NCBI RefSeq assembly: GCF_003324185.1
Contig: NZ_PXUP01000007.1
Span: forward strand, 62,001 to 126,000
DNA from: Faecalibacterium prausnitzii
GTDB lineage: Bacteria > Bacillota > Clostridia > Oscillospirales > Ruminococcaceae
Length of the DNA: 64,000 nt
Reading direction: 5' to 3'
A program made the position numbers and the translations under genes. Of the stretch, positions 1-64,000 are shown one piece after another (positions within the stretch are counted from its first letter, which is position 1; each line of letters begins with the position of its first letter). The notes under the pieces are model-generated. The model was not told the DNA's origin. It ran no database searches and saw only the letters and a list, made by a program, of their open reading frames with translations.

Positions 1-654
1 AAGCTCATCCTGCGCCGCTGGGCAAAGGGCTTTGACCGCACCGCCGATTTTGTGGTCATCGAGGGCTGCAAGGCGGGCGGGCATCTCGGCTTTGCCGAGG
101 AGGACCTGCTGGCCGACCGCTGCCAGACCTTGGACGAAATTCTGCCCGGGGTGCTGGCCGAGGTAAAACCCTACGAGGAGCAATACGGCCACGCCATCCC
201 GGTATTCGTGGCGGGCGGCGTGTACACCGGTGCCGACATGGCACACTTTACAAAGCTTGGCGCTGCGGGCGTGCAGCTTGCCACCCGCTTTATCCCCACC
301 TACGAGTGCGACGCCTCCCAGACCTACAAGGACGTGCTGCTGGCGGCAAAGCCGGAGGATGTGCGCATCATCCACAGCCCGGTGGGAATGCCCGGCCGCG
401 CCCTGAACACCCCGCTGGTGCAGGCGCTGGCCGAGGGCAAACGCTTCCCGCCCAAGCACTGCGCCCGGTGTCTCAAGACCTGCGACCCCGCCGCCGTGCC
501 CTACTGCATCACCCACGCCCTCATCGAGGCGGTGAAGGGCAATGTGGAGGAAGGGCTCTTCTTCTGCGGCGAAAACGTGGGCAGGCTGGACCGGATGCGC
601 ACCGTGCGCGAGCTGATGGACGAACTTGTGACCGAATGGAGGCAGAATTTATGA
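1..654 (+). CDS. fabK: Enoyl-ACP reductase II (FabK-type), 5' truncated by window edge
   Basis: The frame is open from base 1, so the N-terminal part is outside the window and 217 residues remain. FabK-type FMN flavoproteins of the 2-nitropropane dioxygenase-like TIM-barrel superfamily reduce enoyl-ACP with NAD(P)H, the last step of each fatty-acid elongation round. The remaining part shows GCKAGGHLG, VAGGVYTGADMA and GAAGVQLATRF, typical of the FMN site of this barrel. The stop overlaps the fabD start as ATGA, which supports a role in lipid synthesis. An odd feature is a C-terminal cysteine group (CARCLKTC and a later YC). A nitronate monooxygenase or other flavin oxidoreductase is the main alternative. 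Confidence 0.85.
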   Translation, partial: KLILRRWAKGFDRTADFVVIEGCKAGGHLGFAEEDLLADRCQTLDEILPGVLAEVKPYEEQYGHAIPVFVAGGVYTGADMAHFTKLGAAGVQLATRFIPTYECDASQTYKDVLLAAKPEDVRIIHSPVGMPGRALNTPLVQALAEGKRFPPKHCARCLKTCDPAAVPYCITHALIEAVKGNVEEGLFFCGENVGRLDRMRTVRELMDELVTEWRQNL

Positions 655-1583
655 AGCTTGCCGTACTTTACGCCGGTCAGGGTGCGCAGCACCCCGGCAT
701 GGGCAAGGAATTTTACGAAGCATCTCCCGTCTTCCGGGCGGCCTTTGACAGCGCAGCGCTGGATTTTGACCTGCACCGCGTCTGCTTTGAGGACCCGGAC
801 GGCGTTTTGAACCAGACCGAATACACCCAGCCCTGCATGGTGGCCTTTGCCTGCGGCGTGACCGCTGTGCTGGCCGAAAAGGGCGTAAAGCCCGCCTATC
901 TGGCGGGGCTTTCGCTGGGCGAATACTCCGCGCTGCAGGCAGCCGGGGTGTTCACCGCAAAGCAGGCCATCGAGCTGACCGCCTTCCGGGGCAAGGCCAT
1001 GGCCGAAGCTGCAAAGGGCCTTGCCTGCGGCATGACCGCCGTGCTGGGGCTGGACAGAGAAAAACTGTCTGCCTGCTGCGAACAGGCTGCAGAGACGGGC
1101 TGTGTGCAGATCTGCAACTACAACTGCCCGGGGCAGCTGGTCATCGGCGGTGAGAAAGCCGCTGTGGAGCAGGCCGCTGCGCTGGCAAAGGAAGCCGGTG
1201 CCCGCCGCTGCATCCCGCTGAAGGTCAGCGGCCCCTTCCACACAAAGCTGATGGCTCCCGCAGGGGATGCGCTGGCACAGCGCTTTGCGGGCGAGAACTT
1301 CGGCACCATGGAGACACCGGTGCTGTTCAACTGTCTGGGGCATGAAAAGGCTGAGACCGACAGCATCCCGCAGCTGCTGGTAAAGCAGGTGCAGAGCAGC
1401 GTCTACATGGAAGATACCCTGCGCCGTCTGGGCGAGTTGGGCGTGGACCACATTCTGGAAGTCGGCCCCGGCAATGCCCTGAGCGGTTTTGTGAAAAAGA
1501 CCCTGCCCGGGGTGGTCTGCACCGCAGTGGAGACCCCGGAACAGCTGGATGCGGTGCTGACCGCATGGAAGGATGCAGAATGA
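651..1583 (+). CDS. fabD: Malonyl-CoA:ACP transacylase
   Basis: Transfers malonyl from CoA to acyl carrier protein, feeding fatty-acid elongation in the cytoplasm. The 310-residue length is normal for FabD. Visible motifs are the N-terminal GQGAQHPGMG, the nucleophile elbow GLSLG with catalytic Ser88, and SGPFHTKLM carrying the conserved active-site His. The ATG at 651 is chosen because it overlaps the fabK stop (ATGA), implying translational coupling; an upstream in-frame extension lies inside fabK and is not coding. Its own stop overlaps the fabG start in the same way. Confidence 0.95.
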   Translation: MKLAVLYAGQGAQHPGMGKEFYEASPVFRAAFDSAALDFDLHRVCFEDPDGVLNQTEYTQPCMVAFACGVTAVLAEKGVKPAYLAGLSLGEYSALQAAGVFTAKQAIELTAFRGKAMAEAAKGLACGMTAVLGLDREKLSACCEQAAETGCVQICNYNCPGQLVIGGEKAAVEQAAALAKEAGARRCIPLKVSGPFHTKLMAPAGDALAQRFAGENFGTMETPVLFNCLGHEKAETDSIPQLLVKQVQSSVYMEDTLRRLGELGVDHILEVGPGNALSGFVKKTLPGVVCTAVETPEQLDAVLTAWKDAE

Positions 1584-2329
1584 GTGAAGAAAAGCTGACC
1601 CGCGCCGCCATTGTTACCGGCGGCAGCCGGGGCATTGGCCGCGCAGTGTGCGTGGCACTGGCAAAGCAGGGCTGCAATGTGGTGGTGAACTACTGCCACG
1701 GCGCAGAGCCTGCAGAACAGACGGCAGCGCTCTGCCGCGCCGAGGGCGTGCAGGCGGTGACCGTACAGGCGGATGTATCCACCGCTGAGGGCTGCAAAGC
1801 GCTGTTCGATGCTACCGCCGAGGCCTTTGGCCGGGTGGATGTGCTGGTGAACAACGCGGGCATCACCCGGGACAACCTGATTTTGCGCCTGACCGAGCAG
1901 GATTTTGACGCGGTGCTGGACACCAACCTGAAAAGCGCCTTTCTCTGCTGCAAGGAAGCTGCCCGCCGCATGGTGCGCCAGCGCTATGGCCGCATCGTGA
2001 ACCTTTCCAGCGTGGTGGCGCTGCGGGGCAATGCCGGGCAGACCAACTACGCCGCCAGCAAGGCGGGGCTCATCGGCCTGACCAAGAGCCTTGCCCGGGA
2101 GCTGGCCGCACGGAACGTGACCGTGAACGCGGTAGCGCCCGGCTTTATCGACACCGACATGACTGCCGTGCTGCCGGAGACTGTGCGCACCGGCATGACG
2201 CAGGGCATCCCCGCAGGCCGCGCAGGCCAGCCGGAGGATGTGGCGCAGGCAGTGGCGTTTTTTGCCGCAGAACAAAGCAGCTATCTCACCGGGCAGGTGC
2301 TCTGTGTGGACGGCGGCATGGCAATGTAA
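1580..2329 (+). CDS. fabG: 3-oxoacyl-ACP reductase
   Basis: Short-chain dehydrogenase that reduces 3-ketoacyl-ACP with NADPH. The 249-residue protein has the Rossmann glycine motif TGGSRGIG near residues 13-20, the NNAG motif, and the catalytic YxxxK in TNYAASKAG, followed by the PGFIDTDM segment common in FabG. The start at 1580 is preferred because it overlaps the fabD stop (ATGA); an ATG 15 bases upstream is also in frame but lies further inside fabD. Third of five tightly packed fab genes. Confidence 0.95.
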   Translation: MSEEKLTRAAIVTGGSRGIGRAVCVALAKQGCNVVVNYCHGAEPAEQTAALCRAEGVQAVTVQADVSTAEGCKALFDATAEAFGRVDVLVNNAGITRDNLILRLTEQDFDAVLDTNLKSAFLCCKEAARRMVRQRYGRIVNLSSVVALRGNAGQTNYAASKAGLIGLTKSLARELAARNVTVNAVAPGFIDTDMTAVLPETVRTGMTQGIPAGRAGQPEDVAQAVAFFAAEQSSYLTGQVLCVDGGMAM

Positions 2330-2341
2330 AGGAGAACCCTT

Positions 2342-3580
<1,239 letters not shown>

Positions 3581-3583
3581 CCC

Positions 3584-4054
3584 GTGGCAGAACCCCGTAC
3601 CGTGCGTGAAAACGCCAACACCCTGAGCAGCGTGCAGATCGCGGAGATCCTGCCCCACCGCTACCCCTTTGCCCTCGTGGACCGCATTCTGGACTACGAG
3701 CCGGGGCAGTGGGCCATCGGCCGCAAGTGCGTCACCCGCAACGAGGAATTTTTCAACGGCCACTTCCCGGCACAGCCGGTCATGCCCGGCGTACTGCTGC
3801 TGGAGGCGCTGGCACAGACCGGCGCTGTGGCAGCGCTGAGCCTGCCGGAAAACAAGGGCAAGCTGGCGCTGTTCGGCGGCATCAAGAGTGCCCGCTTCCG
3901 CAGGCAGGTCGTCCCCGGGGATGTGCTCACTCTGCACTGTGAACTGGTGCAGCAGCACGGCGCTGTGGGCGTAGGCAAGGCTTCGGCATGGGTGGACGGC
4001 AAGTGCGCCGTCACCGCAGAGCTGACCTTTGTGCTGACCGACGCAGCAGAATAA
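3584..4054 (+). CDS. fabZ: 3-hydroxyacyl-ACP dehydratase
   Basis: Hot-dog-fold dehydratase that makes trans-2-enoyl-ACP from 3-hydroxyacyl-ACP. The protein has 156 residues, with [12 protein letters not shown] near residues 23-34, catalytic His60 in NGHFP and Glu74 in the helix LLLEALAQ. It starts with GTG three bases after the fabF stop; no other start keeps the N-terminal helix. It is the last gene of the fab operon and a strong hairpin terminator follows. Acetyl-CoA carboxylase genes are not in view. Confidence 0.93.
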
Positions 4055-4062
4055 AATGAATG

Positions 4063-4108
4063 AAAAAGAGATAGGCGATCCCTTTCGGGAAAGCCTATCT
4101 CTTTTTTT
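4063..4108 (+). terminator. Rho-independent terminator of the fab operon
   Basis: Arms AAAAAGAGATAGGC (4063-4076) and its complement (4093-4106) form a 14-bp stem followed by a T run. The A run before the stem means it could also stop minus-strand transcription from the GDPD gene that ends at 4127. Confidence 0.9.
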
Positions 4109-4126
4109 GTGTCTGTTCCGGTCGGT

Positions 4127-5173
4127 TTACTCTGCGGCAGCTGTCCCGGCGTCTGCTTCAGCAGTGGGGGCAGACTCTGCCGTGGCGGTTTCTGTTGGGG
4201 CGGTCGCTGCCTGCTCCTTCTCCATCCACTCCCGCACACGGTCGGGGCGGTTGGTGATGTAGGCATCGGCGCTGGTGCGCAGCAGGCTGCGGACGGAATC
4301 TTCCGTGTCCACCGTCCACAAAGACACCTTGATGCCCATCTCGTGCAGTTTGTCAATGAAACCGGCGTTTTTGTAGGCGGTGTGGTACTCACAGCTGACC
4401 CACTCCGGCACAAAGTCCAGACTGCGGATGTAGGCGGGCAGATCCCGTTGCGCCATCAGGTTTTTGTAGATCTCGTTCAGGCTCTCGCCGGGAAAGTTTG
4501 CCCGCAGCATACTTACCTTATCGCTCATCCAGCGGGTCATCCAGCTGCAATTTTCCTCGTCTGCTGCGCTCTCCGGCAGGGCAGCGTCCATGGCTTCCAT
4601 GTCGTCTATGCCGTTGGTCAGTCCAAGATCCTTCCAGATGATGGGCGGCGGCAGCAGCATGCTTTCCAGCTCGCCGTATACCAGTGCACCTACCCGCAGT
4701 TCGGGCAGCAGCTGCTTTGCCTGCCGCAGCAGCGCGTGGTTGAAGGAAACAAGGATCACCTGTTCTACCATCTCGGTCTGCTGCAGCACTTCCAGCACCC
4801 GGGGTACAAAGTCCGGGTCGTTGTCCATGGTGGATTTCAGTTCCAGATGCACGGTGCATTCCGGCATCTGCTTGCACAGCTCCATGGCTTCCTGTAAGGT
4901 AGCAATCTTTTCGTCCTGATAGATGGCATCCTTCCAGCTGCCAAAATCCAGCTCTTTCAGATCGCCCATGGTCATATCGTAGATCTTGCCGGAAATATCC
5001 GTGTGCAGATCGATCATATAGTCGTGGTGGATCACAAGCCCGGCGTCAATGGTCTGCTGTACGTCCATCTCTACGCCGTCCGCGCCAATCTCCATGGCTT
5101 TTTTAAAGGCAGTCAGGGTGTTTTCCGGTGCAAGATAGGAAGCACCGCGGTGTGCAATGATTTGTGGTGTCAT
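4127..5173 (-). CDS. Glycerophosphodiester phosphodiesterase (GDPD family)
   Basis: Hydrolyses glycerophosphodiesters to glycerol-3-phosphate and an alcohol. The 348-residue protein begins with the signature IIAHRGASYLAPENT (His8, Arg9, Glu of PENT), followed by DGVEMDV and HHDY, the metal and catalytic residues of the TIM barrel. No signal peptide is seen, so it is probably cytoplasmic. The last 30 or so residues form a low-complexity Ala/Thr/Glu tail that is not part of the family fold. The ATG at 5173 has GGAGA upstream. Convergent with the fab operon; gap of 80 bases to the glycosidase upstream. Confidence 0.9.
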   Translation of the reverse strand: MTPQIIAHRGASYLAPENTLTAFKKAMEIGADGVEMDVQQTIDAGLVIHHDYMIDLHTDISGKIYDMTMGDLKELDFGSWKDAIYQDEKIATLQEAMELCKQMPECTVHLELKSTMDNDPDFVPRVLEVLQQTEMVEQVILVSFNHALLRQAKQLLPELRVGALVYGELESMLLPPPIIWKDLGLTNGIDDMEAMDAALPESAADEENCSWMTRWMSDKVSMLRANFPGESLNEIYKNLMAQRDLPAYIRSLDFVPEWVSCEYHTAYKNAGFIDKLHEMGIKVSLWTVDTEDSVRSLLRTSADAYITNRPDRVREWMEKEQAATAPTETATAESAPTAEADAGTAAAE

Positions 5174-5253
5174 AAATTTTCTCCGTTATCGGTTCTTCCT
5201 CACACGTTTACGCCCCGGCGCTGCCATACCGCAAACAGTGCCGGGGCGCTTGC

Positions 5254-6924
<1,671 letters not shown>

Positions 6925-6942
6925 TTAAACCGCGCGGCAGTA

Positions 6943-6951
6943 TGGTAGAAT
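6943..6951 (+). promoter_or_regulatory. Extended -10 promoter for purC
   Basis: TGGTAGAAT (extended -10) lies about 65 bases before the purC start in an AT-rich divergent region. No good -35 was seen at the proper distance. Confidence 0.45.
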
Positions 6952-7016
6952 AATAGGGTAAGAACTGCGCTGCGCTGCTGCGCTGCTGAGAACATGGAAA
7001 AATGGAGTGTTTGATT

Positions 7017-7886
7017 ATGACTGAGTTCAAACCCATCAAAGAAGGCAAAGTCCGCGAGATCTACGACAATGGCGACAGCCTGATCATGGTTGCCACCGAC
7101 CGCATTTCTGCGTTTGACGTCATCCTGAAAAACAAGGTCACCAAAAAGGGCACCGTGCTCACCCAGATGAGCAAGTTCTGGTTCGATTACACCCGCGATC
7201 TGCTGCCCAACCACATGCTGAGCGTGGATGTGCAGGATATGCCGGAGTTCTTCCGCCAGCCCCAGTTCACCGGCAACAGCATGATGTGCCGCAAGCTGAC
7301 CATGCTGCCCATCGAGTGCATCGTGCGCGGCTACATTACCGGCAGCGGCTGGGCAAGCTACCAAAAGACCGGCAAGGTGTGCGGCATCCAGCTGCCCGAG
7401 GGCCTGCAGGAGTCCGATAAGCTGCCCGAGCCCATCTACACCCCCTCCACCAAGGCAGAGATCGGCGACCACGACGAGAACATCTCCTACGAGCAGAGCA
7501 TCGACGTGCTGGAGAAGCAGTTCCCCGGCCACGGTCTGGAGTACGCCACCAAGCTGCGCGACTACACCATTGCCCTGTACAAGAAGTGCGCCGAGTATGC
7601 ACTGTCCCGCGGCATCATCATTGCCGATACCAAGTTCGAGTTTGGTCTGGACGAGGACGGCAACGTGGTGCTGGGTGACGAGATGCTGACCCCGGACTCC
7701 TCCCGCTTCTGGCCGCTGGAGGGCTACGAGCCGGGTCACAGCCAGCCCTCCTTCGACAAGCAGTTCGTCCGCGACTGGCTGAAGGCCAACCCCGACAGCA
7801 ACTACGACCTGCCGCAGGATGTCATTGACAAGACCATTGCCAAGTATCTGGAGGCCTATGAGCTGCTGACCGGCAAAAAGCTGTAA
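7017..7886 (+). CDS. purC: SAICAR synthetase
   Basis: Joins aspartate to CAIR with ATP in de novo purine synthesis. The 289-residue protein shows the N-terminal KEGKVREIYD, DRISAFDVIL, CIVRGYITGSGW and DTKFEFG segments diagnostic of PurC. The ATG at 7017 is preferred since GGAG lies about nine bases upstream; an in-frame ATG at 7002 would add five residues with a weaker ribosome site. The gene stands alone between divergent bglA and its own terminator, not in a pur operon. Confidence 0.95.
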   Translation: MTEFKPIKEGKVREIYDNGDSLIMVATDRISAFDVILKNKVTKKGTVLTQMSKFWFDYTRDLLPNHMLSVDVQDMPEFFRQPQFTGNSMMCRKLTMLPIECIVRGYITGSGWASYQKTGKVCGIQLPEGLQESDKLPEPIYTPSTKAEIGDHDENISYEQSIDVLEKQFPGHGLEYATKLRDYTIALYKKCAEYALSRGIIIADTKFEFGLDEDGNVVLGDEMLTPDSSRFWPLEGYEPGHSQPSFDKQFVRDWLKANPDSNYDLPQDVIDKTIAKYLEAYELLTGKKL

Positions 7887-7910
7887 GCGTATCCCGTATC
7901 CATAAAAATC

Positions 7911-7948
7911 AAGGCTGCTGCGGAAAATTTTCCGCAGCGGCCTTTTTT
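7911..7948 (+). terminator. Terminator after purC
   Basis: A GC-rich stem built from AAGGC and GCTGCGGA with the matching downstream arm, a short AT loop and a run of six T. Confidence 0.88.
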
Positions 7949-7961
7949 GCGCCCCGCCCTC

Positions 7962-7990
7962 TTGACAAGGGGCGGGGAGATGGGTAATAT
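7962..7990 (+). promoter_or_regulatory. Consensus promoter for the marR gene
   Basis: TTGACA (7962-7967) and TATAAT-like TAATAT (7985-7990) are separated by 17 bases. The marR start follows 54 bases later. Confidence 0.8.
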
Positions 7991-8044
7991 ATGTATCGCA
8001 TCAAACAGTTTTACATCGAACAATTTGAACAGAGGAAAACCATT

Positions 8045-8527
8045 ATGTGTACACAGCACCCTATTGAAGAGCCCTGCAAGCTGGACCCGCCGTGGGAAGG
8101 GCCGCAGGTCATCCCCGCCCAGCTGCACCGGGTGGATAACCTGATCTTCCGCAGGCTGAACCAGTTTTCCCGCGCCAACGGGGTAGAGCAGACCACCCCC
8201 ATGCACGGGTGGATCATCGAGTATCTCTACCGCCACCGGGACGAGCCGGTATTCCAGCGGGACATCGAGCGGGAGTTTTCCATCACCCGCTCCACGGTGA
8301 CGAACATTTTGCAGCTGATGGAGCGCAAGGGCTACATCCAGCGGCTGAGCGTGCCGCAGGACGCCCGGCTCAAGCAGCTGGTGCTGACCGAGGAGGGCAT
8401 CCAACGGCACGAAAAGACCCTGCTGTCCTTCCACCAGACCGACGACTATGTGGCCGGACTGCTGACCGAGGAGGAGAACGCAGAACTGCTGCGGCTGCTG
8501 AACAAGCTGCGGGAAGCACTGAAATAA
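8045..8527 (+). CDS. MarR-family transcriptional regulator
   Basis: A 160-residue winged-helix regulator. The recognition region REFSITRSTVTNILQLMERK and wing residues RLSVPQDARLKQL (about 75-115) match MarR proteins, which are usually dimeric repressors released by small ligands. The start at 8045 is chosen for AGAGGA upstream; a longer frame begins inside the promoter -10 element. It lies 140 bases before two ABC exporter genes and probably controls them: a near-palindrome typical of MarR operators overlaps their promoter. Confidence 0.9.
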   Translation: MCTQHPIEEPCKLDPPWEGPQVIPAQLHRVDNLIFRRLNQFSRANGVEQTTPMHGWIIEYLYRHRDEPVFQRDIEREFSITRSTVTNILQLMERKGYIQRLSVPQDARLKQLVLTEEGIQRHEKTLLSFHQTDDYVAGLLTEEENAELLRLLNKLREALK

Positions 8528-8597
8528 CGATCTTTTCCGTCAAAGCGCCGAAAAAGGACTTGTTAAATTAGCAATTATGAACATTTTACGAAACGTC

Positions 8598-8642
8598 TTG
8601 ACATTTAAATTGTTTTGTATAAAATTGTTTTGTACCAAACAA
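8598..8642 (+). promoter_or_regulatory. ABC exporter promoter with candidate MarR operator
   Basis: TTGACA at 8598 pairs with TAAAAT at 8620 (16-base spacer). Immediately downstream, TTGTTTTGTACCAAACAA (8625-8642) is a dyad with 16 of 18 positions symmetric, and an AAATTGTTTTGTA copy overlaps the -10. The placement over the start of transcription suggests repression by the upstream MarR protein (inference). Confidence 0.6.
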
Positions 8643-8667
8643 ATAAAATTAACAGGAGGGAACTCAG

Positions 8668-10419
8668 ATGATCAAAAAGCTTGTGTCGCATCTGGGCGAG
8701 TATAAAGCCGCCTCGATCAAGACACCGCTCTTTGCTGCGCTGGAAGCCATTATGGATGTGCTGCTGCCCACCATCATGGCCTTTATCATCGACCAGGGCA
8801 TTGAAAAGGGCGATATGAACGCCATCATCCGCTACGGACTGCTTACCTTTCTGGTGGCAGCCATTGCGCTGGTGCTGGGCGTGCTGGCGGGCAAGTATGC
8901 CGCCGAGGCATCCACCGGCTTTGCCGGAAATCTGCGCGATGCCATGTATGAAAACATCCAGCATTACTCTTTTTCCAACATCGACAAATTCTCTACGGCA
9001 GGTCTTGTTACCCGCATGACCACCGACGTGACCAACGTGCAGAACGCCTTCCAGATGATCCTGCGCATGTGCGTGCGCGCCCCGGTGCATCTGGTGTTTG
9101 CAATGTTCATGGCTGTGGTCATCGGCGGCCCGCTGTCGCTGGTGTTCGTGGTGGCAGTGGCCTTTCTGGTGGCGGTGCTGGCTGCCATCATGATCCCTAC
9201 CTTCCACATCTTTGACCGTGTGTTCAAGAACTACGATAACCTCAACGCCTCGGTGCAGGAGAATGTCTCTGCCATCCGCGTGGTCAAGAGCTTTGTGCGC
9301 GAGGGCTTTGAAAACGAAAAATACACCGCTGCCTGCGAGAGCCTGTACAAGCAGTTCGTCAACGCGGAAAGCCGCCTGAGCTTCAATAACCCCGCCATGC
9401 TGGTGGCGGTGTACGGCTGCAACATCGCGCTGAGCTGGTTCGGCGCAAAATATGTGCTGCACGGTGCCATTACCACCGGCCAGCTGAACGCCCTGTTCGG
9501 CTATATCATGAACATCCTTATGGCACTGATGATGCTGAGCACGGCCTTTGTCATGATCGCCATGTCCGCCGCCTCTGCCAAGCGTATCGTGGAGGTGCTG
9601 GACGAGCACACCGACCTGCCCCCGGCAAAGCAGCCGGTGCAGCAGGTGGCAGACGGCAGCATCCAGTTTGACCACGTTACCTTCAAGTATAAGCACGGCA
9701 GCGGCCAGCCGGTGCTGAACGATATCAGCTTTACCATCCAACCCGGCGAGACGCTGGGCATCATCGGCGGCACCGGCAGCGCAAAGTCCAGTCTGGTGCA
9801 GCTGATCCCCCGCCTGTACGATGCCGAGAGCGGCACCGTGCGGGTAGGCGGCGTGGATGTGCGGGATTATAACCTTGATGTTCTGCGCCGCGAGGTCTCC
9901 ATGGTGCTGCAGAAGAATGTGCTGTTCAGCGGTACTATTCTGGATAACCTGCGCTGGGGCGATGCCAACGCCACCGAGGAAGAGTGCATCCGCATGGCAA
10001 AGCTGGCCTGCGCGGATGAGTTCATCCAGCGCTTCCCGGATAAGTACAATACATGGATCGAGCAGGGCGGCTCCAACGTGTCCGGCGGCCAGAAGCAGCG
10101 CCTGACTATCGCCCGCGCCCTGCTGCGCAAGCCCAAAGTGCTGATTTTGGACGACTCCACCAGCGCCGTGGATACCGCGACCGATGCCAAGATCCGCAAG
10201 GCCTTCCGGGAGGAGATCCCCGGCACGACCAAGATCATCATTGCACAGCGTATCTCCTCGGTGCAGGATGCAGACCGCATTCTGGTGCTGGAGAACGGCC
10301 AGATCAACGGTCTGGGCACCCACGCAGAGCTGCTGGCGACCAATGCCATCTATCAGGAGGTCTACAACAGCCAGACGCAGGGCGGCGGCGATTTTGACAA
10401 GCAGGGAGGTGCGCAGTAA
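8668..10419 (+). CDS. ABC exporter half-transporter, degenerate-site subunit
   Basis: A 583-residue type IV ABC exporter half: six membrane segments (about 15-310) then an ATPase domain. Walker A reads GGTGSAKS, signature NVSGGQKQR is canonical, but Walker B is LILDDSTSAVD with Asp in place of the catalytic Glu, and the H-loop reads IAQRIS with Gln instead of His. This is the pattern of the catalytically silent member in heterodimeric exporters such as TM287/288. Its stop overlaps the start of the partner gene. AGGAGGG precedes the ATG. Substrate cannot be told; MarR control suggests a drug or other toxic compound. Confidence 0.92.
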   Translation: MIKKLVSHLGEYKAASIKTPLFAALEAIMDVLLPTIMAFIIDQGIEKGDMNAIIRYGLLTFLVAAIALVLGVLAGKYAAEASTGFAGNLRDAMYENIQHYSFSNIDKFSTAGLVTRMTTDVTNVQNAFQMILRMCVRAPVHLVFAMFMAVVIGGPLSLVFVVAVAFLVAVLAAIMIPTFHIFDRVFKNYDNLNASVQENVSAIRVVKSFVREGFENEKYTAACESLYKQFVNAESRLSFNNPAMLVAVYGCNIALSWFGAKYVLHGAITTGQLNALFGYIMNILMALMMLSTAFVMIAMSAASAKRIVEVLDEHTDLPPAKQPVQQVADGSIQFDHVTFKYKHGSGQPVLNDISFTIQPGETLGIIGGTGSAKSSLVQLIPRLYDAESGTVRVGGVDVRDYNLDVLRREVSMVLQKNVLFSGTILDNLRWGDANATEEECIRMAKLACADEFIQRFPDKYNTWIEQGGSNVSGGQKQRLTIARALLRKPKVLILDDSTSAVDTATDAKIRKAFREEIPGTTKIIIAQRISSVQDADRILVLENGQINGLGTHAELLATNAIYQEVYNSQTQGGGDFDKQGGAQ

Positions 10420-12338
10420 TGGCAGTAAAAGAAGTACATGGCCCCGGCCCGCGGGGTGCACGGGGGCCGCGCCCCAAGGTGGAAAACCCGGGCAAGCTGC
10501 TGAAGCGCATTATGGATGAGGTGTTCCGCAACTATCTGCCCCACTGCATCCTTGTGCTTGTCTGCATCGTGGTCAGCGCGCTGGCCAATGTGCAGGCCAG
10601 CCTGTTCTTGCAGACTTTGATGGACGATTACATCGTCCCCATGACCCGCCAGCAGAACCCCAGCTTTGCACCACTGGCCGGTGCACTGGTGCGGATGTGC
10701 TGCATCTACTTTGTGGGCATTCTGGCCGCATGGGCCAACGCCCGCATCATGGTCAACGTAACGCAGGGCACGCTGCGCAATCTGCGCACCAAGCTGTTCA
10801 CCCACATGGAAAGCCTGCCCATCCGGTATTTTGACACTCATCCTCACGGCGATATCATGTCCGTGTACACCAACGATGTGGATACCCTGCGCCAGATGCT
10901 CAGCCAGAGCATCCCGCAGCTGGTGTCCAGCGTCATCACCATCGTGTCGGTGTTCTTCAGTATGTGTATGCTCAGCTGGCAGCTGACCATCGTTACCATG
11001 CTCATGGTGGCGCTGATGCTGTTCTGCTCCAAGCAGATCGCAAAAAGCTCCTCCAAGTACTTCATCCAGCAGCAGCGGGATCTGGGCAAGGTGAACGGCT
11101 ACATCGAGGAGATGATGGAAGGCCAGAAGGTGGTCAAGGTGTTCACTCACGAGCAGCAGACCCTTGCCGGCTTCCGTGCGCTGAACGACCAGCTGAAGGA
11201 AAGCGCCAAGCAGGCCAACGCCTTCTCCAACATTATGATGCCGGTCAACGCCCAGCTGGGCAACATCAGCTACGCCATCTGCGCGCTGGTTGGTGCAGCC
11301 ATGGCTGTGGGCGGTGTCGGCGGCATGACCCTTGGCACCGTGGTGGCCTTCCTCAGCCTGAACAAGGGCTTCAATATGCCCATCAGTCAGGTGTCCATGC
11401 AGGCCAACAGCGTCATCATGGCACTGGCCGGTGCCGAGCGCATCTTCAAGATGATGGACGAGCCCAGCGAGACCGACGAGGGCTATGTGACGCTGGTAAA
11501 TGCCAAGTACGACCGCAACGACCAGCTGGTGGAAACTGCCGAGCGCACCGGTCTGTGGGCGTGGAAGCACCCCCACCACGATGGCACTACCACCTACCAC
11601 AAGCTGGCGGGCGACATCACCTTTACGGACGTGGACTTTGGCTATGTGCCGGAAAAGACGGTGCTGCATGACATCAACCTGTACGGCCGTCCGGGGCAGA
11701 AGATCGCCTTTGTCGGCTCCACCGGTGCAGGCAAGACTACCATTACCAACCTGATCAACCGCTTCTACGATATTCAGGATGGCAAGATCCGCTATGACGG
11801 CATCAACATCCACAAGATCAAAAAGGCCGACCTGCGCCGCTCGCTGGGCATCGTGCTGCAGGACACCCACCTGTTCACCGGCACGGTGATGGAGAACATC
11901 CGCTACGGACGGCTGGAGGCCACCGATGAAGAGTGCATCGCCGCCGCCCGTCTGGCCAACGCAGATGGCTTTATCAAGCGCCTGCCGGAGGGCTACAACA
12001 CCATGCTGACCGGCGATGGCGCCAACCTCTCGCAGGGACAGCGCCAGCTGCTTGCCATTGCCCGCGCAGCCGTGGCGGATCCCCCGGTGCTGATTCTGGA
12101 CGAGGCGACCTCCTCCATTGATACCCGCACCGAGGCGCTGGTGCAGCGCGGCATGGACGGCCTGATGTATGGCCGCACCAGCTTTGTCATCGCGCACCGC
12201 CTGTCCACCGTCCGCAATGCAGACTGCATCGTGGTGCTGGAGCAGGGCCGCATCATCGAGCGCGGCAGCCACGACGAGCTGATCGCCAAAAAGGGCAAGT
12301 ATTACCAGCTTTATACCGGTAATCTGGCCGAGAACTAA
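10419..12338 (+). CDS. ABC exporter half-transporter, catalytic subunit
   Basis: Partner of the preceding gene, 639 residues. The N-terminus is basic and proline/glycine rich, then six membrane segments and an ATPase domain with Walker A GSTGAGKT, Walker B LILDEATSSID with catalytic Glu, and IAHRLS with the H-loop His. Its signature is NLSQGQRQ, a Gln for Gly change matching the degenerate composite site expected with the first subunit. About 40 extra residues, rich in His, Trp and Thr, lie between the membrane and ATPase domains (about 345-385). Starts overlapping the upstream stop (TAATG); AGGGAGG ribosome site. Confidence 0.92.
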   Translation: MAVKEVHGPGPRGARGPRPKVENPGKLLKRIMDEVFRNYLPHCILVLVCIVVSALANVQASLFLQTLMDDYIVPMTRQQNPSFAPLAGALVRMCCIYFVGILAAWANARIMVNVTQGTLRNLRTKLFTHMESLPIRYFDTHPHGDIMSVYTNDVDTLRQMLSQSIPQLVSSVITIVSVFFSMCMLSWQLTIVTMLMVALMLFCSKQIAKSSSKYFIQQQRDLGKVNGYIEEMMEGQKVVKVFTHEQQTLAGFRALNDQLKESAKQANAFSNIMMPVNAQLGNISYAICALVGAAMAVGGVGGMTLGTVVAFLSLNKGFNMPISQVSMQANSVIMALAGAERIFKMMDEPSETDEGYVTLVNAKYDRNDQLVETAERTGLWAWKHPHHDGTTTYHKLAGDITFTDVDFGYVPEKTVLHDINLYGRPGQKIAFVGSTGAGKTTITNLINRFYDIQDGKIRYDGINIHKIKKADLRRSLGIVLQDTHLFTGTVMENIRYGRLEATDEECIAAARLANADGFIKRLPEGYNTMLTGDGANLSQGQRQLLAIARAAVADPPVLILDEATSSIDTRTEALVQRGMDGLMYGRTSFVIAHRLSTVRNADCIVVLEQGRIIERGSHDELIAKKGKYYQLYTGNLAEN

Positions 12339-12359
12339 ACAATTTCCCACCTTCTCACA

Positions 12360-12401
12360 AAGCCGCCGCACAGCCATGCCGCCGTGCGGCGGCTCTTTTT
12401 T
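12360..12401 (+). terminator. Terminator of the ABC exporter operon
   Basis: Perfect 10-bp GC stem GCCGCCGCAC / GTGCGGCGGC followed by TCTTTTTT. Confidence 0.9.
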
Positions 12402-12402
12402 A

Positions 12403-12547
12403 CTCCCATGAAGAAGCAATTCTGGAAAATCCGCAGATTTTCCAGAATTGCAAATATAAAAATAATTTTCCGCTGAAGATGGCCAAAGCGCACGCGGCGG
12501 CCATTTAAAATCGTCCGCTTCACGGTATACAAATGCCCCGGGCTGTG
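12403..12547 (+). repeat. 145-bp repeat, copy 1, with perfect 16-bp hairpin
   Basis: Closely matches 14443-14588 downstream of the GH2 gene. It contains a perfect inverted repeat (arms GCAATTCTGGAAAATC at 12416-12431 and complement at 12436-12451, loop CGCA), an AT-rich patch, and ends in CCCGGGCTGTG. The hairpin is unchanged between copies while the flanks differ at several positions, suggesting an RNA or protein-binding role for it. Confidence 0.85.
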
Positions 12548-12554
12548 CTAGAAT
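12526..12554 (+). promoter_or_regulatory. Possible GH2 promoter
   Basis: TATACA (12526) and TAGAAT (12549) with a 17-base spacer at the end of repeat copy 1. It places transcription start just before the chosen GH2 start at 12586. Confidence 0.5.
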
Positions 12555-12585
12555 GGAGCAAACGAGAAAAAAGGCTGGTGAGTGT

Positions 12586-14355
12586 ATGCACCCTCTGACG
12601 GAATATCCCCGCCCGGCCATGCGCCGGGACAGCTACGAGAACCTGAACGGCCTGTGGCAGTACGCCATCACCGCCTCGGCACAGCGCCCGGCGGGCTGGG
12701 ATGGCGAGATCTTAGTGCCCTACGCGCCGGAGTGCCGCGCCTCCGGGGTGGGACGCACAGTGCAGCCCGGGCAGTGGCTGCACTACCACCGATATTTTGC
12801 GCCGCCCGCCGGGACGGGCGGCAGGGTGCTGCTGCATTTCGGCGCAGTGGACTACGCCTGTGCCGTGCAGGTGAACGGCCATCTGGTGGGCGGCCACCGG
12901 GGCGGCTACTGGCCCTTTACGCTGGATATCACCGCGCAGCTCAACGGCACAGGCCGCAACAGCCTGTGGGTGGCGGTGCAGGACCCCACCGGCCACGGCA
13001 CACAGGCGCGGGGCAAGCAGACTTTGCAGCCCGGCGGGATGTTCTACCCGGCGCAGAGCGGCATCTGGCAGACGGTCTGGCTGGAGCGCGTGCCGGAAAA
13101 TTACATCCAGTCTCTCACCGTTACGCCGGACTATGATGCCCGCACCGTGACCGTGAAAGCCCATGCCTCTGCACCCGGCGGCGCGGCGAACCTGTGGGCG
13201 GTGGTGCGCGCCGGGGGCGTGACCATTGCCGAGGACTGGGGCAGTGATGAGGCCGACCAGGACGGTGAGGTGACGCTGCATATTGCGGACGAGTATTTCT
13301 TCCCATGGAGCCCGGACACGCCCTTTTTGTACGACCTGACCGTGGGCACTACGCAGGGAGAGGAAGAGCAGTTCGACACCGTGCACAGCTACTTTGCTCT
13401 GCGCAAGTGGAGCTGCGCACCGGACGCAAGGGGCGTGCTGCGCTTTTGCCTGAACGATAAGCCTATCCTGCTCAACGGCCTGCTGGATCAGGGCTACTGG
13501 CCGGAGGGACTGTACACCCCGCCCTCGGATGCGGCGGTGGAACGGGAGCTGAGCGAGGTAAAGGCGCTGGGCTACAACCTGCTGCGCAAGCACGCAAAGA
13601 TCGAGCCGCAGCGCTGGTACTACCACTGCGACAAGCTGGGACTTGTGGTCTGGCAGGATATGGTCAACGGCGGCAGTAAGTATAACCTGTGGTTCGTCAC
13701 CTACCTGACCAATGTTTTGCAGCCGCTTATGCGCCGCCTGCCGGATAAGGCGGCGCTGTGGGGGCTGCTGAGCCGGGGCAGCGAGGCAAGCCGGGAAGAA
13801 TACCGCCGGGAGCTGGAAGATACGGTACAGGCGCTGCGCTGCCACCCCTGCGTGGGCTGCTGGGTGCCCTTTAACGAGGGCTGGGGACAGTACGATGCCG
13901 CCGGGGCAGTGCAGGCCATCCGCGCGCTGGACGATACCCGCCTTGTGGACGAGGCCAGCGGCTGGTACGATCAGGGCGGCGGGGATGTGTACTCCCTGCA
14001 CAACTACTTCTACCCCCTGCGGGTACGCCCGCAGACCCGCACCGTGGCGCTGAGCGAGTACGGCGGTATTGCATGGCCCATGCCGGGGCACGAGCCGCCC
14101 CGCAAGACCTACGGCTACGGCACAGCCAAAAGCAGGGAGGAGCTGACCGCCCGCTACAAAAAATTGCAGCTGGGCGCAGTGCTGCCGCAGCTGCAAAAGG
14201 GGCTTTCGGCGCTGGTGTACACCCAGCTGACCGACGTGGAGGACGAGGTGAACGGCCTGTTTACCTACGACCGCACTGCCATCAAGCCGGACGCCAACGC
14301 CGTCCGCTCGGTGAACGCCGCCCTTGCCGCAGAGTTTGCAAGGGTGGTAAAATAA
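12586..14355 (+). CDS. Glycoside hydrolase family 2 protein
   Basis: A 589-residue GH2 enzyme: N-terminal jelly-roll sugar-binding domain (about 1-170), immunoglobulin-like domain (about 175-270) and TIM barrel. The acid/base Glu is in VPFNEGWGQ and the nucleophile is probably the Glu of ALSEYGGIAW. There is no signal peptide, so it should act on imported oligosaccharides. Beta-galactosidase, glucuronidase and mannosidase activities cannot be separated by eye. The start at 12586 (GGTGAG upstream) is favoured because a longer frame from 12553 begins in the promoter -10 element. A decayed second copy of its 5' end lies downstream. Confidence 0.85.
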   Translation: MHPLTEYPRPAMRRDSYENLNGLWQYAITASAQRPAGWDGEILVPYAPECRASGVGRTVQPGQWLHYHRYFAPPAGTGGRVLLHFGAVDYACAVQVNGHLVGGHRGGYWPFTLDITAQLNGTGRNSLWVAVQDPTGHGTQARGKQTLQPGGMFYPAQSGIWQTVWLERVPENYIQSLTVTPDYDARTVTVKAHASAPGGAANLWAVVRAGGVTIAEDWGSDEADQDGEVTLHIADEYFFPWSPDTPFLYDLTVGTTQGEEEQFDTVHSYFALRKWSCAPDARGVLRFCLNDKPILLNGLLDQGYWPEGLYTPPSDAAVERELSEVKALGYNLLRKHAKIEPQRWYYHCDKLGLVVWQDMVNGGSKYNLWFVTYLTNVLQPLMRRLPDKAALWGLLSRGSEASREEYRRELEDTVQALRCHPCVGCWVPFNEGWGQYDAAGAVQAIRALDDTRLVDEASGWYDQGGGDVYSLHNYFYPLRVRPQTRTVALSEYGGIAWPMPGHEPPRKTYGYGTAKSREELTARYKKLQLGAVLPQLQKGLSALVYTQLTDVEDEVNGLFTYDRTAIKPDANAVRSVNAALAAEFARVVK

Positions 14356-14442
14356 AGCGCCTTTGGCGCGTTCTGCGGAGCGCTCCAAACGCATTTTCAC
14401 AAAAGGAGCTGTTGCAGGAAATGCCGTTTGCCGTTGCAATCC

Positions 14443-14588
14443 CTCCCGTGAGAAGGCAATTCTGGAAAATCCGCAGATTTTCCAGAATTGCAAATATAAA
14501 AATATATTTTCCGCTGAAGATGGCTAGAGCGCACGCGGAGGCCATTTGAAATCGTGCTCACCCCGGTATACAAACGCCCCGGGCTGTG
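14443..14588 (+). repeat. 145-bp repeat, copy 2
   Basis: Second copy of 12403-12547, with the same perfect hairpin at 14456-14491 and one extra base in the AT-rich patch. It ends in CCCGGGCTGTG (14578-14588), where it joins a GH2-like coding fragment. Confidence 0.85.
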
Positions 14589-14650
14589 GTCGCATTACCA
14601 CTGGTACTTTGCACCGCCGTCCGGGATGGACGGTGGTTTTTGGTAGGATG
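14578..14650 (+). pseudogene. GH2 5' remnant joined to the repeat by deletion
   Basis: Translation of this stretch gives HYHWYFAPPSGMDGG, like HYHRYFAPPAGTGG in the intact GH2 gene (about 12776-12820). In the intact copy the repeat and this part of the gene are separated by about 229 bases bounded by CCCGGGCTGTG (12537) and CCCGGGCAGTGG (12766). The remnant looks like a former second GH2 gene that lost its start by deletion between these short repeats and later lost the rest. Confidence 0.65.
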
Positions 14651-14718
14651 ATTTTCGTCATTTTTGACAAACCCCGACAGCCTGGCTTAGAGCCTTCTCC
14701 AAAGATTTTGACACATTC

Positions 14719-14747
14719 TTGACAGCACTTTTTTGATATATTAATAT
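14719..14747 (+). promoter_or_regulatory. Consensus promoter for the Tat-signal hydrolase
   Basis: TTGACA (14719-14724), 17-base spacer, TAATAT (14742-14747). A second TTGACA lies 11 bases upstream. The 5' leader to the start codon is about 90 bases. Confidence 0.75.
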
Positions 14748-14839
14748 ATTAGCGACAGCTCTCATCTTATATGGTGAGGAAGTTTCGTACAGTATTCACA
14801 ATCCGTATTTATTTTTTGGCCCCAAAAGGAGAAGAAACT

Positions 14840-16483
14840 ATGGAACTGAGCAGACGTGATTTTATGCGTAACACTGCTGCCTTTGCGGCTGTTGCCAGTG
14901 TGCTGGGTACCAGCGGCATTGCCTTTGCAGCGGACGCCGACCAGAATTGTCTGGTCAAGGTGGACAGCCCCGACCGGGCAGAGCTGGCCAAGCGTTTCAA
15001 GGCCGGCAGTGCTGCCGGGGTGGAGTACTATGCCTACAACCCTCGCCGTTACGCCCCTGCCCTGAAGGGGAAGCTGCCCCTGATCGTTTTCCTCCACGGT
15101 GAGGACGGTGTGGGCCCCAACGGCACCCAGCTTACCGCCAACGACGGTGCCACCTTCTACATTTCTGACGAAATGATCCAGAAGAACCCCACCTACCTGT
15201 TTGCACCCCAGTGCCCCGGCAAGAACTGGACCGACCCGGACACCGTTACGGCCTTGAAGTCTGCTATCGACAGCTATGTGGCTGCCCACCGCATCGACCC
15301 GGACCGTATCTACATCGAGGGTATGTCCATGGGCGGTACCGGTGTCTGGAACATGATCCTGGCCTACCCCTACTACTTTGCTGCTGCCATCCCCATGTGC
15401 GGCATGGTGCCTGCCCAGTGGTACAACGTCCCCGGCGCCTTTGAGGCCATCAAGAACACCCCTGTCTGGGCCTACCACTGCAAGGATGACCCCGAGATGC
15501 CCGAGGCTGAGACCGCCAAGGCTGTGCAGGCCCTGAAGGATGCCGGCTGCTCCTGCGTGAAGTACGAGGGCTTTACCGCCGGTTCCATGCCGGAGCCCCA
15601 CAAGGTCTGGGAGCGGGTGTACAGCATCGGCACCCCCTATAACTGGATGTTCACCCAGTCCCTCACCCGGACCCAGCATGGCAAGCTGAACCCCAACATG
15701 ATGTTCAGCCACTACCCGGTAAAGTACAACATCACCCGTGTTATGGACTTTGGCATGGACACCCTGTGGGTGCTGGATCTGGGCAAGGAAGCCCTGGTCA
15801 TCGACACCGCCATGGGCGGCTCCGGCGCAGCAGACCTCTACGCCTATCTGCGGGAGAACGTGCTGACCAACCCTGACGCAGAGCTGGATATCCTGCTGAC
15901 CCACAAGCACGGTGACCACATTCTGGGCATTCCCTCCCTGCTGAAGTCCGGCAAGGTCCGCCGCACCTATATCCACCCCGATGACCGGGAGGGCCTGCTC
16001 TCCAGCATGCAGAAATTCTTCGGTCTCACCGCCGAGGACCTGAAGCTGGTGAACATCGTAGACGGTGACACGGTCCGCATCGGCTCTGAGGAGCTGGAAG
16101 TGGTGGACGTGCCGGGCCACACCAAGGGCTCTGTGGTGTTCTTCTACAAGGACTACATCTTTACCGGTGACGCCGTTGGTTCCGGCGACCTGTTCATGAT
16201 GGAAGCTGCCACCGACACCTATCTGCCGGGTCTGGAGCACTTCATGGCAGAGGTGCTGCTGCGGAACGAGGATGTGGACTACGAGCTGCTGACGGGCCAC
16301 TGGGAGAACCTGAACCCCTTCAGCGTGGAGTACCTTCGCCATATGCTCATTCTGGTCAAGGGCGTCATCCGGGGCGATATTCCCATCGGCTACTACACCC
16401 GCAAGCCCGGCCGCTGGGCAGGCTACCTGGATGCCAACATCTTCTACCCCTACGCTGTCCTCAGCTACGAGAACGAGAAGTGA
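14840..16483 (+). CDS. Tat-signal alpha/beta-hydrolase fused to a metallo-beta-lactamase fold
   Basis: A 547-residue two-domain protein. It begins MELSRRDFMRNTAAF, a twin-arginine motif, followed by a hydrophobic stretch and a likely cleavage after AFAADA, so it should be exported folded. Residues about 40-290 form an esterase/dienelactone-hydrolase-like fold with nucleophile elbow GMSMGG. Residues about 310-547 carry LTHKHGDH, DVPGHTKGS and FTGDAVGSGD, the metal ligands of a metallo-beta-lactamase-type hydrolase. The start has AGGAG upstream. Substrates are unknown. Its codon choice looks unlike the neighbours, and it lies between a decayed gene and an insertion sequence, which suggests acquisition. 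Confidence 0.85.
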   Translation: MELSRRDFMRNTAAFAAVASVLGTSGIAFAADADQNCLVKVDSPDRAELAKRFKAGSAAGVEYYAYNPRRYAPALKGKLPLIVFLHGEDGVGPNGTQLTANDGATFYISDEMIQKNPTYLFAPQCPGKNWTDPDTVTALKSAIDSYVAAHRIDPDRIYIEGMSMGGTGVWNMILAYPYYFAAAIPMCGMVPAQWYNVPGAFEAIKNTPVWAYHCKDDPEMPEAETAKAVQALKDAGCSCVKYEGFTAGSMPEPHKVWERVYSIGTPYNWMFTQSLTRTQHGKLNPNMMFSHYPVKYNITRVMDFGMDTLWVLDLGKEALVIDTAMGGSGAADLYAYLRENVLTNPDAELDILLTHKHGDHILGIPSLLKSGKVRRTYIHPDDREGLLSSMQKFFGLTAEDLKLVNIVDGDTVRIGSEELEVVDVPGHTKGSVVFFYKDYIFTGDAVGSGDLFMMEAATDTYLPGLEHFMAEVLLRNEDVDYELLTGHWENLNPFSVEYLRHMLILVKGVIRGDIPIGYYTRKPGRWAGYLDANIFYPYAVLSYENEK

Positions 16484-16535
16484 TGTACGCTAAGGCTCTG
16501 TTTTCTTGGCGGCATTCCCTGACTTTCTAACATAT

Positions 16536-16582
16536 AAAGCAGACCCAGCACCGGCTCCGAAAGAGCCTGCCGGGTCTGCTTT
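16536..16582 (+). terminator. Terminator after the Tat-signal hydrolase
   Basis: Arms AAAGCAGACCC and GGGTCTGCTTT with an inner CCGGC/GCCGG stem and a trailing T-rich stretch. Confidence 0.8.
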
Positions 16583-16596
16583 GTAGTTCTATAGCC

Positions 16597-17340
16597 AAAA
16601 CCACCGGCTAAGCCGGTGGCTTGAGTAAGCCCTAGAAGGGCATAATACTAGCAAAGCCCCTTAAGGGGCCACGAATGGGTCTGCCAACTGCATTCCTGTC
16701 TCGTGGCAGGCCCCTCAAGGGGCCTTTTATTTACGCCTTGGTTCACTTGCTACCCGTAAACGGGTCCGTGAATTCCTTAAGGCTTAACTGGTCTGCAATC
16801 TGGTCTTGTTCCAGCTGTCTCTTGATATACTCCTGGATTCTCTGCTTGTTTTTTCCAACAGTATCCACAAAATATCCTCTGGCCCAGAAATGCCGATTTC
16901 CATACTTGTACTTTAAATTCGCGTGTCTGTCGAAAATCATGAGGCTGCTCTTTCCCTTGAGATATCCCATAACGTAAGAAATGCTGTACTTCGGCGAAAA
17001 ACTTATCAGCATATGGATATGGTCCGGGCAGGCTTCTGCTTCAATTATTTCAATATCCTTTTGCTCGCATAGTTTGCGAAGTATCTGACCAATATCTTTT
17101 TTGATTTGGCCATATATCACCATTCTCCGATATTTCGGTGCAAACACTACATGGTATTGACATCTCCATGTCGTATGGCTTAAACTATCTACGTCTTTGT
17201 TATTTTTCATTTCAAAGATAAACCTCTCTGTTCCTAGAATGTGGTTGGCAAACCCACACTCTATTCTACAGAGAGGTTTCTCTTTGTCTAGGGCTAAAGC
17301 CGTTTTTATTCCACCAGCTTAGCTGGTGGTTTTTCTTCAC
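16597..17340 (-). mobile_element. IS200/IS605-type insertion sequence with one transposase
   Basis: Both ends show imperfectly related subterminal hairpins: CCACCGGCT/AGCCGGTGG at 16601-16619 and CCACCAGCT/AGCTGGTGG at 17311-17329, as expected for ends recognised by HUH transposases. Internal hairpins GCCCCTTAAGGGGC (near 16656) and AACCTCTCTGT/ACAGAGAGGTT (17222-17271) flank the gene. There is no TnpB, so it is IS200-like. Exact ends are approximate. Confidence 0.85.
16743..17210 (-). CDS. tnpA: IS200-family Y1 transposase TnpA
   Basis: A 155-residue single-strand transposase. It shows YHVVFAPKYRR near the N-terminus, the HUH metal motif in CPDHIHMLISF, and the C-terminal helix with the likely nucleophilic Tyr in QEYIKRQ. 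The length is normal for intact IS200 TnpA, so the element may be active. The gene's 5' side is to the right, followed by a structured leader (17222-17271) typical of this family. Confidence 0.93.
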   Translation of the reverse strand: MKNNKDVDSLSHTTWRCQYHVVFAPKYRRMVIYGQIKKDIGQILRKLCEQKDIEIIEAEACPDHIHMLISFSPKYSISYVMGYLKGKSSLMIFDRHANLKYKYGNRHFWARGYFVDTVGKNKQRIQEYIKRQLEQDQIADQLSLKEFTDPFTGSK

Positions 17341-17356
17341 TCAAGTTCCTAATAAA

Positions 17357-17391
17357 AAATGGGGTCGGGATTTTTCCCGACCCCATTTTGC
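17357..17391 (-). terminator. Terminator after the lipoprotein gene
   Basis: Perfect stem AATGGGGTCGGGA with its complement across an AAAA/TTTT loop and T run; it ends the minus-strand pth-mfd-lipoprotein unit and sits at the edge of the insertion sequence. Confidence 0.85.
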
Positions 17392-17407
17392 GATTTTTAT
17401 ACTGTTA

Positions 17408-18526
17408 TCAGCTGTTGGCGCTGTTGGCGTTCACGATCTTGGCGGCGGGCAGCTTGCTCATGGCAGAGCTGCTCAGGGTGCTGTCCAGCTGGGCACCGTA
17501 GGCGGCAAGGGCATCGTTCAGCTCCTCGCCCTTCATGTCGCTCAAAATCTGGCTGCGCAGAGCGTCCAGCGTGGAAACACTCAGCGGATCCAGACGGACG
17601 GCCAGCATCATGGCGTAGCCGGTGTACTGGATGGCGGCTGCCTGTCCGTAGGCAAGGCCGCGCAGGGTATCGGCGGCACCCTCCTGCGTAAAGGCATCGG
17701 TCAGGTCGCTCTCGCCCAGCAGGTCGGTCTGCAGGGTGCTGGTGGAGGGAACCTCTGCATCCAGCACGGCGCAGATATCGGTCAGGGCGCTGCTTGCGAT
17801 GCTGTTGAAGGCGGTCAGCTGGCTGGAGGCGTCCTCCGGGGCGGCGGCGTTGTAGCTGTCCGCAGCCTTCTGGGCAAGGGAGAGCATCTCGGCCTTCTGG
17901 TCATCGCTGGCAAAGGCGAAGGTGCTGGTGTTGTACAGGGGCACGGTGATAAAGCCGATCTCGTACATGGTGCTGTCCAGATGCTCGGTCAGCTCGCCAT
18001 CCTCCACAGGGGTCTCGCCGTCCTTGCCGTAGACAAGATCCAGCAGCAGGGTCTGCTTGTACTGCAGCTGCTGGAACAGCTTCAAAGTCTCCAGCCCGAT
18101 GCCGTTGGCAGTGTAGGCATCGCCGTAGTTATCCATCAGCTGCTGGGCGTAGCTGTCGGCGGCGGACTTCTGTTCCTCGGTCAGCTCGCCGCCCAGTTCA
18201 GTAAAGCGGGCATCCACAGCGGCAAGGGTCTGCAAGGTCTCAAGGGTCTTTTGCGCCACATAGTCCTTTACCACGGCGGTCTCGCCGGTGTCGGCATCGG
18301 TGGTGATGGTGGCCTTGAGGAAGGAATTCACCTTGCTGGTGTCCTGCTCAGAGTCCGCCAGCTGTGCAGCCTGCTGGTAGGCATCGTACTGCGCCAGCAG
18401 GTACAGGCCGCTGGTCACCTCAAAATCACCGATCTTGCCCACGGTGTCCGGGGTGGAGAGTGCACAGCCCACAAGGCTGACGGTCAGTGCAAGTGCGCAT
18501 ACCAGCGCAAGCAGTTTCTTTTTCAT
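17408..18526 (-). CDS. SurA/PrsA-N-like lipoprotein, no evident parvulin domain
   Basis: A 372-residue secreted lipoprotein. MKKKLLALVCALALTVSLVGC ends in a lipobox with Cys21. The rest is helical and acidic, resembling the N-terminal chaperone part of SurA/PrsA foldases. I see no parvulin-type isomerase signature. It starts inside the mfd stop (ATGA overlap) with AAGGAG upstream, an arrangement common in Clostridia where a predicted peptidyl-prolyl isomerase follows mfd. It would act outside the membrane, perhaps as a holdase for exported proteins. Function is inferred from context and architecture only. Confidence 0.7.
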   Translation of the reverse strand: MKKKLLALVCALALTVSLVGCALSTPDTVGKIGDFEVTSGLYLLAQYDAYQQAAQLADSEQDTSKVNSFLKATITTDADTGETAVVKDYVAQKTLETLQTLAAVDARFTELGGELTEEQKSAADSYAQQLMDNYGDAYTANGIGLETLKLFQQLQYKQTLLLDLVYGKDGETPVEDGELTEHLDSTMYEIGFITVPLYNTSTFAFASDDQKAEMLSLAQKAADSYNAAAPEDASSQLTAFNSIASSALTDICAVLDAEVPSTSTLQTDLLGESDLTDAFTQEGAADTLRGLAYGQAAAIQYTGYAMMLAVRLDPLSVSTLDALRSQILSDMKGEELNDALAAYGAQLDSTLSSSAMSKLPAAKIVNANSANS

Positions 18527-21500
18527 GCGTTTTGCTCCTTATTGTTCAAAATGGCATCCATGGCTTTCAGGATGTTTTGCAGCAGTTCCAGCGGCTTTTC
18601 GTCCGGCTGTAATACCACCGAGAGATAGGGCTTTGTGCCCGCCCCGGCGGTGACACGGCCATTGAAAGCTTGCAGCAGGCCGCGGATCATGGCAAGGTCC
18701 AGCGTTTCCAGATTCAGCACAAGGGTATCCTTCTTCTGAGTCACCTCGTACACGCCCACGGCAGCGGCCTGCACGCGGACAAGGGAAACGTTGACCAGAT
18801 CGCTCACCGAGGGCGGCGGGTCGCCGTAGCGGTCGATGAGCTCGTCCAGCACATCGGCGGCGTCCTCCGGGGTCTGGATGGCGGCAATGCGCTTGTAGGC
18901 CTCGATGCGGCCCGCGCCGTCCGGGATATACTTTTCCGGGATGAAGGCGTCCACCCGCAGGTCCACAAGACAATCGCTCTTGTCCCGCTGGACGGGCTCG
19001 CCCCGCGCTCGGGCAATGGCCTGTCCCAGCATTTTAACGTAGAGGTCGTAGCCCACGGCTTCCATGTGGCCGTGCTGGCTGTGCCCCAGCAGACTGCCCG
19101 CGCCGCGGATCTGCAGATCCCGCATGGCGATGCGGAAGCCCGAGCCGAAAGCGGTGAACTCCCGGATGGCAGAAAGCCGCTTCTGGGCGATATCGGTCAG
19201 GGTCTTGTCCCGGCGGAAGGTGAAGTAGGCGTAGGCCTTGCGGCCGGAGCGCCCCACCCGCCCGCGGATCTGGTACAGCTGCGCCAGACCCATGCGGTCG
19301 GCGTCCTCAATGATGAGGGTGTTGCAGTTGCGCACATCAATGCCGGTCTCAATGAGGGTGGTGCAGACCAGAATGTCGATCTCGCCGTTCAGCAGGTGTT
19401 GCCATACGGGGTTCAGCTCTTCTTCGGTCATCTTGCCGTGGGCGATGCCCACCCGCGCACCCGGCACCATCTGACTGACATGGGCGGCGCAGGATTCAAT
19501 GTTGTCCACCCGGTTGTGCAGGTAGTACACCTGCCCGCCCCGGGCAAGCTCCTTCTTCATGGCTTCGGCCAGAATAACATCGTTGTATTCCAGCACAAAG
19601 GTCTCCACCGGCTGCCGCTCGATGGGCGGCTGCTCAATGGTGGAAAGATCCCGGATGCCGCTCATTGCCATGTTCAATGTGCGGGGGATGGGGGTGGCCG
19701 ACAGGGTGAGCATGTCCACCCCGATGAAGTTTTCCTTCAGCTTTTCCTTGTGCTTCACGCCAAAGCGCTGTTCCTCGTCGATGATGACAAGGCCGAGGTC
19801 GTGGAACTTCACGTCTTTAGAGAGCAGCCGGTGGGTGCCCACCACGATATCCACGCTGCCGGCCTGTAAGCCGCGTAACGTCTCCTTTTGCTGCTTGGCG
19901 GTGCGGAAGCGGGACAGCATCCCGATCTTCACCGGGAAAGCCTCCATGCGGGAGAGCAGGGTGTTGTAGTGCTGCCACGCCAGCAGGGTGGTGGGTGCCA
20001 GCAGGGCGCATTGCTTGCCGCCCATGATGCACTTGAAGGCGGCGCGCAGCGCCACTTCGGTCTTGCCCACGCCCACATCGCCGCAGAGCAGACGATCCAT
20101 GGGGTAACCCTTTTCCATGTCCTGCTTGATCTCGGCGGTGGCGTGCAGCTGGTCGTCGGTCTCGTCGTAGTCAAAGCGGGTCTCAAAGTCCCGCTGCCAG
20201 TCGCCGTCCGGCGGGAAGGCGTAGCCCGTGGCCTGACGGCGGCGGGCGTAAAGCTCGATCAGCTCCTGCGCCATCTCCTCGGTGGCCTTTTTTACCTTGG
20301 CGCGGGTGCGTTGCCACTCGGCACCGCCCAGCTTTGCCAGCTTTACCTTTTCCTCATCGCCGGGGGCGGTGTAGCGGCTGAGCAGATCCAGCTGGGTCAC
20401 CGGCACATACAGCACGTCCGAGCCGGAATACTGCACCTTGAGGTAGTCCTTGGTAGCGCCCTGCACCTCCAGCCGCTGGATACCGGCGTACATCCCGATG
20501 CCGTGGCTCTGGTGCACCACATAGTCCCCGGGCTTGATGTCTGAAAGGCTGGACAGGGCGTTTTTGTTCTTCTTGCGCTTTTTGGCTTCGGCGGCGGCTT
20601 CCTCATCCAGCCCGTGACGGCGGCTGGAAAGCACTGCCGCGTGGGCAAAGGGAAAGGTGCACCCGGCGGTCAGATGCCCGGGCAGCACCTGTAAAATGCC
20701 CTTGGCGGGGCGCACATCCCGGCTCATGCTCACGGCGTAGCCCTTGTCAGCAAGGTCACGGGTCAGGGCGGCTGCGCCCTTGGGCGTACCGGCAAACAGG
20801 GTGACGGCGTAGCCTTGGGCGATGAGCGGGTCTAAGTCCTCCCGCAGGGAGGCAAGGTCGCCGTTCCAGTTGGGGGCGGCAAAGGCCTCGGCGTTGATGA
20901 GGTCTTTCAGTTTGAACTCGTTCATCCCGCGCAGGAAATTCTCGCACAGCAGGGTGCTGTGGTTCTGGGCGGCAATGACAAGATCGTCCATGGTCTGGTA
21001 CAGCACATCCAGCCCGGGGCAGAGCACGCCCTCTTCCAGCAGTCCGGTCAGCTCCTCGCTGCGGCGGAACTCAGTGGCCTTTTGGGCATCCCGGATGCCG
21101 CCCACTTCATCCAGAATGAACAGCGGCGCGTCCAGATGGTCCAGCAGCGTGGCGGGGGCGGGGTAGCGGATGCCGTAATATTTATCCATGGCCTCCGGCA
21201 TCAGGCCGGAATCCAGCTGGGAAAGATCGGCTTCGGTGGCCTTTTCCAGCGCGGTGCGGTGCTTGCCGCGCGCCTTTTTGATGGCGCTGCGCAGCGCCTC
21301 GGCGGTCTCGGCGGTGCTGCCGAACAGCACCTCGCGGGCAGGGGAGAGGTAGATTTTTTCCAGTGCACCGTCCCGCCGCTGGGTCAGCAGGTCAAAGGAG
21401 GACATGGAGTCGATCTCGTCGTCCCAGTACTCCACGCGGGCGGGCTGACGCATATCCGGCGCGTAGATATCCACGATATCGCCGCGCACGCTGAACTGTC

Positions 21501-21999
21501 CCGGGCCGTCCACCTGACTGCGGCGCACATACCCGGCGGCAAACAGCCGCGCTACCAGCGCTTCGCGGTTATACACCATGCCGGGCTTCAGGGTGAGGGT
21601 GTTCTGGATGAATTCTGCCCGGGGCACGGTGTACTGCAAAAGCGCTTCGGCGGGCACGCAGACGGCCTGCAGCCGCCCGCCCGCCAGTGCGCCCAGCACC
21701 GAAAGGCGGCGGTACTCGTACTCGCGGCCTGCACCCTCCACCGGGCGCAGCATAAAGTCCCGGGGCGGGAACACCGCAGCGGTAAGCCCCAGCGCCTTGA
21801 GGTCGTCCGCAAAGTGGGTGGCCTCGGCCTCGCCGGGGGTCACGATGCAGAGCACACGGCCAAGGTCTTTTTGCAGGGCGGCGTACAGCAGCGCCCGGCC
21901 TGCGGGCGGCAGACCGAACAGCGCCGCCGGCCCTGCCGAGCCAAAGCTTGCGGCGACCTTCTGATATTCCGGTGTGGCCTTGAGTAAGGCTTCGTACAT
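18523..21999 (-). CDS. mfd: Transcription-repair coupling factor
   Basis: A 1158-residue ATP-dependent translocase that removes stalled RNA polymerase and recruits UvrA to damaged template strands. Order: UvrB-homology region, CarD-like RNA-polymerase-interaction domain (GDYVVHQSHGIGMYAGI, about 490-550), RecG-like motor with Walker A GDVGVGKTEVA and box DEEQRFGV, QIRGRVGRSG motif VI, and the C-terminal TRCF domain. Length is normal. The ATG at 21999 has AGGAGG upstream. It lies 48 bases after pth, the usual order in Firmicutes. Confidence 0.97.
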   Translation of the reverse strand: MYEALLKATPEYQKVAASFGSAGPAALFGLPPAGRALLYAALQKDLGRVLCIVTPGEAEATHFADDLKALGLTAAVFPPRDFMLRPVEGAGREYEYRRLSVLGALAGGRLQAVCVPAEALLQYTVPRAEFIQNTLTLKPGMVYNREALVARLFAAGYVRRSQVDGPGQFSVRGDIVDIYAPDMRQPARVEYWDDEIDSMSSFDLLTQRRDGALEKIYLSPAREVLFGSTAETAEALRSAIKKARGKHRTALEKATEADLSQLDSGLMPEAMDKYYGIRYPAPATLLDHLDAPLFILDEVGGIRDAQKATEFRRSEELTGLLEEGVLCPGLDVLYQTMDDLVIAAQNHSTLLCENFLRGMNEFKLKDLINAEAFAAPNWNGDLASLREDLDPLIAQGYAVTLFAGTPKGAAALTRDLADKGYAVSMSRDVRPAKGILQVLPGHLTAGCTFPFAHAAVLSSRRHGLDEEAAAEAKKRKKNKNALSSLSDIKPGDYVVHQSHGIGMYAGIQRLEVQGATKDYLKVQYSGSDVLYVPVTQLDLLSRYTAPGDEEKVKLAKLGGAEWQRTRAKVKKATEEMAQELIELYARRRQATGYAFPPDGDWQRDFETRFDYDETDDQLHATAEIKQDMEKGYPMDRLLCGDVGVGKTEVALRAAFKCIMGGKQCALLAPTTLLAWQHYNTLLSRMEAFPVKIGMLSRFRTAKQQKETLRGLQAGSVDIVVGTHRLLSKDVKFHDLGLVIIDEEQRFGVKHKEKLKENFIGVDMLTLSATPIPRTLNMAMSGIRDLSTIEQPPIERQPVETFVLEYNDVILAEAMKKELARGGQVYYLHNRVDNIESCAAHVSQMVPGARVGIAHGKMTEEELNPVWQHLLNGEIDILVCTTLIETGIDVRNCNTLIIEDADRMGLAQLYQIRGRVGRSGRKAYAYFTFRRDKTLTDIAQKRLSAIREFTAFGSGFRIAMRDLQIRGAGSLLGHSQHGHMEAVGYDLYVKMLGQAIARARGEPVQRDKSDCLVDLRVDAFIPEKYIPDGAGRIEAYKRIAAIQTPEDAADVLDELIDRYGDPPPSVSDLVNVSLVRVQAAAVGVYEVTQKKDTLVLNLETLDLAMIRGLLQAFNGRVTAGAGTKPYLSVVLQPDEKPLELLQNILKAMDAILNNKEQNA

Positions 22000-22047
22000 G
22001 GAAAAACCTCCTTTCCTACTGGGATGAGCATTGAAAATGCGCGGCGT

Positions 22048-22626
22048 TTACCCGTTATACTTGCTCTGCGCCAGACTGAGCTTGCCGTCCATGATAAGCT
22101 TTGCGGCGGCTTCAAGGTCGGGGTAGCGGTCGGCGATGGCCTTGGCGTCCTCCGGCGGGAACTTGCCCAGCACCCATGCGGCAAGGTCGTAGTCCGGGTG
22201 GGGCTTTGCGCCGATGCCGATGCGGATGCGGGGGAAGTTCTCCCCGCCCAGCCGGGCAATGATGCTCTTCAGGCCGTTATGCCCGCCCGCAGAGCCGGAG
22301 GGACGGATGCGCAGCTTGCCGGGGGCTTGGGTGATGTCATCGCACAGCACCAGCACATGGTCGGCAGGGATCTTGAAAAAGCCCGCCATAGGGGCGATGG
22401 AATCGCCGGAGAGGTTCATGTAGGTCAGGGGCTTCAGCAGCACCACCTTGTGGCCGTCCACCTCGCCCTGTCCCCACAGACCTTGAAACTTGGTCTTGCC
22501 CACAGAGATGTTCCACTTATCGGCCAGCGTGTCCAGCGCGGCAAAACCGGCGTTGTGGCGGGTGCCATCGTACTTTGCTTCGGGGTTGCCCAGCCCTGCA
22601 ATGAGCCAGATATCGTTTTCATTCAT
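22048..22626 (-). CDS. pth: Peptidyl-tRNA hydrolase
   Basis: Releases tRNA from prematurely dropped peptidyl-tRNA. The 192-residue protein has LIAGLGNPEAKYDGTRHNAGF with catalytic His, KPLTYMNLSG and GSAGGHNGLKSI. The start at 22626 is chosen because the Pth fold begins immediately after it; AGGAAAAGG lies about 12 bases upstream. A longer frame to 22668 would add 14 residues not typical of the family. Confidence 0.95.
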   Translation of the reverse strand: MNENDIWLIAGLGNPEAKYDGTRHNAGFAALDTLADKWNISVGKTKFQGLWGQGEVDGHKVVLLKPLTYMNLSGDSIAPMAGFFKIPADHVLVLCDDITQAPGKLRIRPSGSAGGHNGLKSIIARLGGENFPRIRIGIGAKPHPDYDLAAWVLGKFPPEDAKAIADRYPDLEAAAKLIMDGKLSLAQSKYNG

Positions 22627-22671
22627 GATATGATAATACCTTTTCCTGATAATAGTGTGATACAACATCTA

Positions 22672-22680
22672 AGTATAACA
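22672..22680 (-). promoter_or_regulatory. Extended -10 promoter for pth-mfd
   Basis: On the minus strand TGTTATACT is an extended -10 about 45 bases before the pth start; no clear -35 is seen. Confidence 0.45.
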
Positions 22681-22713
22681 TACGCGCGCGCAAAAAGATA
22701 TACATTACAAGCA

Positions 22714-22747
22714 AAAAATGCCCCCATGCCGCAGGGCACAGGGGCAG
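22714..22747 (-). terminator. Terminator between the upstream membrane protein gene and pth
   Basis: Minus strand: TGCCCC...GGGGCA stem with an inner TGCC/GGCA pairing and a T6 run, directly before the pth promoter. Confidence 0.75.
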
Positions 22748-22759
22748 AAAAACATTATA

Positions 22760-23293
22760 TTACAGGTTCAGCGTGATGGCAGAGGCCTTCCAGCGGCCGT
22801 CCTCCTTCACCATGGTGATGGTGCCGGACACCTGCGCGGCGGCGGTGCTGTCCGTGGCGGTCAGCAGGGCGGCGGAAAAGTCGTAGCAGTTTTCTGCCCC
22901 GGCGCGCTTTTTCAGGGTGAGGTCAGCGGGCACCAGCTTGTCGCCGGACTGCCCTGCCAGCGCGGTGATGCGGGTGGGCAGGCGGTTTGCCATGACTTTG
23001 TCAAGGCAGTCGGCAGTCATGGCATCGCCCAGCTGCGCCTGAAGAAAGGCGTACAGCCCATCGGTGTCCGCTGCGGCAAGCCCCGGTTCACTGCCGGCGG
23101 GCGCGGCGGCATCCACGGCCTGCTCTACGGCCTGCTCTACGGCAGAGGAGCAGGAGAGCAGCTGCTGCACCACGAACTCGGCCTGCTTTTTGGCGGGGTC
23201 GCTGCGCAGGCGGGTCAGGGCGAACACGGCGGCAATGGCCGCGAAGAAAAGGACAAGGCACAGTGCCTGCTTGCGAAAACTTTCAGACTTCAT
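22760..23293 (-). CDS. Unknown membrane-anchored protein
   Basis: A 177-residue protein not recognised. One hydrophobic segment (about 10-27) follows a basic N-terminus, with no lipobox, so it is probably a membrane-anchored outward-facing domain. The C-terminal portion (KEDGRWKASAITL) resembles small beta-rich domains found at the end of secreted Firmicutes proteins. It lies 24 bases after the GlmU-like gene, with GGGAG upstream, and is followed by a terminator, so the two genes form a unit. Confidence 0.6.
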   Translation of the reverse strand: MKSESFRKQALCLVLFFAAIAAVFALTRLRSDPAKKQAEFVVQQLLSCSSAVEQAVEQAVDAAAPAGSEPGLAAADTDGLYAFLQAQLGDAMTADCLDKVMANRLPTRITALAGQSGDKLVPADLTLKKRAGAENCYDFSAALLTATDSTAAAQVSGTITMVKEDGRWKASAITLNL

Positions 23294-23317
23294 ACGCAGC
23301 TCCCTTCCGGCAGAGGT

Positions 23318-24076
23318 TTACTTGCTCTGCTCGTTTTCCAGCTTCTGCTTTTTGGCGATGTAGGCTTCCATCTTGGGCTCTGCCCAGCCGTCCAGATTGG
23401 TCTGGCGCTCCCGGGCGATGCCCAGCGCCTGTGCGGGCACATCCTTGGTGATGGTGCTGCCGGCGGCGGTGTAGGCACCATCGCCCACCTTGACCGGAGC
23501 CACAAGGTTGGTGTTGCAGCCAATAAAGCAGTAATCACCGATCTGGGTGCGGAACTTATCCTTGCCGTCGTAGTTGCAGGTGACGGTGCCGCAGCCGAAG
23601 TTGCAGTACTTGCCCACATCGCTGTCGCCGATGTAGGTCAGGTGGCTCACAGTGTTGCCGCGGGCAAAGTTGGAGTTCTTGGTCTCCACATAGGCGCCCA
23701 GATGCACGCCGTAGTCGGTGACGGTGTTCACCCGCACATGGGTGAAGGGGCCGATGTTGTTGTGGGGGCCGATGTGGCTGCCGTAGATCTGGCTGGCGTT
23801 CACGGTGGTGCCTTCATCCACGGTGCTGTCCTCGATGAGGGTGTTGGGGCCGATGACACAGCCCGCGCCGATGACCGTCTTGCCCCGCAGGATGGTGCCC
23901 GCAAGGATCACAGCACCCGGAGCAATGACCACCTCCGGGTCGATCTGCACGGTGCGGCTGTCGATGACGACGCCGTTTGCAATGTGCTGTACAAGGATGT
24001 CCTCGCGGGCAGCCTCGGCGGCATCCAGCTGTGCCAAAGCTGCGGCGCGGGCCTGTTCAGAAATGGAATTCTGCAT
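23318..24076 (-). CDS. GlmU C-terminal-type acetyltransferase, stand-alone
   Basis: A 252-residue left-handed beta-helix protein corresponding to the acetyltransferase half of GlmU, which makes GlcNAc-1-phosphate for peptidoglycan. HLTYIGDSDVG carries the His equivalent to the catalytic one in GlmU, and TVTCNYDGKDK and LVAPVKVGDGA match closely. The N-terminal uridylyltransferase half is absent; the start at 24076 has AAGGGAG upstream and no uridylyltransferase motif precedes it. The place before pth and mfd is where full-length glmU often stands in Firmicutes, so this looks like a split GlmU, with the other half encoded elsewhere. Confidence 0.8.
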   Translation of the reverse strand: MQNSISEQARAAALAQLDAAEAAREDILVQHIANGVVIDSRTVQIDPEVVIAPGAVILAGTILRGKTVIGAGCVIGPNTLIEDSTVDEGTTVNASQIYGSHIGPHNNIGPFTHVRVNTVTDYGVHLGAYVETKNSNFARGNTVSHLTYIGDSDVGKYCNFGCGTVTCNYDGKDKFRTQIGDYCFIGCNTNLVAPVKVGDGAYTAAGSTITKDVPAQALGIARERQTNLDGWAEPKMEAYIAKKQKLENEQSK

Positions 24077-24493
24077 GAAAAAAATCTCCCTTCCCACCAA
24101 AGCGCGCGGCGGAAGAGAGACAGAAAAGGCGACCGGAAAATTGTTGCCTGTCCGCCCAGCATCTCCGCTGCGGAAAGCTTTGTTCCGACAAAATAAAAAT
24201 GAAAAAGTTACAGGGATAGAAAGTTGTATCCAACAGGACGAGAAATCGCGTGTACAAACAAAAAACCTCTCGAACTTTCTCCCATTCTATACTACCTTAA
24301 AACTTAGCAAATTTCAAGGGATTTGCATAAAAAATAACAGACAAATTCGGGATTTTGCATGGTGGAAAGGAATGGATTTTCTGGTATAATAGTTTAGCAT
24401 TCATAAAACAATGTTCATCGTACGTTCAAGACAAGGCAAACGATGAGACCGCGGCTGCCATGCCGCCGGTCACGAATGGGAGGTAAACAACGC
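24077..24493 (+). promoter_or_regulatory. Divergent intergenic region with ppdK promoter
   Basis: Gene-free, AT-rich. TGGTATAAT (24382-24390) is an extended -10 for ppdK, leaving a leader of about 95 bases before a strong GGGAGGT ribosome site (24479). A tandem pair of similar words, ATTTCAAGGGATTTGCAT and GGGATTTTGCAT, lies at 24310-24360. No riboswitch or small gene was recognised. Confidence 0.6.
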
Positions 24494-27160
<2,667 letters not shown>

Positions 27161-27196
27161 GGTTTTTATAACGACTTAACGTTAAAAATCGAGCGT

Positions 27197-27238
27197 AAAA
27201 TAAGGCTCACCGTCAATTTTGGCGGTGAGCCTTATTTG
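27197..27238 (+). terminator. Terminator after ppdK
   Basis: Arms AAATAAGGCTCACCG and CGGTGAGCCTTATTT around an AATTTTGG loop. It is the last clearly chromosomal feature before the putative mobile element. Confidence 0.88.
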
Positions 27239-27292
27239 TTTGCTCATGTATGAGGTGAATTGCGTTTAACACGGGGGTGCTTTCCAGAAGCA

Positions 27293-29077
27293 TCACAGAT
27301 ACACCTCCACAGTTAGGTCGGTCCACGCTGCACGGCGGAACTGGTGGGGCATCTTGTTGGCTTCCCGGTAACGCTTGGCGGTTTCAAAGTCGATGGTGAA
27401 GGTGAGGATGGGCTTTTCCGATACAGCCATCAGATCGGTGCGCTCCTCTTTGGACTTCTTGCAGCCGGTGTTCAGCTTCCAGCGGTAGGAGTAATCGGCA
27501 ATGGGGGTGACCACTTCAACGAACTGCTCGATCAGTTCCGGCGCAAGACAGGCACCGTGCACATCGACCTTCTGGGAAAGAAAATCGTAGATCGCTTTCA
27601 TGTCCGAAGAAACCGTCTGCGGTTCGGGCGCAGGGGAGAGGGCTTTCAGCTCCTGCTCCAAGCGGGCAATCTCGTCATCTGCCTGTTTGCAAAGAGCTTG
27701 GTATTCCTCTCTTGGCAGTTCGCCGTCTGCACGCATGGCAGCGTAGTTCAGCTTGCGTTTTTTGATTTTTTCAATCTTGCTCTGAATCGGCGCAGCGGAC
27801 ATTCGTGCTGTAGCTTTTCCGTTCTGGCAGCTTTCGATCATCTTACAGGCTCGAAGGATGGCTTTGTTCTGATTGCCCCAGACCTTTTCAAAGATCTTCT
27901 TCGCCATCAGTTCCAGCTTCCACTCCGGGATGGAAATGGCATCACAACTGAGCTGCTGGGTCATGTTGTGCTCCAAAACGAAGGAACGGGTCGGGTTGAC
28001 GGTTCGCATATTGCACTGGTAGCCAAAGACCGGCGTTCCGTCCTTCAGTTTACGCCAGTTGAAAATGCGGTAGGAAGAACCGCAGCGGCAGCGAAGTTTT
28101 GACACCCACAGGTTCTTGGTAGTTCTGGCTCCTTTACGCCTTGTTTCTCCATCAGGAAGGCGCAGGCTGGAAATACGGGACTTGCGGATGCGCTCACATT
28201 CATGCCAAAGGTTTTCTGATACGATCGGCTCAAAGTTGCCTTTTACATAGACGAAGGAAGCTTCGTCCAGATTGTTGATGCGCTTCTTTTCAAGATAGTT
28301 GTTGACCTTGGACTTGTTGTAGCAGATATAGCCCATATACGTTGCGTTGCGAAGGATGCGGCTGATTTTTGTACAGGACCAACTGACGTTTCCGTGCCCA
28401 TCCTTACGACCCAGCCGAGAAAGTTCATTGACGATCGCCTTTTCCCCGTAGCCCTGAGAATAGAGCGTGAAAACCATTCGTATGGTTGCAGCCTGTTCCT
28501 CGTTGATAACGTATGTACGGTTGACCTTATCCCGGTCGTAGCCGATGATGTTGCCGCTGCCGTAAAGCACACCGTTCTGCCGGCTTATCTTCTGCCCGGC
28601 AAGAACACGCTCTGAAATCTTGCGGCTTTCTTCCTGCGCCATGGTTGCCATGATGGAAAGCCGGAGTTCGCCATCGCCGTCCATCGTCCAGATGTTGTCG
28701 GATACGAAAAAGACCTCTACGCCGAAATTGCGGAGTTCACGGGTAAGCTGAAGGGTATCGACAGTGTTGCGGGCAAAGCGGCAGACCTCACGGGTGACGA
28801 TTAGGTCGAATTTGCCACGTTTGGCATCGGAAATCATCTGCATAAACGCAGGACGCTTTTTGGCAGAGGTGCCGGTGATGCCCTCATCAATATAGCGGTT
28901 TATGACCTGCCAGTTGGGATGATACCGAAGCTGATCGTCGTACCACTGCATCTGATTTCCGAGTGCATCGACCTGTGCTTCATGCTGGGTGGAAACACGA
29001 CCGTAAAAGACAATGCGGCGGTCACGGTCTTTGTCCAATGGGAATTGCCCAAAGTACATTCTTTGTGTGATGTTCAT
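27293..29077 (-). CDS. Large serine recombinase
   Basis: A 594-residue site-specific recombinase that would integrate and excise the element. The N-terminal resolvase domain has the nucleophile Ser in VFYGRVSTQHEAQ and helix residues in VTREVCRFARNT and MATMAQEES. A Recombinase DNA-binding domain follows, then a Cys-containing ribbon (CRCGSSYR, YQCN) and a predicted coiled coil (about 440-490). The C-terminus ends about 55 bases from the ppdK terminator side, as is usual for an integrase next to its attachment site. AGGAGGT-type site upstream of the ATG. Confidence 0.93.
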   Translation of the reverse strand: MNITQRMYFGQFPLDKDRDRRIVFYGRVSTQHEAQVDALGNQMQWYDDQLRYHPNWQVINRYIDEGITGTSAKKRPAFMQMISDAKRGKFDLIVTREVCRFARNTVDTLQLTRELRNFGVEVFFVSDNIWTMDGDGELRLSIMATMAQEESRKISERVLAGQKISRQNGVLYGSGNIIGYDRDKVNRTYVINEEQAATIRMVFTLYSQGYGEKAIVNELSRLGRKDGHGNVSWSCTKISRILRNATYMGYICYNKSKVNNYLEKKRINNLDEASFVYVKGNFEPIVSENLWHECERIRKSRISSLRLPDGETRRKGARTTKNLWVSKLRCRCGSSYRIFNWRKLKDGTPVFGYQCNMRTVNPTRSFVLEHNMTQQLSCDAISIPEWKLELMAKKIFEKVWGNQNKAILRACKMIESCQNGKATARMSAAPIQSKIEKIKKRKLNYAAMRADGELPREEYQALCKQADDEIARLEQELKALSPAPEPQTVSSDMKAIYDFLSQKVDVHGACLAPELIEQFVEVVTPIADYSYRWKLNTGCKKSKEERTDLMAVSEKPILTFTIDFETAKRYREANKMPHQFRRAAWTDLTVEVYL

Positions 29078-29161
29078 ATCGCTGTACCTCCTTTGCCCGT
29101 AGTATAGAAGATTGCGAAGGGAATAGGTAGGATGTCGCCGGTGTCAGCGACATCCTTGACA

Positions 29162-29317
29162 TTACGCAGAATATCTGCTAAGGACCTGATGATAGACCTC
29201 AGCAGAGATCAGGTTGTTGTCAAATAAAATGGAGATCAGCTTTAGTGCAGTTGCATCAATGCTGAAAACATCAGGAGGAACAGCAGGGGAAAGGGGAGAA
29301 TAAGTGTTCTTGTTGAT
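29162..29317 (-). CDS. Small SHOCT-like protein with probable ATC start
   Basis: A 51-codon frame between mazF and the recombinase. GGAGG (29326-29330) lies eight bases before an in-frame ATC, and no ATG, GTG or TTG occurs at a usable place; the mazF stop is 2 bases upstream, so reinitiation is plausible. The predicted product is well composed and ends in an amphipathic helix, LISILFDNNLISAEVYHQVL, like the short SHOCT-type C-terminal module. Function unknown; similar tiny genes often precede recombinases in Firmicutes elements (recollection). It could instead be a decayed gene with a lost start codon. Confidence 0.5.
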   Translation of the reverse strand: MNKNTYSPLSPAVPPDVFSIDATALKLISILFDNNLISAEVYHQVLSRYSA

Positions 29318-29318
29318 A

Positions 29319-29702
29319 TTATCGACCTCCGTTCAGAGCCAGACTGCATTTCAGGGCTTTTTCAATTTGCACCATCTCCCACTCACTGGTCATCCCCATA
29401 AAACTGTTGATGCGCTCTTTGTCAATGGTGAAGATCTGTTCCAGCAGCACCACAGACGGACGGCTGAACGCAGGGTTCTTCTCAATGAGAACATGGGTGG
29501 GCTGGTTTGGCTTCTTGGAGACTTTTGAGGTCACAGCAGCTACGATCACAGTCGGCGCAAATTTATTTCCTGTATTATTTTGAATCACAATAACAGGGCG
29601 TTTACCTCCCTGCTCAGAACCATAGTGCGGGTCAAGGTCTGCAAAGTAGATCTCGCCCCGGCGAAAGCCGAAATTCTTTGTTACATAAACGGTAGCAATC
29701 AT
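29319..29702 (-). CDS. mazF: MazF/PemK-family toxin endoribonuclease
   Basis: A 127-residue protein with the MazF fold: GEIYFADLDPHYGSEQGGKRPVIVIQ with the conserved Arg, then APTVIVAAVTSK with the catalytic Thr/Ser, and VLLEQIFTIDKERI. MazF enzymes cleave mRNA at short sequences and are normally held by a MazE antitoxin encoded just upstream. Here only 78 bases separate it from the preceding gene and no antitoxin is visible, so it is an orphan or is controlled by a partner elsewhere in the element. Downstream is the small SHOCT-like frame. Confidence 0.88.
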   Translation of the reverse strand: MIATVYVTKNFGFRRGEIYFADLDPHYGSEQGGKRPVIVIQNNTGNKFAPTVIVAAVTSKVSKKPNQPTHVLIEKNPAFSRPSVVLLEQIFTIDKERINSFMGMTSEWEMVQIEKALKCSLALNGGR

Positions 29703-29780
29703 CCCCCTTTTCCTTATGTAGGCAAAAGCCGCCCTGTGGACGGCATTTGCGGCGTTTTAGAACTGTTTCCATAGGAGAAC

Positions 29781-30626
29781 TCACTGCTTGATAGGAAGGC
29801 TCCTAGAGCGGCTGGAGCCGTTGTAGGTGCGCAGGATCAGCATCATATATTTGTAGCTGACCGTGCCGCTCAGAGATTTCTCGTCGTTTACCAACGTCAT
29901 GGGATGAACAGTGTGCAGCCGCTTGACCAGACGCTCCGGGTCATACTCGCCCTGATACAGAGCCACAAAGCGAACCATGCCCTGCAGGATGCCGGAGCGG
30001 AGGGAATCGGGGTCACCCTCCCAGCCCTTTGCCAGCATGGTCAGGGCTTCTTTGTAGAGGTCTGCGCCGTAGGTCTTGTACTCCTTGAATGCCGTGCGGA
30101 TGCAGATGATCTTCCACGGGGCACGGTAGCTGTCCAGACCGAGCTGCAGACCGGTGCTTTCGGTGGCTTTCACAAATGCGAGAGATTCCGGGTCTTTGCC
30201 CACCAAAGCGGCGCGCAGCTCTGCGCCAGCGGTCAGCGGCGTGGAAACGCCCGTCTGCCGGGAAAACAGCATGGCTTCTTCTTCCTCTGTCAGTCCCTCG
30301 TACACTTTGCAGATAATCGGAAGATCCTGCCCGCCGTTCATCGCCCGACGGGTCACGATGGTATGCTGACCGTCAAAGACGAAGTAGTGACCGTCCCGGT
30401 AGCTGACCTTGGGCGGGTTGGCGATCAGCTCGGTGAACTCTGCCGACATCTTTTCGACATTGGGAATGTTCAGCTTGCGCTGATATTCCGCAGGGATTTC
30501 GAGAAAGGCACTGTTGATGACCTTTTCTTCGTAAGGCCGCTGAGCGAAAAGGGCTTCGATGATTGCTTCATCGGTGATTTCGGGCATGATCTCAGGCATG
30601 GTGCTGACACAGTTCATATTCTTCAT
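29781..30626 (-). CDS. ParB/sulfiredoxin-like protein (DUF6551-like)
   Basis: A 281-residue protein. The N-terminal region has YFVFDGQHTIVTRR, the ParB-type motif in which a DGxHR-like loop binds nucleotide or DNA, followed by an all-helical part with AMLFSRQTGVSTPLTAG. Such proteins are frequent in Firmicutes integrative elements; their role is unclear (partition, replication or regulation). The start overlaps the preceding stop (ATGA) with GGAGG upstream, so it is cotranslated with the other ParB-like gene. Confidence 0.65.
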   Translation of the reverse strand: MKNMNCVSTMPEIMPEITDEAIIEALFAQRPYEEKVINSAFLEIPAEYQRKLNIPNVEKMSAEFTELIANPPKVSYRDGHYFVFDGQHTIVTRRAMNGGQDLPIICKVYEGLTEEEEAMLFSRQTGVSTPLTAGAELRAALVGKDPESLAFVKATESTGLQLGLDSYRAPWKIICIRTAFKEYKTYGADLYKEALTMLAKGWEGDPDSLRSGILQGMVRFVALYQGEYDPERLVKRLHTVHPMTLVNDEKSLSGTVSYKYMMLILRTYNGSSRSRSLPIKQ

Positions 30627-31666
30627 AGCAGTTCCTCCATCTTATCTTCCAGATTTTTCAGGTAGTCTCTCAATTTCTGAATCGTTCGTCCTACGGATGC
30701 ACGGTTCTCTGCATCGGACAGAATGTCGGGATATTCCCGGAAAACGCTTTCCCAGCGGCGCATCATACTGTTGGCGGCTCCCGATACTTCGCAAAGCATC
30801 GCTGTACCATCGGCAAGTCGTTTGGGTACATAGCGGCTGTTTGCGATTTCAAGAATCTGCTGACGGTCGATTTTCAACGGTTCATTCACTCTTTGTGGAA
30901 AAGTCTGCTCCTGCGGAGCCGGAGTGTGAACCAGTTCTTCGTCCGTGCATTCTTCTTCGGATGTACTGGCATTGGGCAGCGGTGCAGCTACGGCTGGGGG
31001 AGTTTTCAGCTTTTGTGTAGGCGGTTTTGGGGGCTTCGGCTTGCAGATCTCAGCCACCAGAGCCGGACGATCTTCGGGAGGTGCACGGGCAACGGATGCG
31101 ATCTCAGCGGCTGTTGGTTTCACCTCGCCGGAAAGAACTTTCTGCCGTGTGCCGGGAACAGCTTCTTCGGCAGCGTCCAAACCTTTAGCATAATGTTCGG
31201 CTTCAATCACATACGTTCTTCCTACACCGCTTTCCGCAGCGACTTTATAACAGGTTTTGGGTGCACCGATCAGGTTACGCTTTCCGTAACCTGATTTTGC
31301 AGCAGGACTTTTTCTATCACCGCCGTTGGCGCATTTCTCAGCTTCATACTGCTTACCGATAAGGTACTTCTTCTGTTCCGGGGTAAGGTTGCGTCGCCCT
31401 AGCTGGTTTTTGCAGATCCAGATAATTGCTTCATAGCGGTTTGCAAACGCTTTCTCATGAGTGGTAAAAGGGATCTCCGGGTGCTTCTTAGCGATGGTGA
31501 AGCGGTTGTGTCCATCCACAATCAGCCCTTCCCATACGATGATAGGGTTGATGATACGGCCATCTCGCAGGATGTTAGCTTCAAGCTGGTTCAGCTCCTC
31601 AAAGGTGAGCGGCGGGATCTTGCCCTGAAACTCCGGGTCGATCTTAAGCGCATTCAGATTCATCAT
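30623..31666 (-). CDS. ParB N-terminal domain protein
   Basis: A 347-residue protein with a ParB-like N-terminal nuclease/CTPase fold: ILRDGRIINPIIVWEGLIVDGHNRF (motif about 30-55 holds the conserved DGHNR), then helix-turn-helix-like helices. The middle (about 205-275) is Pro/Lys-rich linker, and a helical C-terminus may dimerise. The start at 31666 is preferred (AAGGGA upstream); a longer frame would extend into the zinc-ribbon gene. Likely role: regulation or partition of the element. Confidence 0.7.
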   Translation of the reverse strand: MMNLNALKIDPEFQGKIPPLTFEELNQLEANILRDGRIINPIIVWEGLIVDGHNRFTIAKKHPEIPFTTHEKAFANRYEAIIWICKNQLGRRNLTPEQKKYLIGKQYEAEKCANGGDRKSPAAKSGYGKRNLIGAPKTCYKVAAESGVGRTYVIEAEHYAKGLDAAEEAVPGTRQKVLSGEVKPTAAEIASVARAPPEDRPALVAEICKPKPPKPPTQKLKTPPAVAAPLPNASTSEEECTDEELVHTPAPQEQTFPQRVNEPLKIDRQQILEIANSRYVPKRLADGTAMLCEVSGAANSMMRRWESVFREYPDILSDAENRASVGRTIQKLRDYLKNLEDKMEELL

Positions 31667-31889
31667 CAAACCGTCCCTTCTTAAAGTAGGTGGATTTCGG
31701 GCTGCTGGGCTGGATGTAGTAGTCGTAACCGAAGTTGGTCTGGCAGTAGGTGCAGGGTTCCTTGGTGAGCTGGTAGGGGTCTGCACGGCGGACACGGATG
31801 CCACGGGTGTTCCGAAAGGCATTCAGGCAGCGGGGGCAGAGGGTGGTCAGGGTCGATTCGTCAGTCTTGTGGGTAAAAGTACGGCTCAT
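31644..31889 (-). CDS. Small zinc-ribbon protein
   Basis: An 81-residue protein with two CxxC knuckles, CPRC and CTYC, about 30 residues apart, in a basic context, suggesting zinc and nucleic-acid binding. GGAGGT lies seven bases before the ATG at 31889. It overlaps the start of the ParB-like gene by 23 bases and is the first gene of the minus-strand unit running to the recombinase. Confidence 0.7.
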   Translation of the reverse strand: MSRTFTHKTDESTLTTLCPRCLNAFRNTRGIRVRRADPYQLTKEPCTYCQTNFGYDYYIQPSSPKSTYFKKGRFDDESECA

Positions 31890-31931
31890 AGTCAATACCT
31901 CCGTGTCATTAGAATAATATTCGGTATGGAA

Positions 31932-31976
31932 AAAGCCCACTGCCTTGATTCAGAAGAATCCCGGTGGTGGGCTTTG
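31932..31976. other. Hairpin in the element's control region
   Basis: AAAGCCCAC and GTGGGCTTT flank a short loop about 45 bases before the zinc-ribbon gene start. It may be an attenuator or part of a transfer origin. The region 31977-32250 shows no gene. Confidence 0.45.
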
Positions 31977-32250
31977 AAGTTTTGCTTTAAGTTTTTCCAA
32001 CCTATTTGTCCTCGACGCCCGTTGGATTTGGAATGCACCTCGGTGAGGGGGACTGCACCCTTCCTCTCATTGGCTTTTCAGCCACCCCGCCTTCTTTATG
32101 GCCGGGCCGCGAATTACGGAAGTTTCATTGTTTTGTCCGAGGGAATGATATTCAATTTTCAAGGTACGGCTTCCAGCTTTGGGCTTCTCCCCGTCTGGGG
32201 TGTTGCCCTTGCTGTGACAATAGTTTATCGTAGAAACACTGTCTTTTTAA

Positions 32251-32319
32251 GGAACTGGTAGTTCCGGTTTTGCCACTTTTTTGAGCGGATTTTTCTCGAA
32301 AATCGGAACTACCAGTTCC
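32251..32319. other. Pair of inverted 15-bp dyads
   Basis: GGAACTGGTAGTTCC (32251-32265) and GGAACTACCAGTTCC (32305-32319) are each palindromic with a 3-base centre and are also exact complements of each other, so the stretch can form two small hairpins or one long 16-bp stem. It lies in a gene-free part of the element between two oppositely controlled units. Candidates are a regulator operator pair or a transfer-origin structure. Confidence 0.6.
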
Positions 32320-32350
32320 GGTTTTTCGTAGATGCGTCAGAAAAAATGGC

Positions 32351-32390
32351 AAAAAAAAAAGAAGCCGAGAATCGCTTCTCGACTTCTTTA
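32351..32390 (-). terminator. Terminator after the XRE gene
   Basis: Minus strand: stem GAAGTCGAGA / TCTCGGCTTC followed by ten T. Confidence 0.88.
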
Positions 32391-32396
32391 TGGTGG

Positions 32397-32723
32397 TTAT
32401 GCAGATGCATCCAGCTCATCAATAAGGCTGTTCAGCTTACTTTTGAAATTCTGGATATTCTGATTCTGCTTCTTGATCTGCGCATTCAACTCCCTTTCCC
32501 GTGGAGTGTCCAATACGCCCAGAATCAAAAAATCTAAGGTGGTGTTCAGTGAAATGGCTACTTCTACCAACAAATCTATGGAAGCAGTGCCTTCCCCTCG
32601 CTCGATCTTTCCCAAATGGCGGTCGCTGATATTCAGCTTTATGGCAAATTGCTCTTGCGTTAAGCCTTTGGTTTTGCGCAGCTGCTGGATGCGTTTTCCT
32701 GTGATGTAAGAATCAAAGTACAT
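32397..32723 (-). CDS. XRE-family regulator with C-terminal coiled coil
   Basis: A 108-residue protein. The helix-turn-helix covers about 10-65 (LRKTKGLTQEQFAIKLNIS and IERGEGTASIDLLVEV), and the C-terminus is a heptad-like helix rich in Gln, Asn and Leu, probably for dimerisation. The start at 32723 overlaps the end of a small upstream frame. Likely a repressor of element functions. Confidence 0.8.
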   Translation of the reverse strand: MYFDSYITGKRIQQLRKTKGLTQEQFAIKLNISDRHLGKIERGEGTASIDLLVEVAISLNTTLDFLILGVLDTPRERELNAQIKKQNQNIQNFKSKLNSLIDELDASA

Positions 32724-32856
32724 AAGCCAGCCCTCCGACCATGCAAGAGTGCAGCCACAGGCCACACCACAGGGTCAGAGCGCAGGAATACAGTCGGTAT
32801 CGAGCCATAATCTGGCTGCCGGGGCTGGGTTCGTACTCAATCAATCTCGTTTTCAT
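32713..32856 (-). CDS. Small hydrophobic protein, unknown
   Basis: A 47-residue frame starting MKTRLIEYEPSPGSQ with AAGGA upstream, then a Cys/Leu/Trp-rich hydrophobic half. Its end overlaps the XRE start by 11 bases, suggesting translational coupling. The sequence is too short for recognition; it could be a leader peptide rather than a functional protein. Confidence 0.45.
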   Translation of the reverse strand: MKTRLIEYEPSPGSQIMARYRLYSCALTLWCGLWLHSCMVGGLAYVL

Positions 32857-32986
32857 GTTTCTTCGTCCTTTCTTTGTCGATGATGGCAAGGCGGGCGGAG
32901 CATGGAAAATGCACGATGCACTCTCCATGATAGTAAAAGGGATAAATCCCTATTGCTATCCATGATAAAAAAGGAAATACGGCTGT

Positions 32987-33307
32987 TTACGGCATGGTAC
33001 TCAGCAAATGAACTACTGCTTCTTTTTGCTCTGGACGCAACGCAGACCATTTTTCAAGCATTTCTGCCTGTTCATGAGTAAGTACAACAGCTTCCCGTTC
33101 GCCGGATTCAACCACTGAGAAAAATTCTGTCAATGTGATTCCGAATGCATCACAGATTTTCAGAAGCGTTGGTATAGTAGGGACGATGTCCTTTCTGTAC
33201 CATGAGGAAATGGTAGTTGGCTTGATTCCAGCGTGAGATGCCAAATCATAATTCGACCAGTGCCGAGCTTCACGGTAAGATGTTATCGTGTCCAAGACAT
33301 TTTTCAC
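32987..33307 (-). CDS. XRE-family regulator
   Basis: A 106-residue protein with helix-turn-helix at about 10-60 (ASHAGIKPTTISSWYRKD, LLKICDAFGITLTEFF) and a short helical C-terminus. It starts with GTG; GAGGAGG lies seven bases upstream, which decides this start over longer frames. It faces away from the 33524 gene, and a perfect palindrome lies in that gene's promoter, so it may control both. Confidence 0.85.
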   Translation of the reverse strand: MKNVLDTITSYREARHWSNYDLASHAGIKPTTISSWYRKDIVPTIPTLLKICDAFGITLTEFFSVVESGEREAVVLTHEQAEMLEKWSALRPEQKEAVVHLLSTMP

Positions 33308-33461
33308 CGAAAAGCCTCCTCTGCCGTAAAACTTGCGCTCATTATACCGTAGAAAAAGAAAAATTATAATCCTTTTAGACGTACATTCGCGACGACTTTC
33401 GGGCATACCGGATAAGCTTTGCATTGGCAGTTGAAAACGGCTCAGGTTACCTATTGCAATT

Positions 33462-33491
33462 CTGACAATTTGGAAATATACTTATAAGTAT
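33462..33491 (+). promoter_or_regulatory. Promoter with palindromic operator candidate
   Basis: CTGACA at 33462 with TATAAG/TAAGTA near 33483-33490. The -10 region is inside a perfect 14-bp palindrome ATACTTATAAGTAT (33478-33491), a likely operator for the divergent XRE repressor. Confidence 0.5.
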
Positions 33492-33523
33492 CAAATTATT
33501 TCACTGTATGGGAGGAAATTATT

Positions 33524-33859
33524 ATGGCAAGACCCAAGGGGAGCAAGAATAAGGACCATATTGTAAAGGCCAGCGTTGATTATGCGGCTGTCGTTGCAGA
33601 AAAGGCCGCTGCGAAAGAGAAAATCGAATCTGAGGTTGCTTCACTGAATGCAAATTTCGATGATCTGAAGATGCAGCTGAAAGCCAAGAAAGCAGAATTG
33701 AAAGCCGCCACCAAGGAGCTTACCAAAGCCGAAAACAAAAAAGCTGCCGCCGAAGCAAAGGCAGCAGAAGAAGCAAAGAAAGGCGAAGCAGAAGATGTGC
33801 TGAAGAAGTTGCTGGCCAGCGGTATGACGGCTGAGGAAATCCTTGCAAAACTCCAGTAA
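33524..33859 (+). CDS. Lys/Ala-rich coiled-coil protein, unknown
   Basis: A 111-residue protein beginning MARPKGSKNK, an AT-hook-like basic start, followed by a long charged coiled coil (about 25-85) and a terminal helix GMTAEEILAKL. GGGAGG lies before the ATG. Not recognised beyond this; the basic start and coiled coil suggest a DNA-associated structural or regulatory protein of the element. Confidence 0.65.
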   Translation: MARPKGSKNKDHIVKASVDYAAVVAEKAAAKEKIESEVASLNANFDDLKMQLKAKKAELKAATKELTKAENKKAAAEAKAAEEAKKGEAEDVLKKLLASGMTAEEILAKLQ

Positions 33860-33865
33860 TGCAAC

Positions 33866-34066
33866 ATGGGGGCAAGTAAACATATCTGCCCAAACTGCGG
33901 GCGCAAGATGAAACAGCAGTTCATGGGGCTATTCCATTGCAAGTGTGGGACAAGCTGGAAGCGTGACATAGGTTTCTTTGAGCGAACCCCGGATATGATA
34001 TTTGCGCTGGAATGCAAAAAGGTTGGTTGCAAGATAAAGCAGCTGCCTGTAATACGGTACAAATAA
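33866..34066 (+). CDS. Small zinc-ribbon protein
   Basis: A 66-residue protein with CPNCG and CKCG plus two further Cys (ECKKVGCK), a four-cysteine ribbon with basic surroundings. It follows the coiled-coil gene by six bases without a clear ribosome site, so it is probably coupled to it. Function unknown. Confidence 0.55.
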   Translation: MGASKHICPNCGRKMKQQFMGLFHCKCGTSWKRDIGFFERTPDMIFALECKKVGCKIKQLPVIRYK

Positions 34067-34084
34067 GAGAATGCCCACTGGCTT

Positions 34085-34138
34085 TGAACTGCACCCCATT
34101 TGTTAGACAGTATGGTATACTGTTTAGGAAATGGGGTG
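34085..34138 (+). mobile_element. Probable end of an IS3/IS150-type element, remnant
   Basis: TGAACTGCACCCCATTTGTTAGACA resembles in layout the IS150-type terminal repeat and promoter (positions 34085-34109, key CTGCACCC and TTAGACA), followed by an inner dyad ACAGTAT/ATACTGT, TATACT and AAATGGGGTG. No transposase frame follows, so only the end survives. The resemblance is from memory. The remaining gap to 34311 holds nothing recognised. Confidence 0.35.
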
Positions 34139-34311
34139 TTTTTGTATCCGACTGGAAACAGCTGTGAGGGGCATCCATACCAGTACATTCGGGTCTTTCC
34201 CGAATTTTGTGTAAAGTCCAGACAGCTATAAAGTAAGAGTAATTTTATGCCGAATGCGATTTATAATAGCTGCTATGCCCCGATACCGTGAAGTCCTGCA
34301 CCTTCAATATA

Positions 34312-34346
34312 ACAAAAGCCACCGGTCAGGACAAAACTGGTGGCTG
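34312..34346 (-). terminator. Terminator after the sugar kinase gene
   Basis: Minus strand: AGCCACCAGT...ACCGGTGGCT stem followed by a TTTT stretch. Confidence 0.75.
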
Positions 34347-34364
34347 CAAGAAAGCTGATTCAAA

Positions 34365-35306
34365 TTAAAACGTGCAAAGCCGCTTAACAGGGGTAAGCGG
34401 GAATCTTTTTTCCACGCCTGCCATGGTGCACATTTGCGTGCCGGGCAGTTCCAGAGAAGCGTGTGCACAGGAAACTGCCATTTTAAGCAGCTGATCTCCT
34501 TGGGTGTGCTGTTCGGCAATCGCATAGGCAAAGCCGGACACCATGGAATCGCCCGCACCCTGAACGCCTTTTACATCGACAGAAACAGGTTCCGAATACC
34601 ATGCAGCTTCCGGTGTGACCAGCAGCGCACCCTTTTCGCCAAGAGAAACTGCGCCGTAGGCAATGTTGTGCTCTATGAGGATTTGACGATAGCTTGCGCA
34701 GAACTCCTGCGTTACACTGGGATGAACGCCGAAGGTGGCATAGTATTCTTCTTCGTTGGGTTTAATCAGAACAGGAGATGCCTCCATTCCGTTCAGAAGC
34801 AGCGGCCCCGATGCGTCCAGAATAAAGGGCACGTCATATTCCTGTGCGCTTTTGCCAAGTTCATAGTAGAAGTCGTCAGGAAAGCCCGGTGGCACACTGC
34901 CGCCAAGGATCAGCACCGATGTTGTGGGCAGAACATTTTTGACAGCGCGAATAACATCCACGGCAGTTTCGGGATGTAGAGGAGTGCCCTTTTCGTTGAA
35001 CTCCGTCATGCAGCCCGTAGATGTTTCAAACAGCTTGATATTGATACGGACATTTCCGGGGACGGGGATAAGCTCTGCATCCATATCTCTTTGCTTGAAG
35101 AAATCCGCTGCTTCTCCATCTGAATGGCTCAGGCAGACGCTTTTGACCGGCATTCCAAGCTGGGTAAGTGCCAGCGAAACATTGATGCCCTTGCCGGAAA
35201 AGTCGCAGATCGTTTTCTGGACACGATGGCTATGACCAAGGTTGACGGAATCCACCTGAATCGTGCGGTCAATGCAGGGATTCGCAGTAACAGTTGTAAA
35301 GTGCAT
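34365..35306 (-). CDS. lacC: PfkB-family kinase, probable tagatose-6-phosphate kinase (LacC-like)
   Basis: A 313-residue ribokinase-fold sugar-phosphate kinase. TANPCIDRTIQV at the start and GKGINVSLALTQLG are typical of the LacC/1-phosphofructokinase branch, and VQGAGDSMVSGF carries the catalytic Asp and anion hole. With AgaS and KbaYZ nearby, the expected reaction is tagatose-6-phosphate to tagatose-1,6-bisphosphate. 1-phosphofructokinase is the alternative by family, but no fructose PTS is present here. Confidence 0.8.
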   Translation of the reverse strand: MHFTTVTANPCIDRTIQVDSVNLGHSHRVQKTICDFSGKGINVSLALTQLGMPVKSVCLSHSDGEAADFFKQRDMDAELIPVPGNVRINIKLFETSTGCMTEFNEKGTPLHPETAVDVIRAVKNVLPTTSVLILGGSVPPGFPDDFYYELGKSAQEYDVPFILDASGPLLLNGMEASPVLIKPNEEEYYATFGVHPSVTQEFCASYRQILIEHNIAYGAVSLGEKGALLVTPEAAWYSEPVSVDVKGVQGAGDSMVSGFAYAIAEQHTQGDQLLKMAVSCAHASLELPGTQMCTMAGVEKRFPLTPVKRLCTF

Positions 35307-35364
35307 GGGTTCTCTACCTCCTATCCGGGGAGCATTGTTTCAGCATCCCGGAAACTGGATATGT

Positions 35365-35550
35365 TTATTCTTTTTCACCGGAAGGAATGTCAGTGTACAA
35401 TTCGATCTTACCGCAGGAAGGACAGAATGCCGCTTTTATTTTTTTCTGGTCGCTTTTCTTTTTGATCGTGACCAAGTTAAAGAGCATACCGTTTTCAATC
35501 TTGATCTTGTAATCCAAAACCATTTCAGCATGACAAATTGGACAGTTCAT
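35365..35550 (-). CDS. Small zinc-ribbon protein
   Basis: A 61-residue protein with CPICH near the N-terminus and CPSCG near residue 46, a two-knuckle zinc ribbon around a beta-rich middle. It lies 58 bases before the kinase on the same strand and may be cotranscribed. A hypothetical role in nucleic-acid or protein binding is all that can be said. Confidence 0.6.
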   Translation of the reverse strand: MNCPICHAEMVLDYKIKIENGMLFNLVTIKKKSDQKKIKAAFCPSCGKIELYTDIPSGEKE

Positions 35551-35701
35551 AAAACACCTACTTCCTGACATTTTGATACACCTAGTCTAGCATACAAAAC
35601 GAACGCTGTCTATTGGCGGAACGAAAACGGCTATCATGAGAAAAATAATAAAGGACGCTCTTAAAATCCCGATAGAAAAACAAGATTTTTTGCAGATGAT
35701 A

Positions 35702-35710
35702 TGTTATAAT
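35702..35710 (+). promoter_or_regulatory. Extended -10 promoter
   Basis: TGTTATAAT, an extended -10, lies about 48 bases before the small membrane protein gene at 35758. Confidence 0.6.
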
Positions 35711-35757
35711 AAAAGAAATACAGCACTTGCTGAACGGACGGAAAGGACACCACGATT

Positions 35758-36030
35758 ATGGAAGAAAACAAGAAACCGGAAACTACCTCGCAACAGGATT
35801 CGGCACCCGTGGATTACAGCCACTACATGGGAACGCTGAACCGCATCTACCGCCGCAACAATAACCCCAAAAAGAAGCGGCTGGGGGACGGTATCACCTC
35901 TTTGAAACAAGAGCAGAAGCCCACGGCACCTGCCAAACCGGAAAACGGAAAGAAAGACCACAGCTTCCTGATCACGCTTGCTGTGTCAATCGCCATTATC
36001 CTGATCCTGTGGGTCATCAAAATGTTCTGA
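35758..36030 (+). CDS. Small single-pass membrane protein, unknown
   Basis: A 90-residue protein: a charged, Pro/Lys-rich N-terminal two thirds, then one membrane segment FLITLAVSIAIILILWVI at the C-terminus, as in tail-anchored proteins. AAAGGA precedes the ATG, and it has its own promoter and terminator. It is enclosed by the amino-sugar cluster but on the opposite strand from its neighbours; no family was recognised. Confidence 0.65.
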   Translation: MEENKKPETTSQQDSAPVDYSHYMGTLNRIYRRNNNPKKKRLGDGITSLKQEQKPTAPAKPENGKKDHSFLITLAVSIAIILILWVIKMF

Positions 36031-36037
36031 ATACTAT

Positions 36038-36083
36038 AAAAACTGCCCGGAACGACCTTCTCCTATCGTTCCGGGCAGTTTTA
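36038..36083. terminator. Bidirectional terminator
   Basis: Perfect arms AAAACTGCCCGGAACGA and complement around an 11-base loop; serves the small membrane protein gene and the convergent HPr gene. Confidence 0.85.
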
Positions 36084-36127
36084 GCAGGAGGAATCTGCTA
36101 CCGTGGATGTCAAATCAGATGAGCCAA

Positions 36128-36385
36128 TCAAACGTTCTCGTTCAGGAATGCAGCAATTTCTTCTGCGGCGACGGTCTCATCCTCACCCTCAACCGTGACG
36201 GTGATGGTTTCGCCCTGCTTGATGCCAAGTCCCATGACTGCCATCAGCTTGCGCATATCACAGGTCTTGCCATCCTTTTCAATGGTGACCTTGCTGGCAT
36301 ACTTCTTCGCCAGCTTGACCAGCAGACCGGCGGGGCGGGCGTGGACGCCAAGTTCGTCCTTGATGGTATAAGTAAACTGTTTCAT
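36128..36385 (-). CDS. HPr-family phosphocarrier lacking the regulatory Ser46
   Basis: An 85-residue HPr. Phospho-accepting His15 is in GVHARPAG. Alignment by eye with B. subtilis HPr needs no gaps up to residue 60: where that protein has Ser46 in NLKSIMG, this one has Lys46 in DMRKLMA. It should pass phosphate from enzyme I to EIIA but cannot be phosphorylated by HPr kinase, so it would not take part in CcpA signalling. AAGGAGA precedes the ATG at 36385. It is 46 bases after kbaZ, in the nagA-kbaZ-HPr unit, suggesting a dedicated carrier for this PTS. Confidence 0.92.
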   Translation of the reverse strand: MKQFTYTIKDELGVHARPAGLLVKLAKKYASKVTIEKDGKTCDMRKLMAVMGLGIKQGETITVTVEGEDETVAAEEIAAFLNENV

Positions 36386-36431
36386 GGGTTCTCCTTCATT
36401 TCCTTCTTCTTTAGCGTGTAAAAAGGGCAGA

Positions 36432-37721
36432 TCAGACGGCGCTCTCGTAGTCCAGCATGAACTGCACAATGCCGTCCATAGCCAGCTCACGCGGGTCGAG
36501 CTTCAGCTGACCTTCACGGATCTTGGCATAGCTGATGGGCATATACTGGTGCAGCATATTCATGGGGATGGGGTACTCGCGCAGGTTGTCGAACAGCTTG
36601 TTCATGGCTGCAACGACTTCCGGCTGACCGATGTAGTAGCGGGCACGGTCAGAGTAGCTGTATTTGCGGCACTGTGCCAGATGCTTTTCGTCACCGTGGT
36701 AGTGCTTTTCCCAGTTTGCAGGGGAAGCCAGCATGACCTGATCCAGCGTTTCGATAAAGTTGGCGCGCTTTTCTTCCGGTACCAGTTCCTTCTCCATCAT
36801 GCTCAGAGAGAACAGAGCCTCGCGCAGACCAAAGGTCAGAGCAGGACCGACCTTCAGGATAGCAATACCATCAGTGACCATGTTGTACAGGTCGGTTGCG
36901 GTCTGGTAGTCGGTAGAGTGACCCTCGAAGCAGATGTCGGGGAACTCCTTCAGAGCGGCGCACAGGTCAACGGCTGCGGCAGGGTTGTAGTCGAACACCT
37001 GCTCATCGCCAAATTCCACACCGGGCTGGACAACGACTGCGATAACGTCCTTCATGCCCTCGCCAACGCCTTCCTCAGTCCAGACGCGCTGATAGGTGGA
37101 AACGGTATCACGGAATGCTTCGGGCTTAGTGACAGCCAGCGTATCCTCTGCCTCGGTTGCACCACCGGGGATGGGCACTTCACTGCCGATAACGAACACC
37201 GGGCGCATTGCATCGGGCTTCTCAGCTTTCAGTTCCTCGTAGCCCTTCATAGCAGCCTTGTACAGCTTTGCGCCACGGCGAGCGATGACCTCGGTCTGGA
37301 GCAGACCTTCCGGGTCGTCTGCAACCTTCATGCTGGTATCCAGATGGATCTTGGTAAAGCCGGCGCGTGCATACTGGTAAACCAGTTCCACGGAGTTTTC
37401 CATTGCTTTGGACTCCGGCAGCTTCTGCCAAGTCAGAGGTCCGAGGTGGTCGCCTGCCAGAATCATCATGTTTTCGGGCAGACCGATGTCGCTTGCCATT
37501 TTCAGGACCATCTGGTAGAAATCAGCGGGCTTCATGCCGGTGTAACCGCCAAACTGGTTGACCTGATTGGCAGTTGCCTCGATCAGAACAGGAATGTTGC
37601 GCTCCTTTGCACGGCGCAGGGCGATCTCGATTACCAGTTCGTTGGCACTGCAATAAGAGGGGATGCCGCAGCGAATACCCTCACGGCGCTTATCCATCAT
37701 TTCCTGAAGGGGATGTTTCAT
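36432..37721 (-). CDS. kbaZ: Tagatose-1,6-bisphosphate aldolase, KbaZ/GatZ-type subunit
   Basis: A 429-residue GatZ/KbaZ protein, which stabilises and activates the class II aldolase subunit KbaY. Typical segments are IPSYCSANELVIEIAL, EATANQVNQFGGYTGM and LAGDHLGPLTWQ. The full length is normal for the family. AAGGAG lies upstream of the ATG. It stands between nagA and the HPr gene; the catalytic partner is encoded at 41464-42315. Confidence 0.92.
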   Translation of the reverse strand: MKHPLQEMMDKRREGIRCGIPSYCSANELVIEIALRRAKERNIPVLIEATANQVNQFGGYTGMKPADFYQMVLKMASDIGLPENMMILAGDHLGPLTWQKLPESKAMENSVELVYQYARAGFTKIHLDTSMKVADDPEGLLQTEVIARRGAKLYKAAMKGYEELKAEKPDAMRPVFVIGSEVPIPGGATEAEDTLAVTKPEAFRDTVSTYQRVWTEEGVGEGMKDVIAVVVQPGVEFGDEQVFDYNPAAAVDLCAALKEFPDICFEGHSTDYQTATDLYNMVTDGIAILKVGPALTFGLREALFSLSMMEKELVPEEKRANFIETLDQVMLASPANWEKHYHGDEKHLAQCRKYSYSDRARYYIGQPEVVAAMNKLFDNLREYPIPMNMLHQYMPISYAKIREGQLKLDPRELAMDGIVQFMLDYESAV

Positions 37722-37751
37722 TTCTATTCTCCTTTTTATTGAATCAAGATC

Positions 37752-38891
37752 TTACAGCTTTGCCTGACCCTTGCAATAGGTCTGGAGCACATCGTAGTTG
37801 TCCTCCAGCACCACAATGTCGGCATCCTTGCCCACCTGAATGGAACCCTTGCGGTCATCCAGATGCAGGCAGCGCGCAGGGTTGATGGTGCAGGCGTTCA
37901 GCGCATAGTTGAACGGTACCATTGCATCCTCGACAAGGATCTTCAAGCCCTTGTTGATGTTCAGGGTAGAGCCAGCCAGACCACCGGTAGAGGTCAGGTG
38001 TGCGCTGCCGTCCGGATAGATCACGATTTCGTTGCCGCCGAAGATGTACTTGCTGCCCACGGGGGTGCCCTTTGCCATCAGCGCATCGGAGATCATGATA
38101 GAATAGTCGGGACCCTTGCTCATAAAGTAGTTGTTCAGAGCAGCCGGGGTGGAATGGCAGCCGTCGCAGATGATCTCACCGTACATGGTGCGGATGCGGT
38201 ATGCTGCACCCACCAGACCGTTTGCGCGGTGGTTGAAGGGTGTCATACCATTATAGACATGGGTCATGGAGCGTGCGCCATTGGCGTAAGCCATGACTGC
38301 CTGCTCGTAGGTGGCAGCACTGTGACCGATGCTGACAACGATACCCTGCGAAGTCAGGTAGCGGGTCAGTTCAAAGTTATCGTCCTGTTCGGTAGCCAGC
38401 GTAACATAGCGGATATGGCCGTGTGCGGCTTCCTGATAGTGCTTGAACTGCTCTACGCTGGGCTTTGCAATGAACTGCTCCGGCTGTGCGCCCTTGTACT
38501 TCATGTCCAGATAAGGACCCTCGAAGTGGATGCCAAGGATCTCGGCACCGTCGTAGCCGCCCTCCATGACACGGGCAACGTTGGCAACGGCATTGGTCAG
38601 GACCTCAACGCTCTGGGTGATGGTGGTAGCCAGAAAGCTGGTCACGCCCTCCGAAACGATATGCTCTGCCCAGTAACGCAGACCTTCCTCGTTTGCATCG
38701 TTGGTGTCAAACTCATAGGCACCGTGGCAGTGGATGTCCATAAAGCCGGGGACGATACGCTTGTCACCGTAATCGTCATCTACATCCTTTGTCCCATAGG
38801 GGAAAATGCCGACGATCTTACCCTCTTTGACCTCGATGGCAGCAGGCACAAACTGATCAGCGATCCATACTTTTTTACTTTGAATTATCAT
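37752..38891 (-). CDS. nagA: N-acetylgalactosamine/glucosamine-6-phosphate deacetylase
   Basis: A 379-residue amidohydrolase that removes acetate from an N-acetylhexosamine-6-phosphate. Metal ligands and catalytic residues are visible: HCHG, HFEGPYL, GHSAAT, THVYNGM and the catalytic Asp in ISDALMA. The neighbours (AgaS, KbaYZ, LacC-like kinase) suggest GalNAc-6-phosphate as natural substrate, i.e. an AgaA role, although many enzymes accept both isomers. AGGAGG upstream of the start. Probably the first gene of the nagA-kbaZ-HPr transcript, divergent from agaS. Confidence 0.92.
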   Translation of the reverse strand: MIIQSKKVWIADQFVPAAIEVKEGKIVGIFPYGTKDVDDDYGDKRIVPGFMDIHCHGAYEFDTNDANEEGLRYWAEHIVSEGVTSFLATTITQSVEVLTNAVANVARVMEGGYDGAEILGIHFEGPYLDMKYKGAQPEQFIAKPSVEQFKHYQEAAHGHIRYVTLATEQDDNFELTRYLTSQGIVVSIGHSAATYEQAVMAYANGARSMTHVYNGMTPFNHRANGLVGAAYRIRTMYGEIICDGCHSTPAALNNYFMSKGPDYSIMISDALMAKGTPVGSKYIFGGNEIVIYPDGSAHLTSTGGLAGSTLNINKGLKILVEDAMVPFNYALNACTINPARCLHLDDRKGSIQVGKDADIVVLEDNYDVLQTYCKGQAKL

Positions 38892-39082
38892 CTGAATTGT
38901 CCTCCTTCCGAGTGAATTACCCTTGTGCCATTATACCGCATACTTTCGGAAAAATATTTACAATTTTCAATCGACTTGTTACTTGTTTCGGCAAACTTAG
39001 CCAAAAACAGCCCGGTCGGCAGAGCAAACAGGGGCTCGGTTTGTCTTTTTCAAACAAAAAGTTATGGCTTTCAGTTACCCCC

Positions 39083-39112
39083 TTGTTTTCTGCTAGGGGG
39101 GTGTGATATAAC
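39083..39112 (+). promoter_or_regulatory. Promoter of agaS-agaF-yajC
   Basis: TTGTTT (39083) and extended -10 TGATATAAC (39104-39112) with an 18-base spacer, in the 300-base divergent gap to nagA. A TTTGTC...CAAACAAA dyad at about 39040-39058 could be a regulator site. Confidence 0.55.
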
Positions 39113-39191
39113 AGGAAGGAAGGGATAGTGCGCTTTGGTAAGCCCTGTCTATGATTCGGATAAATACCAACCGATTAGGAGGTAGAAAACC

Positions 39192-40370
39192 ATGAGCATT
39201 TTTAATTTGACTGATGAGAAGATGAAGGAAACTTCTTCCACTTTTACTGCACATGAGATCTATCAGCAGCCTGCAACTTGGCGCAAGACCTGTGCACAGC
39301 TGGCTGCCTGCAAGGATGAGCTGCAGGCTTTTATCGATCAGGTCGTCAAGCAGGATGACTTCGACATCGTTCTGGTCGGCGCAGGCACCAGCGAGTTCGT
39401 TGGCAACTCCCTGTTCCAGGCTCTGAACCCCAAGTACAACTACAAGGTCAAGTCCTACGCTTCCACCGATATCGTTCCCTCCCCGGAGAATTTCCTGTCC
39501 CGCACCAAGCCCACCCTGCTGGTGAACTTTGGTCGTTCCGGCAACTCTCCTGAGTCTCTGGGCAACGTGGAGGCAGCAGAGGTCGTCTGCCAGAACCTGT
39601 ACCACCTGTTCGTGACCTGCAACCACGAGGGTACTCTGTCCAAGATGGCTGCAAGCCGCAAGAACTGCTTCGCTATCAACCTGACCCCGGAGACCCATGA
39701 CCAGTCCTTCGCCATGACCTCCAGCTACAGCAATATGTATCTGGCAACCTATCTGGCACTGAATCTGGACAAGCTGGATGAGATCACTGCCGAGGTCGAG
39801 AAGCTGGCCGTTGCAGGTCAGCACTTCCTCGATGACCAGTTCGGTGAAGTCCAGAAGATCGTGGACGAGTTCGATTACAACCGTATCGTTTATCTGGGCA
39901 ACATCGGCCTGAAGGGCGTTGCACAGGAGTCTGCACTGAAGACTCTGGAGCTGACTGCCGGCAAGGTCGCTACCATGTACGATTCCGAGCTGGGCTTCCG
40001 TCACGGTCCCAAGTCCATCATTGACGATAACACCCTGACCATCGCTTATCTGAGCGACGATGAGTACCGCCGCCGCTATGAGCTGGATCTGGTCAAGGAG
40101 ATGGCACATCAGCGCAAGGGCAACAAGATCGTCGTTGTTTACAACCACGATTGCGAAGGCATTGAGGAGCTGGCAGATTACCCCATCCAGATCAAGATCG
40201 GTCAGGACATGGAGAACGTTCTGCTGGGTCTGGACTTCATCCTGTTTGCTCAGACCATCGCTCTGATGAAGTCTCTGTCTCTGGGCATTACCCCGGACAA
40301 CCCCTGCCCCACTGGTGAGGTGAACCGTGTTGTCAAGGGTGTCACCCTGTATCCGTACACGCTGAAGTAA
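39192..40370 (+). CDS. agaS: AgaS-type SIS-domain deaminase/isomerase
   Basis: A 392-residue protein with two sugar-isomerase (SIS) domains: IVLVGAGTSEFVGNSL, LLVNFGRSGNSPES (phosphosugar-binding Ser/Thr loop) and LELTAGKVATMYDSELGFRHGPKS. AgaS converts galactosamine-6-phosphate to tagatose-6-phosphate with loss of ammonia. AGGAGG precedes the ATG. First gene of a unit with the EIIA and YajC-like genes. GlmS-like roles are unlikely because no glutaminase domain is present. Confidence 0.92.
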   Translation: MSIFNLTDEKMKETSSTFTAHEIYQQPATWRKTCAQLAACKDELQAFIDQVVKQDDFDIVLVGAGTSEFVGNSLFQALNPKYNYKVKSYASTDIVPSPENFLSRTKPTLLVNFGRSGNSPESLGNVEAAEVVCQNLYHLFVTCNHEGTLSKMAASRKNCFAINLTPETHDQSFAMTSSYSNMYLATYLALNLDKLDEITAEVEKLAVAGQHFLDDQFGEVQKIVDEFDYNRIVYLGNIGLKGVAQESALKTLELTAGKVATMYDSELGFRHGPKSIIDDNTLTIAYLSDDEYRRRYELDLVKEMAHQRKGNKIVVVYNHDCEGIEELADYPIQIKIGQDMENVLLGLDFILFAQTIALMKSLSLGITPDNPCPTGEVNRVVKGVTLYPYTLK

Positions 40371-40395
40371 TTAAAAAATCAGGAGGGCAACGAAC

Positions 40396-40839
40396 ATGAT
40401 CGGTTTGGTAGTTACCGGCCACGGCCATTTTGCTGATGGCATCCACACTTCCGCTCAGATGATCGCTGGCGAGAACGAGTATGTCCGCTACATCAACTTT
40501 GAAGAGGGTATGACCCCGGAGCAGCTGGCGCAGAAGTTCAACGCCGCATTCGATGAGTTCCGCACCTGCGATGGTGTCGTGGTTCTGTCCGATCTGCCGG
40601 GTGGCTCTCCTTTCAAGACGGCAGTTGAGTGCAAGTACGCACGGCCCGATCAGAAGATCGAGGTCATTTCCGGCACGAATCTGCCGATGATCGTTACTGC
40701 GGTTACGATGCTGGATATGGAAGATGATCCCCGCGCTCTTGCAGAAGAACTGGTTGACACCGGCAAGGATTGTATGGTAATCTTTGAGTTACAGGCTCCT
40801 GCCGAAGAAGCCGAATCTGATGAAAGCGACGGAATCTAA
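40396..40839 (+). CDS. agaF: PTS mannose-family EIIA
   Basis: A 147-residue EIIA of the mannose/fructose/sorbose/GalNAc family. GLVVTGHGHFADG contains the phosphorylated His (His9 by alignment with EIIA-Man), and LPGGSPFKTA is typical. It takes phosphate from HPr and passes it to the EIIB encoded at 44888. AGGAGG upstream; 25 bases after agaS. EIIA is separated from EIIB/C/D, as in some GalNAc and hyaluronate operons. Confidence 0.92.
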   Translation: MIGLVVTGHGHFADGIHTSAQMIAGENEYVRYINFEEGMTPEQLAQKFNAAFDEFRTCDGVVVLSDLPGGSPFKTAVECKYARPDQKIEVISGTNLPMIVTAVTMLDMEDDPRALAEELVDTGKDCMVIFELQAPAEEAESDESDGI

Positions 40840-40842
40840 ACA

Positions 40843-41127
40843 ATGATCAATTGGGAAGTAATTATTTGGACCTGCATTACGCTGGCAGTCATTATGGGCG
40901 TGATCGGTCTCATCCTGTATGCGATCTCTGCCAAGAATATGCGCAATAAGCGCAAGGAGCTTGGCGAAGTCCATACGGACATGAAGGTCGGCTCCCGCAT
41001 TATGTTTGCCGGTGGCATCTACGGCAAGATCGTAAGCATGGAGGATGAAGATACTCTCCGTGTGGAAGTTGCACCGAAGATCGTTATTACTATTTCCCGT
41101 TATGCCGTCCAGAGCATCGTAAAATAA
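40843..41127 (+). CDS. YajC-like membrane protein of the PTS cluster
   Basis: A 94-residue protein: one membrane segment (about 7-28), basic stretch, then a small domain DMKVGSRIMFAGGIYGKIV...VEVAPKIVITISRYAVQSI matching the YajC fold. YajC normally accompanies SecDF, but YajC-like genes also occur in streptococcal hyaluronate/amino-sugar PTS operons, so this is probably a PTS-associated paralogue. It starts three bases after agaF. Not enough similarity is visible to claim a Sec role. Confidence 0.8.
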   Translation: MINWEVIIWTCITLAVIMGVIGLILYAISAKNMRNKRKELGEVHTDMKVGSRIMFAGGIYGKIVSMEDEDTLRVEVAPKIVITISRYAVQSIVK

Positions 41128-41233
41128 TTGCTTTGGTATTTTAATAGCGTTGATCTTGTGTGCCTTCCCTTCATTCGCACACAAGACTTCCATAAATATC
41201 TTCATTTGCCAAGAGACCCTCTATCCCATGCGT

Positions 41234-41279
41234 AAAAAGACAGGCAGTGAGTGCTGCGCGGCCTCCTGCCTGTCTTTTT
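41234..41279. terminator. Terminator after the agaS-agaF-yajC unit
   Basis: AAAAAGACAGGCA and its complement with a 20-base loop; works in either direction. Confidence 0.85.
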
Positions 41280-41320
41280 ACATTCTTAACAAGTCATCCA
41301 AGACCTCTTCTTTCCATGAT

Positions 41321-41361
41321 AGAACCCCCACAGCGGTTTGCCATACCGCTGCGGGGGTTCT
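41321..41361. terminator. Second strong hairpin
   Basis: Arms AGAACCCCCACAGCGGT and ACCGCTGCGGGGGTTCT (one mismatch) with a short loop. There is only a weak T stretch after it; it may act as a transcription barrier between convergent units. Confidence 0.6.
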
Positions 41362-41372
41362 GTCTTTAAGTG

Positions 41373-41412
41373 AAAAAAGAATTAGAGCCGATGCTCCGAA
41401 GAGCACCGGCTC
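41373..41412 (-). terminator. Terminator after kbaY
   Basis: Minus strand: GAGCCGGTGCTC / GAGCATCGGCTC stem, then a short spacer and TTTTTT. Confidence 0.8.
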
Positions 41413-41463
41413 CAATCCTTAAGGAAGAATGTCTTATATGGGTTAAGACGGATGAATACTAAA

Positions 41464-42315
41464 TTATGCCTTGCCGTTGCTGCCACAAACAAGGATCTTG
41501 CTCATGACGTACTCCTTGACCTGCTCACGACCAACTGCGCTGTACTTCTTCGGGTCAAATGCTTCGGGATCGCCTGCAAGATATTCTTTCAGACCCTTGC
41601 TGAATGCGATGCGGAGATCGGTGGCATAGTTCACCTTGCACATACCGCGGGCAACGCACTCACGGACGGCATCATCCGGGACACCGGAGGTGCCATGCAG
41701 CACCAGAGGAACAGAAACGACCTTGCGGATCTCGCTCAGGCGGTCGATGTCCAGCTTCGGGGTTCCCTTGTAAACGCCGTGTGCGGTGCCGATAGCAACA
41801 GCCAGAGAATCCACACCGGTGCGCTCTACGAACTCAGCAGCTTCGGAAGGAACAGTGTAGCCATTGCCATTGCCGCCGTCCAGATCATCTTCCTTGCCGC
41901 CGACCTTGCCCAGCTCAGCTTCCACAGGGATGCCGGCTGCATGGCAGGCACGAACAACTTCCTTGGTGATCTCGATGTTTTCCTCGAAAACATGGTGAGA
42001 ACCATCGATCATCACAGAGGTGTAGCCTGCACGGAATGCTTTCATAGCCAGCTCGTAGCTGCTGCCGTGGTCAAGGTGCATCACAACAGGAACAGTAGCC
42101 TCGGAAGCGGCAGCTGCGACCATAGCATGGAACATGGCCGGAGAAGCATACTTCAGAGTACCCGGAGTGGTCTGGACGATAACGGGGGCACGCAGTTCCT
42201 CTGCAGCAGCGATGATGGCCTGAACCATCTCCATGTTCTCTGCATTGAATGCGCCGATTGCGTAATGGTTCTTCTGAGCATCAAGCATCAGTTCTTTGGT
42301 AGTGACTAAAGCCAT
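41464..42315 (-). CDS. kbaY: Tagatose-1,6-bisphosphate aldolase, catalytic subunit KbaY/GatY
   Basis: A 283-residue class II aldolase cleaving tagatose-1,6-bisphosphate to dihydroxyacetone phosphate and glyceraldehyde-3-phosphate. Zinc ligands and catalytic residues are in VVMHLDHGSS, GYTSVMIDGSHH and AIGTAHGVYKG. The length and FNAENMEMVQA start fit the GatY/KbaY branch rather than the longer fructose-bisphosphate aldolases. Its own consensus promoter stands about 100 bases upstream. The KbaZ subunit is encoded at 36432-37721. Confidence 0.9.
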   Translation of the reverse strand: MALVTTKELMLDAQKNHYAIGAFNAENMEMVQAIIAAAEELRAPVIVQTTPGTLKYASPAMFHAMVAAAASEATVPVVMHLDHGSSYELAMKAFRAGYTSVMIDGSHHVFEENIEITKEVVRACHAAGIPVEAELGKVGGKEDDLDGGNGNGYTVPSEAAEFVERTGVDSLAVAIGTAHGVYKGTPKLDIDRLSEIRKVVSVPLVLHGTSGVPDDAVRECVARGMCKVNYATDLRIAFSKGLKEYLAGDPEAFDPKKYSAVGREQVKEYVMSKILVCGSNGKA

Positions 42316-42413
42316 AATTACCCTCCTGAAACATTTACCTTCTTATCATTTACTCTGCCTTGCAAGAGCCGATTGTTCGTAACGGCAGATAGGATATACA
42401 AACATCCACCATT

Positions 42414-42442
42414 ATTATAGATAGTCGTTACTAATTTATCAA
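42414..42442 (-). promoter_or_regulatory. Consensus promoter for kbaY
   Basis: Minus strand: TTGATA (42437-42442), 17-base spacer, TATAAT (42414-42419). Confidence 0.8.
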
Positions 42443-42476
42443 GAGTAAAAAACGGTGAAAGATTTGTATTTTACGG

Positions 42477-43448
42477 TTAGAAGTCGAGGTGGGCATCTTT
42501 CCGGGCGGCTTCCAGTACGGCTACCGCCGATCTCATTGCACGAATGCGCCGCTCTTTGACGGCATCCTGCGGAACAATCAGGAAGTTGGAGATGCCAAGA
42601 ACTTCAAACCACCAAGGCGTATCGGAGATTTCACTGATGTAGGGTTCTTTTCCCTTCCGGGTGACAACAAGTTTCTGGCAGTTGTTGCTGCCCGGCTCAA
42701 TCAGGATGCTGCCCTCGGTGCCAATGATCTGGGCACTGTTGTGCGCAGAGCTATCTTTTGCAGCCGTACACTGACAGACAAAATTCGGGTATTCCAGAAT
42801 CAGGATGCCGCTGGTGTCGATGCCGTTGGCGTGGCGGTTCGGGTAATAGTGGACGGCTTTCGGGTCGCCAAAAAGCCCTACCACAAAATAGATGTTATAA
42901 ATATTGAGGTCCATCAAGGCTCCGCCGCAGTATGCGGGGTCGAACACAGGGGGAGTCTGCCCATTCATAAAGGCATCATACCGGCTGGAATACTGGCAGA
43001 AGGTGCAGGATACCGTCTTGATGTCACCAATCTCCTTTGCAAACAGCTTTGCCATACCATAGTTCGGATGGTCGATGGTCGTAATAGCCTCCAGCAGGTG
43101 CAAATGGCGCTCTTCCGCAAGGCCGAGCAGTTCATCCAGCTGTGCCAAGGTGGGGACGATGGGCTTTTCGCAGAGAACGTGCTTTCCGGCCAGCAGCGCA
43201 GCCTTGGCCTGCTCAAAGTGCAGGCTGTTGGGAGTGGCGATATACACCAGTTCCACTTCCGAGTCCGCAAGCATTTTATCGTATTCGGTATAGACCTTGG
43301 GAATGGGAATATGAAACTCATGGGCCATTGCAACTCCCGTGTCTGCATTGCGGGAACACACGGCAACAACGGGCATTGTCGTGAGACGTGCAAACTCCTT
43401 TGCCATCGTATGGGCAATGGAGCCTGTTCCGACCATTCCAATATTCAT
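42477..43448 (-). CDS. Gfo/Idh/MocA-family oxidoreductase
   Basis: A 323-residue NAD(P)-dependent dehydrogenase. Rossmann start NIGMVGTGSIAHTMA, then ATPNSLHFEQA and the signature CEKPIVP with the catalytic Lys; the C-terminal alpha/beta domain binds substrate. Substrates in this family are sugars, inositols or their derivatives; which one cannot be told. It is 12 bases after the AraC gene on the same strand and so belongs to the cluster, but it has no obvious step in the GalNAc route. Confidence 0.85.
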   Translation of the reverse strand: MNIGMVGTGSIAHTMAKEFARLTTMPVVAVCSRNADTGVAMAHEFHIPIPKVYTEYDKMLADSEVELVYIATPNSLHFEQAKAALLAGKHVLCEKPIVPTLAQLDELLGLAEERHLHLLEAITTIDHPNYGMAKLFAKEIGDIKTVSCTFCQYSSRYDAFMNGQTPPVFDPAYCGGALMDLNIYNIYFVVGLFGDPKAVHYYPNRHANGIDTSGILILEYPNFVCQCTAAKDSSAHNSAQIIGTEGSILIEPGSNNCQKLVVTRKGKEPYISEISDTPWWFEVLGISNFLIVPQDAVKERRIRAMRSAVAVLEAARKDAHLDF

Positions 43449-43460
43449 AGAGGATTCCTT

Positions 43461-44660
43461 TCACTTCTTATTTTGAAGATTCTGCTTTACAAACTCACTG
43501 GGCGACATATGATACTTCATATTAAAGGACTTGGAAAAATAATGGATGGAGGTGTAGCCCAGCCGCAGGGAAATCTCACTGATGGTATAGCGGTTTTCCA
43601 GCAGCATCTGACAGCTTCTCTCCAACTTTTTATCATTGATGTACTTTTTCGGGGACTGGTCGATGGAATTCTTGAACATCAGCTGCAACGCCGTCCGCGA
43701 CAGCGAAAAGTGTTCGCAGATTTCCGGGATCGTCAGAGGAAGGTAGATGTTTTCATCAATATAGGCGATGATCCGGTCAAACAGTTCATCCATTGCACTC
43801 TTGTGCACGGAATTGCTGGACTGGTTCATAGGGGAAGCATAGGTTCCCTGCAGCAGCCGGATGATGATCTCAGTCAACAGACAGAGCATCAGACTGTTCA
43901 TATAAGGAATGCCGGTTGTGCTTTCCCGGACGAACGCTTTTATTAAGGAGTTGATCTTCTGGTCATAGTGGAACACCCGGTTGATCAGAGCATCGTACCA
44001 GACCTCCTGTTCCACAGGGGTCAGATTGCGCATATCGAACAGCACCGTCATATACGAGGCGCTGTGGCTGTCATCCGTATACTGGGTGTGGAACTGACCG
44101 GGACCGTAGATCATCAGTTCCTTGTCTTTCAGCTGGTACAGTGTTCCGTCCACCTTAGTTTCGAGTTCGCCCTCGTCTACATACGTCAACTCAAAAAAGT
44201 TATGCTGCTCACCCTTAAAGCAGTAATTCGGGGTGCGGATTCTATAATAATACCCCAGGATCTTCTGCATTTCAATACGGGGCAGAACCGCAAGGAACTC
44301 ATACTGGGAAGGGAAATCGGTAACATGGAGAGAATAGTTGCTTTCGGCATACAGTTCAAATTCCAGCTTCTGTGTAGTAGAAACCGCCGCAAAATAGACA
44401 TTGGGCTTGATGTGAATCAGCCGGTTCATGGCAAACTCTTGTACATCGGCGGCATCTGCCGTATGGGAGACCAGCAAAACACCGATGCCGTCTTGCACCT
44501 CTATATAGGTATCACAGTTAAAACAATAGAACTGTGATACATAGCGGCGGGTGATGGCGGTCAGATGCTGGTGGATCAGGTCAGGGTGCGTGAGCCTGAT
44601 GGGTTCGTGGTAGGTTTGACCGTACTCCAGAAAGCTGTCGTTGGAAGTTTCGCGTTGCAT
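43461..44660 (-). CDS. AraC-family transcriptional regulator
   Basis: A 399-residue regulator. The N-terminal half includes a cupin-like segment (TYVDEGELETKVDGTLY, GPGQFHTQY) for ligand sensing, and the last 100 residues carry the two AraC helix-turn-helix motifs (ICEHFSLSRTALQLMFK and ISLRLGYTSIHYFSKSF). It is divergent from the EIIB/C/D operon, with direct repeats in the shared gap that could be its sites. Probably the activator of the cluster. Confidence 0.9.
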   Translation of the reverse strand: MQRETSNDSFLEYGQTYHEPIRLTHPDLIHQHLTAITRRYVSQFYCFNCDTYIEVQDGIGVLLVSHTADAADVQEFAMNRLIHIKPNVYFAAVSTTQKLEFELYAESNYSLHVTDFPSQYEFLAVLPRIEMQKILGYYYRIRTPNYCFKGEQHNFFELTYVDEGELETKVDGTLYQLKDKELMIYGPGQFHTQYTDDSHSASYMTVLFDMRNLTPVEQEVWYDALINRVFHYDQKINSLIKAFVRESTTGIPYMNSLMLCLLTEIIIRLLQGTYASPMNQSSNSVHKSAMDELFDRIIAYIDENIYLPLTIPEICEHFSLSRTALQLMFKNSIDQSPKKYINDKKLERSCQMLLENRYTISEISLRLGYTSIHYFSKSFNMKYHMSPSEFVKQNLQNKK

Positions 44661-44789
44661 ATCCAGAATCCTCCTTCTCTCAAACTTGTATTGAGTATAA
44701 CATTTTTTGTTGAATATTACCAGCTTTTTCCGACGAGTTTTGGAAGATTGTAATGAGAAGCCACGAAAACAACCGATTTTTAGAAACAG

Positions 44790-44834
44790 TTTGTTAAAAA
44801 ATATAAAGACATTTGTTAAAATTTATCCTATAAT
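44790..44834 (+). promoter_or_regulatory. EIIBCD promoter with candidate AraC half-sites
   Basis: TATAAT at 44829-44834 with weak -35 AAGACA (44806) at 17 bases. TTTGTTAAAA occurs at 44790-44799 and 44812-44821, exactly 22 bases apart (two helical turns), around the -35: the usual arrangement of direct-repeat half-sites for an AraC activator. Confidence 0.6.
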
Positions 44835-44887
44835 GTAGATGCTCTGAATTGGAAACTCAGACAAAAAATTTCAAGGAGGAATAAAAA

Positions 44888-45364
44888 ATGCCGAACATTG
44901 TTCTAACTCGAATCGACAATCGTCTGGTTCACGGACAGGTTGCTACGCAGTGGTGCGGCGCAATCGGCGCAAACCTGATTCTGGTCGCAAATGACGAGGT
45001 GGCTGGCAACAGCCTGCGTCAGGGCCTGATGAACATGGCTGCTCCTTCATACGCAGCTATGCGCTACTGGACCATCCAGAAGACCATCGACACCATCCAC
45101 AAGGCAAGCGCAAAGCAGCTGATTTTCATCGTCTGCGAGAATCCGCAGGATGTCGTGAAGCTGGTGGAGGGTGGCGTTCCCATCAAGAAAGTCAACATCG
45201 GCAATATGCACATGGCTGACGGTAAGCGTCAGGTGGCAGGTTCCGTTGCAGTTGACGATTCCGATGTGGCTGCTTTCAAGCGGCTGCAGGAACTCGGTGT
45301 GGAACTGGAGATTCGTCGTGTTCCTACCGAACATGCGGAAAGCACCGACAAGCTGTTCAAGTAA
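44888..45364 (+). CDS. agaV: PTS mannose-family EIIB
   Basis: A 158-residue EIIB of the mannose/sorbose/GalNAc family. His15 in RIDNRLVHGQVAT is the phosphorylation site. GNMHMADGKRQVA and the GVPIKKVNIG segment support the GalNAc/hexosamine branch. AAGGAGGA precedes the ATG. First gene of the EIIB-EIIC-EIID-HAD operon. Confidence 0.93.
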   Translation: MPNIVLTRIDNRLVHGQVATQWCGAIGANLILVANDEVAGNSLRQGLMNMAAPSYAAMRYWTIQKTIDTIHKASAKQLIFIVCENPQDVVKLVEGGVPIKKVNIGNMHMADGKRQVAGSVAVDDSDVAAFKRLQELGVELEIRRVPTEHAESTDKLFK

Positions 45365-45407
45365 ACAGACGGCTGCTCTCCTAAATACTTGAAAAGGAGT
45401 ACTTATT

Positions 45408-46226
45408 ATGGGCTTTAGTGCACTTCAGATCATTCTGGTCTTTGTGTGGGTCTTTATCGTGGCCATCGACCAGTTTGATTTCTTGGAATCCCTGTACCAG
45501 CCTATCGTTTCCGGTGCTGTCATCGGTGCGATCTTGGGCGATCTTCCCACCGGTCTGATCGTTGGCGGTACTTACCAGCTGATGACCATCGGTAACATGC
45601 CTGTTGGCGGCGCACAGCCTCCTAACGCAGTTATCGGCGGCGTCATGGCTACCGTGTTCGCAATCTCTTCTCATCTGGATACCACCGCTGCTGTCGGTCT
45701 GGCAGTTCCCTTCGCTCTGATCGGCCAGTACATGGTTACCTTCCTGTTCACCCTCATGTCCCCCATGATGTCCAAGGCTGACCAGCTGGCAGCAAAGGGC
45801 GACACTAAGGGCATTGTCCGTCTGAACTATCTGGCAATGGCTCTTCTGGGCCTGCTGTTCGCCATCGTCTGCACCCTCGGTATGCTGGGCGGCTCTGCAA
45901 TGGGTACTACCCTGAGCAACTTGGCTGAGAAGTACGCTTGGGTCATGGCTGGTCTGGGCGCTGCCGGTGGTATGATGCGTTTCGTCGGTTTCGCAACCCT
46001 GCTGCGTATCATGCTGTCCAACGAGTTCTGGGGCATCTACTTTGCTGGTTTTGCTCTGGCAACCATCATCGGCTACATCCCCGAACTGTCCGGCTCTGCT
46101 CTGCTGCTGATCGCATTTGTGGGCATTGCAATTGCTCTGTACGACTACCAGACTCGCGTTGCTATCAAGCAGGCTGCTGGTTCTGGTTTTGCTGCGAATG
46201 GAGGCGACGACGAAGATGGCATCTAA
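45408..46226 (+). CDS. agaC: PTS mannose-family EIIC
   Basis: A 272-residue membrane protein with about eight hydrophobic segments, forming with EIID the transport channel. VSGAVIGAILGDLPTGLIVGGTYQL is diagnostic of mannose-family EIIC (motif near residues 30-55). AAGGAG lies upstream; its 3' end overlaps the EIID start by 11 bases. Confidence 0.93.
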   Translation: MGFSALQIILVFVWVFIVAIDQFDFLESLYQPIVSGAVIGAILGDLPTGLIVGGTYQLMTIGNMPVGGAQPPNAVIGGVMATVFAISSHLDTTAAVGLAVPFALIGQYMVTFLFTLMSPMMSKADQLAAKGDTKGIVRLNYLAMALLGLLFAIVCTLGMLGGSAMGTTLSNLAEKYAWVMAGLGAAGGMMRFVGFATLLRIMLSNEFWGIYFAGFALATIIGYIPELSGSALLLIAFVGIAIALYDYQTRVAIKQAAGSGFAANGGDDEDGI

Positions 46227-47043
46227 TGCAACTCATTACAACAATCTGACTCCCGCGAAGCCTTTGGATAAGGCTACGCTGAATAAGATGGTGTTCCGTT
46301 CCCTGAACCTGCAGGCATCTTTCAACTACGAGCGTATGCAGGCTGCCGGCTGGCTGTACTGCATCCTGCCCGGTCTGGAAAAGATCCACAGCGATAACAA
46401 GGAAGATCTGAAGCTCTCCATGGAGCATAACCTTGAGTTCTTCAATACTCACCCCTTCCTCGTTACCTTCGTTATGGGCATCATCCTCTCTCTGGAGCAG
46501 CAGAAGGCTGACATCGAAACCATTCGTGCCGTGCGTGTTGCTGCTATGGGTCCTCTGGGCGGTATCGGCGACGCAATCTTCTGGTTCACTCTGGTTCCTA
46601 TCACCGCAGGTATCACATCGAACATGGCAATAAACGGATCGCTTGCTGGTCCTATCATGTTCCTGCTGATCTTCAACATTGTGCAGTTTGCTTGCCGCTT
46701 CTTCCTGATGTACTGGTCTTACAATCTGGGTACTAAGGCTATCGACATCCTGACTGCAAACGCTAAGGAGTTCACTCGTGCCGCTTCCATGCTGGGCGTC
46801 TTCATCGTTGGTGCTCTGACCTCCAACTACGGCGGCACCACCGTTGCTACCGTCATCGAGAACGGCGACAGCCCCATCGTTATCCAGAGCATTCTGGATG
46901 GCGTTCTGCCCAAGCTGATTCCTCTGGCTCTGACCCTCGGCCTGTTCTTCCTGATGAAGAAGAAGAACTGGAAGCCCGTTACCTGCATCGCTCTGCTGCT
47001 GGTGATCGGTCTGGTCGGCGCATTCTTTGGTATCTTCGCTTAA
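46216..47043 (+). CDS. agaD: PTS mannose-family EIID
   Basis: A 275-residue EIID. SLNLQASFNYERMQAAGW and LEFFNTHPFLVTFVMG are characteristic, with GPLGGIGDAIFWFTLVP preceding the membrane helices. The start at 46216 is set by GGAGG in the end of the EIIC gene; a longer frame reads through EIIC in another frame and is not coding. Completes the transporter. Confidence 0.93.
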   Translation: MASNATHYNNLTPAKPLDKATLNKMVFRSLNLQASFNYERMQAAGWLYCILPGLEKIHSDNKEDLKLSMEHNLEFFNTHPFLVTFVMGIILSLEQQKADIETIRAVRVAAMGPLGGIGDAIFWFTLVPITAGITSNMAINGSLAGPIMFLLIFNIVQFACRFFLMYWSYNLGTKAIDILTANAKEFTRAASMLGVFIVGALTSNYGGTTVATVIENGDSPIVIQSILDGVLPKLIPLALTLGLFFLMKKKNWKPVTCIALLLVIGLVGAFFGIFA

Positions 47044-47061
47044 TTCAAAGCGGGAGCTACA

Positions 47062-47718
47062 ATGCACGCTGTACTTCTTGATTTTAATGGGACGATGTTC
47101 TTTGATACCCGCTTTCACATGGAGGCGTGGTCAGAGATCTATCATGAATTGCATCCTGAAGATCCGAATCCCCTTGACCCTAAGTTGATTTGCGGACCGT
47201 GTAATGAGTCGATCATTCAGAACATGGCACCGTGGCTCAATGCCGATGAGCGAAAGCAATGTTCGGAGCGGAAAGAGGAATTGTATCGCAGGATGTGCAG
47301 GAGAAATCCTGACAGTTTACACCTCGTAGCAGGTGCTGAGAAGTTGATGCAAGGCTTGCATGAGCGCGGCATCCCTTTTATTCTGGCAAGTGCTTCTATC
47401 AAGGCAAACGTTGACTTTTACTTCGACAGCTTCCCTATTGGGAAATGGTTGAAGAAAGAAGATGTTGTCTACGACGATGGAACCTATGCGAATAAAGGCG
47501 AAATGCACTTGGAAGCTGCCAGACGACTGAACGTTCCGTTCGCGGAATGTATGGTTATCGAGGATAGTGTGGCTGCCATCACTCTGGCAAAACGAAATGG
47601 CGTAGGTCAGATCGTTGCCATCGGTGAAAAAGCAGATGGGTCAGATTTGATCCAGCTTGGCGCAGCACATTACATCCACGACTTTACGGAATTTGATTAC
47701 GCATGGTTGGAAAACTGA
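47062..47718 (+). CDS. HAD-superfamily phosphatase
   Basis: A 218-residue HAD hydrolase of the beta-phosphoglucomutase-like class: LLDFNGTMFFDT holds the nucleophile Asp, FILASASIKAN motif II and VIEDSVAAI motif IV, with a helical cap between. GGGAG lies upstream, 18 bases after EIID, so it belongs to the PTS operon. It may remove sugar phosphates that accumulate, or act as a mutase; the Thr-Met after the Asp pair does not settle this. Confidence 0.85.
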   Translation: MHAVLLDFNGTMFFDTRFHMEAWSEIYHELHPEDPNPLDPKLICGPCNESIIQNMAPWLNADERKQCSERKEELYRRMCRRNPDSLHLVAGAEKLMQGLHERGIPFILASASIKANVDFYFDSFPIGKWLKKEDVVYDDGTYANKGEMHLEAARRLNVPFAECMVIEDSVAAITLAKRNGVGQIVAIGEKADGSDLIQLGAAHYIHDFTEFDYAWLEN

Positions 47719-47753
47719 AATTCGTCCAGTGAGTTTCCATTTCCACAGTTGAT

Positions 47754-47788
47754 AAAAGACGGCTTCGGTTATTCGGAGCCGTCTTTTT
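47754..47788 (+). terminator. Terminator after the PTS operon
   Basis: AAAAGACGGCT / AGCCGTCTTTT stem followed by TTTT. Confidence 0.85.
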
Positions 47789-47817
47789 CGTTAAAAAACA
47801 GATGAGGACAGAGGTTT

Positions 47818-48822
47818 ATGGAGCACTTCACAAACTACCAGCAGATGATTGCTCCTGCTATGGTGTGGGAATCAATCGAACGTAACGATGCGGTCAAAAT
47901 GGCCGTTTCGTTCAGTTGGAAAAATGAAGAATGGCTGATTCCGGCAGTTTATCCGTTTCCGGGCGGATTGGTAGTAGATGTGGTGCGTAAGTTGCCATTT
48001 TATCATTTGAAGAACCGACTGACCATCTACGAAAAGGACAAGAATGCAGAGTATCATTCGCCGTTAGAGCGACTGCTGATGGATCGGCATGACCCCTTCC
48101 GTTTTTATCCAACGGGGCATCTTTTAGCAGAAAATTACTGTATTGACGAATGGGACTCCAAACGTTTCATCTGGAATCCGCTCAAAATATCACCTGTTCT
48201 CTCAAAGGAAGATTATCAGGCCAAAAAGCTGATGGAGCACTACGGACTTGATCTGAACACCGGATGGGTCATTTTTCGGATGTGTTTCAAAAGTGAGTTT
48301 CTGTCATTTTACAATCAGGAACTGACCCTGATGCTGGAAGCACCGGATGAACCCGTGCCGGGGCCGACTTTGAAAATCGAAGAAGCAGGCCAGCTTATCG
48401 TGTTCCAGAATCCGCTTACCAAGAAAGCGGAAATGATCACGGTCACAGTGCTTGAAAATGGTGTGATCGAGCATCCTTTCAAGAAACCGGGGGCGGTCAA
48501 GTATCCCGCCAATTATGTGATCCTTCATTATCGCTTTCACCCAGAGAAGAAGGACCAGCAATATTGCCTTATGGACACGCGGTTGACAGATGCACCGATT
48601 GAATTAGAACCGTGCGATGGTTTGGCTTGCACACGCACTGAGGAAGCAGAACCACGCGACCCTCGGTTTTCAAAGGTGACCTTGCGGGACTATATGGCCG
48701 AAAACAGAAACCGTGCGGCATATTCCTCCCTTACGCATTATCCGAGACTTACGACGGAGTGGCAATTTGTGGCGATCCACAAGGAAAGAAAGAATGTCCG
48801 TGTAAAGTTGAAAAGGGACTAG
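47818..48822 (+). CDS. Unknown protein of the amino-sugar cluster
   Basis: A 334-residue protein not recognised. No signal peptide or membrane segment is seen. It is rich in aromatic and acidic residues; the N-terminal part alternates charged and hydrophobic residues as in beta sheets. GAGGTTT lies before the ATG. Placed between the PTS operon terminator and the EIIB-like gene, with no terminator between it and the latter, so the pair may be cotranscribed. Function cannot be inferred from sequence alone. Confidence 0.65.
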   Translation: MEHFTNYQQMIAPAMVWESIERNDAVKMAVSFSWKNEEWLIPAVYPFPGGLVVDVVRKLPFYHLKNRLTIYEKDKNAEYHSPLERLLMDRHDPFRFYPTGHLLAENYCIDEWDSKRFIWNPLKISPVLSKEDYQAKKLMEHYGLDLNTGWVIFRMCFKSEFLSFYNQELTLMLEAPDEPVPGPTLKIEEAGQLIVFQNPLTKKAEMITVTVLENGVIEHPFKKPGAVKYPANYVILHYRFHPEKKDQQYCLMDTRLTDAPIELEPCDGLACTRTEEAEPRDPRFSKVTLRDYMAENRNRAAYSSLTHYPRLTTEWQFVAIHKERKNVRVKLKRD

Positions 48823-48922
48823 ACAGAACAGAGATATTGTGTTAGGGTAAACAAAGAGCATTCGACAGTGTTTGCAGATGAGGACGCGCTGCGTCTTATC
48901 AGATAGTAAAAGGAGCGTTTTT

Positions 48923-49291
48923 ATGAATTCAACAACATTGCTTGTCATCCTTTGTGTTGTGGTCGTGTGTGCAGTTGCCTTTTTGTCTGTTCCCCACTCC
49001 GGGAAAAACAAAGCGGCTGAGAAAAAAGTAGACCCTGCCGAAGCAAACAAATACGCACTGGTTGCACAGGACATTCTGAAAGCCCTTGGCGGCAAAGACA
49101 ACGTAGTATCTGCCAGCTACTGCACTACCCGCCTGCGCTTTGAGGTCAAGGACTACCGTCAGGTCAATGAGCAGGCTGTAAAAGCGGCAGGCGCAACAGG
49201 CATCATCCGTCCGGGAAAAAACGCCTGTCAGGTCATTGTCGGCACGAAGGTTGAGTCCATTTATGACGAACTGGACAAGCTGCTGAAATAA
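48923..49291 (+). CDS. Membrane-anchored stand-alone glucose-type EIIB domain
   Basis: A 122-residue protein: membrane segment at residues 5-22, then a complete EIIB domain of the glucose superfamily with Cys67 in SYCTTRLRFEVKD and CQVIVG near the end. Such domains are usually fused to EIIC of glucose-type systems; none is present here, and the mannose-type EIIB in this cluster is unrelated and uses His. AGGAG lies upstream of the chosen ATG. It could take phosphate from an EIIA encoded elsewhere or act as a sensor. A remnant of a larger gene is unlikely as the domain is intact and starts neatly. Confidence 0.8.
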   Translation: MNSTTLLVILCVVVVCAVAFLSVPHSGKNKAAEKKVDPAEANKYALVAQDILKALGGKDNVVSASYCTTRLRFEVKDYRQVNEQAVKAAGATGIIRPGKNACQVIVGTKVESIYDELDKLLK

Positions 49292-49295
49292 AGAA

Positions 49296-49341
49296 GGGGC
49301 TGTTGCACACGGATAAAAGCCGGTGCAACAGCCTCTTTTTA
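49296..49341 (+). terminator. Terminator at the end of the amino-sugar cluster
   Basis: GGGCTGTTGCACACGG pairs with CCGGTGCAACAGCC, followed by TCTTTTT. Confidence 0.85.
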
Positions 49342-49437
49342 TTCATGTTGCAATTTTTTCAGCGTTTCAAACGTATCTGAATTAAAGTAGCATCATCTTC
49401 ACACATTCTTGCCGTTTTCAGACAGGAGGTTTCTTTT

Positions 49438-50226
49438 ATGAAAGTATCTGCCGACTATCGTATGCTCGCTCTCGATGCCCTGCGCGGAAAATGGAGAACT
49501 GCTGTTCTGACAGGTATTGCCGCCAGTGCGCTCGGTGCTACCATTGTGAGCAGTTCCAACAGTATCGTTTCCGATTCCAATCAGGCAAAGGACATCCATT
49601 TTGAACTGTTTGCCCAGCCCAACGGCGGTCTGCTGCTTGCTGTTCTGCTTGCCGGCATTGGTCTGTGGGCGATCCTTCAACTGATCCTAGGCGGTGCAGT
49701 TCGACTGGGATATGCTCGTTTTAACCTGAATCTTGTAGATGGAAAGGATGCGGCCTTCTCGAATTTGTTCTCTCAGAAAGACCGTCTGTGGGATGGCTTC
49801 TGTATGAAATTCCTGCAGGGGCTGTACATCGTCCTCTGGTCGCTGCTGTTGGTGATTCCGGGAATCGTGAAAACATACAGCTATGCGATGACACCTTACA
49901 TCATGGCAGAGCATCCTTCGTTGACTGCAAATGAAGCAATCACAGAATCCCGGCGGATCATGGACGGCAACAAAGGGCGGCTGTTCTGTCTGGATCTCAG
50001 CTTCATTGGCTGGGAGCTGCTCTGTTCGTTGCCACTGTGTGCTGGGTATTTTCTGATTCTCAGATATTTCACCGGTTCAGAGGCTATGGCGATTTCTATG
50101 ATTCTTCTGCTGACCATTCCATTGAGCATTGGCTTCTTTTTCGTGCGCCCCTATGAGGAAGCTGCATGGGCCACTTTCTACCGCGATATTACCGCAGCAC
50201 CTACCGTACCGGATGAAGCATCTTGA
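49438..50226 (+). CDS. DUF975-family membrane protein
   Basis: A 262-residue protein with about five membrane segments. The segment TYSYAMTPYIMAEHPSLTANEAITESRRIMDGNK is typical of DUF975 (positions about 140-172), a family common in Firmicutes with no known activity. AGGAGG lies upstream. It stands just outside the amino-sugar terminator; whether it belongs to the metabolic cluster or the element is unclear. Confidence 0.85.
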   Translation: MKVSADYRMLALDALRGKWRTAVLTGIAASALGATIVSSSNSIVSDSNQAKDIHFELFAQPNGGLLLAVLLAGIGLWAILQLILGGAVRLGYARFNLNLVDGKDAAFSNLFSQKDRLWDGFCMKFLQGLYIVLWSLLLVIPGIVKTYSYAMTPYIMAEHPSLTANEAITESRRIMDGNKGRLFCLDLSFIGWELLCSLPLCAGYFLILRYFTGSEAMAISMILLLTIPLSIGFFFVRPYEEAAWATFYRDITAAPTVPDEAS

Positions 50227-50275
50227 TTTTTATACTATTTCTCAGGTGTGACTGGATTTTCGAGGTAATCTGCGT

Positions 50276-50434
50276 ATGGAGAAGAAACCTGACCGTTCCG
50301 AAATAATTACAATGACCCTCTTGTTTGCTTTAACGCTGGTGCTTACGGTATTAAAAGTGACGAGAACGTTTTCACTGCCTTGGTTGTGGGTGCTGGGTCC
50401 GCTTTGGATTGGCACACGTCGGTACCGTGATTAG
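50276..50434 (+). CDS. Small membrane protein
   Basis: A 52-codon frame: charged start MEKKPDRSEII, one membrane segment (TLLFALTLVLTVL), then Trp/Pro-rich PLWLWV-like part and a basic end. The ribosome site is weak. It follows DUF975 by 49 bases and precedes a terminator, fitting a two-gene unit. Confidence 0.5.
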   Translation: MEKKPDRSEIITMTLLFALTLVLTVLKVTRTFSLPWLWVLGPLWIGTRRYRD

Positions 50435-50443
50435 GGCTGCTTG

Positions 50444-50471
50444 CGCTGGGAGATTTCTCCCAGCGTTTTTT
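50444..50471 (+). terminator. Terminator after the small membrane protein gene
   Basis: CGCTGGGAGA / TCTCCCAGCG with a T6 run; it touches the stop codon of the convergent YolD-like gene. Confidence 0.85.
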
Positions 50472-50968
50472 CATTCCTCTGAGATGCCGAGATATTGGTC
50501 GATCTCCATGATGCCCTCCCCGCTGAGTTCCACCAGATCTTCAAAGGGCACCACGGTGTCGCCCACCTGCAAGGTGCGGAACACCGGGTCGATGCGGTCT
50601 GCTTTTCCGGTCAGCGTGATGTAGTTGCCCACCGCCGGAACCTCCGGGTGGGCAGTGTCCTCCTTGAAGTACCGCACTGTGATGGTCATGCCCTTGGTGA
50701 CCTGCATCAGCCGATCGGACAGAGCCGACATTTCTTCCTCGGTCAAAATGCGCTTGGGCACACGCTCGGTGCGCTGCTTTTCTGCGGCAAGTTGCTCATC
50801 ATAACCACGCAAGGCTGCAAAGGGAGAGAAAATCTTTGCCCGGTTCTGTAAAGTCATGCGGGGGTGCTTGCGAAGGGATTCTTCGGTCTGGGGGCGTTCC
50901 ATCTCTATGATGTCCCTGTACTTTTGGGCGGTCTCTTGTCCGATCTTGCTATTTTTGTAGTTTTCCAT
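50471..50968 (-). CDS. YolD-like protein
   Basis: A 165-residue protein. The segment RMTLQNRAKIFSPFAALRGYDEQL fits the YolD core (FxALxGY). YolD-like genes commonly accompany Y-family polymerases (UvrX/UmuC type) on mobile elements and may regulate or bind them. AGGAGG is five bases before the ATG at 50968, inside the polymerase gene's end, so the two are coupled. Confidence 0.75.
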   Translation of the reverse strand: MENYKNSKIGQETAQKYRDIIEMERPQTEESLRKHPRMTLQNRAKIFSPFAALRGYDEQLAAEKQRTERVPKRILTEEEMSALSDRLMQVTKGMTITVRYFKEDTAHPEVPAVGNYITLTGKADRIDPVFRTLQVGDTVVPFEDLVELSGEGIMEIDQYLGISEE

Positions 50969-52454
50969 CCGAACCTCCTGCGCTGTGACCACCGATCTGC
51001 GCATTGCGCTGGCGCATGGTGGCACCTTCCTCGTAGCTGCTGGCTTTCAGCACGGCGTTTTTGCCGTACTTGTTCTTGATGCCCAACATGGCTTGCTGGA
51101 GTTTTTTCTCCTTTTCCAGCTTCTTGGTGTCGGTGAAAAAGTCCACCTGATAGATGCCCTCGTCCGGGGTGACCTTGTTGGCGTTGAGGGTGATGCGCCG
51201 CACCGTCAGCGCCGGATTTGTAATGCGCTCAAACAGCTTTGCGCTTTCGTTGATGATGGTGCTGCCTAGATTGGTAGGAGCATCGAACCGGACGGTGCCG
51301 TGTGCCGCTTTGGGGATGATTCTGCCGTAGCGGTCGGTCTGGGTCAGACCACGGTAGCCGCCCTTGTCCACGTTCTCCCGGTCGTAGCCCACCTCCAAGG
51401 TGATGGATTCCGTCACCAGCTTCTTTTCGGTAAGCCGGAACATCAAGATCTCTGCCATTTCCCGGACGATGAGTTTTGCCTTATCGTTGGGGTAGGGGCA
51501 GGTCAGCACCTGTCCCTCACTGATGCTGTTGGTGCTGGGCTTGTAGCTTTTGATTTGTTCCATGCCGCAGGGTTCATAGCCCCATGCGTGGTCAATAAGG
51601 ATTTCTGCGTCTACGCCAAAGACCTCATACAAACGATCTTCTCCGTGGATGGAAAACCGTGCCAAGTCCCCCATCGTATAAATGCCGTGGGCTTCCAGCC
51701 GCTTGACGGTGCCGGGACCGGTCATCCAGAAATCCGTCAGCGGTCTGTGGTTCCACAGCAGATACCGGTAGGACTGCTCGTCCAGCTCTGCAATGCGGAC
51801 ACCATCTTTGTCCGCCGGGATGTGCTTTGCCACAATGTCCATGGCCAACTTTGCAAGGTAGAGGTTGGTACCGATGCCTGCCGTTGCCGTGATGCCGGTG
51901 TTGTACAGCACTTCCCGCACCATGGTCATGGCAAGTTCATGGGCGCTCATGTGATAATAAGGCAGATAGCCCGTCACATCAATGAAAACCTCGTCGATGG
52001 AGTAGGGGTAGATATCTGCCGGGGATACATATTTGAGGTAGTTCTTGTAGATTTGGGTGGACACATCCAGATACCGCTGCATCCGGGGCGGCGCAACAAT
52101 GTAACTCAAGCCCAGTGCAGGGTCTGTGTTCAGGGCGTTGGCATCGAAAGAGGTGCTGGCAAAGTGGTACTTGCCGTCCTCTCCCCGGACTGCCTTATTC
52201 TGCCGGATGGCAGTCTGCAGCCGCTGGGCGTTGACTTCCCGGACACGCTGGACGGCTTCAAACAGCCGCGCTCTGCCGGGTATCTTGTAGGCTTTTAAGG
52301 AGGGCGACACCGCAAGGCAAATGGTCTTTTCGGTGCGGGAGGCGTCCGCCACCACCAGATTGGTGGTCAGGGGGTCGAGATGGCGGTCTACGCACTCCAC
52401 CGAGGCATAGAAACTTTTCAGGTCGATTGCCAGATAAGTGCGCTGCGCTGCCAT
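50949..52454 (-). CDS. Y-family DNA polymerase (UmuC/UvrX type)
   Basis: A 501-residue translesion polymerase. LAIDLKSFYASVECVDRHLDP at the start has the first catalytic Asp (FYASVE steric gate region), and YSIDEVFIDVT the SxDE catalytic pair; thumb and little-finger domains follow. About 80 extra C-terminal residues exceed DinB, as in UvrX/UmuC-like element proteins. AAAGGAGG before the start. Gives the element an error-prone or damage-tolerant polymerase. Confidence 0.9.
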   Translation of the reverse strand: MAAQRTYLAIDLKSFYASVECVDRHLDPLTTNLVVADASRTEKTICLAVSPSLKAYKIPGRARLFEAVQRVREVNAQRLQTAIRQNKAVRGEDGKYHFASTSFDANALNTDPALGLSYIVAPPRMQRYLDVSTQIYKNYLKYVSPADIYPYSIDEVFIDVTGYLPYYHMSAHELAMTMVREVLYNTGITATAGIGTNLYLAKLAMDIVAKHIPADKDGVRIAELDEQSYRYLLWNHRPLTDFWMTGPGTVKRLEAHGIYTMGDLARFSIHGEDRLYEVFGVDAEILIDHAWGYEPCGMEQIKSYKPSTNSISEGQVLTCPYPNDKAKLIVREMAEILMFRLTEKKLVTESITLEVGYDRENVDKGGYRGLTQTDRYGRIIPKAAHGTVRFDAPTNLGSTIINESAKLFERITNPALTVRRITLNANKVTPDEGIYQVDFFTDTKKLEKEKKLQQAMLGIKNKYGKNAVLKASSYEEGATMRQRNAQIGGHSAGGSDGKLQK

Positions 52455-52473
52455 GATTCAGCCCTCCTTTGTG

Positions 52474-52761
52474 TTATTTGGTTTCTACCTCCACGAACCA
52501 CCGGCCGAACCGAGAGGGAAACCGTGGGTCGGAACGCTCGAAAAAAAGATGCCTTTCCTGCCCTTTTACCATTACAGTATAACAGTCGCCGGGCATATCG
52601 GCAATGGTATTTGCAGGGCGAAAGTCCCGCACCTGCTCGATGGGATACGTCCGACCATCGCCCCATGTGATCTGCCGGGGCTGCATATAGCCGGTTGCGT
52701 CAAAATCAGAGTTCACCTTCACATAGACCTTTTCTGTTTTACGGCGGCAGTTCCGATTCAT
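52474..52761 (-). CDS. Conserved element protein, unknown
   Basis: A 95-residue protein, basic start MNRNCRRKTEK then beta-rich segments (ITWGDGRTYPIEQVRD, DCYTVMVKGQERHLFFE). AAGGAG lies before the ATG, 19 bases upstream of the polymerase start, so the two form an operon. This type of small protein often precedes Y-family polymerases in Firmicutes elements (recollection); function unknown. Confidence 0.65.
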   Translation of the reverse strand: MNRNCRRKTEKVYVKVNSDFDATGYMQPRQITWGDGRTYPIEQVRDFRPANTIADMPGDCYTVMVKGQERHLFFERSDPRFPSRFGRWFVEVETK

Positions 52762-53097
52762 TTCTCACAGCTCCTTTGCAAAAGTCACAACCATTTATCT
52801 TATTATAATAAATCCTTACGCTGTTTTCAAGATGGAGCACTATTTTATCTGTGATATAGACAACAAAAAAGAGTGACAGCATTCAAACCAAAACGCTGTC
52901 ACTCTTTTTCTTGTTTGCAGTTCCTGCAAGATCTTCAACTTTTAATTTGCGGACTGAAAGGACGCATAGCTTACGCAAGCAATGTTTTCGTCTATACAAA
53001 AACACTTTTTGCGTTGCAAAATGCTTGTTGGGGAGTGCCCCAAACCCCTTTGTTCTGCATTTTTCAATGCAGGCTACGCATCCCTGCGGGACGCTTT
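52762..53097. other. Intergenic region with terminator, no gene seen
   Basis: AAAAAAGAGTGACAGC (52865) and complement (52895-52909) form a bidirectional terminator. A TTGGGG/CCCCAA hairpin lies near 53029-53045 and a TTTTTGCGTTGCAAAA stretch near 53006. Short frames here have no ribosome sites or coding character. Confidence 0.7.
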
Positions 53098-53616
53098 TTA
53101 CCCGGTGATACTCTCCGGGTCATCGAGGACTTGCATAAGGTGTGATGCTGCTTCTGCCAATGAAGCATACTTCATCTGTTCAGATACCTGCGCATTCAGA
53201 AGCGAAATGTCCCATTCCTGCATACATTCCGCAAGTTCCTTTTGCGCCAGTTGTGCGGCCTCTCGGCGCACCTCCGGGGAAATGTCTGTGTCCAGAACAT
53301 AGGCAACATGAAATCCGCCGTTGCGATCTTCCGTCAACTGCACCATGGAATTGTGGTCAGTCCAGAAGTGGCAGAACCAGAGCCTGCCGCCGATGTTCTC
53401 CATGTCATGGCGCAGTTCTTCTTCTTCGCTCCATTGTGGCACTTCGGAAAGAATGCTCTGCAACTGCTCATACGCCTGCTGCTCGGCAGGGGTAACTTTC
53501 TTGCATCGGTATTCCCGCTGGATGGTGCGCTGCCAGTACAACGCCAGCTTGCCCTGCTTTGCGCGCTCGATAGCATCCTGAATATCCACTAAAATACTGT
53601 ACCGTGGTTCTCTCAT
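53098..53616 (-). CDS. Unknown element protein
   Basis: A 172-residue soluble protein, acidic and Gln/Glu-rich, with a central beta segment (GRLWFCHFWTDHNSMVQL, FHVAYVLD) between helical ends. GGAGGT is close before the ATG. Not recognised. It is transcribed alone, between the polymerase unit and an XRE gene. Confidence 0.6.
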   Translation of the reverse strand: MREPRYSILVDIQDAIERAKQGKLALYWQRTIQREYRCKKVTPAEQQAYEQLQSILSEVPQWSEEEELRHDMENIGGRLWFCHFWTDHNSMVQLTEDRNGGFHVAYVLDTDISPEVRREAAQLAQKELAECMQEWDISLLNAQVSEQMKYASLAEAASHLMQVLDDPESITG

Positions 53617-53683
53617 CTCGGCACCTCCAAATCAACTCTTTAGAGATTAACGCACTCTATAAGAATGATTATAGCCGAAAGCG

Positions 53684-53728
53684 ATGCAAAAAGAAAAGCG
53701 TACCGGCTAAATCCCAGCCGATACGCTT
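53684..53728 (-). terminator. Terminator after the XRE gene
   Basis: Minus strand: AAGCGTATCGGCT / AGCCGGTACGCTT stem (one mismatch), then a T-rich run. Confidence 0.8.
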
Positions 53729-53742
53729 GCAAGGGTTGCAGA

Positions 53743-54081
53743 TTATTCTTCGTTTGTAAGATACGGGAGATTGGCAATATAGGTGTCCAGCAAGTCAAGT
53801 GCTGCTTTTTTCTGGATAGGGGTCAAGCCTTCCAGCCGCTTGCAAATCTCTTCATCGGTCACATGAGATGCTGTTCCGACATAATCACGGAGCAGAACAT
53901 CTGCCGGAATATCCAGCGCATTCAGAATGCTGATGAGCGTAGAGAGACTAGGCTCTTTCAGTCCACGCTCAATTGCACCGATAAAATTGGTGGAGAGATT
54001 CGCTTTTTCTGCGAGTTGCTCCATTGTCAAGCCCTGATTCTGCCGCTGCTCCCGCAGACGCTGCCCGAATAATTCTTTCAT
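53743..54081 (-). CDS. XRE-family regulator
   Basis: A 112-residue protein with helix-turn-helix at about 8-62 (LTMEQLAEKANLSTNFIGAIERG, LISILNALDI) and a helical C-terminus (LTPIQKKAALDLLDTY). The start at 54081 is chosen because the domain begins there; a longer frame adds 23 residues without similarity. Likely a repressor of element genes. Confidence 0.85.
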   Translation of the reverse strand: MKELFGQRLREQRQNQGLTMEQLAEKANLSTNFIGAIERGLKEPSLSTLISILNALDIPADVLLRDYVGTASHVTDEEICKRLEGLTPIQKKAALDLLDTYIANLPYLTNEE

Positions 54082-54408
54082 AGCACGCTCCGTTTCAGTA
54101 GAGTTGTTTACACTCCATAGAATACCTGTTGCGGTGCGTCCAATACACAATCAATAGAGTATGTTGTTATCAACAGAATGGCAAAACATAAAAAATACCG
54201 GGAGCTAACCACTCACGGTCAACTCCCGGCAATCTGTTTTTATCGAGCCTGCTCGTTCTCCTGTGCTGGCTTTTCAACTGCACCTGCTGCACAAACGACG
54301 AAGCCCAACGGCTGTGTGAAGATTGGCTTGTAAAACAGGATCGCTGCTATCATAACAGGGTAGAAAGGCCCGTAGGTTAAACGCCTACAGGCCTTTTGCT
54401 ATGTTTAT
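54082..54408. other. Intergenic region with two hairpins
   Basis: CCGGGAG/CTCCCGG at 54198-54229 and a minus-strand terminator AAAGGCC...GGCCTTTT at 54364-54397 that ends the downstream-reading HTH gene. No gene is supported. Confidence 0.65.
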
Positions 54409-54729
54409 TTAGAGCAACCGGAAATGTTCTGCCAAAAGAAAACGAATGTACACAGGCGGCGTTCTCTCTCCGAGGCTCCAGTTTTGAATCGACCTAAACG
54501 GGATGCCCGTTTCTTTTGCAAAGTTAGTTTTAGAAAGACCAACGGCCGCAACCATTTCATTGATGCTCATGTGGGCAACTTCCCAGATTTTAGATAGCCG
54601 ATCTTTTTCAGCATCAAGATTTACGCATCCAGGAGCATCGTCTGGAATGCTCATCGTAACGTTAGACAGGAAAACTTCTTTTGCATCGGCATAGGTAGCA
54701 AGGTTAAAAAGTTCAGCGCTAGTATACAT
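54409..54729 (-). CDS. HTH protein, possible antitoxin
   Basis: A 106-residue protein. The C-terminal half (MVAAVGLSKTNFAKETGIPFRSIQNWSLGERTPP, about 60-93) is a Cro/C1-type helix-turn-helix with the IQNW recognition helix seen in regulators of small two-gene operons. GGGGG precedes the ATG at 54729. It lies 20 bases after the 54749 gene, both under one consensus promoter whose spacer is a palindrome, so autoregulation is likely. Confidence 0.7.
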   Translation of the reverse strand: MYTSAELFNLATYADAKEVFLSNVTMSIPDDAPGCVNLDAEKDRLSKIWEVAHMSINEMVAAVGLSKTNFAKETGIPFRSIQNWSLGERTPPVYIRFLLAEHFRLL

Positions 54730-54748
54730 TGTATCCCCCTTTTTGTCA

Positions 54749-55105
54749 TCAAACACGATCTTTTGCAGAAAGTGAAATCTTACGCATAAAGCCGTCATCG
54801 AAAACCTCACCGCCCCAGATGGTTCCCAATTTGCCCTTCTCGCCGCCGTTGTCACCCTCAAATTTGTAAAAAGAGGTGATACCAGTACGATGATCGTTGA
54901 CCCGGCGGAGTTTTACAATTCCGTTAGGAGCAAGTGCGATCTCCCTTGTGAGCATTCCATTCGCATCCAGCGGGTCATCGCATACCCATTCCAGAGCAGC
55001 GATGAAATCATCGGCGGTGATGCTGGAATGCTCTGCCCAGTTATTGAAAATTCGGCTGTTTCCCGTGAGAACGATATTCTTTTTGACTTCAAAATAGTTT
55101 TTCAT
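54749..55105 (-). CDS. Unknown protein, possible toxin partner
   Basis: A 118-residue protein, first gene of a two-gene operon. Helical N-terminal half (SITADDFIAALEWVCDD) and a beta-rich C-terminal half (IVKLRRVNDHRTGITSFYKFEG). No known toxin motif is recognised. The order unknown gene then HTH gene under an operator-containing promoter resembles HigBA-type modules, but this is only an inference. GGGGGG upstream of the ATG at 55105; longer frames include the promoter. Confidence 0.6.
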   Translation of the reverse strand: MKNYFEVKKNIVLTGNSRIFNNWAEHSSITADDFIAALEWVCDDPLDANGMLTREIALAPNGIVKLRRVNDHRTGITSFYKFEGDNGGEKGKLGTIWGGEVFDDGFMRKISLSAKDRV

Positions 55106-55148
55106 GTCCAGCCCCCCGTTTGTTGATGTTGCGTCTTTCATTGACCCT

Positions 55149-55177
55149 ATTATATACCCATTGGGTATATTTGTCAA
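55149..55177 (-). promoter_or_regulatory. Perfect consensus promoter with embedded palindromic operator
   Basis: Minus strand: TTGACA (55172-55177), 17-base spacer, TATAAT (55149-55154). ATATACCCATTGGGTATAT (55152-55170), palindromic apart from its central base, fills the spacer and enters the -10, so bound protein would block polymerase. Confidence 0.85.
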
Positions 55178-55551
55178 GCGTTTTTTCAATAATAAACCCC
55201 GTGAGCATTAAGCCCACGGGGCATCTTACATTATACATCTCTGCCGATCGAATGATACCGTCACACAAAATCGCTCTTTTGTGTGCGCTGGACTTTGTAG
55301 GCCATGTGTACGTTTCGCTGAAACACGGACTTCACTTTTGTCAGTTCCGGATTGACCGGAGCACGCTGTTGCTTTTTCTTTGCCACTACGCTTCGCCGTC
55401 CTTTAATTCCAATTATACCGACAAAAGAACTTCATGACGAGAATACGGCGATAATCAGTAGTTCACAAAAACGGTCAAGAATTGCTGCCCTATACACAAA
55501 AAATCCGCCGAGAAACCCTCCCAAATGGGAAGATTCCTCGGCAGTATTCGT
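55178..55551. other. Gene-free region before the relaxase gene's 3' end
   Basis: CCCGTG/CACGGG hairpin at 55199-55220, CACACAAAA/TTTTGTGTG at 55262-55285, and a minus-strand terminator at 55497-55545 (GCCGAGGAA...TTCTCGGC, then TTTTTT) for the relaxase. No gene is supported; a transfer origin here is possible but nothing specific shows it. Confidence 0.55.
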
Positions 55552-56940
55552 TTACCGGGTCTGGGTTTTCTCTGTGGTGTCTTTTTCCTCTGCAAAAAAT
55601 CGTTCTACATTTTTCTGTGCGCGAACCAACTCCTGCATCTCATTCCGTACCTTGCGGTAGTCCGGGTAAGCTGCTTTCTTTTTTGTCAGCAGTTCTGCGA
55701 ACTCCGCATCCAATTCCCTGACCTTCGGCAGCTTTTGCAGCCCTGCTTCATCAAAGGCCGCTTTTGCCGCCTTGTGCAGGGTGATCTCCTCCCGGTGGGC
55801 TTCCAAAAACTTTTTACTGTACCCCGACTTGCGATAGGCATCATAGACCGGGCGGGTCTTGGCATAGTTGATGATGTGGGTTTTCAGCACGGCAATTTCC
55901 GTCAGCCTTGCTTCTGCTGCCTTGATGGAATCCCCCATGACATGATAGCGTTCCGTTGCCGCCGCTGCACGTTCCCGTAGTTCGTTGGCACTGCCGATTT
56001 TCTGCTCCTGCAAGAACAGCAGCGTCTTAGACATCTCTTTCAGATTGAACTTGGTTGCCCACTTTTTGTAGCCAACGCTTTTGCCCTCTGCCATTTTTCC
56101 CTGAATGTCCACCAATAACTGGAACGGCTGTTCTTTGAGCGGCTGCTTCTGATAGGGGTGGTGCTTCGCCTTTCCCTCCAGCACTGCCTTGATCTCGTCC
56201 TCGCCATAGCCGATGCCCAGTGTGCGGAAACGGATAAATCGTTTCTGCCGTGCGCCCTTCACCGCCGTGTGTTTGCCACGCTTCACCTCATAGCCCTGCT
56301 GTTCCAGCCTTTGCAGAAAGTCCTCGTAGTCCTTGGGCTTTTCAGCCAGAATGCTGTCGATCACGCTACATAGCCGGTCACGGTTGCTCTCTTTCGGTGG
56401 GTAGACGATGCGCTTCTGCCGTTCCCGATAAGGCTTGTACTCGATGGTGGAGAGCTGATGCTCTAGGCAAATCAGGTCGCTCAACCGCTGCACCGCAAAG
56501 GAGGAAAGCCAGAAATTTTTGAATTTCCGGGTTCCGTCCAAGGCAGTGGAATTATAAATAATGTGGTTGTGGATGTGCGCCCGGTCGGTGTGGGTGGCAA
56601 CGATAAAAGCGTGCTTGCCCTTCAAAAAACGCTCGGCAAACTCGTAGCCGATGCGGTTAGCTTCCTCCGGCGTGACCTCTCCCGGCTTGAAAGATTGCCG
56701 CACCTGATAGGCGATCACATCGCTTTTCTGGCTGCGCCCGGTGGTCTGCTCGTACAGCCGTTTCGTCAGCAGAAATTCTTCGTCCACGGTCAGCGGGCTG
56801 CACTGATAGCTGCTGACCAGTTCGCCCCGCTCGGTCTTGTCCGGGTTCTGGATATAGCTGGTATGGTTATGCAGACAAGCCCCGATGGACTTGCCTTTGT
56901 TCTTCCGCATAGGAATCAACCGTGTTGCTGCCAGTGCCAT
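55552..56940 (-). CDS. Relaxase/mobilisation nuclease
   Basis: A 462-residue relaxase that would nick the transfer origin and pilot DNA. The N-terminal domain has the HUH metal motif in TDRAHIHNHIIYN and conserved YQVRQSF. The nucleophile Tyr is not certain; candidates are in the HNHTSYIQNP segment. A long helical C-terminal part (about 300-462) follows. The start is ATG 56940 with AGGGGG close upstream; an adjacent GTG is also possible. It lies with MobC and two small genes in the same direction, as in MOB-P-like mobilisation regions. Confidence 0.9.
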   Translation of the reverse strand: MALAATRLIPMRKNKGKSIGACLHNHTSYIQNPDKTERGELVSSYQCSPLTVDEEFLLTKRLYEQTTGRSQKSDVIAYQVRQSFKPGEVTPEEANRIGYEFAERFLKGKHAFIVATHTDRAHIHNHIIYNSTALDGTRKFKNFWLSSFAVQRLSDLICLEHQLSTIEYKPYRERQKRIVYPPKESNRDRLCSVIDSILAEKPKDYEDFLQRLEQQGYEVKRGKHTAVKGARQKRFIRFRTLGIGYGEDEIKAVLEGKAKHHPYQKQPLKEQPFQLLVDIQGKMAEGKSVGYKKWATKFNLKEMSKTLLFLQEQKIGSANELRERAAAATERYHVMGDSIKAAEARLTEIAVLKTHIINYAKTRPVYDAYRKSGYSKKFLEAHREEITLHKAAKAAFDEAGLQKLPKVRELDAEFAELLTKKKAAYPDYRKVRNEMQELVRAQKNVERFFAEEKDTTEKTQTR

Positions 56941-56985
56941 CACCCCCTTACAAAAAGAAAATGCCGCACATCGGCGGCATCGAGA

Positions 56986-57243
56986 TCATTTGGATAATTT
57001 TTCGTAATCGGCAGCACCGGCCAGATACATGGCTTCCAGCCGAACACTCTCTAATTCGTTACTGATTGCATCCAATTCCAGATAGCGTCTCCACGCTTCT
57101 TCGCTAATAAGCACTTTCAACGCATTTTCTGCGGCAATCTTTTTCTGGATCAGCGCATGGTATTCGTCATTGTCTGCAAGCTGACGCTGCGGAATATCTT
57201 TCAGATTTTTCCAATAATAGGCGGTCATAGCATCTGTGTCCAT
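56986..57243 (-). CDS. Small helical protein, unknown
   Basis: An 85-residue, mostly helical, charged protein with a heptad-like stretch (about 25-75). GAGGGA lies before the ATG. It lies eight bases after the membrane protein gene and 45 before the relaxase, so it is part of the mobilisation operon. Similar short helical proteins accompany relaxases in gut Firmicutes elements; no function is known to me. Confidence 0.6.
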   Translation of the reverse strand: MDTDAMTAYYWKNLKDIPQRQLADNDEYHALIQKKIAAENALKVLISEEAWRRYLELDAISNELESVRLEAMYLAGAADYEKLSK

Positions 57244-57251
57244 CTAATCCC

Positions 57252-57527
57252 TCACAATCCGGCAACCCAGCCACTAAAGCGCTCTGCTGCATCTGCGATC
57301 ACAGCGCCCATAAAAATCAACACAAAGCAACCAAACTCCGCCACCAGCAAAATCAGAAACTGCAGCCACTCCCGGCAGTACAGCGTATAAAGACCGCAGC
57401 CGAAAATATACAGCATGGGCAGAGCCAGCACGAACGCCGACAGGTTCAGCGTCCATTTCAGCATCAGCGCAAGGAAAGCCGTAAGCAGCCAAAACGGGAA
57501 AACGATCATCTTAAAAACGAACCTCAT
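57252..57527 (-). CDS. Small membrane protein of the mobilisation region
   Basis: A 91-residue protein with three hydrophobic segments (about 5-25, 28-48 and 54-75) and a short soluble end. The start at 57527 is preferred; a GTG three codons upstream is possible. It is the first gene after the promoter at 57556 and may be a membrane partner in transfer. Confidence 0.6.
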   Translation of the reverse strand: MRFVFKMIVFPFWLLTAFLALMLKWTLNLSAFVLALPMLYIFGCGLYTLYCREWLQFLILLVAEFGCFVLIFMGAVIADAAERFSGWVAGL

Positions 57528-57555
57528 ATCCAGCACCTACCTTTCTTTCACCCCG

Positions 57556-57585
57556 ATTATAACGATATCAACTATTGCGTTGCAA
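57556..57585 (-). promoter_or_regulatory. Promoter of the relaxase unit
   Basis: Minus strand: TTGCAA (57580-57585), 18-base spacer, TATAAT (57556-57561). A CCCGCAGT...ACTGCGGG hairpin at 57607-57628 separates it from mobC and may stop transcription from upstream. Confidence 0.65.
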
Positions 57586-57635
57586 GGATGTCAACCCTTA
57601 TGTAGCCCCGCAGTCCTCCAACTGCGGGAAAAATT

Positions 57636-57968
57636 TTAGAGTTCTGCCAGCCGGGAAAGAATCTGCCGACCAATCTCAATCAGCTCATCCAGCCGCTGCC
57701 GCAGGTCCTCCATGTCGGCGGCGTAGACTTTGCCGCACTCGTTGGCACGTTTGGCGTACTGGTTCAGGTTGTTGCTGCACATCTGCAAAAGATATGCCAT
57801 GCGCCGTAGTTGCGGCAGGTCAAGGTTCAGACAGTAGCCGTCCAGCGCCATCTTGCGGATATAGGCACTCAGGCTGCGGATGCCCATGCCCAGCATTTTC
57901 TCATAAATGCGGTTCTTCTCGGCTTTTGTGGTTCTCAGGATAATGATTTCATCCCGCTTTTCCCTCAC
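57636..57968 (-). CDS. mobC: MobC-type relaxosome protein
   Basis: A 110-residue accessory protein that helps the relaxase at the transfer origin. IILRTTKAEKNRIYEKMLGMGIRSLSAYIRKMAL (about 9-42) matches the ribbon-helix-helix-like MobC start, followed by the helical LNQYAKRANE segment. It starts with GTG overlapping the stop of the helicase-methylase gene, so it is translated with that gene. Confidence 0.88.
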   Translation of the reverse strand: MREKRDEIIILRTTKAEKNRIYEKMLGMGIRSLSAYIRKMALDGYCLNLDLPQLRRMAYLLQMCSNNLNQYAKRANECGKVYAADMEDLRQRLDELIEIGRQILSRLAEL

Positions 57969-60900
57969 CGGGCATCACCGTCCTTGTCGTAATAACTGCG
58001 GAAGGGCTTCACCGGCTCCGGCTTGTCCGATTTTTCTTCCAGTGCCGCCAGCACCGAGGGGCGGCGAGGTGCATCCTCCTGTTCTTCCTCGTCCTGTTCC
58101 GGCTCATGGTGCTTTTCGTCCACATCCAACTGGGCGTTCAGCTCCGCAAGCCGTACAGATTTCTCTGCCAGTTCTTCCTCCTGCGGGAAGGGCTTTTCCA
58201 CTTCGATTTGCGCCGCTGCCTGCTGCTGATGCAGAGTGGCTAGTTCATTCTCAGCAGAGTTAATGCGCTCCGGGAAGTTGTTCAGCGAATTATCCAAACG
58301 GATAATGTTGCCCAGCGGGTCGGTGCCCAGTGCTACCGGGTACCTCCGCTGACCCTTCAGAATCGCCTGATATTCGCTGCGGAAGGTATCGAACCGCAGA
58401 GACAACTCAAAGCCCCGGTAGCTGCCGATGACTTTTTCCTCGGCGTTGGGCAGTTCGGAACAAGCAAGCACCAGACGCTCACCAGCGGTCTTTTTCTCAT
58501 CGTAGGTCACGCCCTTGATGGTCATGCCGCAGAAACCCTCTTGCACCTGCGGATGGGCGGCGGCAAGCTGTGCGTCCGCTTTCACCCCAGCAATATAGGC
58601 GTTCGTTTCCTGAATGTCAGCCGGGAATTTGGTCAGCAGCTTGTCTTGCAGACGGAATTTCTGGCTCTGGTGGTCGGCTTTCAGAACTTTGAGTTTTGCG
58701 ACCTGAACATCCAAATCCATCTTCTCCTTGATGAGCGGATTTCCGGCACACAATGCCTTGATCTCCGCATAGGAAAGCGCCTGTTCGTCTACATCCTCGC
58801 AGGAGCGCACCGGAGATTTGCTGGTCATGATTTGGCTGATAAATCGCTGTTTATTCTCAAGGGTCTGGAACAAGTACGAGTCAAATGTCCCTTCGGTGAC
58901 GTAGTTGAACACCTTGACTTCCTTGTTCATGTTGCCCTGCCGGATGATGCGACCATTGCGCTGGGTCATATCACTGGGTTTCCAGCCGACATCCAGATGA
59001 TGCACTGCCACAAGACGCTGCTGCACATTGGTTCCTGCGCCCATTTTTGCCGTGCTGCCCAGCAGGACGCGCACATCGCCGGAGCGCACTTTGGAGAACA
59101 ATGCCGCCTTTTTTGCTTCGGTATCTGCGTTGTGGATAAACTCGATCTCGTTTTCCGGCACACCGGCGGCAATCAGCTTTTTGCGAATGTCCTCATAGAC
59201 ATTGAAGTTGCCATCGTTCTTTGGTGTCGAGAGGTCGCAGAACAAAAGTTGGGTCAGCTTCTGGTCTTTGCCCTCCTCCCAGATTTTCAACACATTTTGA
59301 ACGCATACGTTCAATTTGCTGTTGGGATCATCTGGCAGCATGGGGTTCATCAAGCGAACGTCCAAGCCGATTTTTCTGCCGTCGTTTGTGACGCAGAGCA
59401 TATTGTCCACGGAGGCATCTACTGCACCGGAGTGGATTTCTGCGGCACGTTTACTCAGTTCCTGCACCATTTCCTTTTGAATTTCGGACGGCTTTGCCAC
59501 CACGGTTTCAAACTTTGCTTCGGGCACCGGCAGATGAAGCTGGTCGCTAGTTTTAATGTCCGCAACCTCCTTGAACATGGACATCAACTCCGGGAGGTTG
59601 AAAAACTTGGCAAATCTCGTTCTCGCCCGATATCCTGTACCTTCCGGCGCAAGCTCGATGGCGGTGGTGGTCTCTCCAAAAGTGGATGCCCAGCAGTCGA
59701 AGTGGGTCAGCTTTTTCTGCTGCAAGGTGCTGTACTGCAAATACCGCATGACCGTGTACAGTTCGGTCATGGAGTTGCTCACGGGGGTGCCGGTGGCGAA
59801 CACCACGCCCCGCCCGCCGGTGATCTCATCCAGATAGCGGCACTTGCCGAACATATCGCTGGATTTTTGCGCTTCGCTGGTGGATAATCCTGCGACATTG
59901 CGCATTTTTGTCGTGAGGAAAAGGTTCTTGTAAAAATGCGACTCGTCCACAAACAGGCGGTCAACACCCAGTTGCTCAAAGGTGATTACATCGTCCTTGC
60001 GCTCATCGGAGCGCAGTTTTTCCAGCTTGGTTTCCAGCGTTTTCCGGGTCTTTTCCATCTGCTTGATGGAGAAATTCTCGCCTGCGTGGGCTTTCAATTC
60101 GTTGATGGCGGCAAGGGTCTCGTAAATCTGCTCCTGAATGATGCGCTCCTGCCGCTCAAAGGACAGCGGAATACGCTCAAACTGGCTGTGCCCGATGATA
60201 ACTGCATCGTAGTCGCCAGTGGCAATGCGGGCACAGAATTTTTTACGGTTGGCAGTTTCAAAGTCCTTGCGCCGTGCCACCAACAACTTGGCATTGGGGT
60301 AGAGGTTCAGGAACTCCGATGCCCACTGCTCCGTCAGGTGATTGGGCACTACGAAAAGGCTTTTCTGGCACAAACCAAGGCGTTTTGCTTCCATAGCGGA
60401 TGCCGCCATTTCGTAGGTCTTGCCTGCACCAACTTCGTGTGCAAGCAACGTATTACCGCCATAAAGCACATGGGCGATGGCATTTCGCTGGTGTTCCCGG
60501 AGGGTGATCTCCGGGTTCATGCCGACAAAATGGATGTGGCTTCCGTCATACTCACGGGGGCGGGTAGAATTGAACAGTTCGTTGTACTGCTTCACCAGTG
60601 CAATGCGCCGCTGAGGGTCTTGCCAGACCCAGTTGGCAAAAGCGTCCTTGATGACCTGCTGTTTCTGCTGCGCCAGCATGGTCTCTCGTTTGTTCAGCAC
60701 ACGTTTGGGCTTGCCCTCGGCATCCTCGATGGTGTCGTAGATACGGACATCCTTCAGGTTCAGGGTCTCCTCCAGAATCTTGTAGGCATTGGCACGGGAT
60801 GTGCCGTAGGTCTCGGAGGAGATAATATCGCCACGCCCCATAGCCGTCTTGCCCTCCACACGCCACTCTGCGGTATACGGAGAATATCTCACCTTGACTG

Positions 60901-63900
60901 CATGGCGCAGATAGTAGGGAATCTGGAAGGTCTCGGTCATAAACTTCTGGATAATGTCCGGGGAAAGCCATGTTGCACCCAGCCGCACATCAATTTCGGA
61001 TGCCTCCAGTTCTCTGGGCTGTGCTTTGGTCAGCGCATCCACATTGACCGCAAATTCCGGGTTCGTTTCGGCAGCGAACTGTGCCATCCGCAGTTTTGCC
61101 CGGACATCGCCGGACAGGTACTCGTCTGCCATCTGCCAGCCCGCTTCCGGGTCGGTTGGGTCAGCGGCAGGGTCCTTGAAGATCACACCGGAGAGTTCGC
61201 TGGTAATGCGCCCATACTCGCCGGGGGCGCCCAGCAGTTCCGCCATATAAGGCAGATCCACCTTGCCATGCTCCCCAATGGACACCGCCAATGCTTCGCT
61301 GGGGTTATCCACACTTGTGACAGTGCGCTCCGGGCGAATGGTGCGCTTGGTGAACATCGCCGCCTTGCTCTTGAGCTGCCCCTGCTCGTCCAGATTTTCC
61401 AGTGAACACAGCAGATAATAGGAAGAATCCTGTTCAAACAGCCGCCCGTTTTTGCGGTCGTTCAGCAAGCCGTATTTGGCAGCAAAGGCATCATAGGCGG
61501 CGTTCAAACGCTCCTGTGTTGCCTTGATATCGGCATCTGGGTAATCCTCCAACTGTTGCTGAATCAGGTCATTGACGATCTGCCGCAGTTCCACCATGCC
61601 GGTGACACGCCCCTTGGCGGTGTCGGAAAGTTCCACCTGCGTCATCACGGAGTTTTCCCGGTAGAACACCTCACCGTCCACCACCGTGTAGGAGAAGTTT
61701 TTGACCTCCGGGTCAGCCGGGAGAATGTGCTTCTCATTTTCGGCATCCGCAATATCTGGTGTTTCTACCTCAACTTCGGTGTATTGCCCCTCAATATGCT
61801 GTACCGCTTCTGCAAGCTGGTCGGCAAGGCTGATGCCCTCAAGGGGCGCAACCGTCAGTTCCTCTCGTCCATACTGGGTGCTTTCGGTGGAGAGTACGCC
61901 CAGAACCATCTCCGGGTGGTCCACAAAATACTGGTTGATGGCAAAGCCGTCCTCGGTCTTGCCAAGCTGCACCCAGTCCGGCTCATGGTCGATGGGGCGG
62001 TCACGCTTCTGCAAAAAGATAATATCCGAAACGACTTCGGTGCCTGCATTGGCCTTGAACGCATTATTCGGTAGACGGATAGCACCCAGCAGATTGGCAC
62101 GCTCTGCCATGTGCTTGCGGGCGGTGCTGTCCTTGCTGTCCATGGTGTAGCGGCTGGTCACAAAGGCAATTACGCCGCCCGGTCTGATCTGGTCAATGGC
62201 TTTCGCAAAGAAATAATTGTGGATACTAAATCCCAGCTTGTTGTACGCCTTATCGTTGACCTTGTACTGACCAAAGGGAACATTGCCCACCGCTAAATCG
62301 TAGAAATCACGTCGGTCGGTGGTCTCAAAACCGGCTACGGTAATGTCTGCCTGCGGGTACAACTTTTGGGCGATGCGCCCGGTGATGCTGTCCAGTTCCA
62401 CACCATATAGGCGACTGCCCACCATGCTATCCGGCAGCATTCCAAAGAAGTTGCCTACACCCATGGACGGTTCCAGAATGTTACCACTGCGGAAACCCAT
62501 GTGCTCCACGGCATTGTAAATGCCACGGATCACGGTGGGGCTGGTATAGTGGGCGTTCAGAGTAGAAGCGCGAGCGGCGGCGTATTCATCCTCAGAGAGC
62601 AGTTCTTTCAGCTGGGTGTACTCGGCAGACCAATTTTCCTTGTTGGGGTCAAAAGTGTCTGCCAGACCGCCCCAGCCCACATATTGCGAAAGTACCTGTT
62701 GCTCCTCGGCGGTGGCACCCCGGTGCTCCTCTTCCAGCTTGAACAGGGTACGGATGGCTTCGATGTTCCGGGCGAATTTCTGTTTGGGGCCTCCGACACC
62801 CAAATCATCATCCGTGATGTGGAAGTTCCCGGCAAGTTCAAGTGTGGATCGTTCCGGTTCAACTGCATCCAGAGCAGGTGATTTTGAGCCAATCGTCTGA
62901 ATCACAATATCATAAGGCATACGGTTTTCTTCAGCAGGGTATATGGCAACCGTTTTTACAGTATCATCTAGCTGCGTAGTAACCTGTTCATTCTGCCGCA
63001 AGCCATCCTCGAATTGTCGTTTGTTGATAACTTCGTTATCCCATGACTGCCCCTGCGCACTGGTGTCGATGCGAACATCCGTTTCACCTACATAGCCAAT
63101 TTTCCCCTCGATGGTTCGGGTAGGAAGGTCAACGATAGCATTGTCACCGACCTTGTAATCGGGCAGGGGGAGTCCCATCATATCCTGCTCCTCGTACAAC
63201 TCCCGGACAACCGCCAGCGGCTCTTCCCGGAAAATTGGCATCCGCATTTTTGCCAGTGCCACATCCTGCAGGGTAACGCTGCCCTTATCGAAGTTGACGT
63301 TATCCACCCGGAAGGTTCGCCCTTCCATGTGGACGGTAGTGCCCAGCGGCAGATAATCCTCCCGGCGCAGGTACTTGGTCTGGTGATGGGTGCCGTCCTC
63401 GTTCAGCCCGGCAAGATAGACATTCTCGCCGCACTGCCACAGTTGTTTGGCACGGTATGCCCACTGGTCGCGGGGAAAACCGGTGACCGGGACTGTGCCC
63501 AATTCCGTTTCCTTTTCCAGCAGCTTTCCACCTACAAGTTCGCAGACCTTCCGGGCATCCTCGCCGTAAAACTCAAACTGACCGCCCTGTTCAAAACCCA
63601 CCAGCGCATCCGGGTGCTGCTCCTTCAGGGTGTTATACTCGGTGGCGGCATCCAGCGGCAACAGTGCCGGGTGCTCCTCCGCCTTGTTGTGGTAATGCTC
63701 CAGTTCCTCGTCCGTAACGCTGACCAGTTCCGAAAAATCCAGTGCTTCCAACTCGGTCTCGGTCAGTTCTTCCAGACTTTCGTACTGGCGTTCGTCTATC
63801 AGCACCTCGCCCAGATACCGCTCCACACGGTATCCCACCAAATCCACATTAACTTGAATGGGAATATCCTCATCGGTGGCGTTGGTGTAGGCAACGCCGA

Positions 63901-64000
63901 TCTTGGACAGGTCAGAAAAGTCCGGCTCAGAATCATATTCTTCCTGACAAAATTCCCGGATCAGGTTTTTTGCATGGGTCAGGGTGGCATCTGGCTCTGC
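57965..64000 (-). CDS. Giant helicase-methylase of conjugative elements, 5' part outside window
   Basis: More than 2010 residues; the frame is open to base 64000, so the start lies to the right. Order: N-terminal small domains, an N6-adenine methylase-like domain (NILEPSMGVGNFFGMLP SAM loop and VGNVPFGQY motif IV), then a SNF2-type helicase with Walker A HEVGAGKT, box DESH, ATGTPVSNS and motif VI QRNGRIIRQG, then a coiled-coil, acidic tail. Such fusions are large cargo or transfer-linked proteins of ICEs in gut Firmicutes and Bacteroidetes; proposed roles are anti-restriction or element maintenance. In the methylase motif, Val takes the place of Pro in NPPF. Confidence 0.9.
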   Translation of the reverse strand, partial: AEPDATLTHAKNLIREFCQEEYDSEPDFSDLSKIGVAYTNATDEDIPIQVNVDLVGYRVERYLGEVLIDERQYESLEELTETELEALDFSELVSVTDEELEHYHNKAEEHPALLPLDAATEYNTLKEQHPDALVGFEQGGQFEFYGEDARKVCELVGGKLLEKETELGTVPVTGFPRDQWAYRAKQLWQCGENVYLAGLNEDGTHHQTKYLRREDYLPLGTTVHMEGRTFRVDNVNFDKGSVTLQDVALAKMRMPIFREEPLAVVRELYEEQDMMGLPLPDYKVGDNAIVDLPTRTIEGKIGYVGETDVRIDTSAQGQSWDNEVINKRQFEDGLRQNEQVTTQLDDTVKTVAIYPAEENRMPYDIVIQTIGSKSPALDAVEPERSTLELAGNFHITDDDLGVGGPKQKFARNIEAIRTLFKLEEEHRGATAEEQQVLSQYVGWGGLADTFDPNKENWSAEYTQLKELLSEDEYAAARASTLNAHYTSPTVIRGIYNAVEHMGFRSGNILEPSMGVGNFFGMLPDSMVGSRLYGVELDSITGRIAQKLYPQADITVAGFETTDRRDFYDLAVGNVPFGQYKVNDKAYNKLGFSIHNYFFAKAIDQIRPGGVIAFVTSRYTMDSKDSTARKHMAERANLLGAIRLPNNAFKANAGTEVVSDIIFLQKRDRPIDHEPDWVQLGKTEDGFAINQYFVDHPEMVLGVLSTESTQYGREELTVAPLEGISLADQLAEAVQHIEGQYTEVEVETPDIADAENEKHILPADPEVKNFSYTVVDGEVFYRENSVMTQVELSDTAKGRVTGMVELRQIVNDLIQQQLEDYPDADIKATQERLNAAYDAFAAKYGLLNDRKNGRLFEQDSSYYLLCSLENLDEQGQLKSKAAMFTKRTIRPERTVTSVDNPSEALAVSIGEHGKVDLPYMAELLGAPGEYGRITSELSGVIFKDPAADPTDPEAGWQMADEYLSGDVRAKLRMAQFAAETNPEFAVNVDALTKAQPRELEASEIDVRLGATWLSPDIIQKFMTETFQIPYYLRHAVKVRYSPYTAEWRVEGKTAMGRGDIISSETYGTSRANAYKILEETLNLKDVRIYDTIEDAEGKPKRVLNKRETMLAQQKQQVIKDAFANWVWQDPQRRIALVKQYNELFNSTRPREYDGSHIHFVGMNPEITLREHQRNAIAHVLYGGNTLLAHEVGAGKTYEMAASAMEAKRLGLCQKSLFVVPNHLTEQWASEFLNLYPNAKLLVARRKDFETANRKKFCARIATGDYDAVIIGHSQFERIPLSFERQERIIQEQIYETLAAINELKAHAGENFSIKQMEKTRKTLETKLEKLRSDERKDDVITFEQLGVDRLFVDESHFYKNLFLTTKMRNVAGLSTSEAQKSSDMFGKCRYLDEITGGRGVVFATGTPVSNSMTELYTVMRYLQYSTLQQKKLTHFDCWASTFGETTTAIELAPEGTGYRARTRFAKFFNLPELMSMFKEVADIKTSDQLHLPVPEAKFETVVAKPSEIQKEMVQELSKRAAEIHSGAVDASVDNMLCVTNDGRKIGLDVRLMNPMLPDDPNSKLNVCVQNVLKIWEEGKDQKLTQLLFCDLSTPKNDGNFNVYEDIRKKLIAAGVPENEIEFIHNADTEAKKAALFSKVRSGDVRVLLGSTAKMGAGTNVQQRLVAVHHLDVGWKPSDMTQRNGRIIRQGNMNKEVKVFNYVTEGTFDSYLFQTLENKQRFISQIMTSKSPVRSCEDVDEQALSYAEIKALCAGNPLIKEKMDLDVQVAKLKVLKADHQSQKFRLQDKLLTKFPADIQETNAYIAGVKADAQLAAAHPQVQEGFCGMTIKGVTYDEKKTAGERLVLACSELPNAEEKVIGSYRGFELSLRFDTFRSEYQAILKGQRRYPVALGTDPLGNIIRLDNSLNNFPERINSAENELATLHQQQAAAQIEVEKPFPQEEELAEKSVRLAELNAQLDVDEKHHEPEQDEEEQEDAPRRPSVLAALEEKSDKPEPVKPFRSYYDKDGDAR

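Follow-up and report, generated by a model that had tools for sequence, protein, structure and literature searches.

Gene organization around the HPr gene

The window, by which the whole 64-kb stretch of DNA analyzed here is meant, belongs to the genome of a gut Faecalibacterium and carries a ptsH-like gene inside a GalNAc gene cluster (Table 1). The HPr is encoded on the minus strand, from 36385 to 36128, and the plus-strand reading of the same interval gives no HPr. By gene order, the ptsH-like gene would be the last gene of a nagA–gatZ–ptsH unit, at the end of which a probable terminator hairpin is located. Scans for promoters and terminators around the HPr gene gave no more matches than were obtained in shuffled sequence.

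Table 1. Features of the window that surround and include the HPr gene
Feature	Position	Strand	Remarks
ptsH-like gene, HPr of 85 amino acids with His15 and Lys46	36128..36385	minus	AAGGAG 5 nt before the ATG; 46 nt downstream of gatZ
CAC codon of His15, the residue expected to take the phosphoryl group from enzyme I	36341..36343	minus	
Lys46 codon AAG, replacing Ser46	36248..36250	minus	
Hairpin of 18 pairs directly after the HPr gene, probable terminator of the nagA–gatZ–ptsH unit	36039..36082	minus	from folding, -32.8 kcal/mol, z -7.0; absent from the output of the consensus scan
gatZ/agaZ-like tagatose-bisphosphate aldolase subunit, upstream of the HPr gene	36432..37721	minus	509 bits, under the equivalog cutoff of 568.8
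nagA, N-acetylhexosamine-6-phosphate deacetylase	37752..38891	minus	314 bits, cutoff 225.65
PfkB sugar kinase, candidate tagatose-6-phosphate kinase	34365..35306	minus	
agaS-like SIS isomerase/deaminase	39192..40370	plus	SIS domain only; agaS is a putative name
AgaF-like EIIA, likely phosphoryl acceptor from the window HPr	40396..40839	plus	128.1 bits, slightly below the AgaF cutoff of 130
GatY-type class II aldolase	41464..42315	minus	
GFO/IDH/MocA oxidoreductase	42477..43448	minus	possibly the GH109 gene of the cluster in PMC10808065 (partial text)
AraC-family regulator	43461..44660	minus	possibly rhaR of the cluster in PMC10808065 (partial text)
EIIB, sorbose/mannose family	44888..45364	plus	
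EIIC, sorbose/mannose family	45408..46226	plus	
EIID, mannose/Aga family	46117..47043	plus	longest reading frame; true start probably further in
dinB-like gene	50949..52454		

A GalNAc cluster in a structural variant of F. prausnitzii has been reported to occur more often in secretors of blood group A (PMC10808065, partial text). The window cluster appears to be this ABO-associated cluster, as judged by gene content and not by sequence: a four-subunit GalNAc PTS, gatY and gatZ, a flanking dinB gene and a ptsH gene in the region are common to both. The accessible part of that paper names ptsH, rhaR and immR as potential regulators; residue 46 and the other HPrs are not discussed in it. The closest named relative of the window HPr, with records of the window's own genome possibly omitted, occurs in Faecalibacterium longum CLA-AA-H243, at 80% identity and with the surrounding genes in matching order.

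Several further genes accompany the cluster. A gene for a YajC-like protein (40843–41127) lies 3 nt after agaF, and F. longum has one too. Between the GalNAc cluster and dinB, a 139-residue frame with a hydrophobic N-terminal stretch encodes a glucose-type EIIB domain (48872–49291) without an EIIC of its own. On the side of the cluster opposite dinB, the region 27293–33424 encodes a large serine recombinase, a DUF6551 protein and two HTH regulators, which agrees with the published view of the GalNAc region as mobile.

Residues and structure of the window HPr

The protein is recognized as an HPr by Pfam PTS-HPr PF00381 (103 bits, cutoff 23) and by TIGR01003 (95.5 bits, cutoff 47.9). A sequence-only reading of this DNA had placed, in an eye alignment without gaps, a lysine at the position of Ser46 of Bacillus subtilis HPr, the target of HPr kinase, with His15 kept. 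This placement was upheld by two programs: alignment with B. subtilis HPr using MAFFT numbers the histidine 15 and the lysine 46 and is ungapped up to there, and HMMER alignment with the HPr of the CcpA complex 1rzr is ungapped over residues 1–74, with Lys46 opposite the serine of the 1rzr chain. The GxHARPA motif contains His15 and Arg17, both of which are conserved without exception among 26 aligned relatives.

The correspondence is also borne out by structural alignment. An AlphaFold model obtained with 26 sequences has a mean pLDDT of 96.6 and superposes on the HPr of the HPrK/P–HPr complex 1kkl with an r.m.s.d. of 0.7 Å, and residue 46 is located immediately N-terminal to the helix formed by residues 47–52. 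The 20 best matches of the model in a PDB structure search are all HPrs, with TM scores of 0.87–0.96. The serine targeted by HPr kinase is thus not present in the window HPr, although an HPr kinase is encoded in the genome. The lysine is no sequencing quirk, because the AAG codon is also found in both close orthologs, relative to which the gene has a Ka/Ks of 0.14–0.17.

Other HPrs, kinase and regulators of the genome

Four HPrs were detected in the window's own genome using PF00381, namely the window HPr (C68), C72, C76 and C13. The C72 HPr is located between trmD and uvrC, is 29% identical to the window HPr and is the sole Ser46 copy of the four (NAKSLLG); against PDB chains it scores highest with Thermoanaerobacter HPr (92.8 bits), followed by Crh (70–72 bits) and then by Bacillus-group HPrs (54.6–63.5 bits). 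The C76 HPr adjoins an enzyme I gene, carries Lys46 and the same HARPAG motif as the window HPr and is 68% identical to it. The C13 HPr, likewise with Lys46, is separated by 4 nt from a fructose-type EIIABC, and a PRD regulator is encoded close by. A search for a normal ptsH in the same genome thus yielded one Ser46 HPr and two further Lys46 HPrs.

The genome encodes one HPr kinase, which is canonical (TIGR00679, 346 bits, cutoff 240); its gene is intact and stands in the order hprK–murB–rapZ–whiA, and the sequence carries the Walker A motif and the HPr kinase signature. That the window HPr is the sole HPr of a lineage without a kinase was ruled out by these four HPrs and the HPr kinase. There are two enzymes I, 33% identical to each other, both of which retain the SH active-site motif. 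The second of these (own genome C13; locus L012, 8388–10019) adjoins a patatin-like protein, and its active-site motif is intact. Kang and co-workers reportedly studied the PTS of F. prausnitzii in 2021, and some of these HPrs may be described there.

The view that a regulation-blind HPr lies inside a sugar cluster holds in part. Residue 46 offers nothing for the kinase to phosphorylate, the gene stands in a PTS cluster, and the genome has a Ser46 HPr and a canonical HPr kinase. The window HPr is, however, no exception beside a normal general HPr, because the C76 HPr next to enzyme I and the C13 HPr also carry Lys46. This bears on the explanation that the window HPr is a special carrier through which GalNAc uptake would escape the CcpA-type repression acting on a normal Ser46 general HPr. 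Such a role would fit a Lys46 protein encoded among PTS genes where HPr kinase and a Ser46 HPr are present as well, yet the carrier presumed to be the general one is itself blind already. The proposed link to CcpA repression was not sustained either: six proteins in the genome match the CcpA model, none of them above the cutoff, with the best at 182 bits against a cutoff of 442. A divergent CcpA is possible in this genome because CcpA is the top PDB match of the best LacI-family candidate, yet this candidate has IELLVR where CcpA has MRLLTK, the stretch that presumably contacts HPr-Ser-P. In the 64-kb window, one cre-like match was found versus 0.58 expected by chance, and the site was dropped as support for CcpA. 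The special carrier is consequently considered improbable. Among PDB matches, a Ruminiclostridium HPr, 7ff5, was found with the HPrs and a LacI protein, 7ff4, with the LacI candidate; these two presumably belong together and to a non-PTS route, and they may be a clostridial case of HPr kinase in bacteria that lack a complete PTS.

It has also to be considered whether the window HPr mainly controls the cluster, for example by phosphorylating a transcription factor. The naming of ptsH as a potential regulator, together with rhaR and immR, in the accessible part of PMC10808065 and the location of the third Lys46 HPr near a PRD regulator favor such a function, but the cluster's own regulator is of the AraC type, with no PRD domain found in it, and the motif of the HPr is that of a carrier, so that a primarily regulatory role appears very improbable.

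Descent of the window copy within the genus

Orthologs of the window HPr with 80% identity occur in G042 and G053, which together with the window makes three of 31 genus genomes. The gatZ gene is found in four of the 31 and is adjoined by an HPr gene in three of these four. The fourth, G046, has a gatZ that is 92% identical with no HPr beside it; the duplicate HPr is therefore dispensable for the cluster. Relative to G042 and G053, Ks is 0.82–0.97 for the HPr gene and 0.86–0.87 for gatZ, and the corresponding Ka/Ks values are 0.14–0.17 and 0.03, so that the gene is under purifying selection. The similar Ks values and the Ka/Ks of the HPr gene probably reflect a long joint descent with the cluster under a constraint that is looser but real.

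These values are relevant to the alternative that the window HPr is a plain spare carried along in the cluster: it and the enzyme-I-linked Lys46 HPr could stand in for each other, and dosage would be all that it contributes. The cluster of G046, the 68% identity and common HARPAG motif of the two Lys46 HPrs, and the looser constraint evident from a Ka that is approximately five- to sixfold higher than in gatZ while Ks is similar are all as this alternative would have it. Against it, Ka/Ks is still 0.14–0.17, the gene has been retained beside gatZ in three of four genomes, and its synonymous distance, similar to the one for gatZ, points to a long joint descent. A plain spare is therefore regarded as rather unlikely, with more in its favor than the two explanations considered above.

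The neighbors of the window HPr in the tree, after its two orthologs, are the enzyme-I-linked Lys46 HPrs of the genus, and none of the starred branches contains it; this position suggests that the duplication took place inside the genus, although branch support is not strong. Lys46 was most likely inherited from the enzyme-I-linked HPr of the genus, of which the window copy would be a duplicate. Among HPrs located beside enzyme I in the genus sample, His15 is present in 30/30 and Ser46 in 1/30, these copies having been found with a Lys46 protein as the query. As far as sequence can indicate, the HPr that serves transport in this genus usually lacks Ser46, and a separate HPr would keep the serine for signaling. 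The expectation that Lys46 HPrs are specific to aga clusters had to be abandoned: when 80 named loci encoding related HPrs were scanned, relatives of AgaS, AgaF or GatZ were seen at L142 only within the stretches of DNA covered. Ser46 is absent from 81 of the 82 HPr copies in these loci, a ratio that is no frequency because the peptide patterns of the scan include the Lys46 motif.

Survey of family and class genomes

The family sample comprised 41 genomes, including the window's own, drawn from a larger group, and 70 full-length HPrs were aligned. The class sample comprised 49 further genomes, of which 39 have full-length HPrs (63 copies), two have a short HPr-like match only and eight have no match. 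Family copies without residue 15 (L079, L081 and L082), short matches covering approximately residues 19–79 and L080, in which the profile detected no HPr, were left out of the counts. Neighbors were counted at a distance of up to 2 kb, and some loci comprise 1.5 kb per side only, owing to which 13 family, 24 class and six genus copies, with neither uvrC/trmD nor enzyme I in the DNA covered, were left unassigned.

The retention of residues 15 and 46 goes with the type of locus. HPrs beside uvrC or trmD have Ser46 in 64/64 cases (family 40/40, class 24/24) and His15 in 56/64 (family 39/40; class 17/24, with E, N, G or Q as substitutes). HPrs beside enzyme I have His15 in 32/32 cases (family 17/17, class 15/15) and Ser46 in 17/32 (family 7/17, class 10/15); two of the 15 class copies, the second copy of L259 and L319, lie in reading frames of approximately 685 residues. 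Across family and class, the association of locus type with residue loss has Fisher p values of 4e-9 for Ser46 and 0.05 for His15, uncorrected for kinship. Both residues are lost in two class copies (L317 and L318), which are identical in sequence and come from the same genus. In a poorly resolved tree of 169 copies, calculated with columns 15 and 46 removed, at least six changes are required at residue 46 and at least eight at residue 15.

Copies without Ser46 were found only where enzyme I is encoded: in the family, 16 copies in 11/27 genomes with enzyme I versus 0/14 without it, and in the class, 12 copies in 10/17 genomes with enzyme I versus 0/22 that have an HPr and no enzyme I. The loss beside enzyme I is frequent but not a rule, because 17 of 32 copies keep Ser46 there, many of them of an HMRPAG-like type that retains it, and because 16/27 family and 7/17 class genomes with enzyme I have no copy lacking Ser46. 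An HPr with His15 is present in every enzyme-I genome (27/27 and 17/17). In nine of the 27 family genomes with enzyme I, the uvrC-type HPr is the only full-length HPr and presumably also serves transport.

A Ser46 HPr of the C72 type occurs in 41/41 family genomes and has uvrC or trmD beside it in 39/41, the copies of G015 and G017 being unassigned. Enzyme I was found in 27/41 family genomes and HPr kinase in 40/41; the sole enzyme I of three family genomes is a weak scorer (55–67 bits). In the class, enzyme I was above the cutoff in 17/49 genomes, with one more under it, and HPr kinase was found in 40/49. HPr kinase tracks HPr more closely than it tracks enzyme I. The eight class genomes without an HPr match are also without a kinase match, and G088 alone combines an HPr with the absence of a kinase hit (Fisher p = 2e-8), whereas the kinase has no clear link to enzyme I, being found in 16/17 genomes with and 24/32 without it (p = 0.14). 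Absences in these kinase searches are soft because B. subtilis, which has the gene, was missing from the control hits. A full-length Ser46 HPr is present in 37 of the 40 class genomes with the kinase; the other three (G080, G101 and G118) each have a short HPr-like protein retaining the Ser46 core.

Three further observations were made in these genomes. A third HPr-like family of approximately 75–100 residues occurs in Clostridia (L331–L350; L079, L081 and L082), in which the whole GLHARPA region is lost and a Ser46 core, DAKSIMGIFSLDLSKP or similar, is kept in 20/20 fetched class copies and in the three family copies; judging from these residues, it looks like a minimal Ser46-only protein, and it is not among the four PF00381 hits of the window's own genome. 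In G014 (L071; 3332–4258, 6014–6286), a second HPr kinase with Walker A is located 1.8 kb from an operon that holds an Arg46 HPr, enzyme I, EII genes and an antiterminator. In G020 (L014, 1486–1803), a second HPr in tandem with the uvrC-type copy has Arg in place of His15 and keeps Ser46.

Discussion

In the textbook model of Firmicutes, transport through His15 and catabolite signaling through Ser46 are located on one HPr. The window HPr resembles the HPr of Bacilli (PtsH; TIGR01003/PF00381) in its fold, its length, its GxHARPA motif with His15 and Arg17 and its adjoining PTS genes, but differs from it in having Lys in place of Ser46, the target of HPr kinase. The division of roles recalls Crh of Bacillus, an HPr paralog specialized for one of the two phosphorylation sites, and Crh outscores the Bacillus-group HPrs as a match to the C72 HPr. 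Crh is at the same time the mirror image of the window HPr, since it keeps Ser46 and has lost His15 (PMC9631020, partial text), whereas the window HPr keeps His15 and has lost Ser46. The laboratory ptsH1 (HPr-S46A) mutants are likewise carriers with His15 that the kinase cannot modify, and S46A had a growth cost in Parageobacillus (PMC9631020, partial text); unlike these mutants, the change seen here is natural, is usual in the genus sample and introduces Lys or Arg instead of Ala.

HPr kinase is known from bacteria without a complete PTS, such as Xanthomonas (PMC6916182, partial text). A broad treatment of HPr paralogs does not, in its accessible part, compare residue 46 among them (PMC2405797), and the accessible parts of PMC12118421 and PMC12136445 contain nothing on HPr. 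No report of a natural HPr without Ser46, of a mirror image of Crh or of a split by locus was found in the literature searched, with most subscription journals outside the search.

The window HPr is probably a PTS carrier beyond the reach of HPr kinase, a duplicate belonging to the GalNAc cluster that would work alongside a separate, Crh-like Ser46 protein. PEP would supply the phosphoryl group, which enzyme I would transfer to His15 in the window HPr and which would then move on through AgaF (EIIA) and EIIB/C/D to the sugar. Because Lys46 cannot be phosphorylated, high levels of glycolytic intermediates should, through HPr kinase, neither stop this carrier nor make HPr-Ser-P from it. From established HPr biochemistry, the window HPr would stay open to enzyme I regardless of the kinase, and the HPr-Ser-P signal would be left to the Ser46 HPr between trmD and uvrC. 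The duplicate would add an extra phosphoryl carrier, predicted to be made together with the GalNAc genes. Since the general carrier of the genus is apparently already kinase-blind, any physiological benefit of the window copy would more likely lie in dosage and co-expression than in a special escape.

A wider interpretation is put forward tentatively. In many Clostridia, HPr may be split reciprocally, such that the transport HPrs on the enzyme I side keep His15 and shed Ser46, and the housekeeping HPr on the uvrC side, accompanied by HPr kinase, retains Ser46 while its His15 may be shed. Catabolite signaling would then be uncoupled from PTS flux and could persist without a PTS, and the mobile ABO-linked GalNAc cluster would bring its own kinase-blind HPr, which would work alike in any recipient.

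The survey also raises an old question, namely the role of HPr kinase and a Ser46 HPr in many relatives in which no enzyme I was found. This genus is a major butyrate producer of the gut, and with the roles of His15 and Ser46 on different proteins, its PTS sugar uptake via the main carriers should escape throttling by HPr kinase, which makes the genus a direct test case for how gut Clostridia rank sugars.
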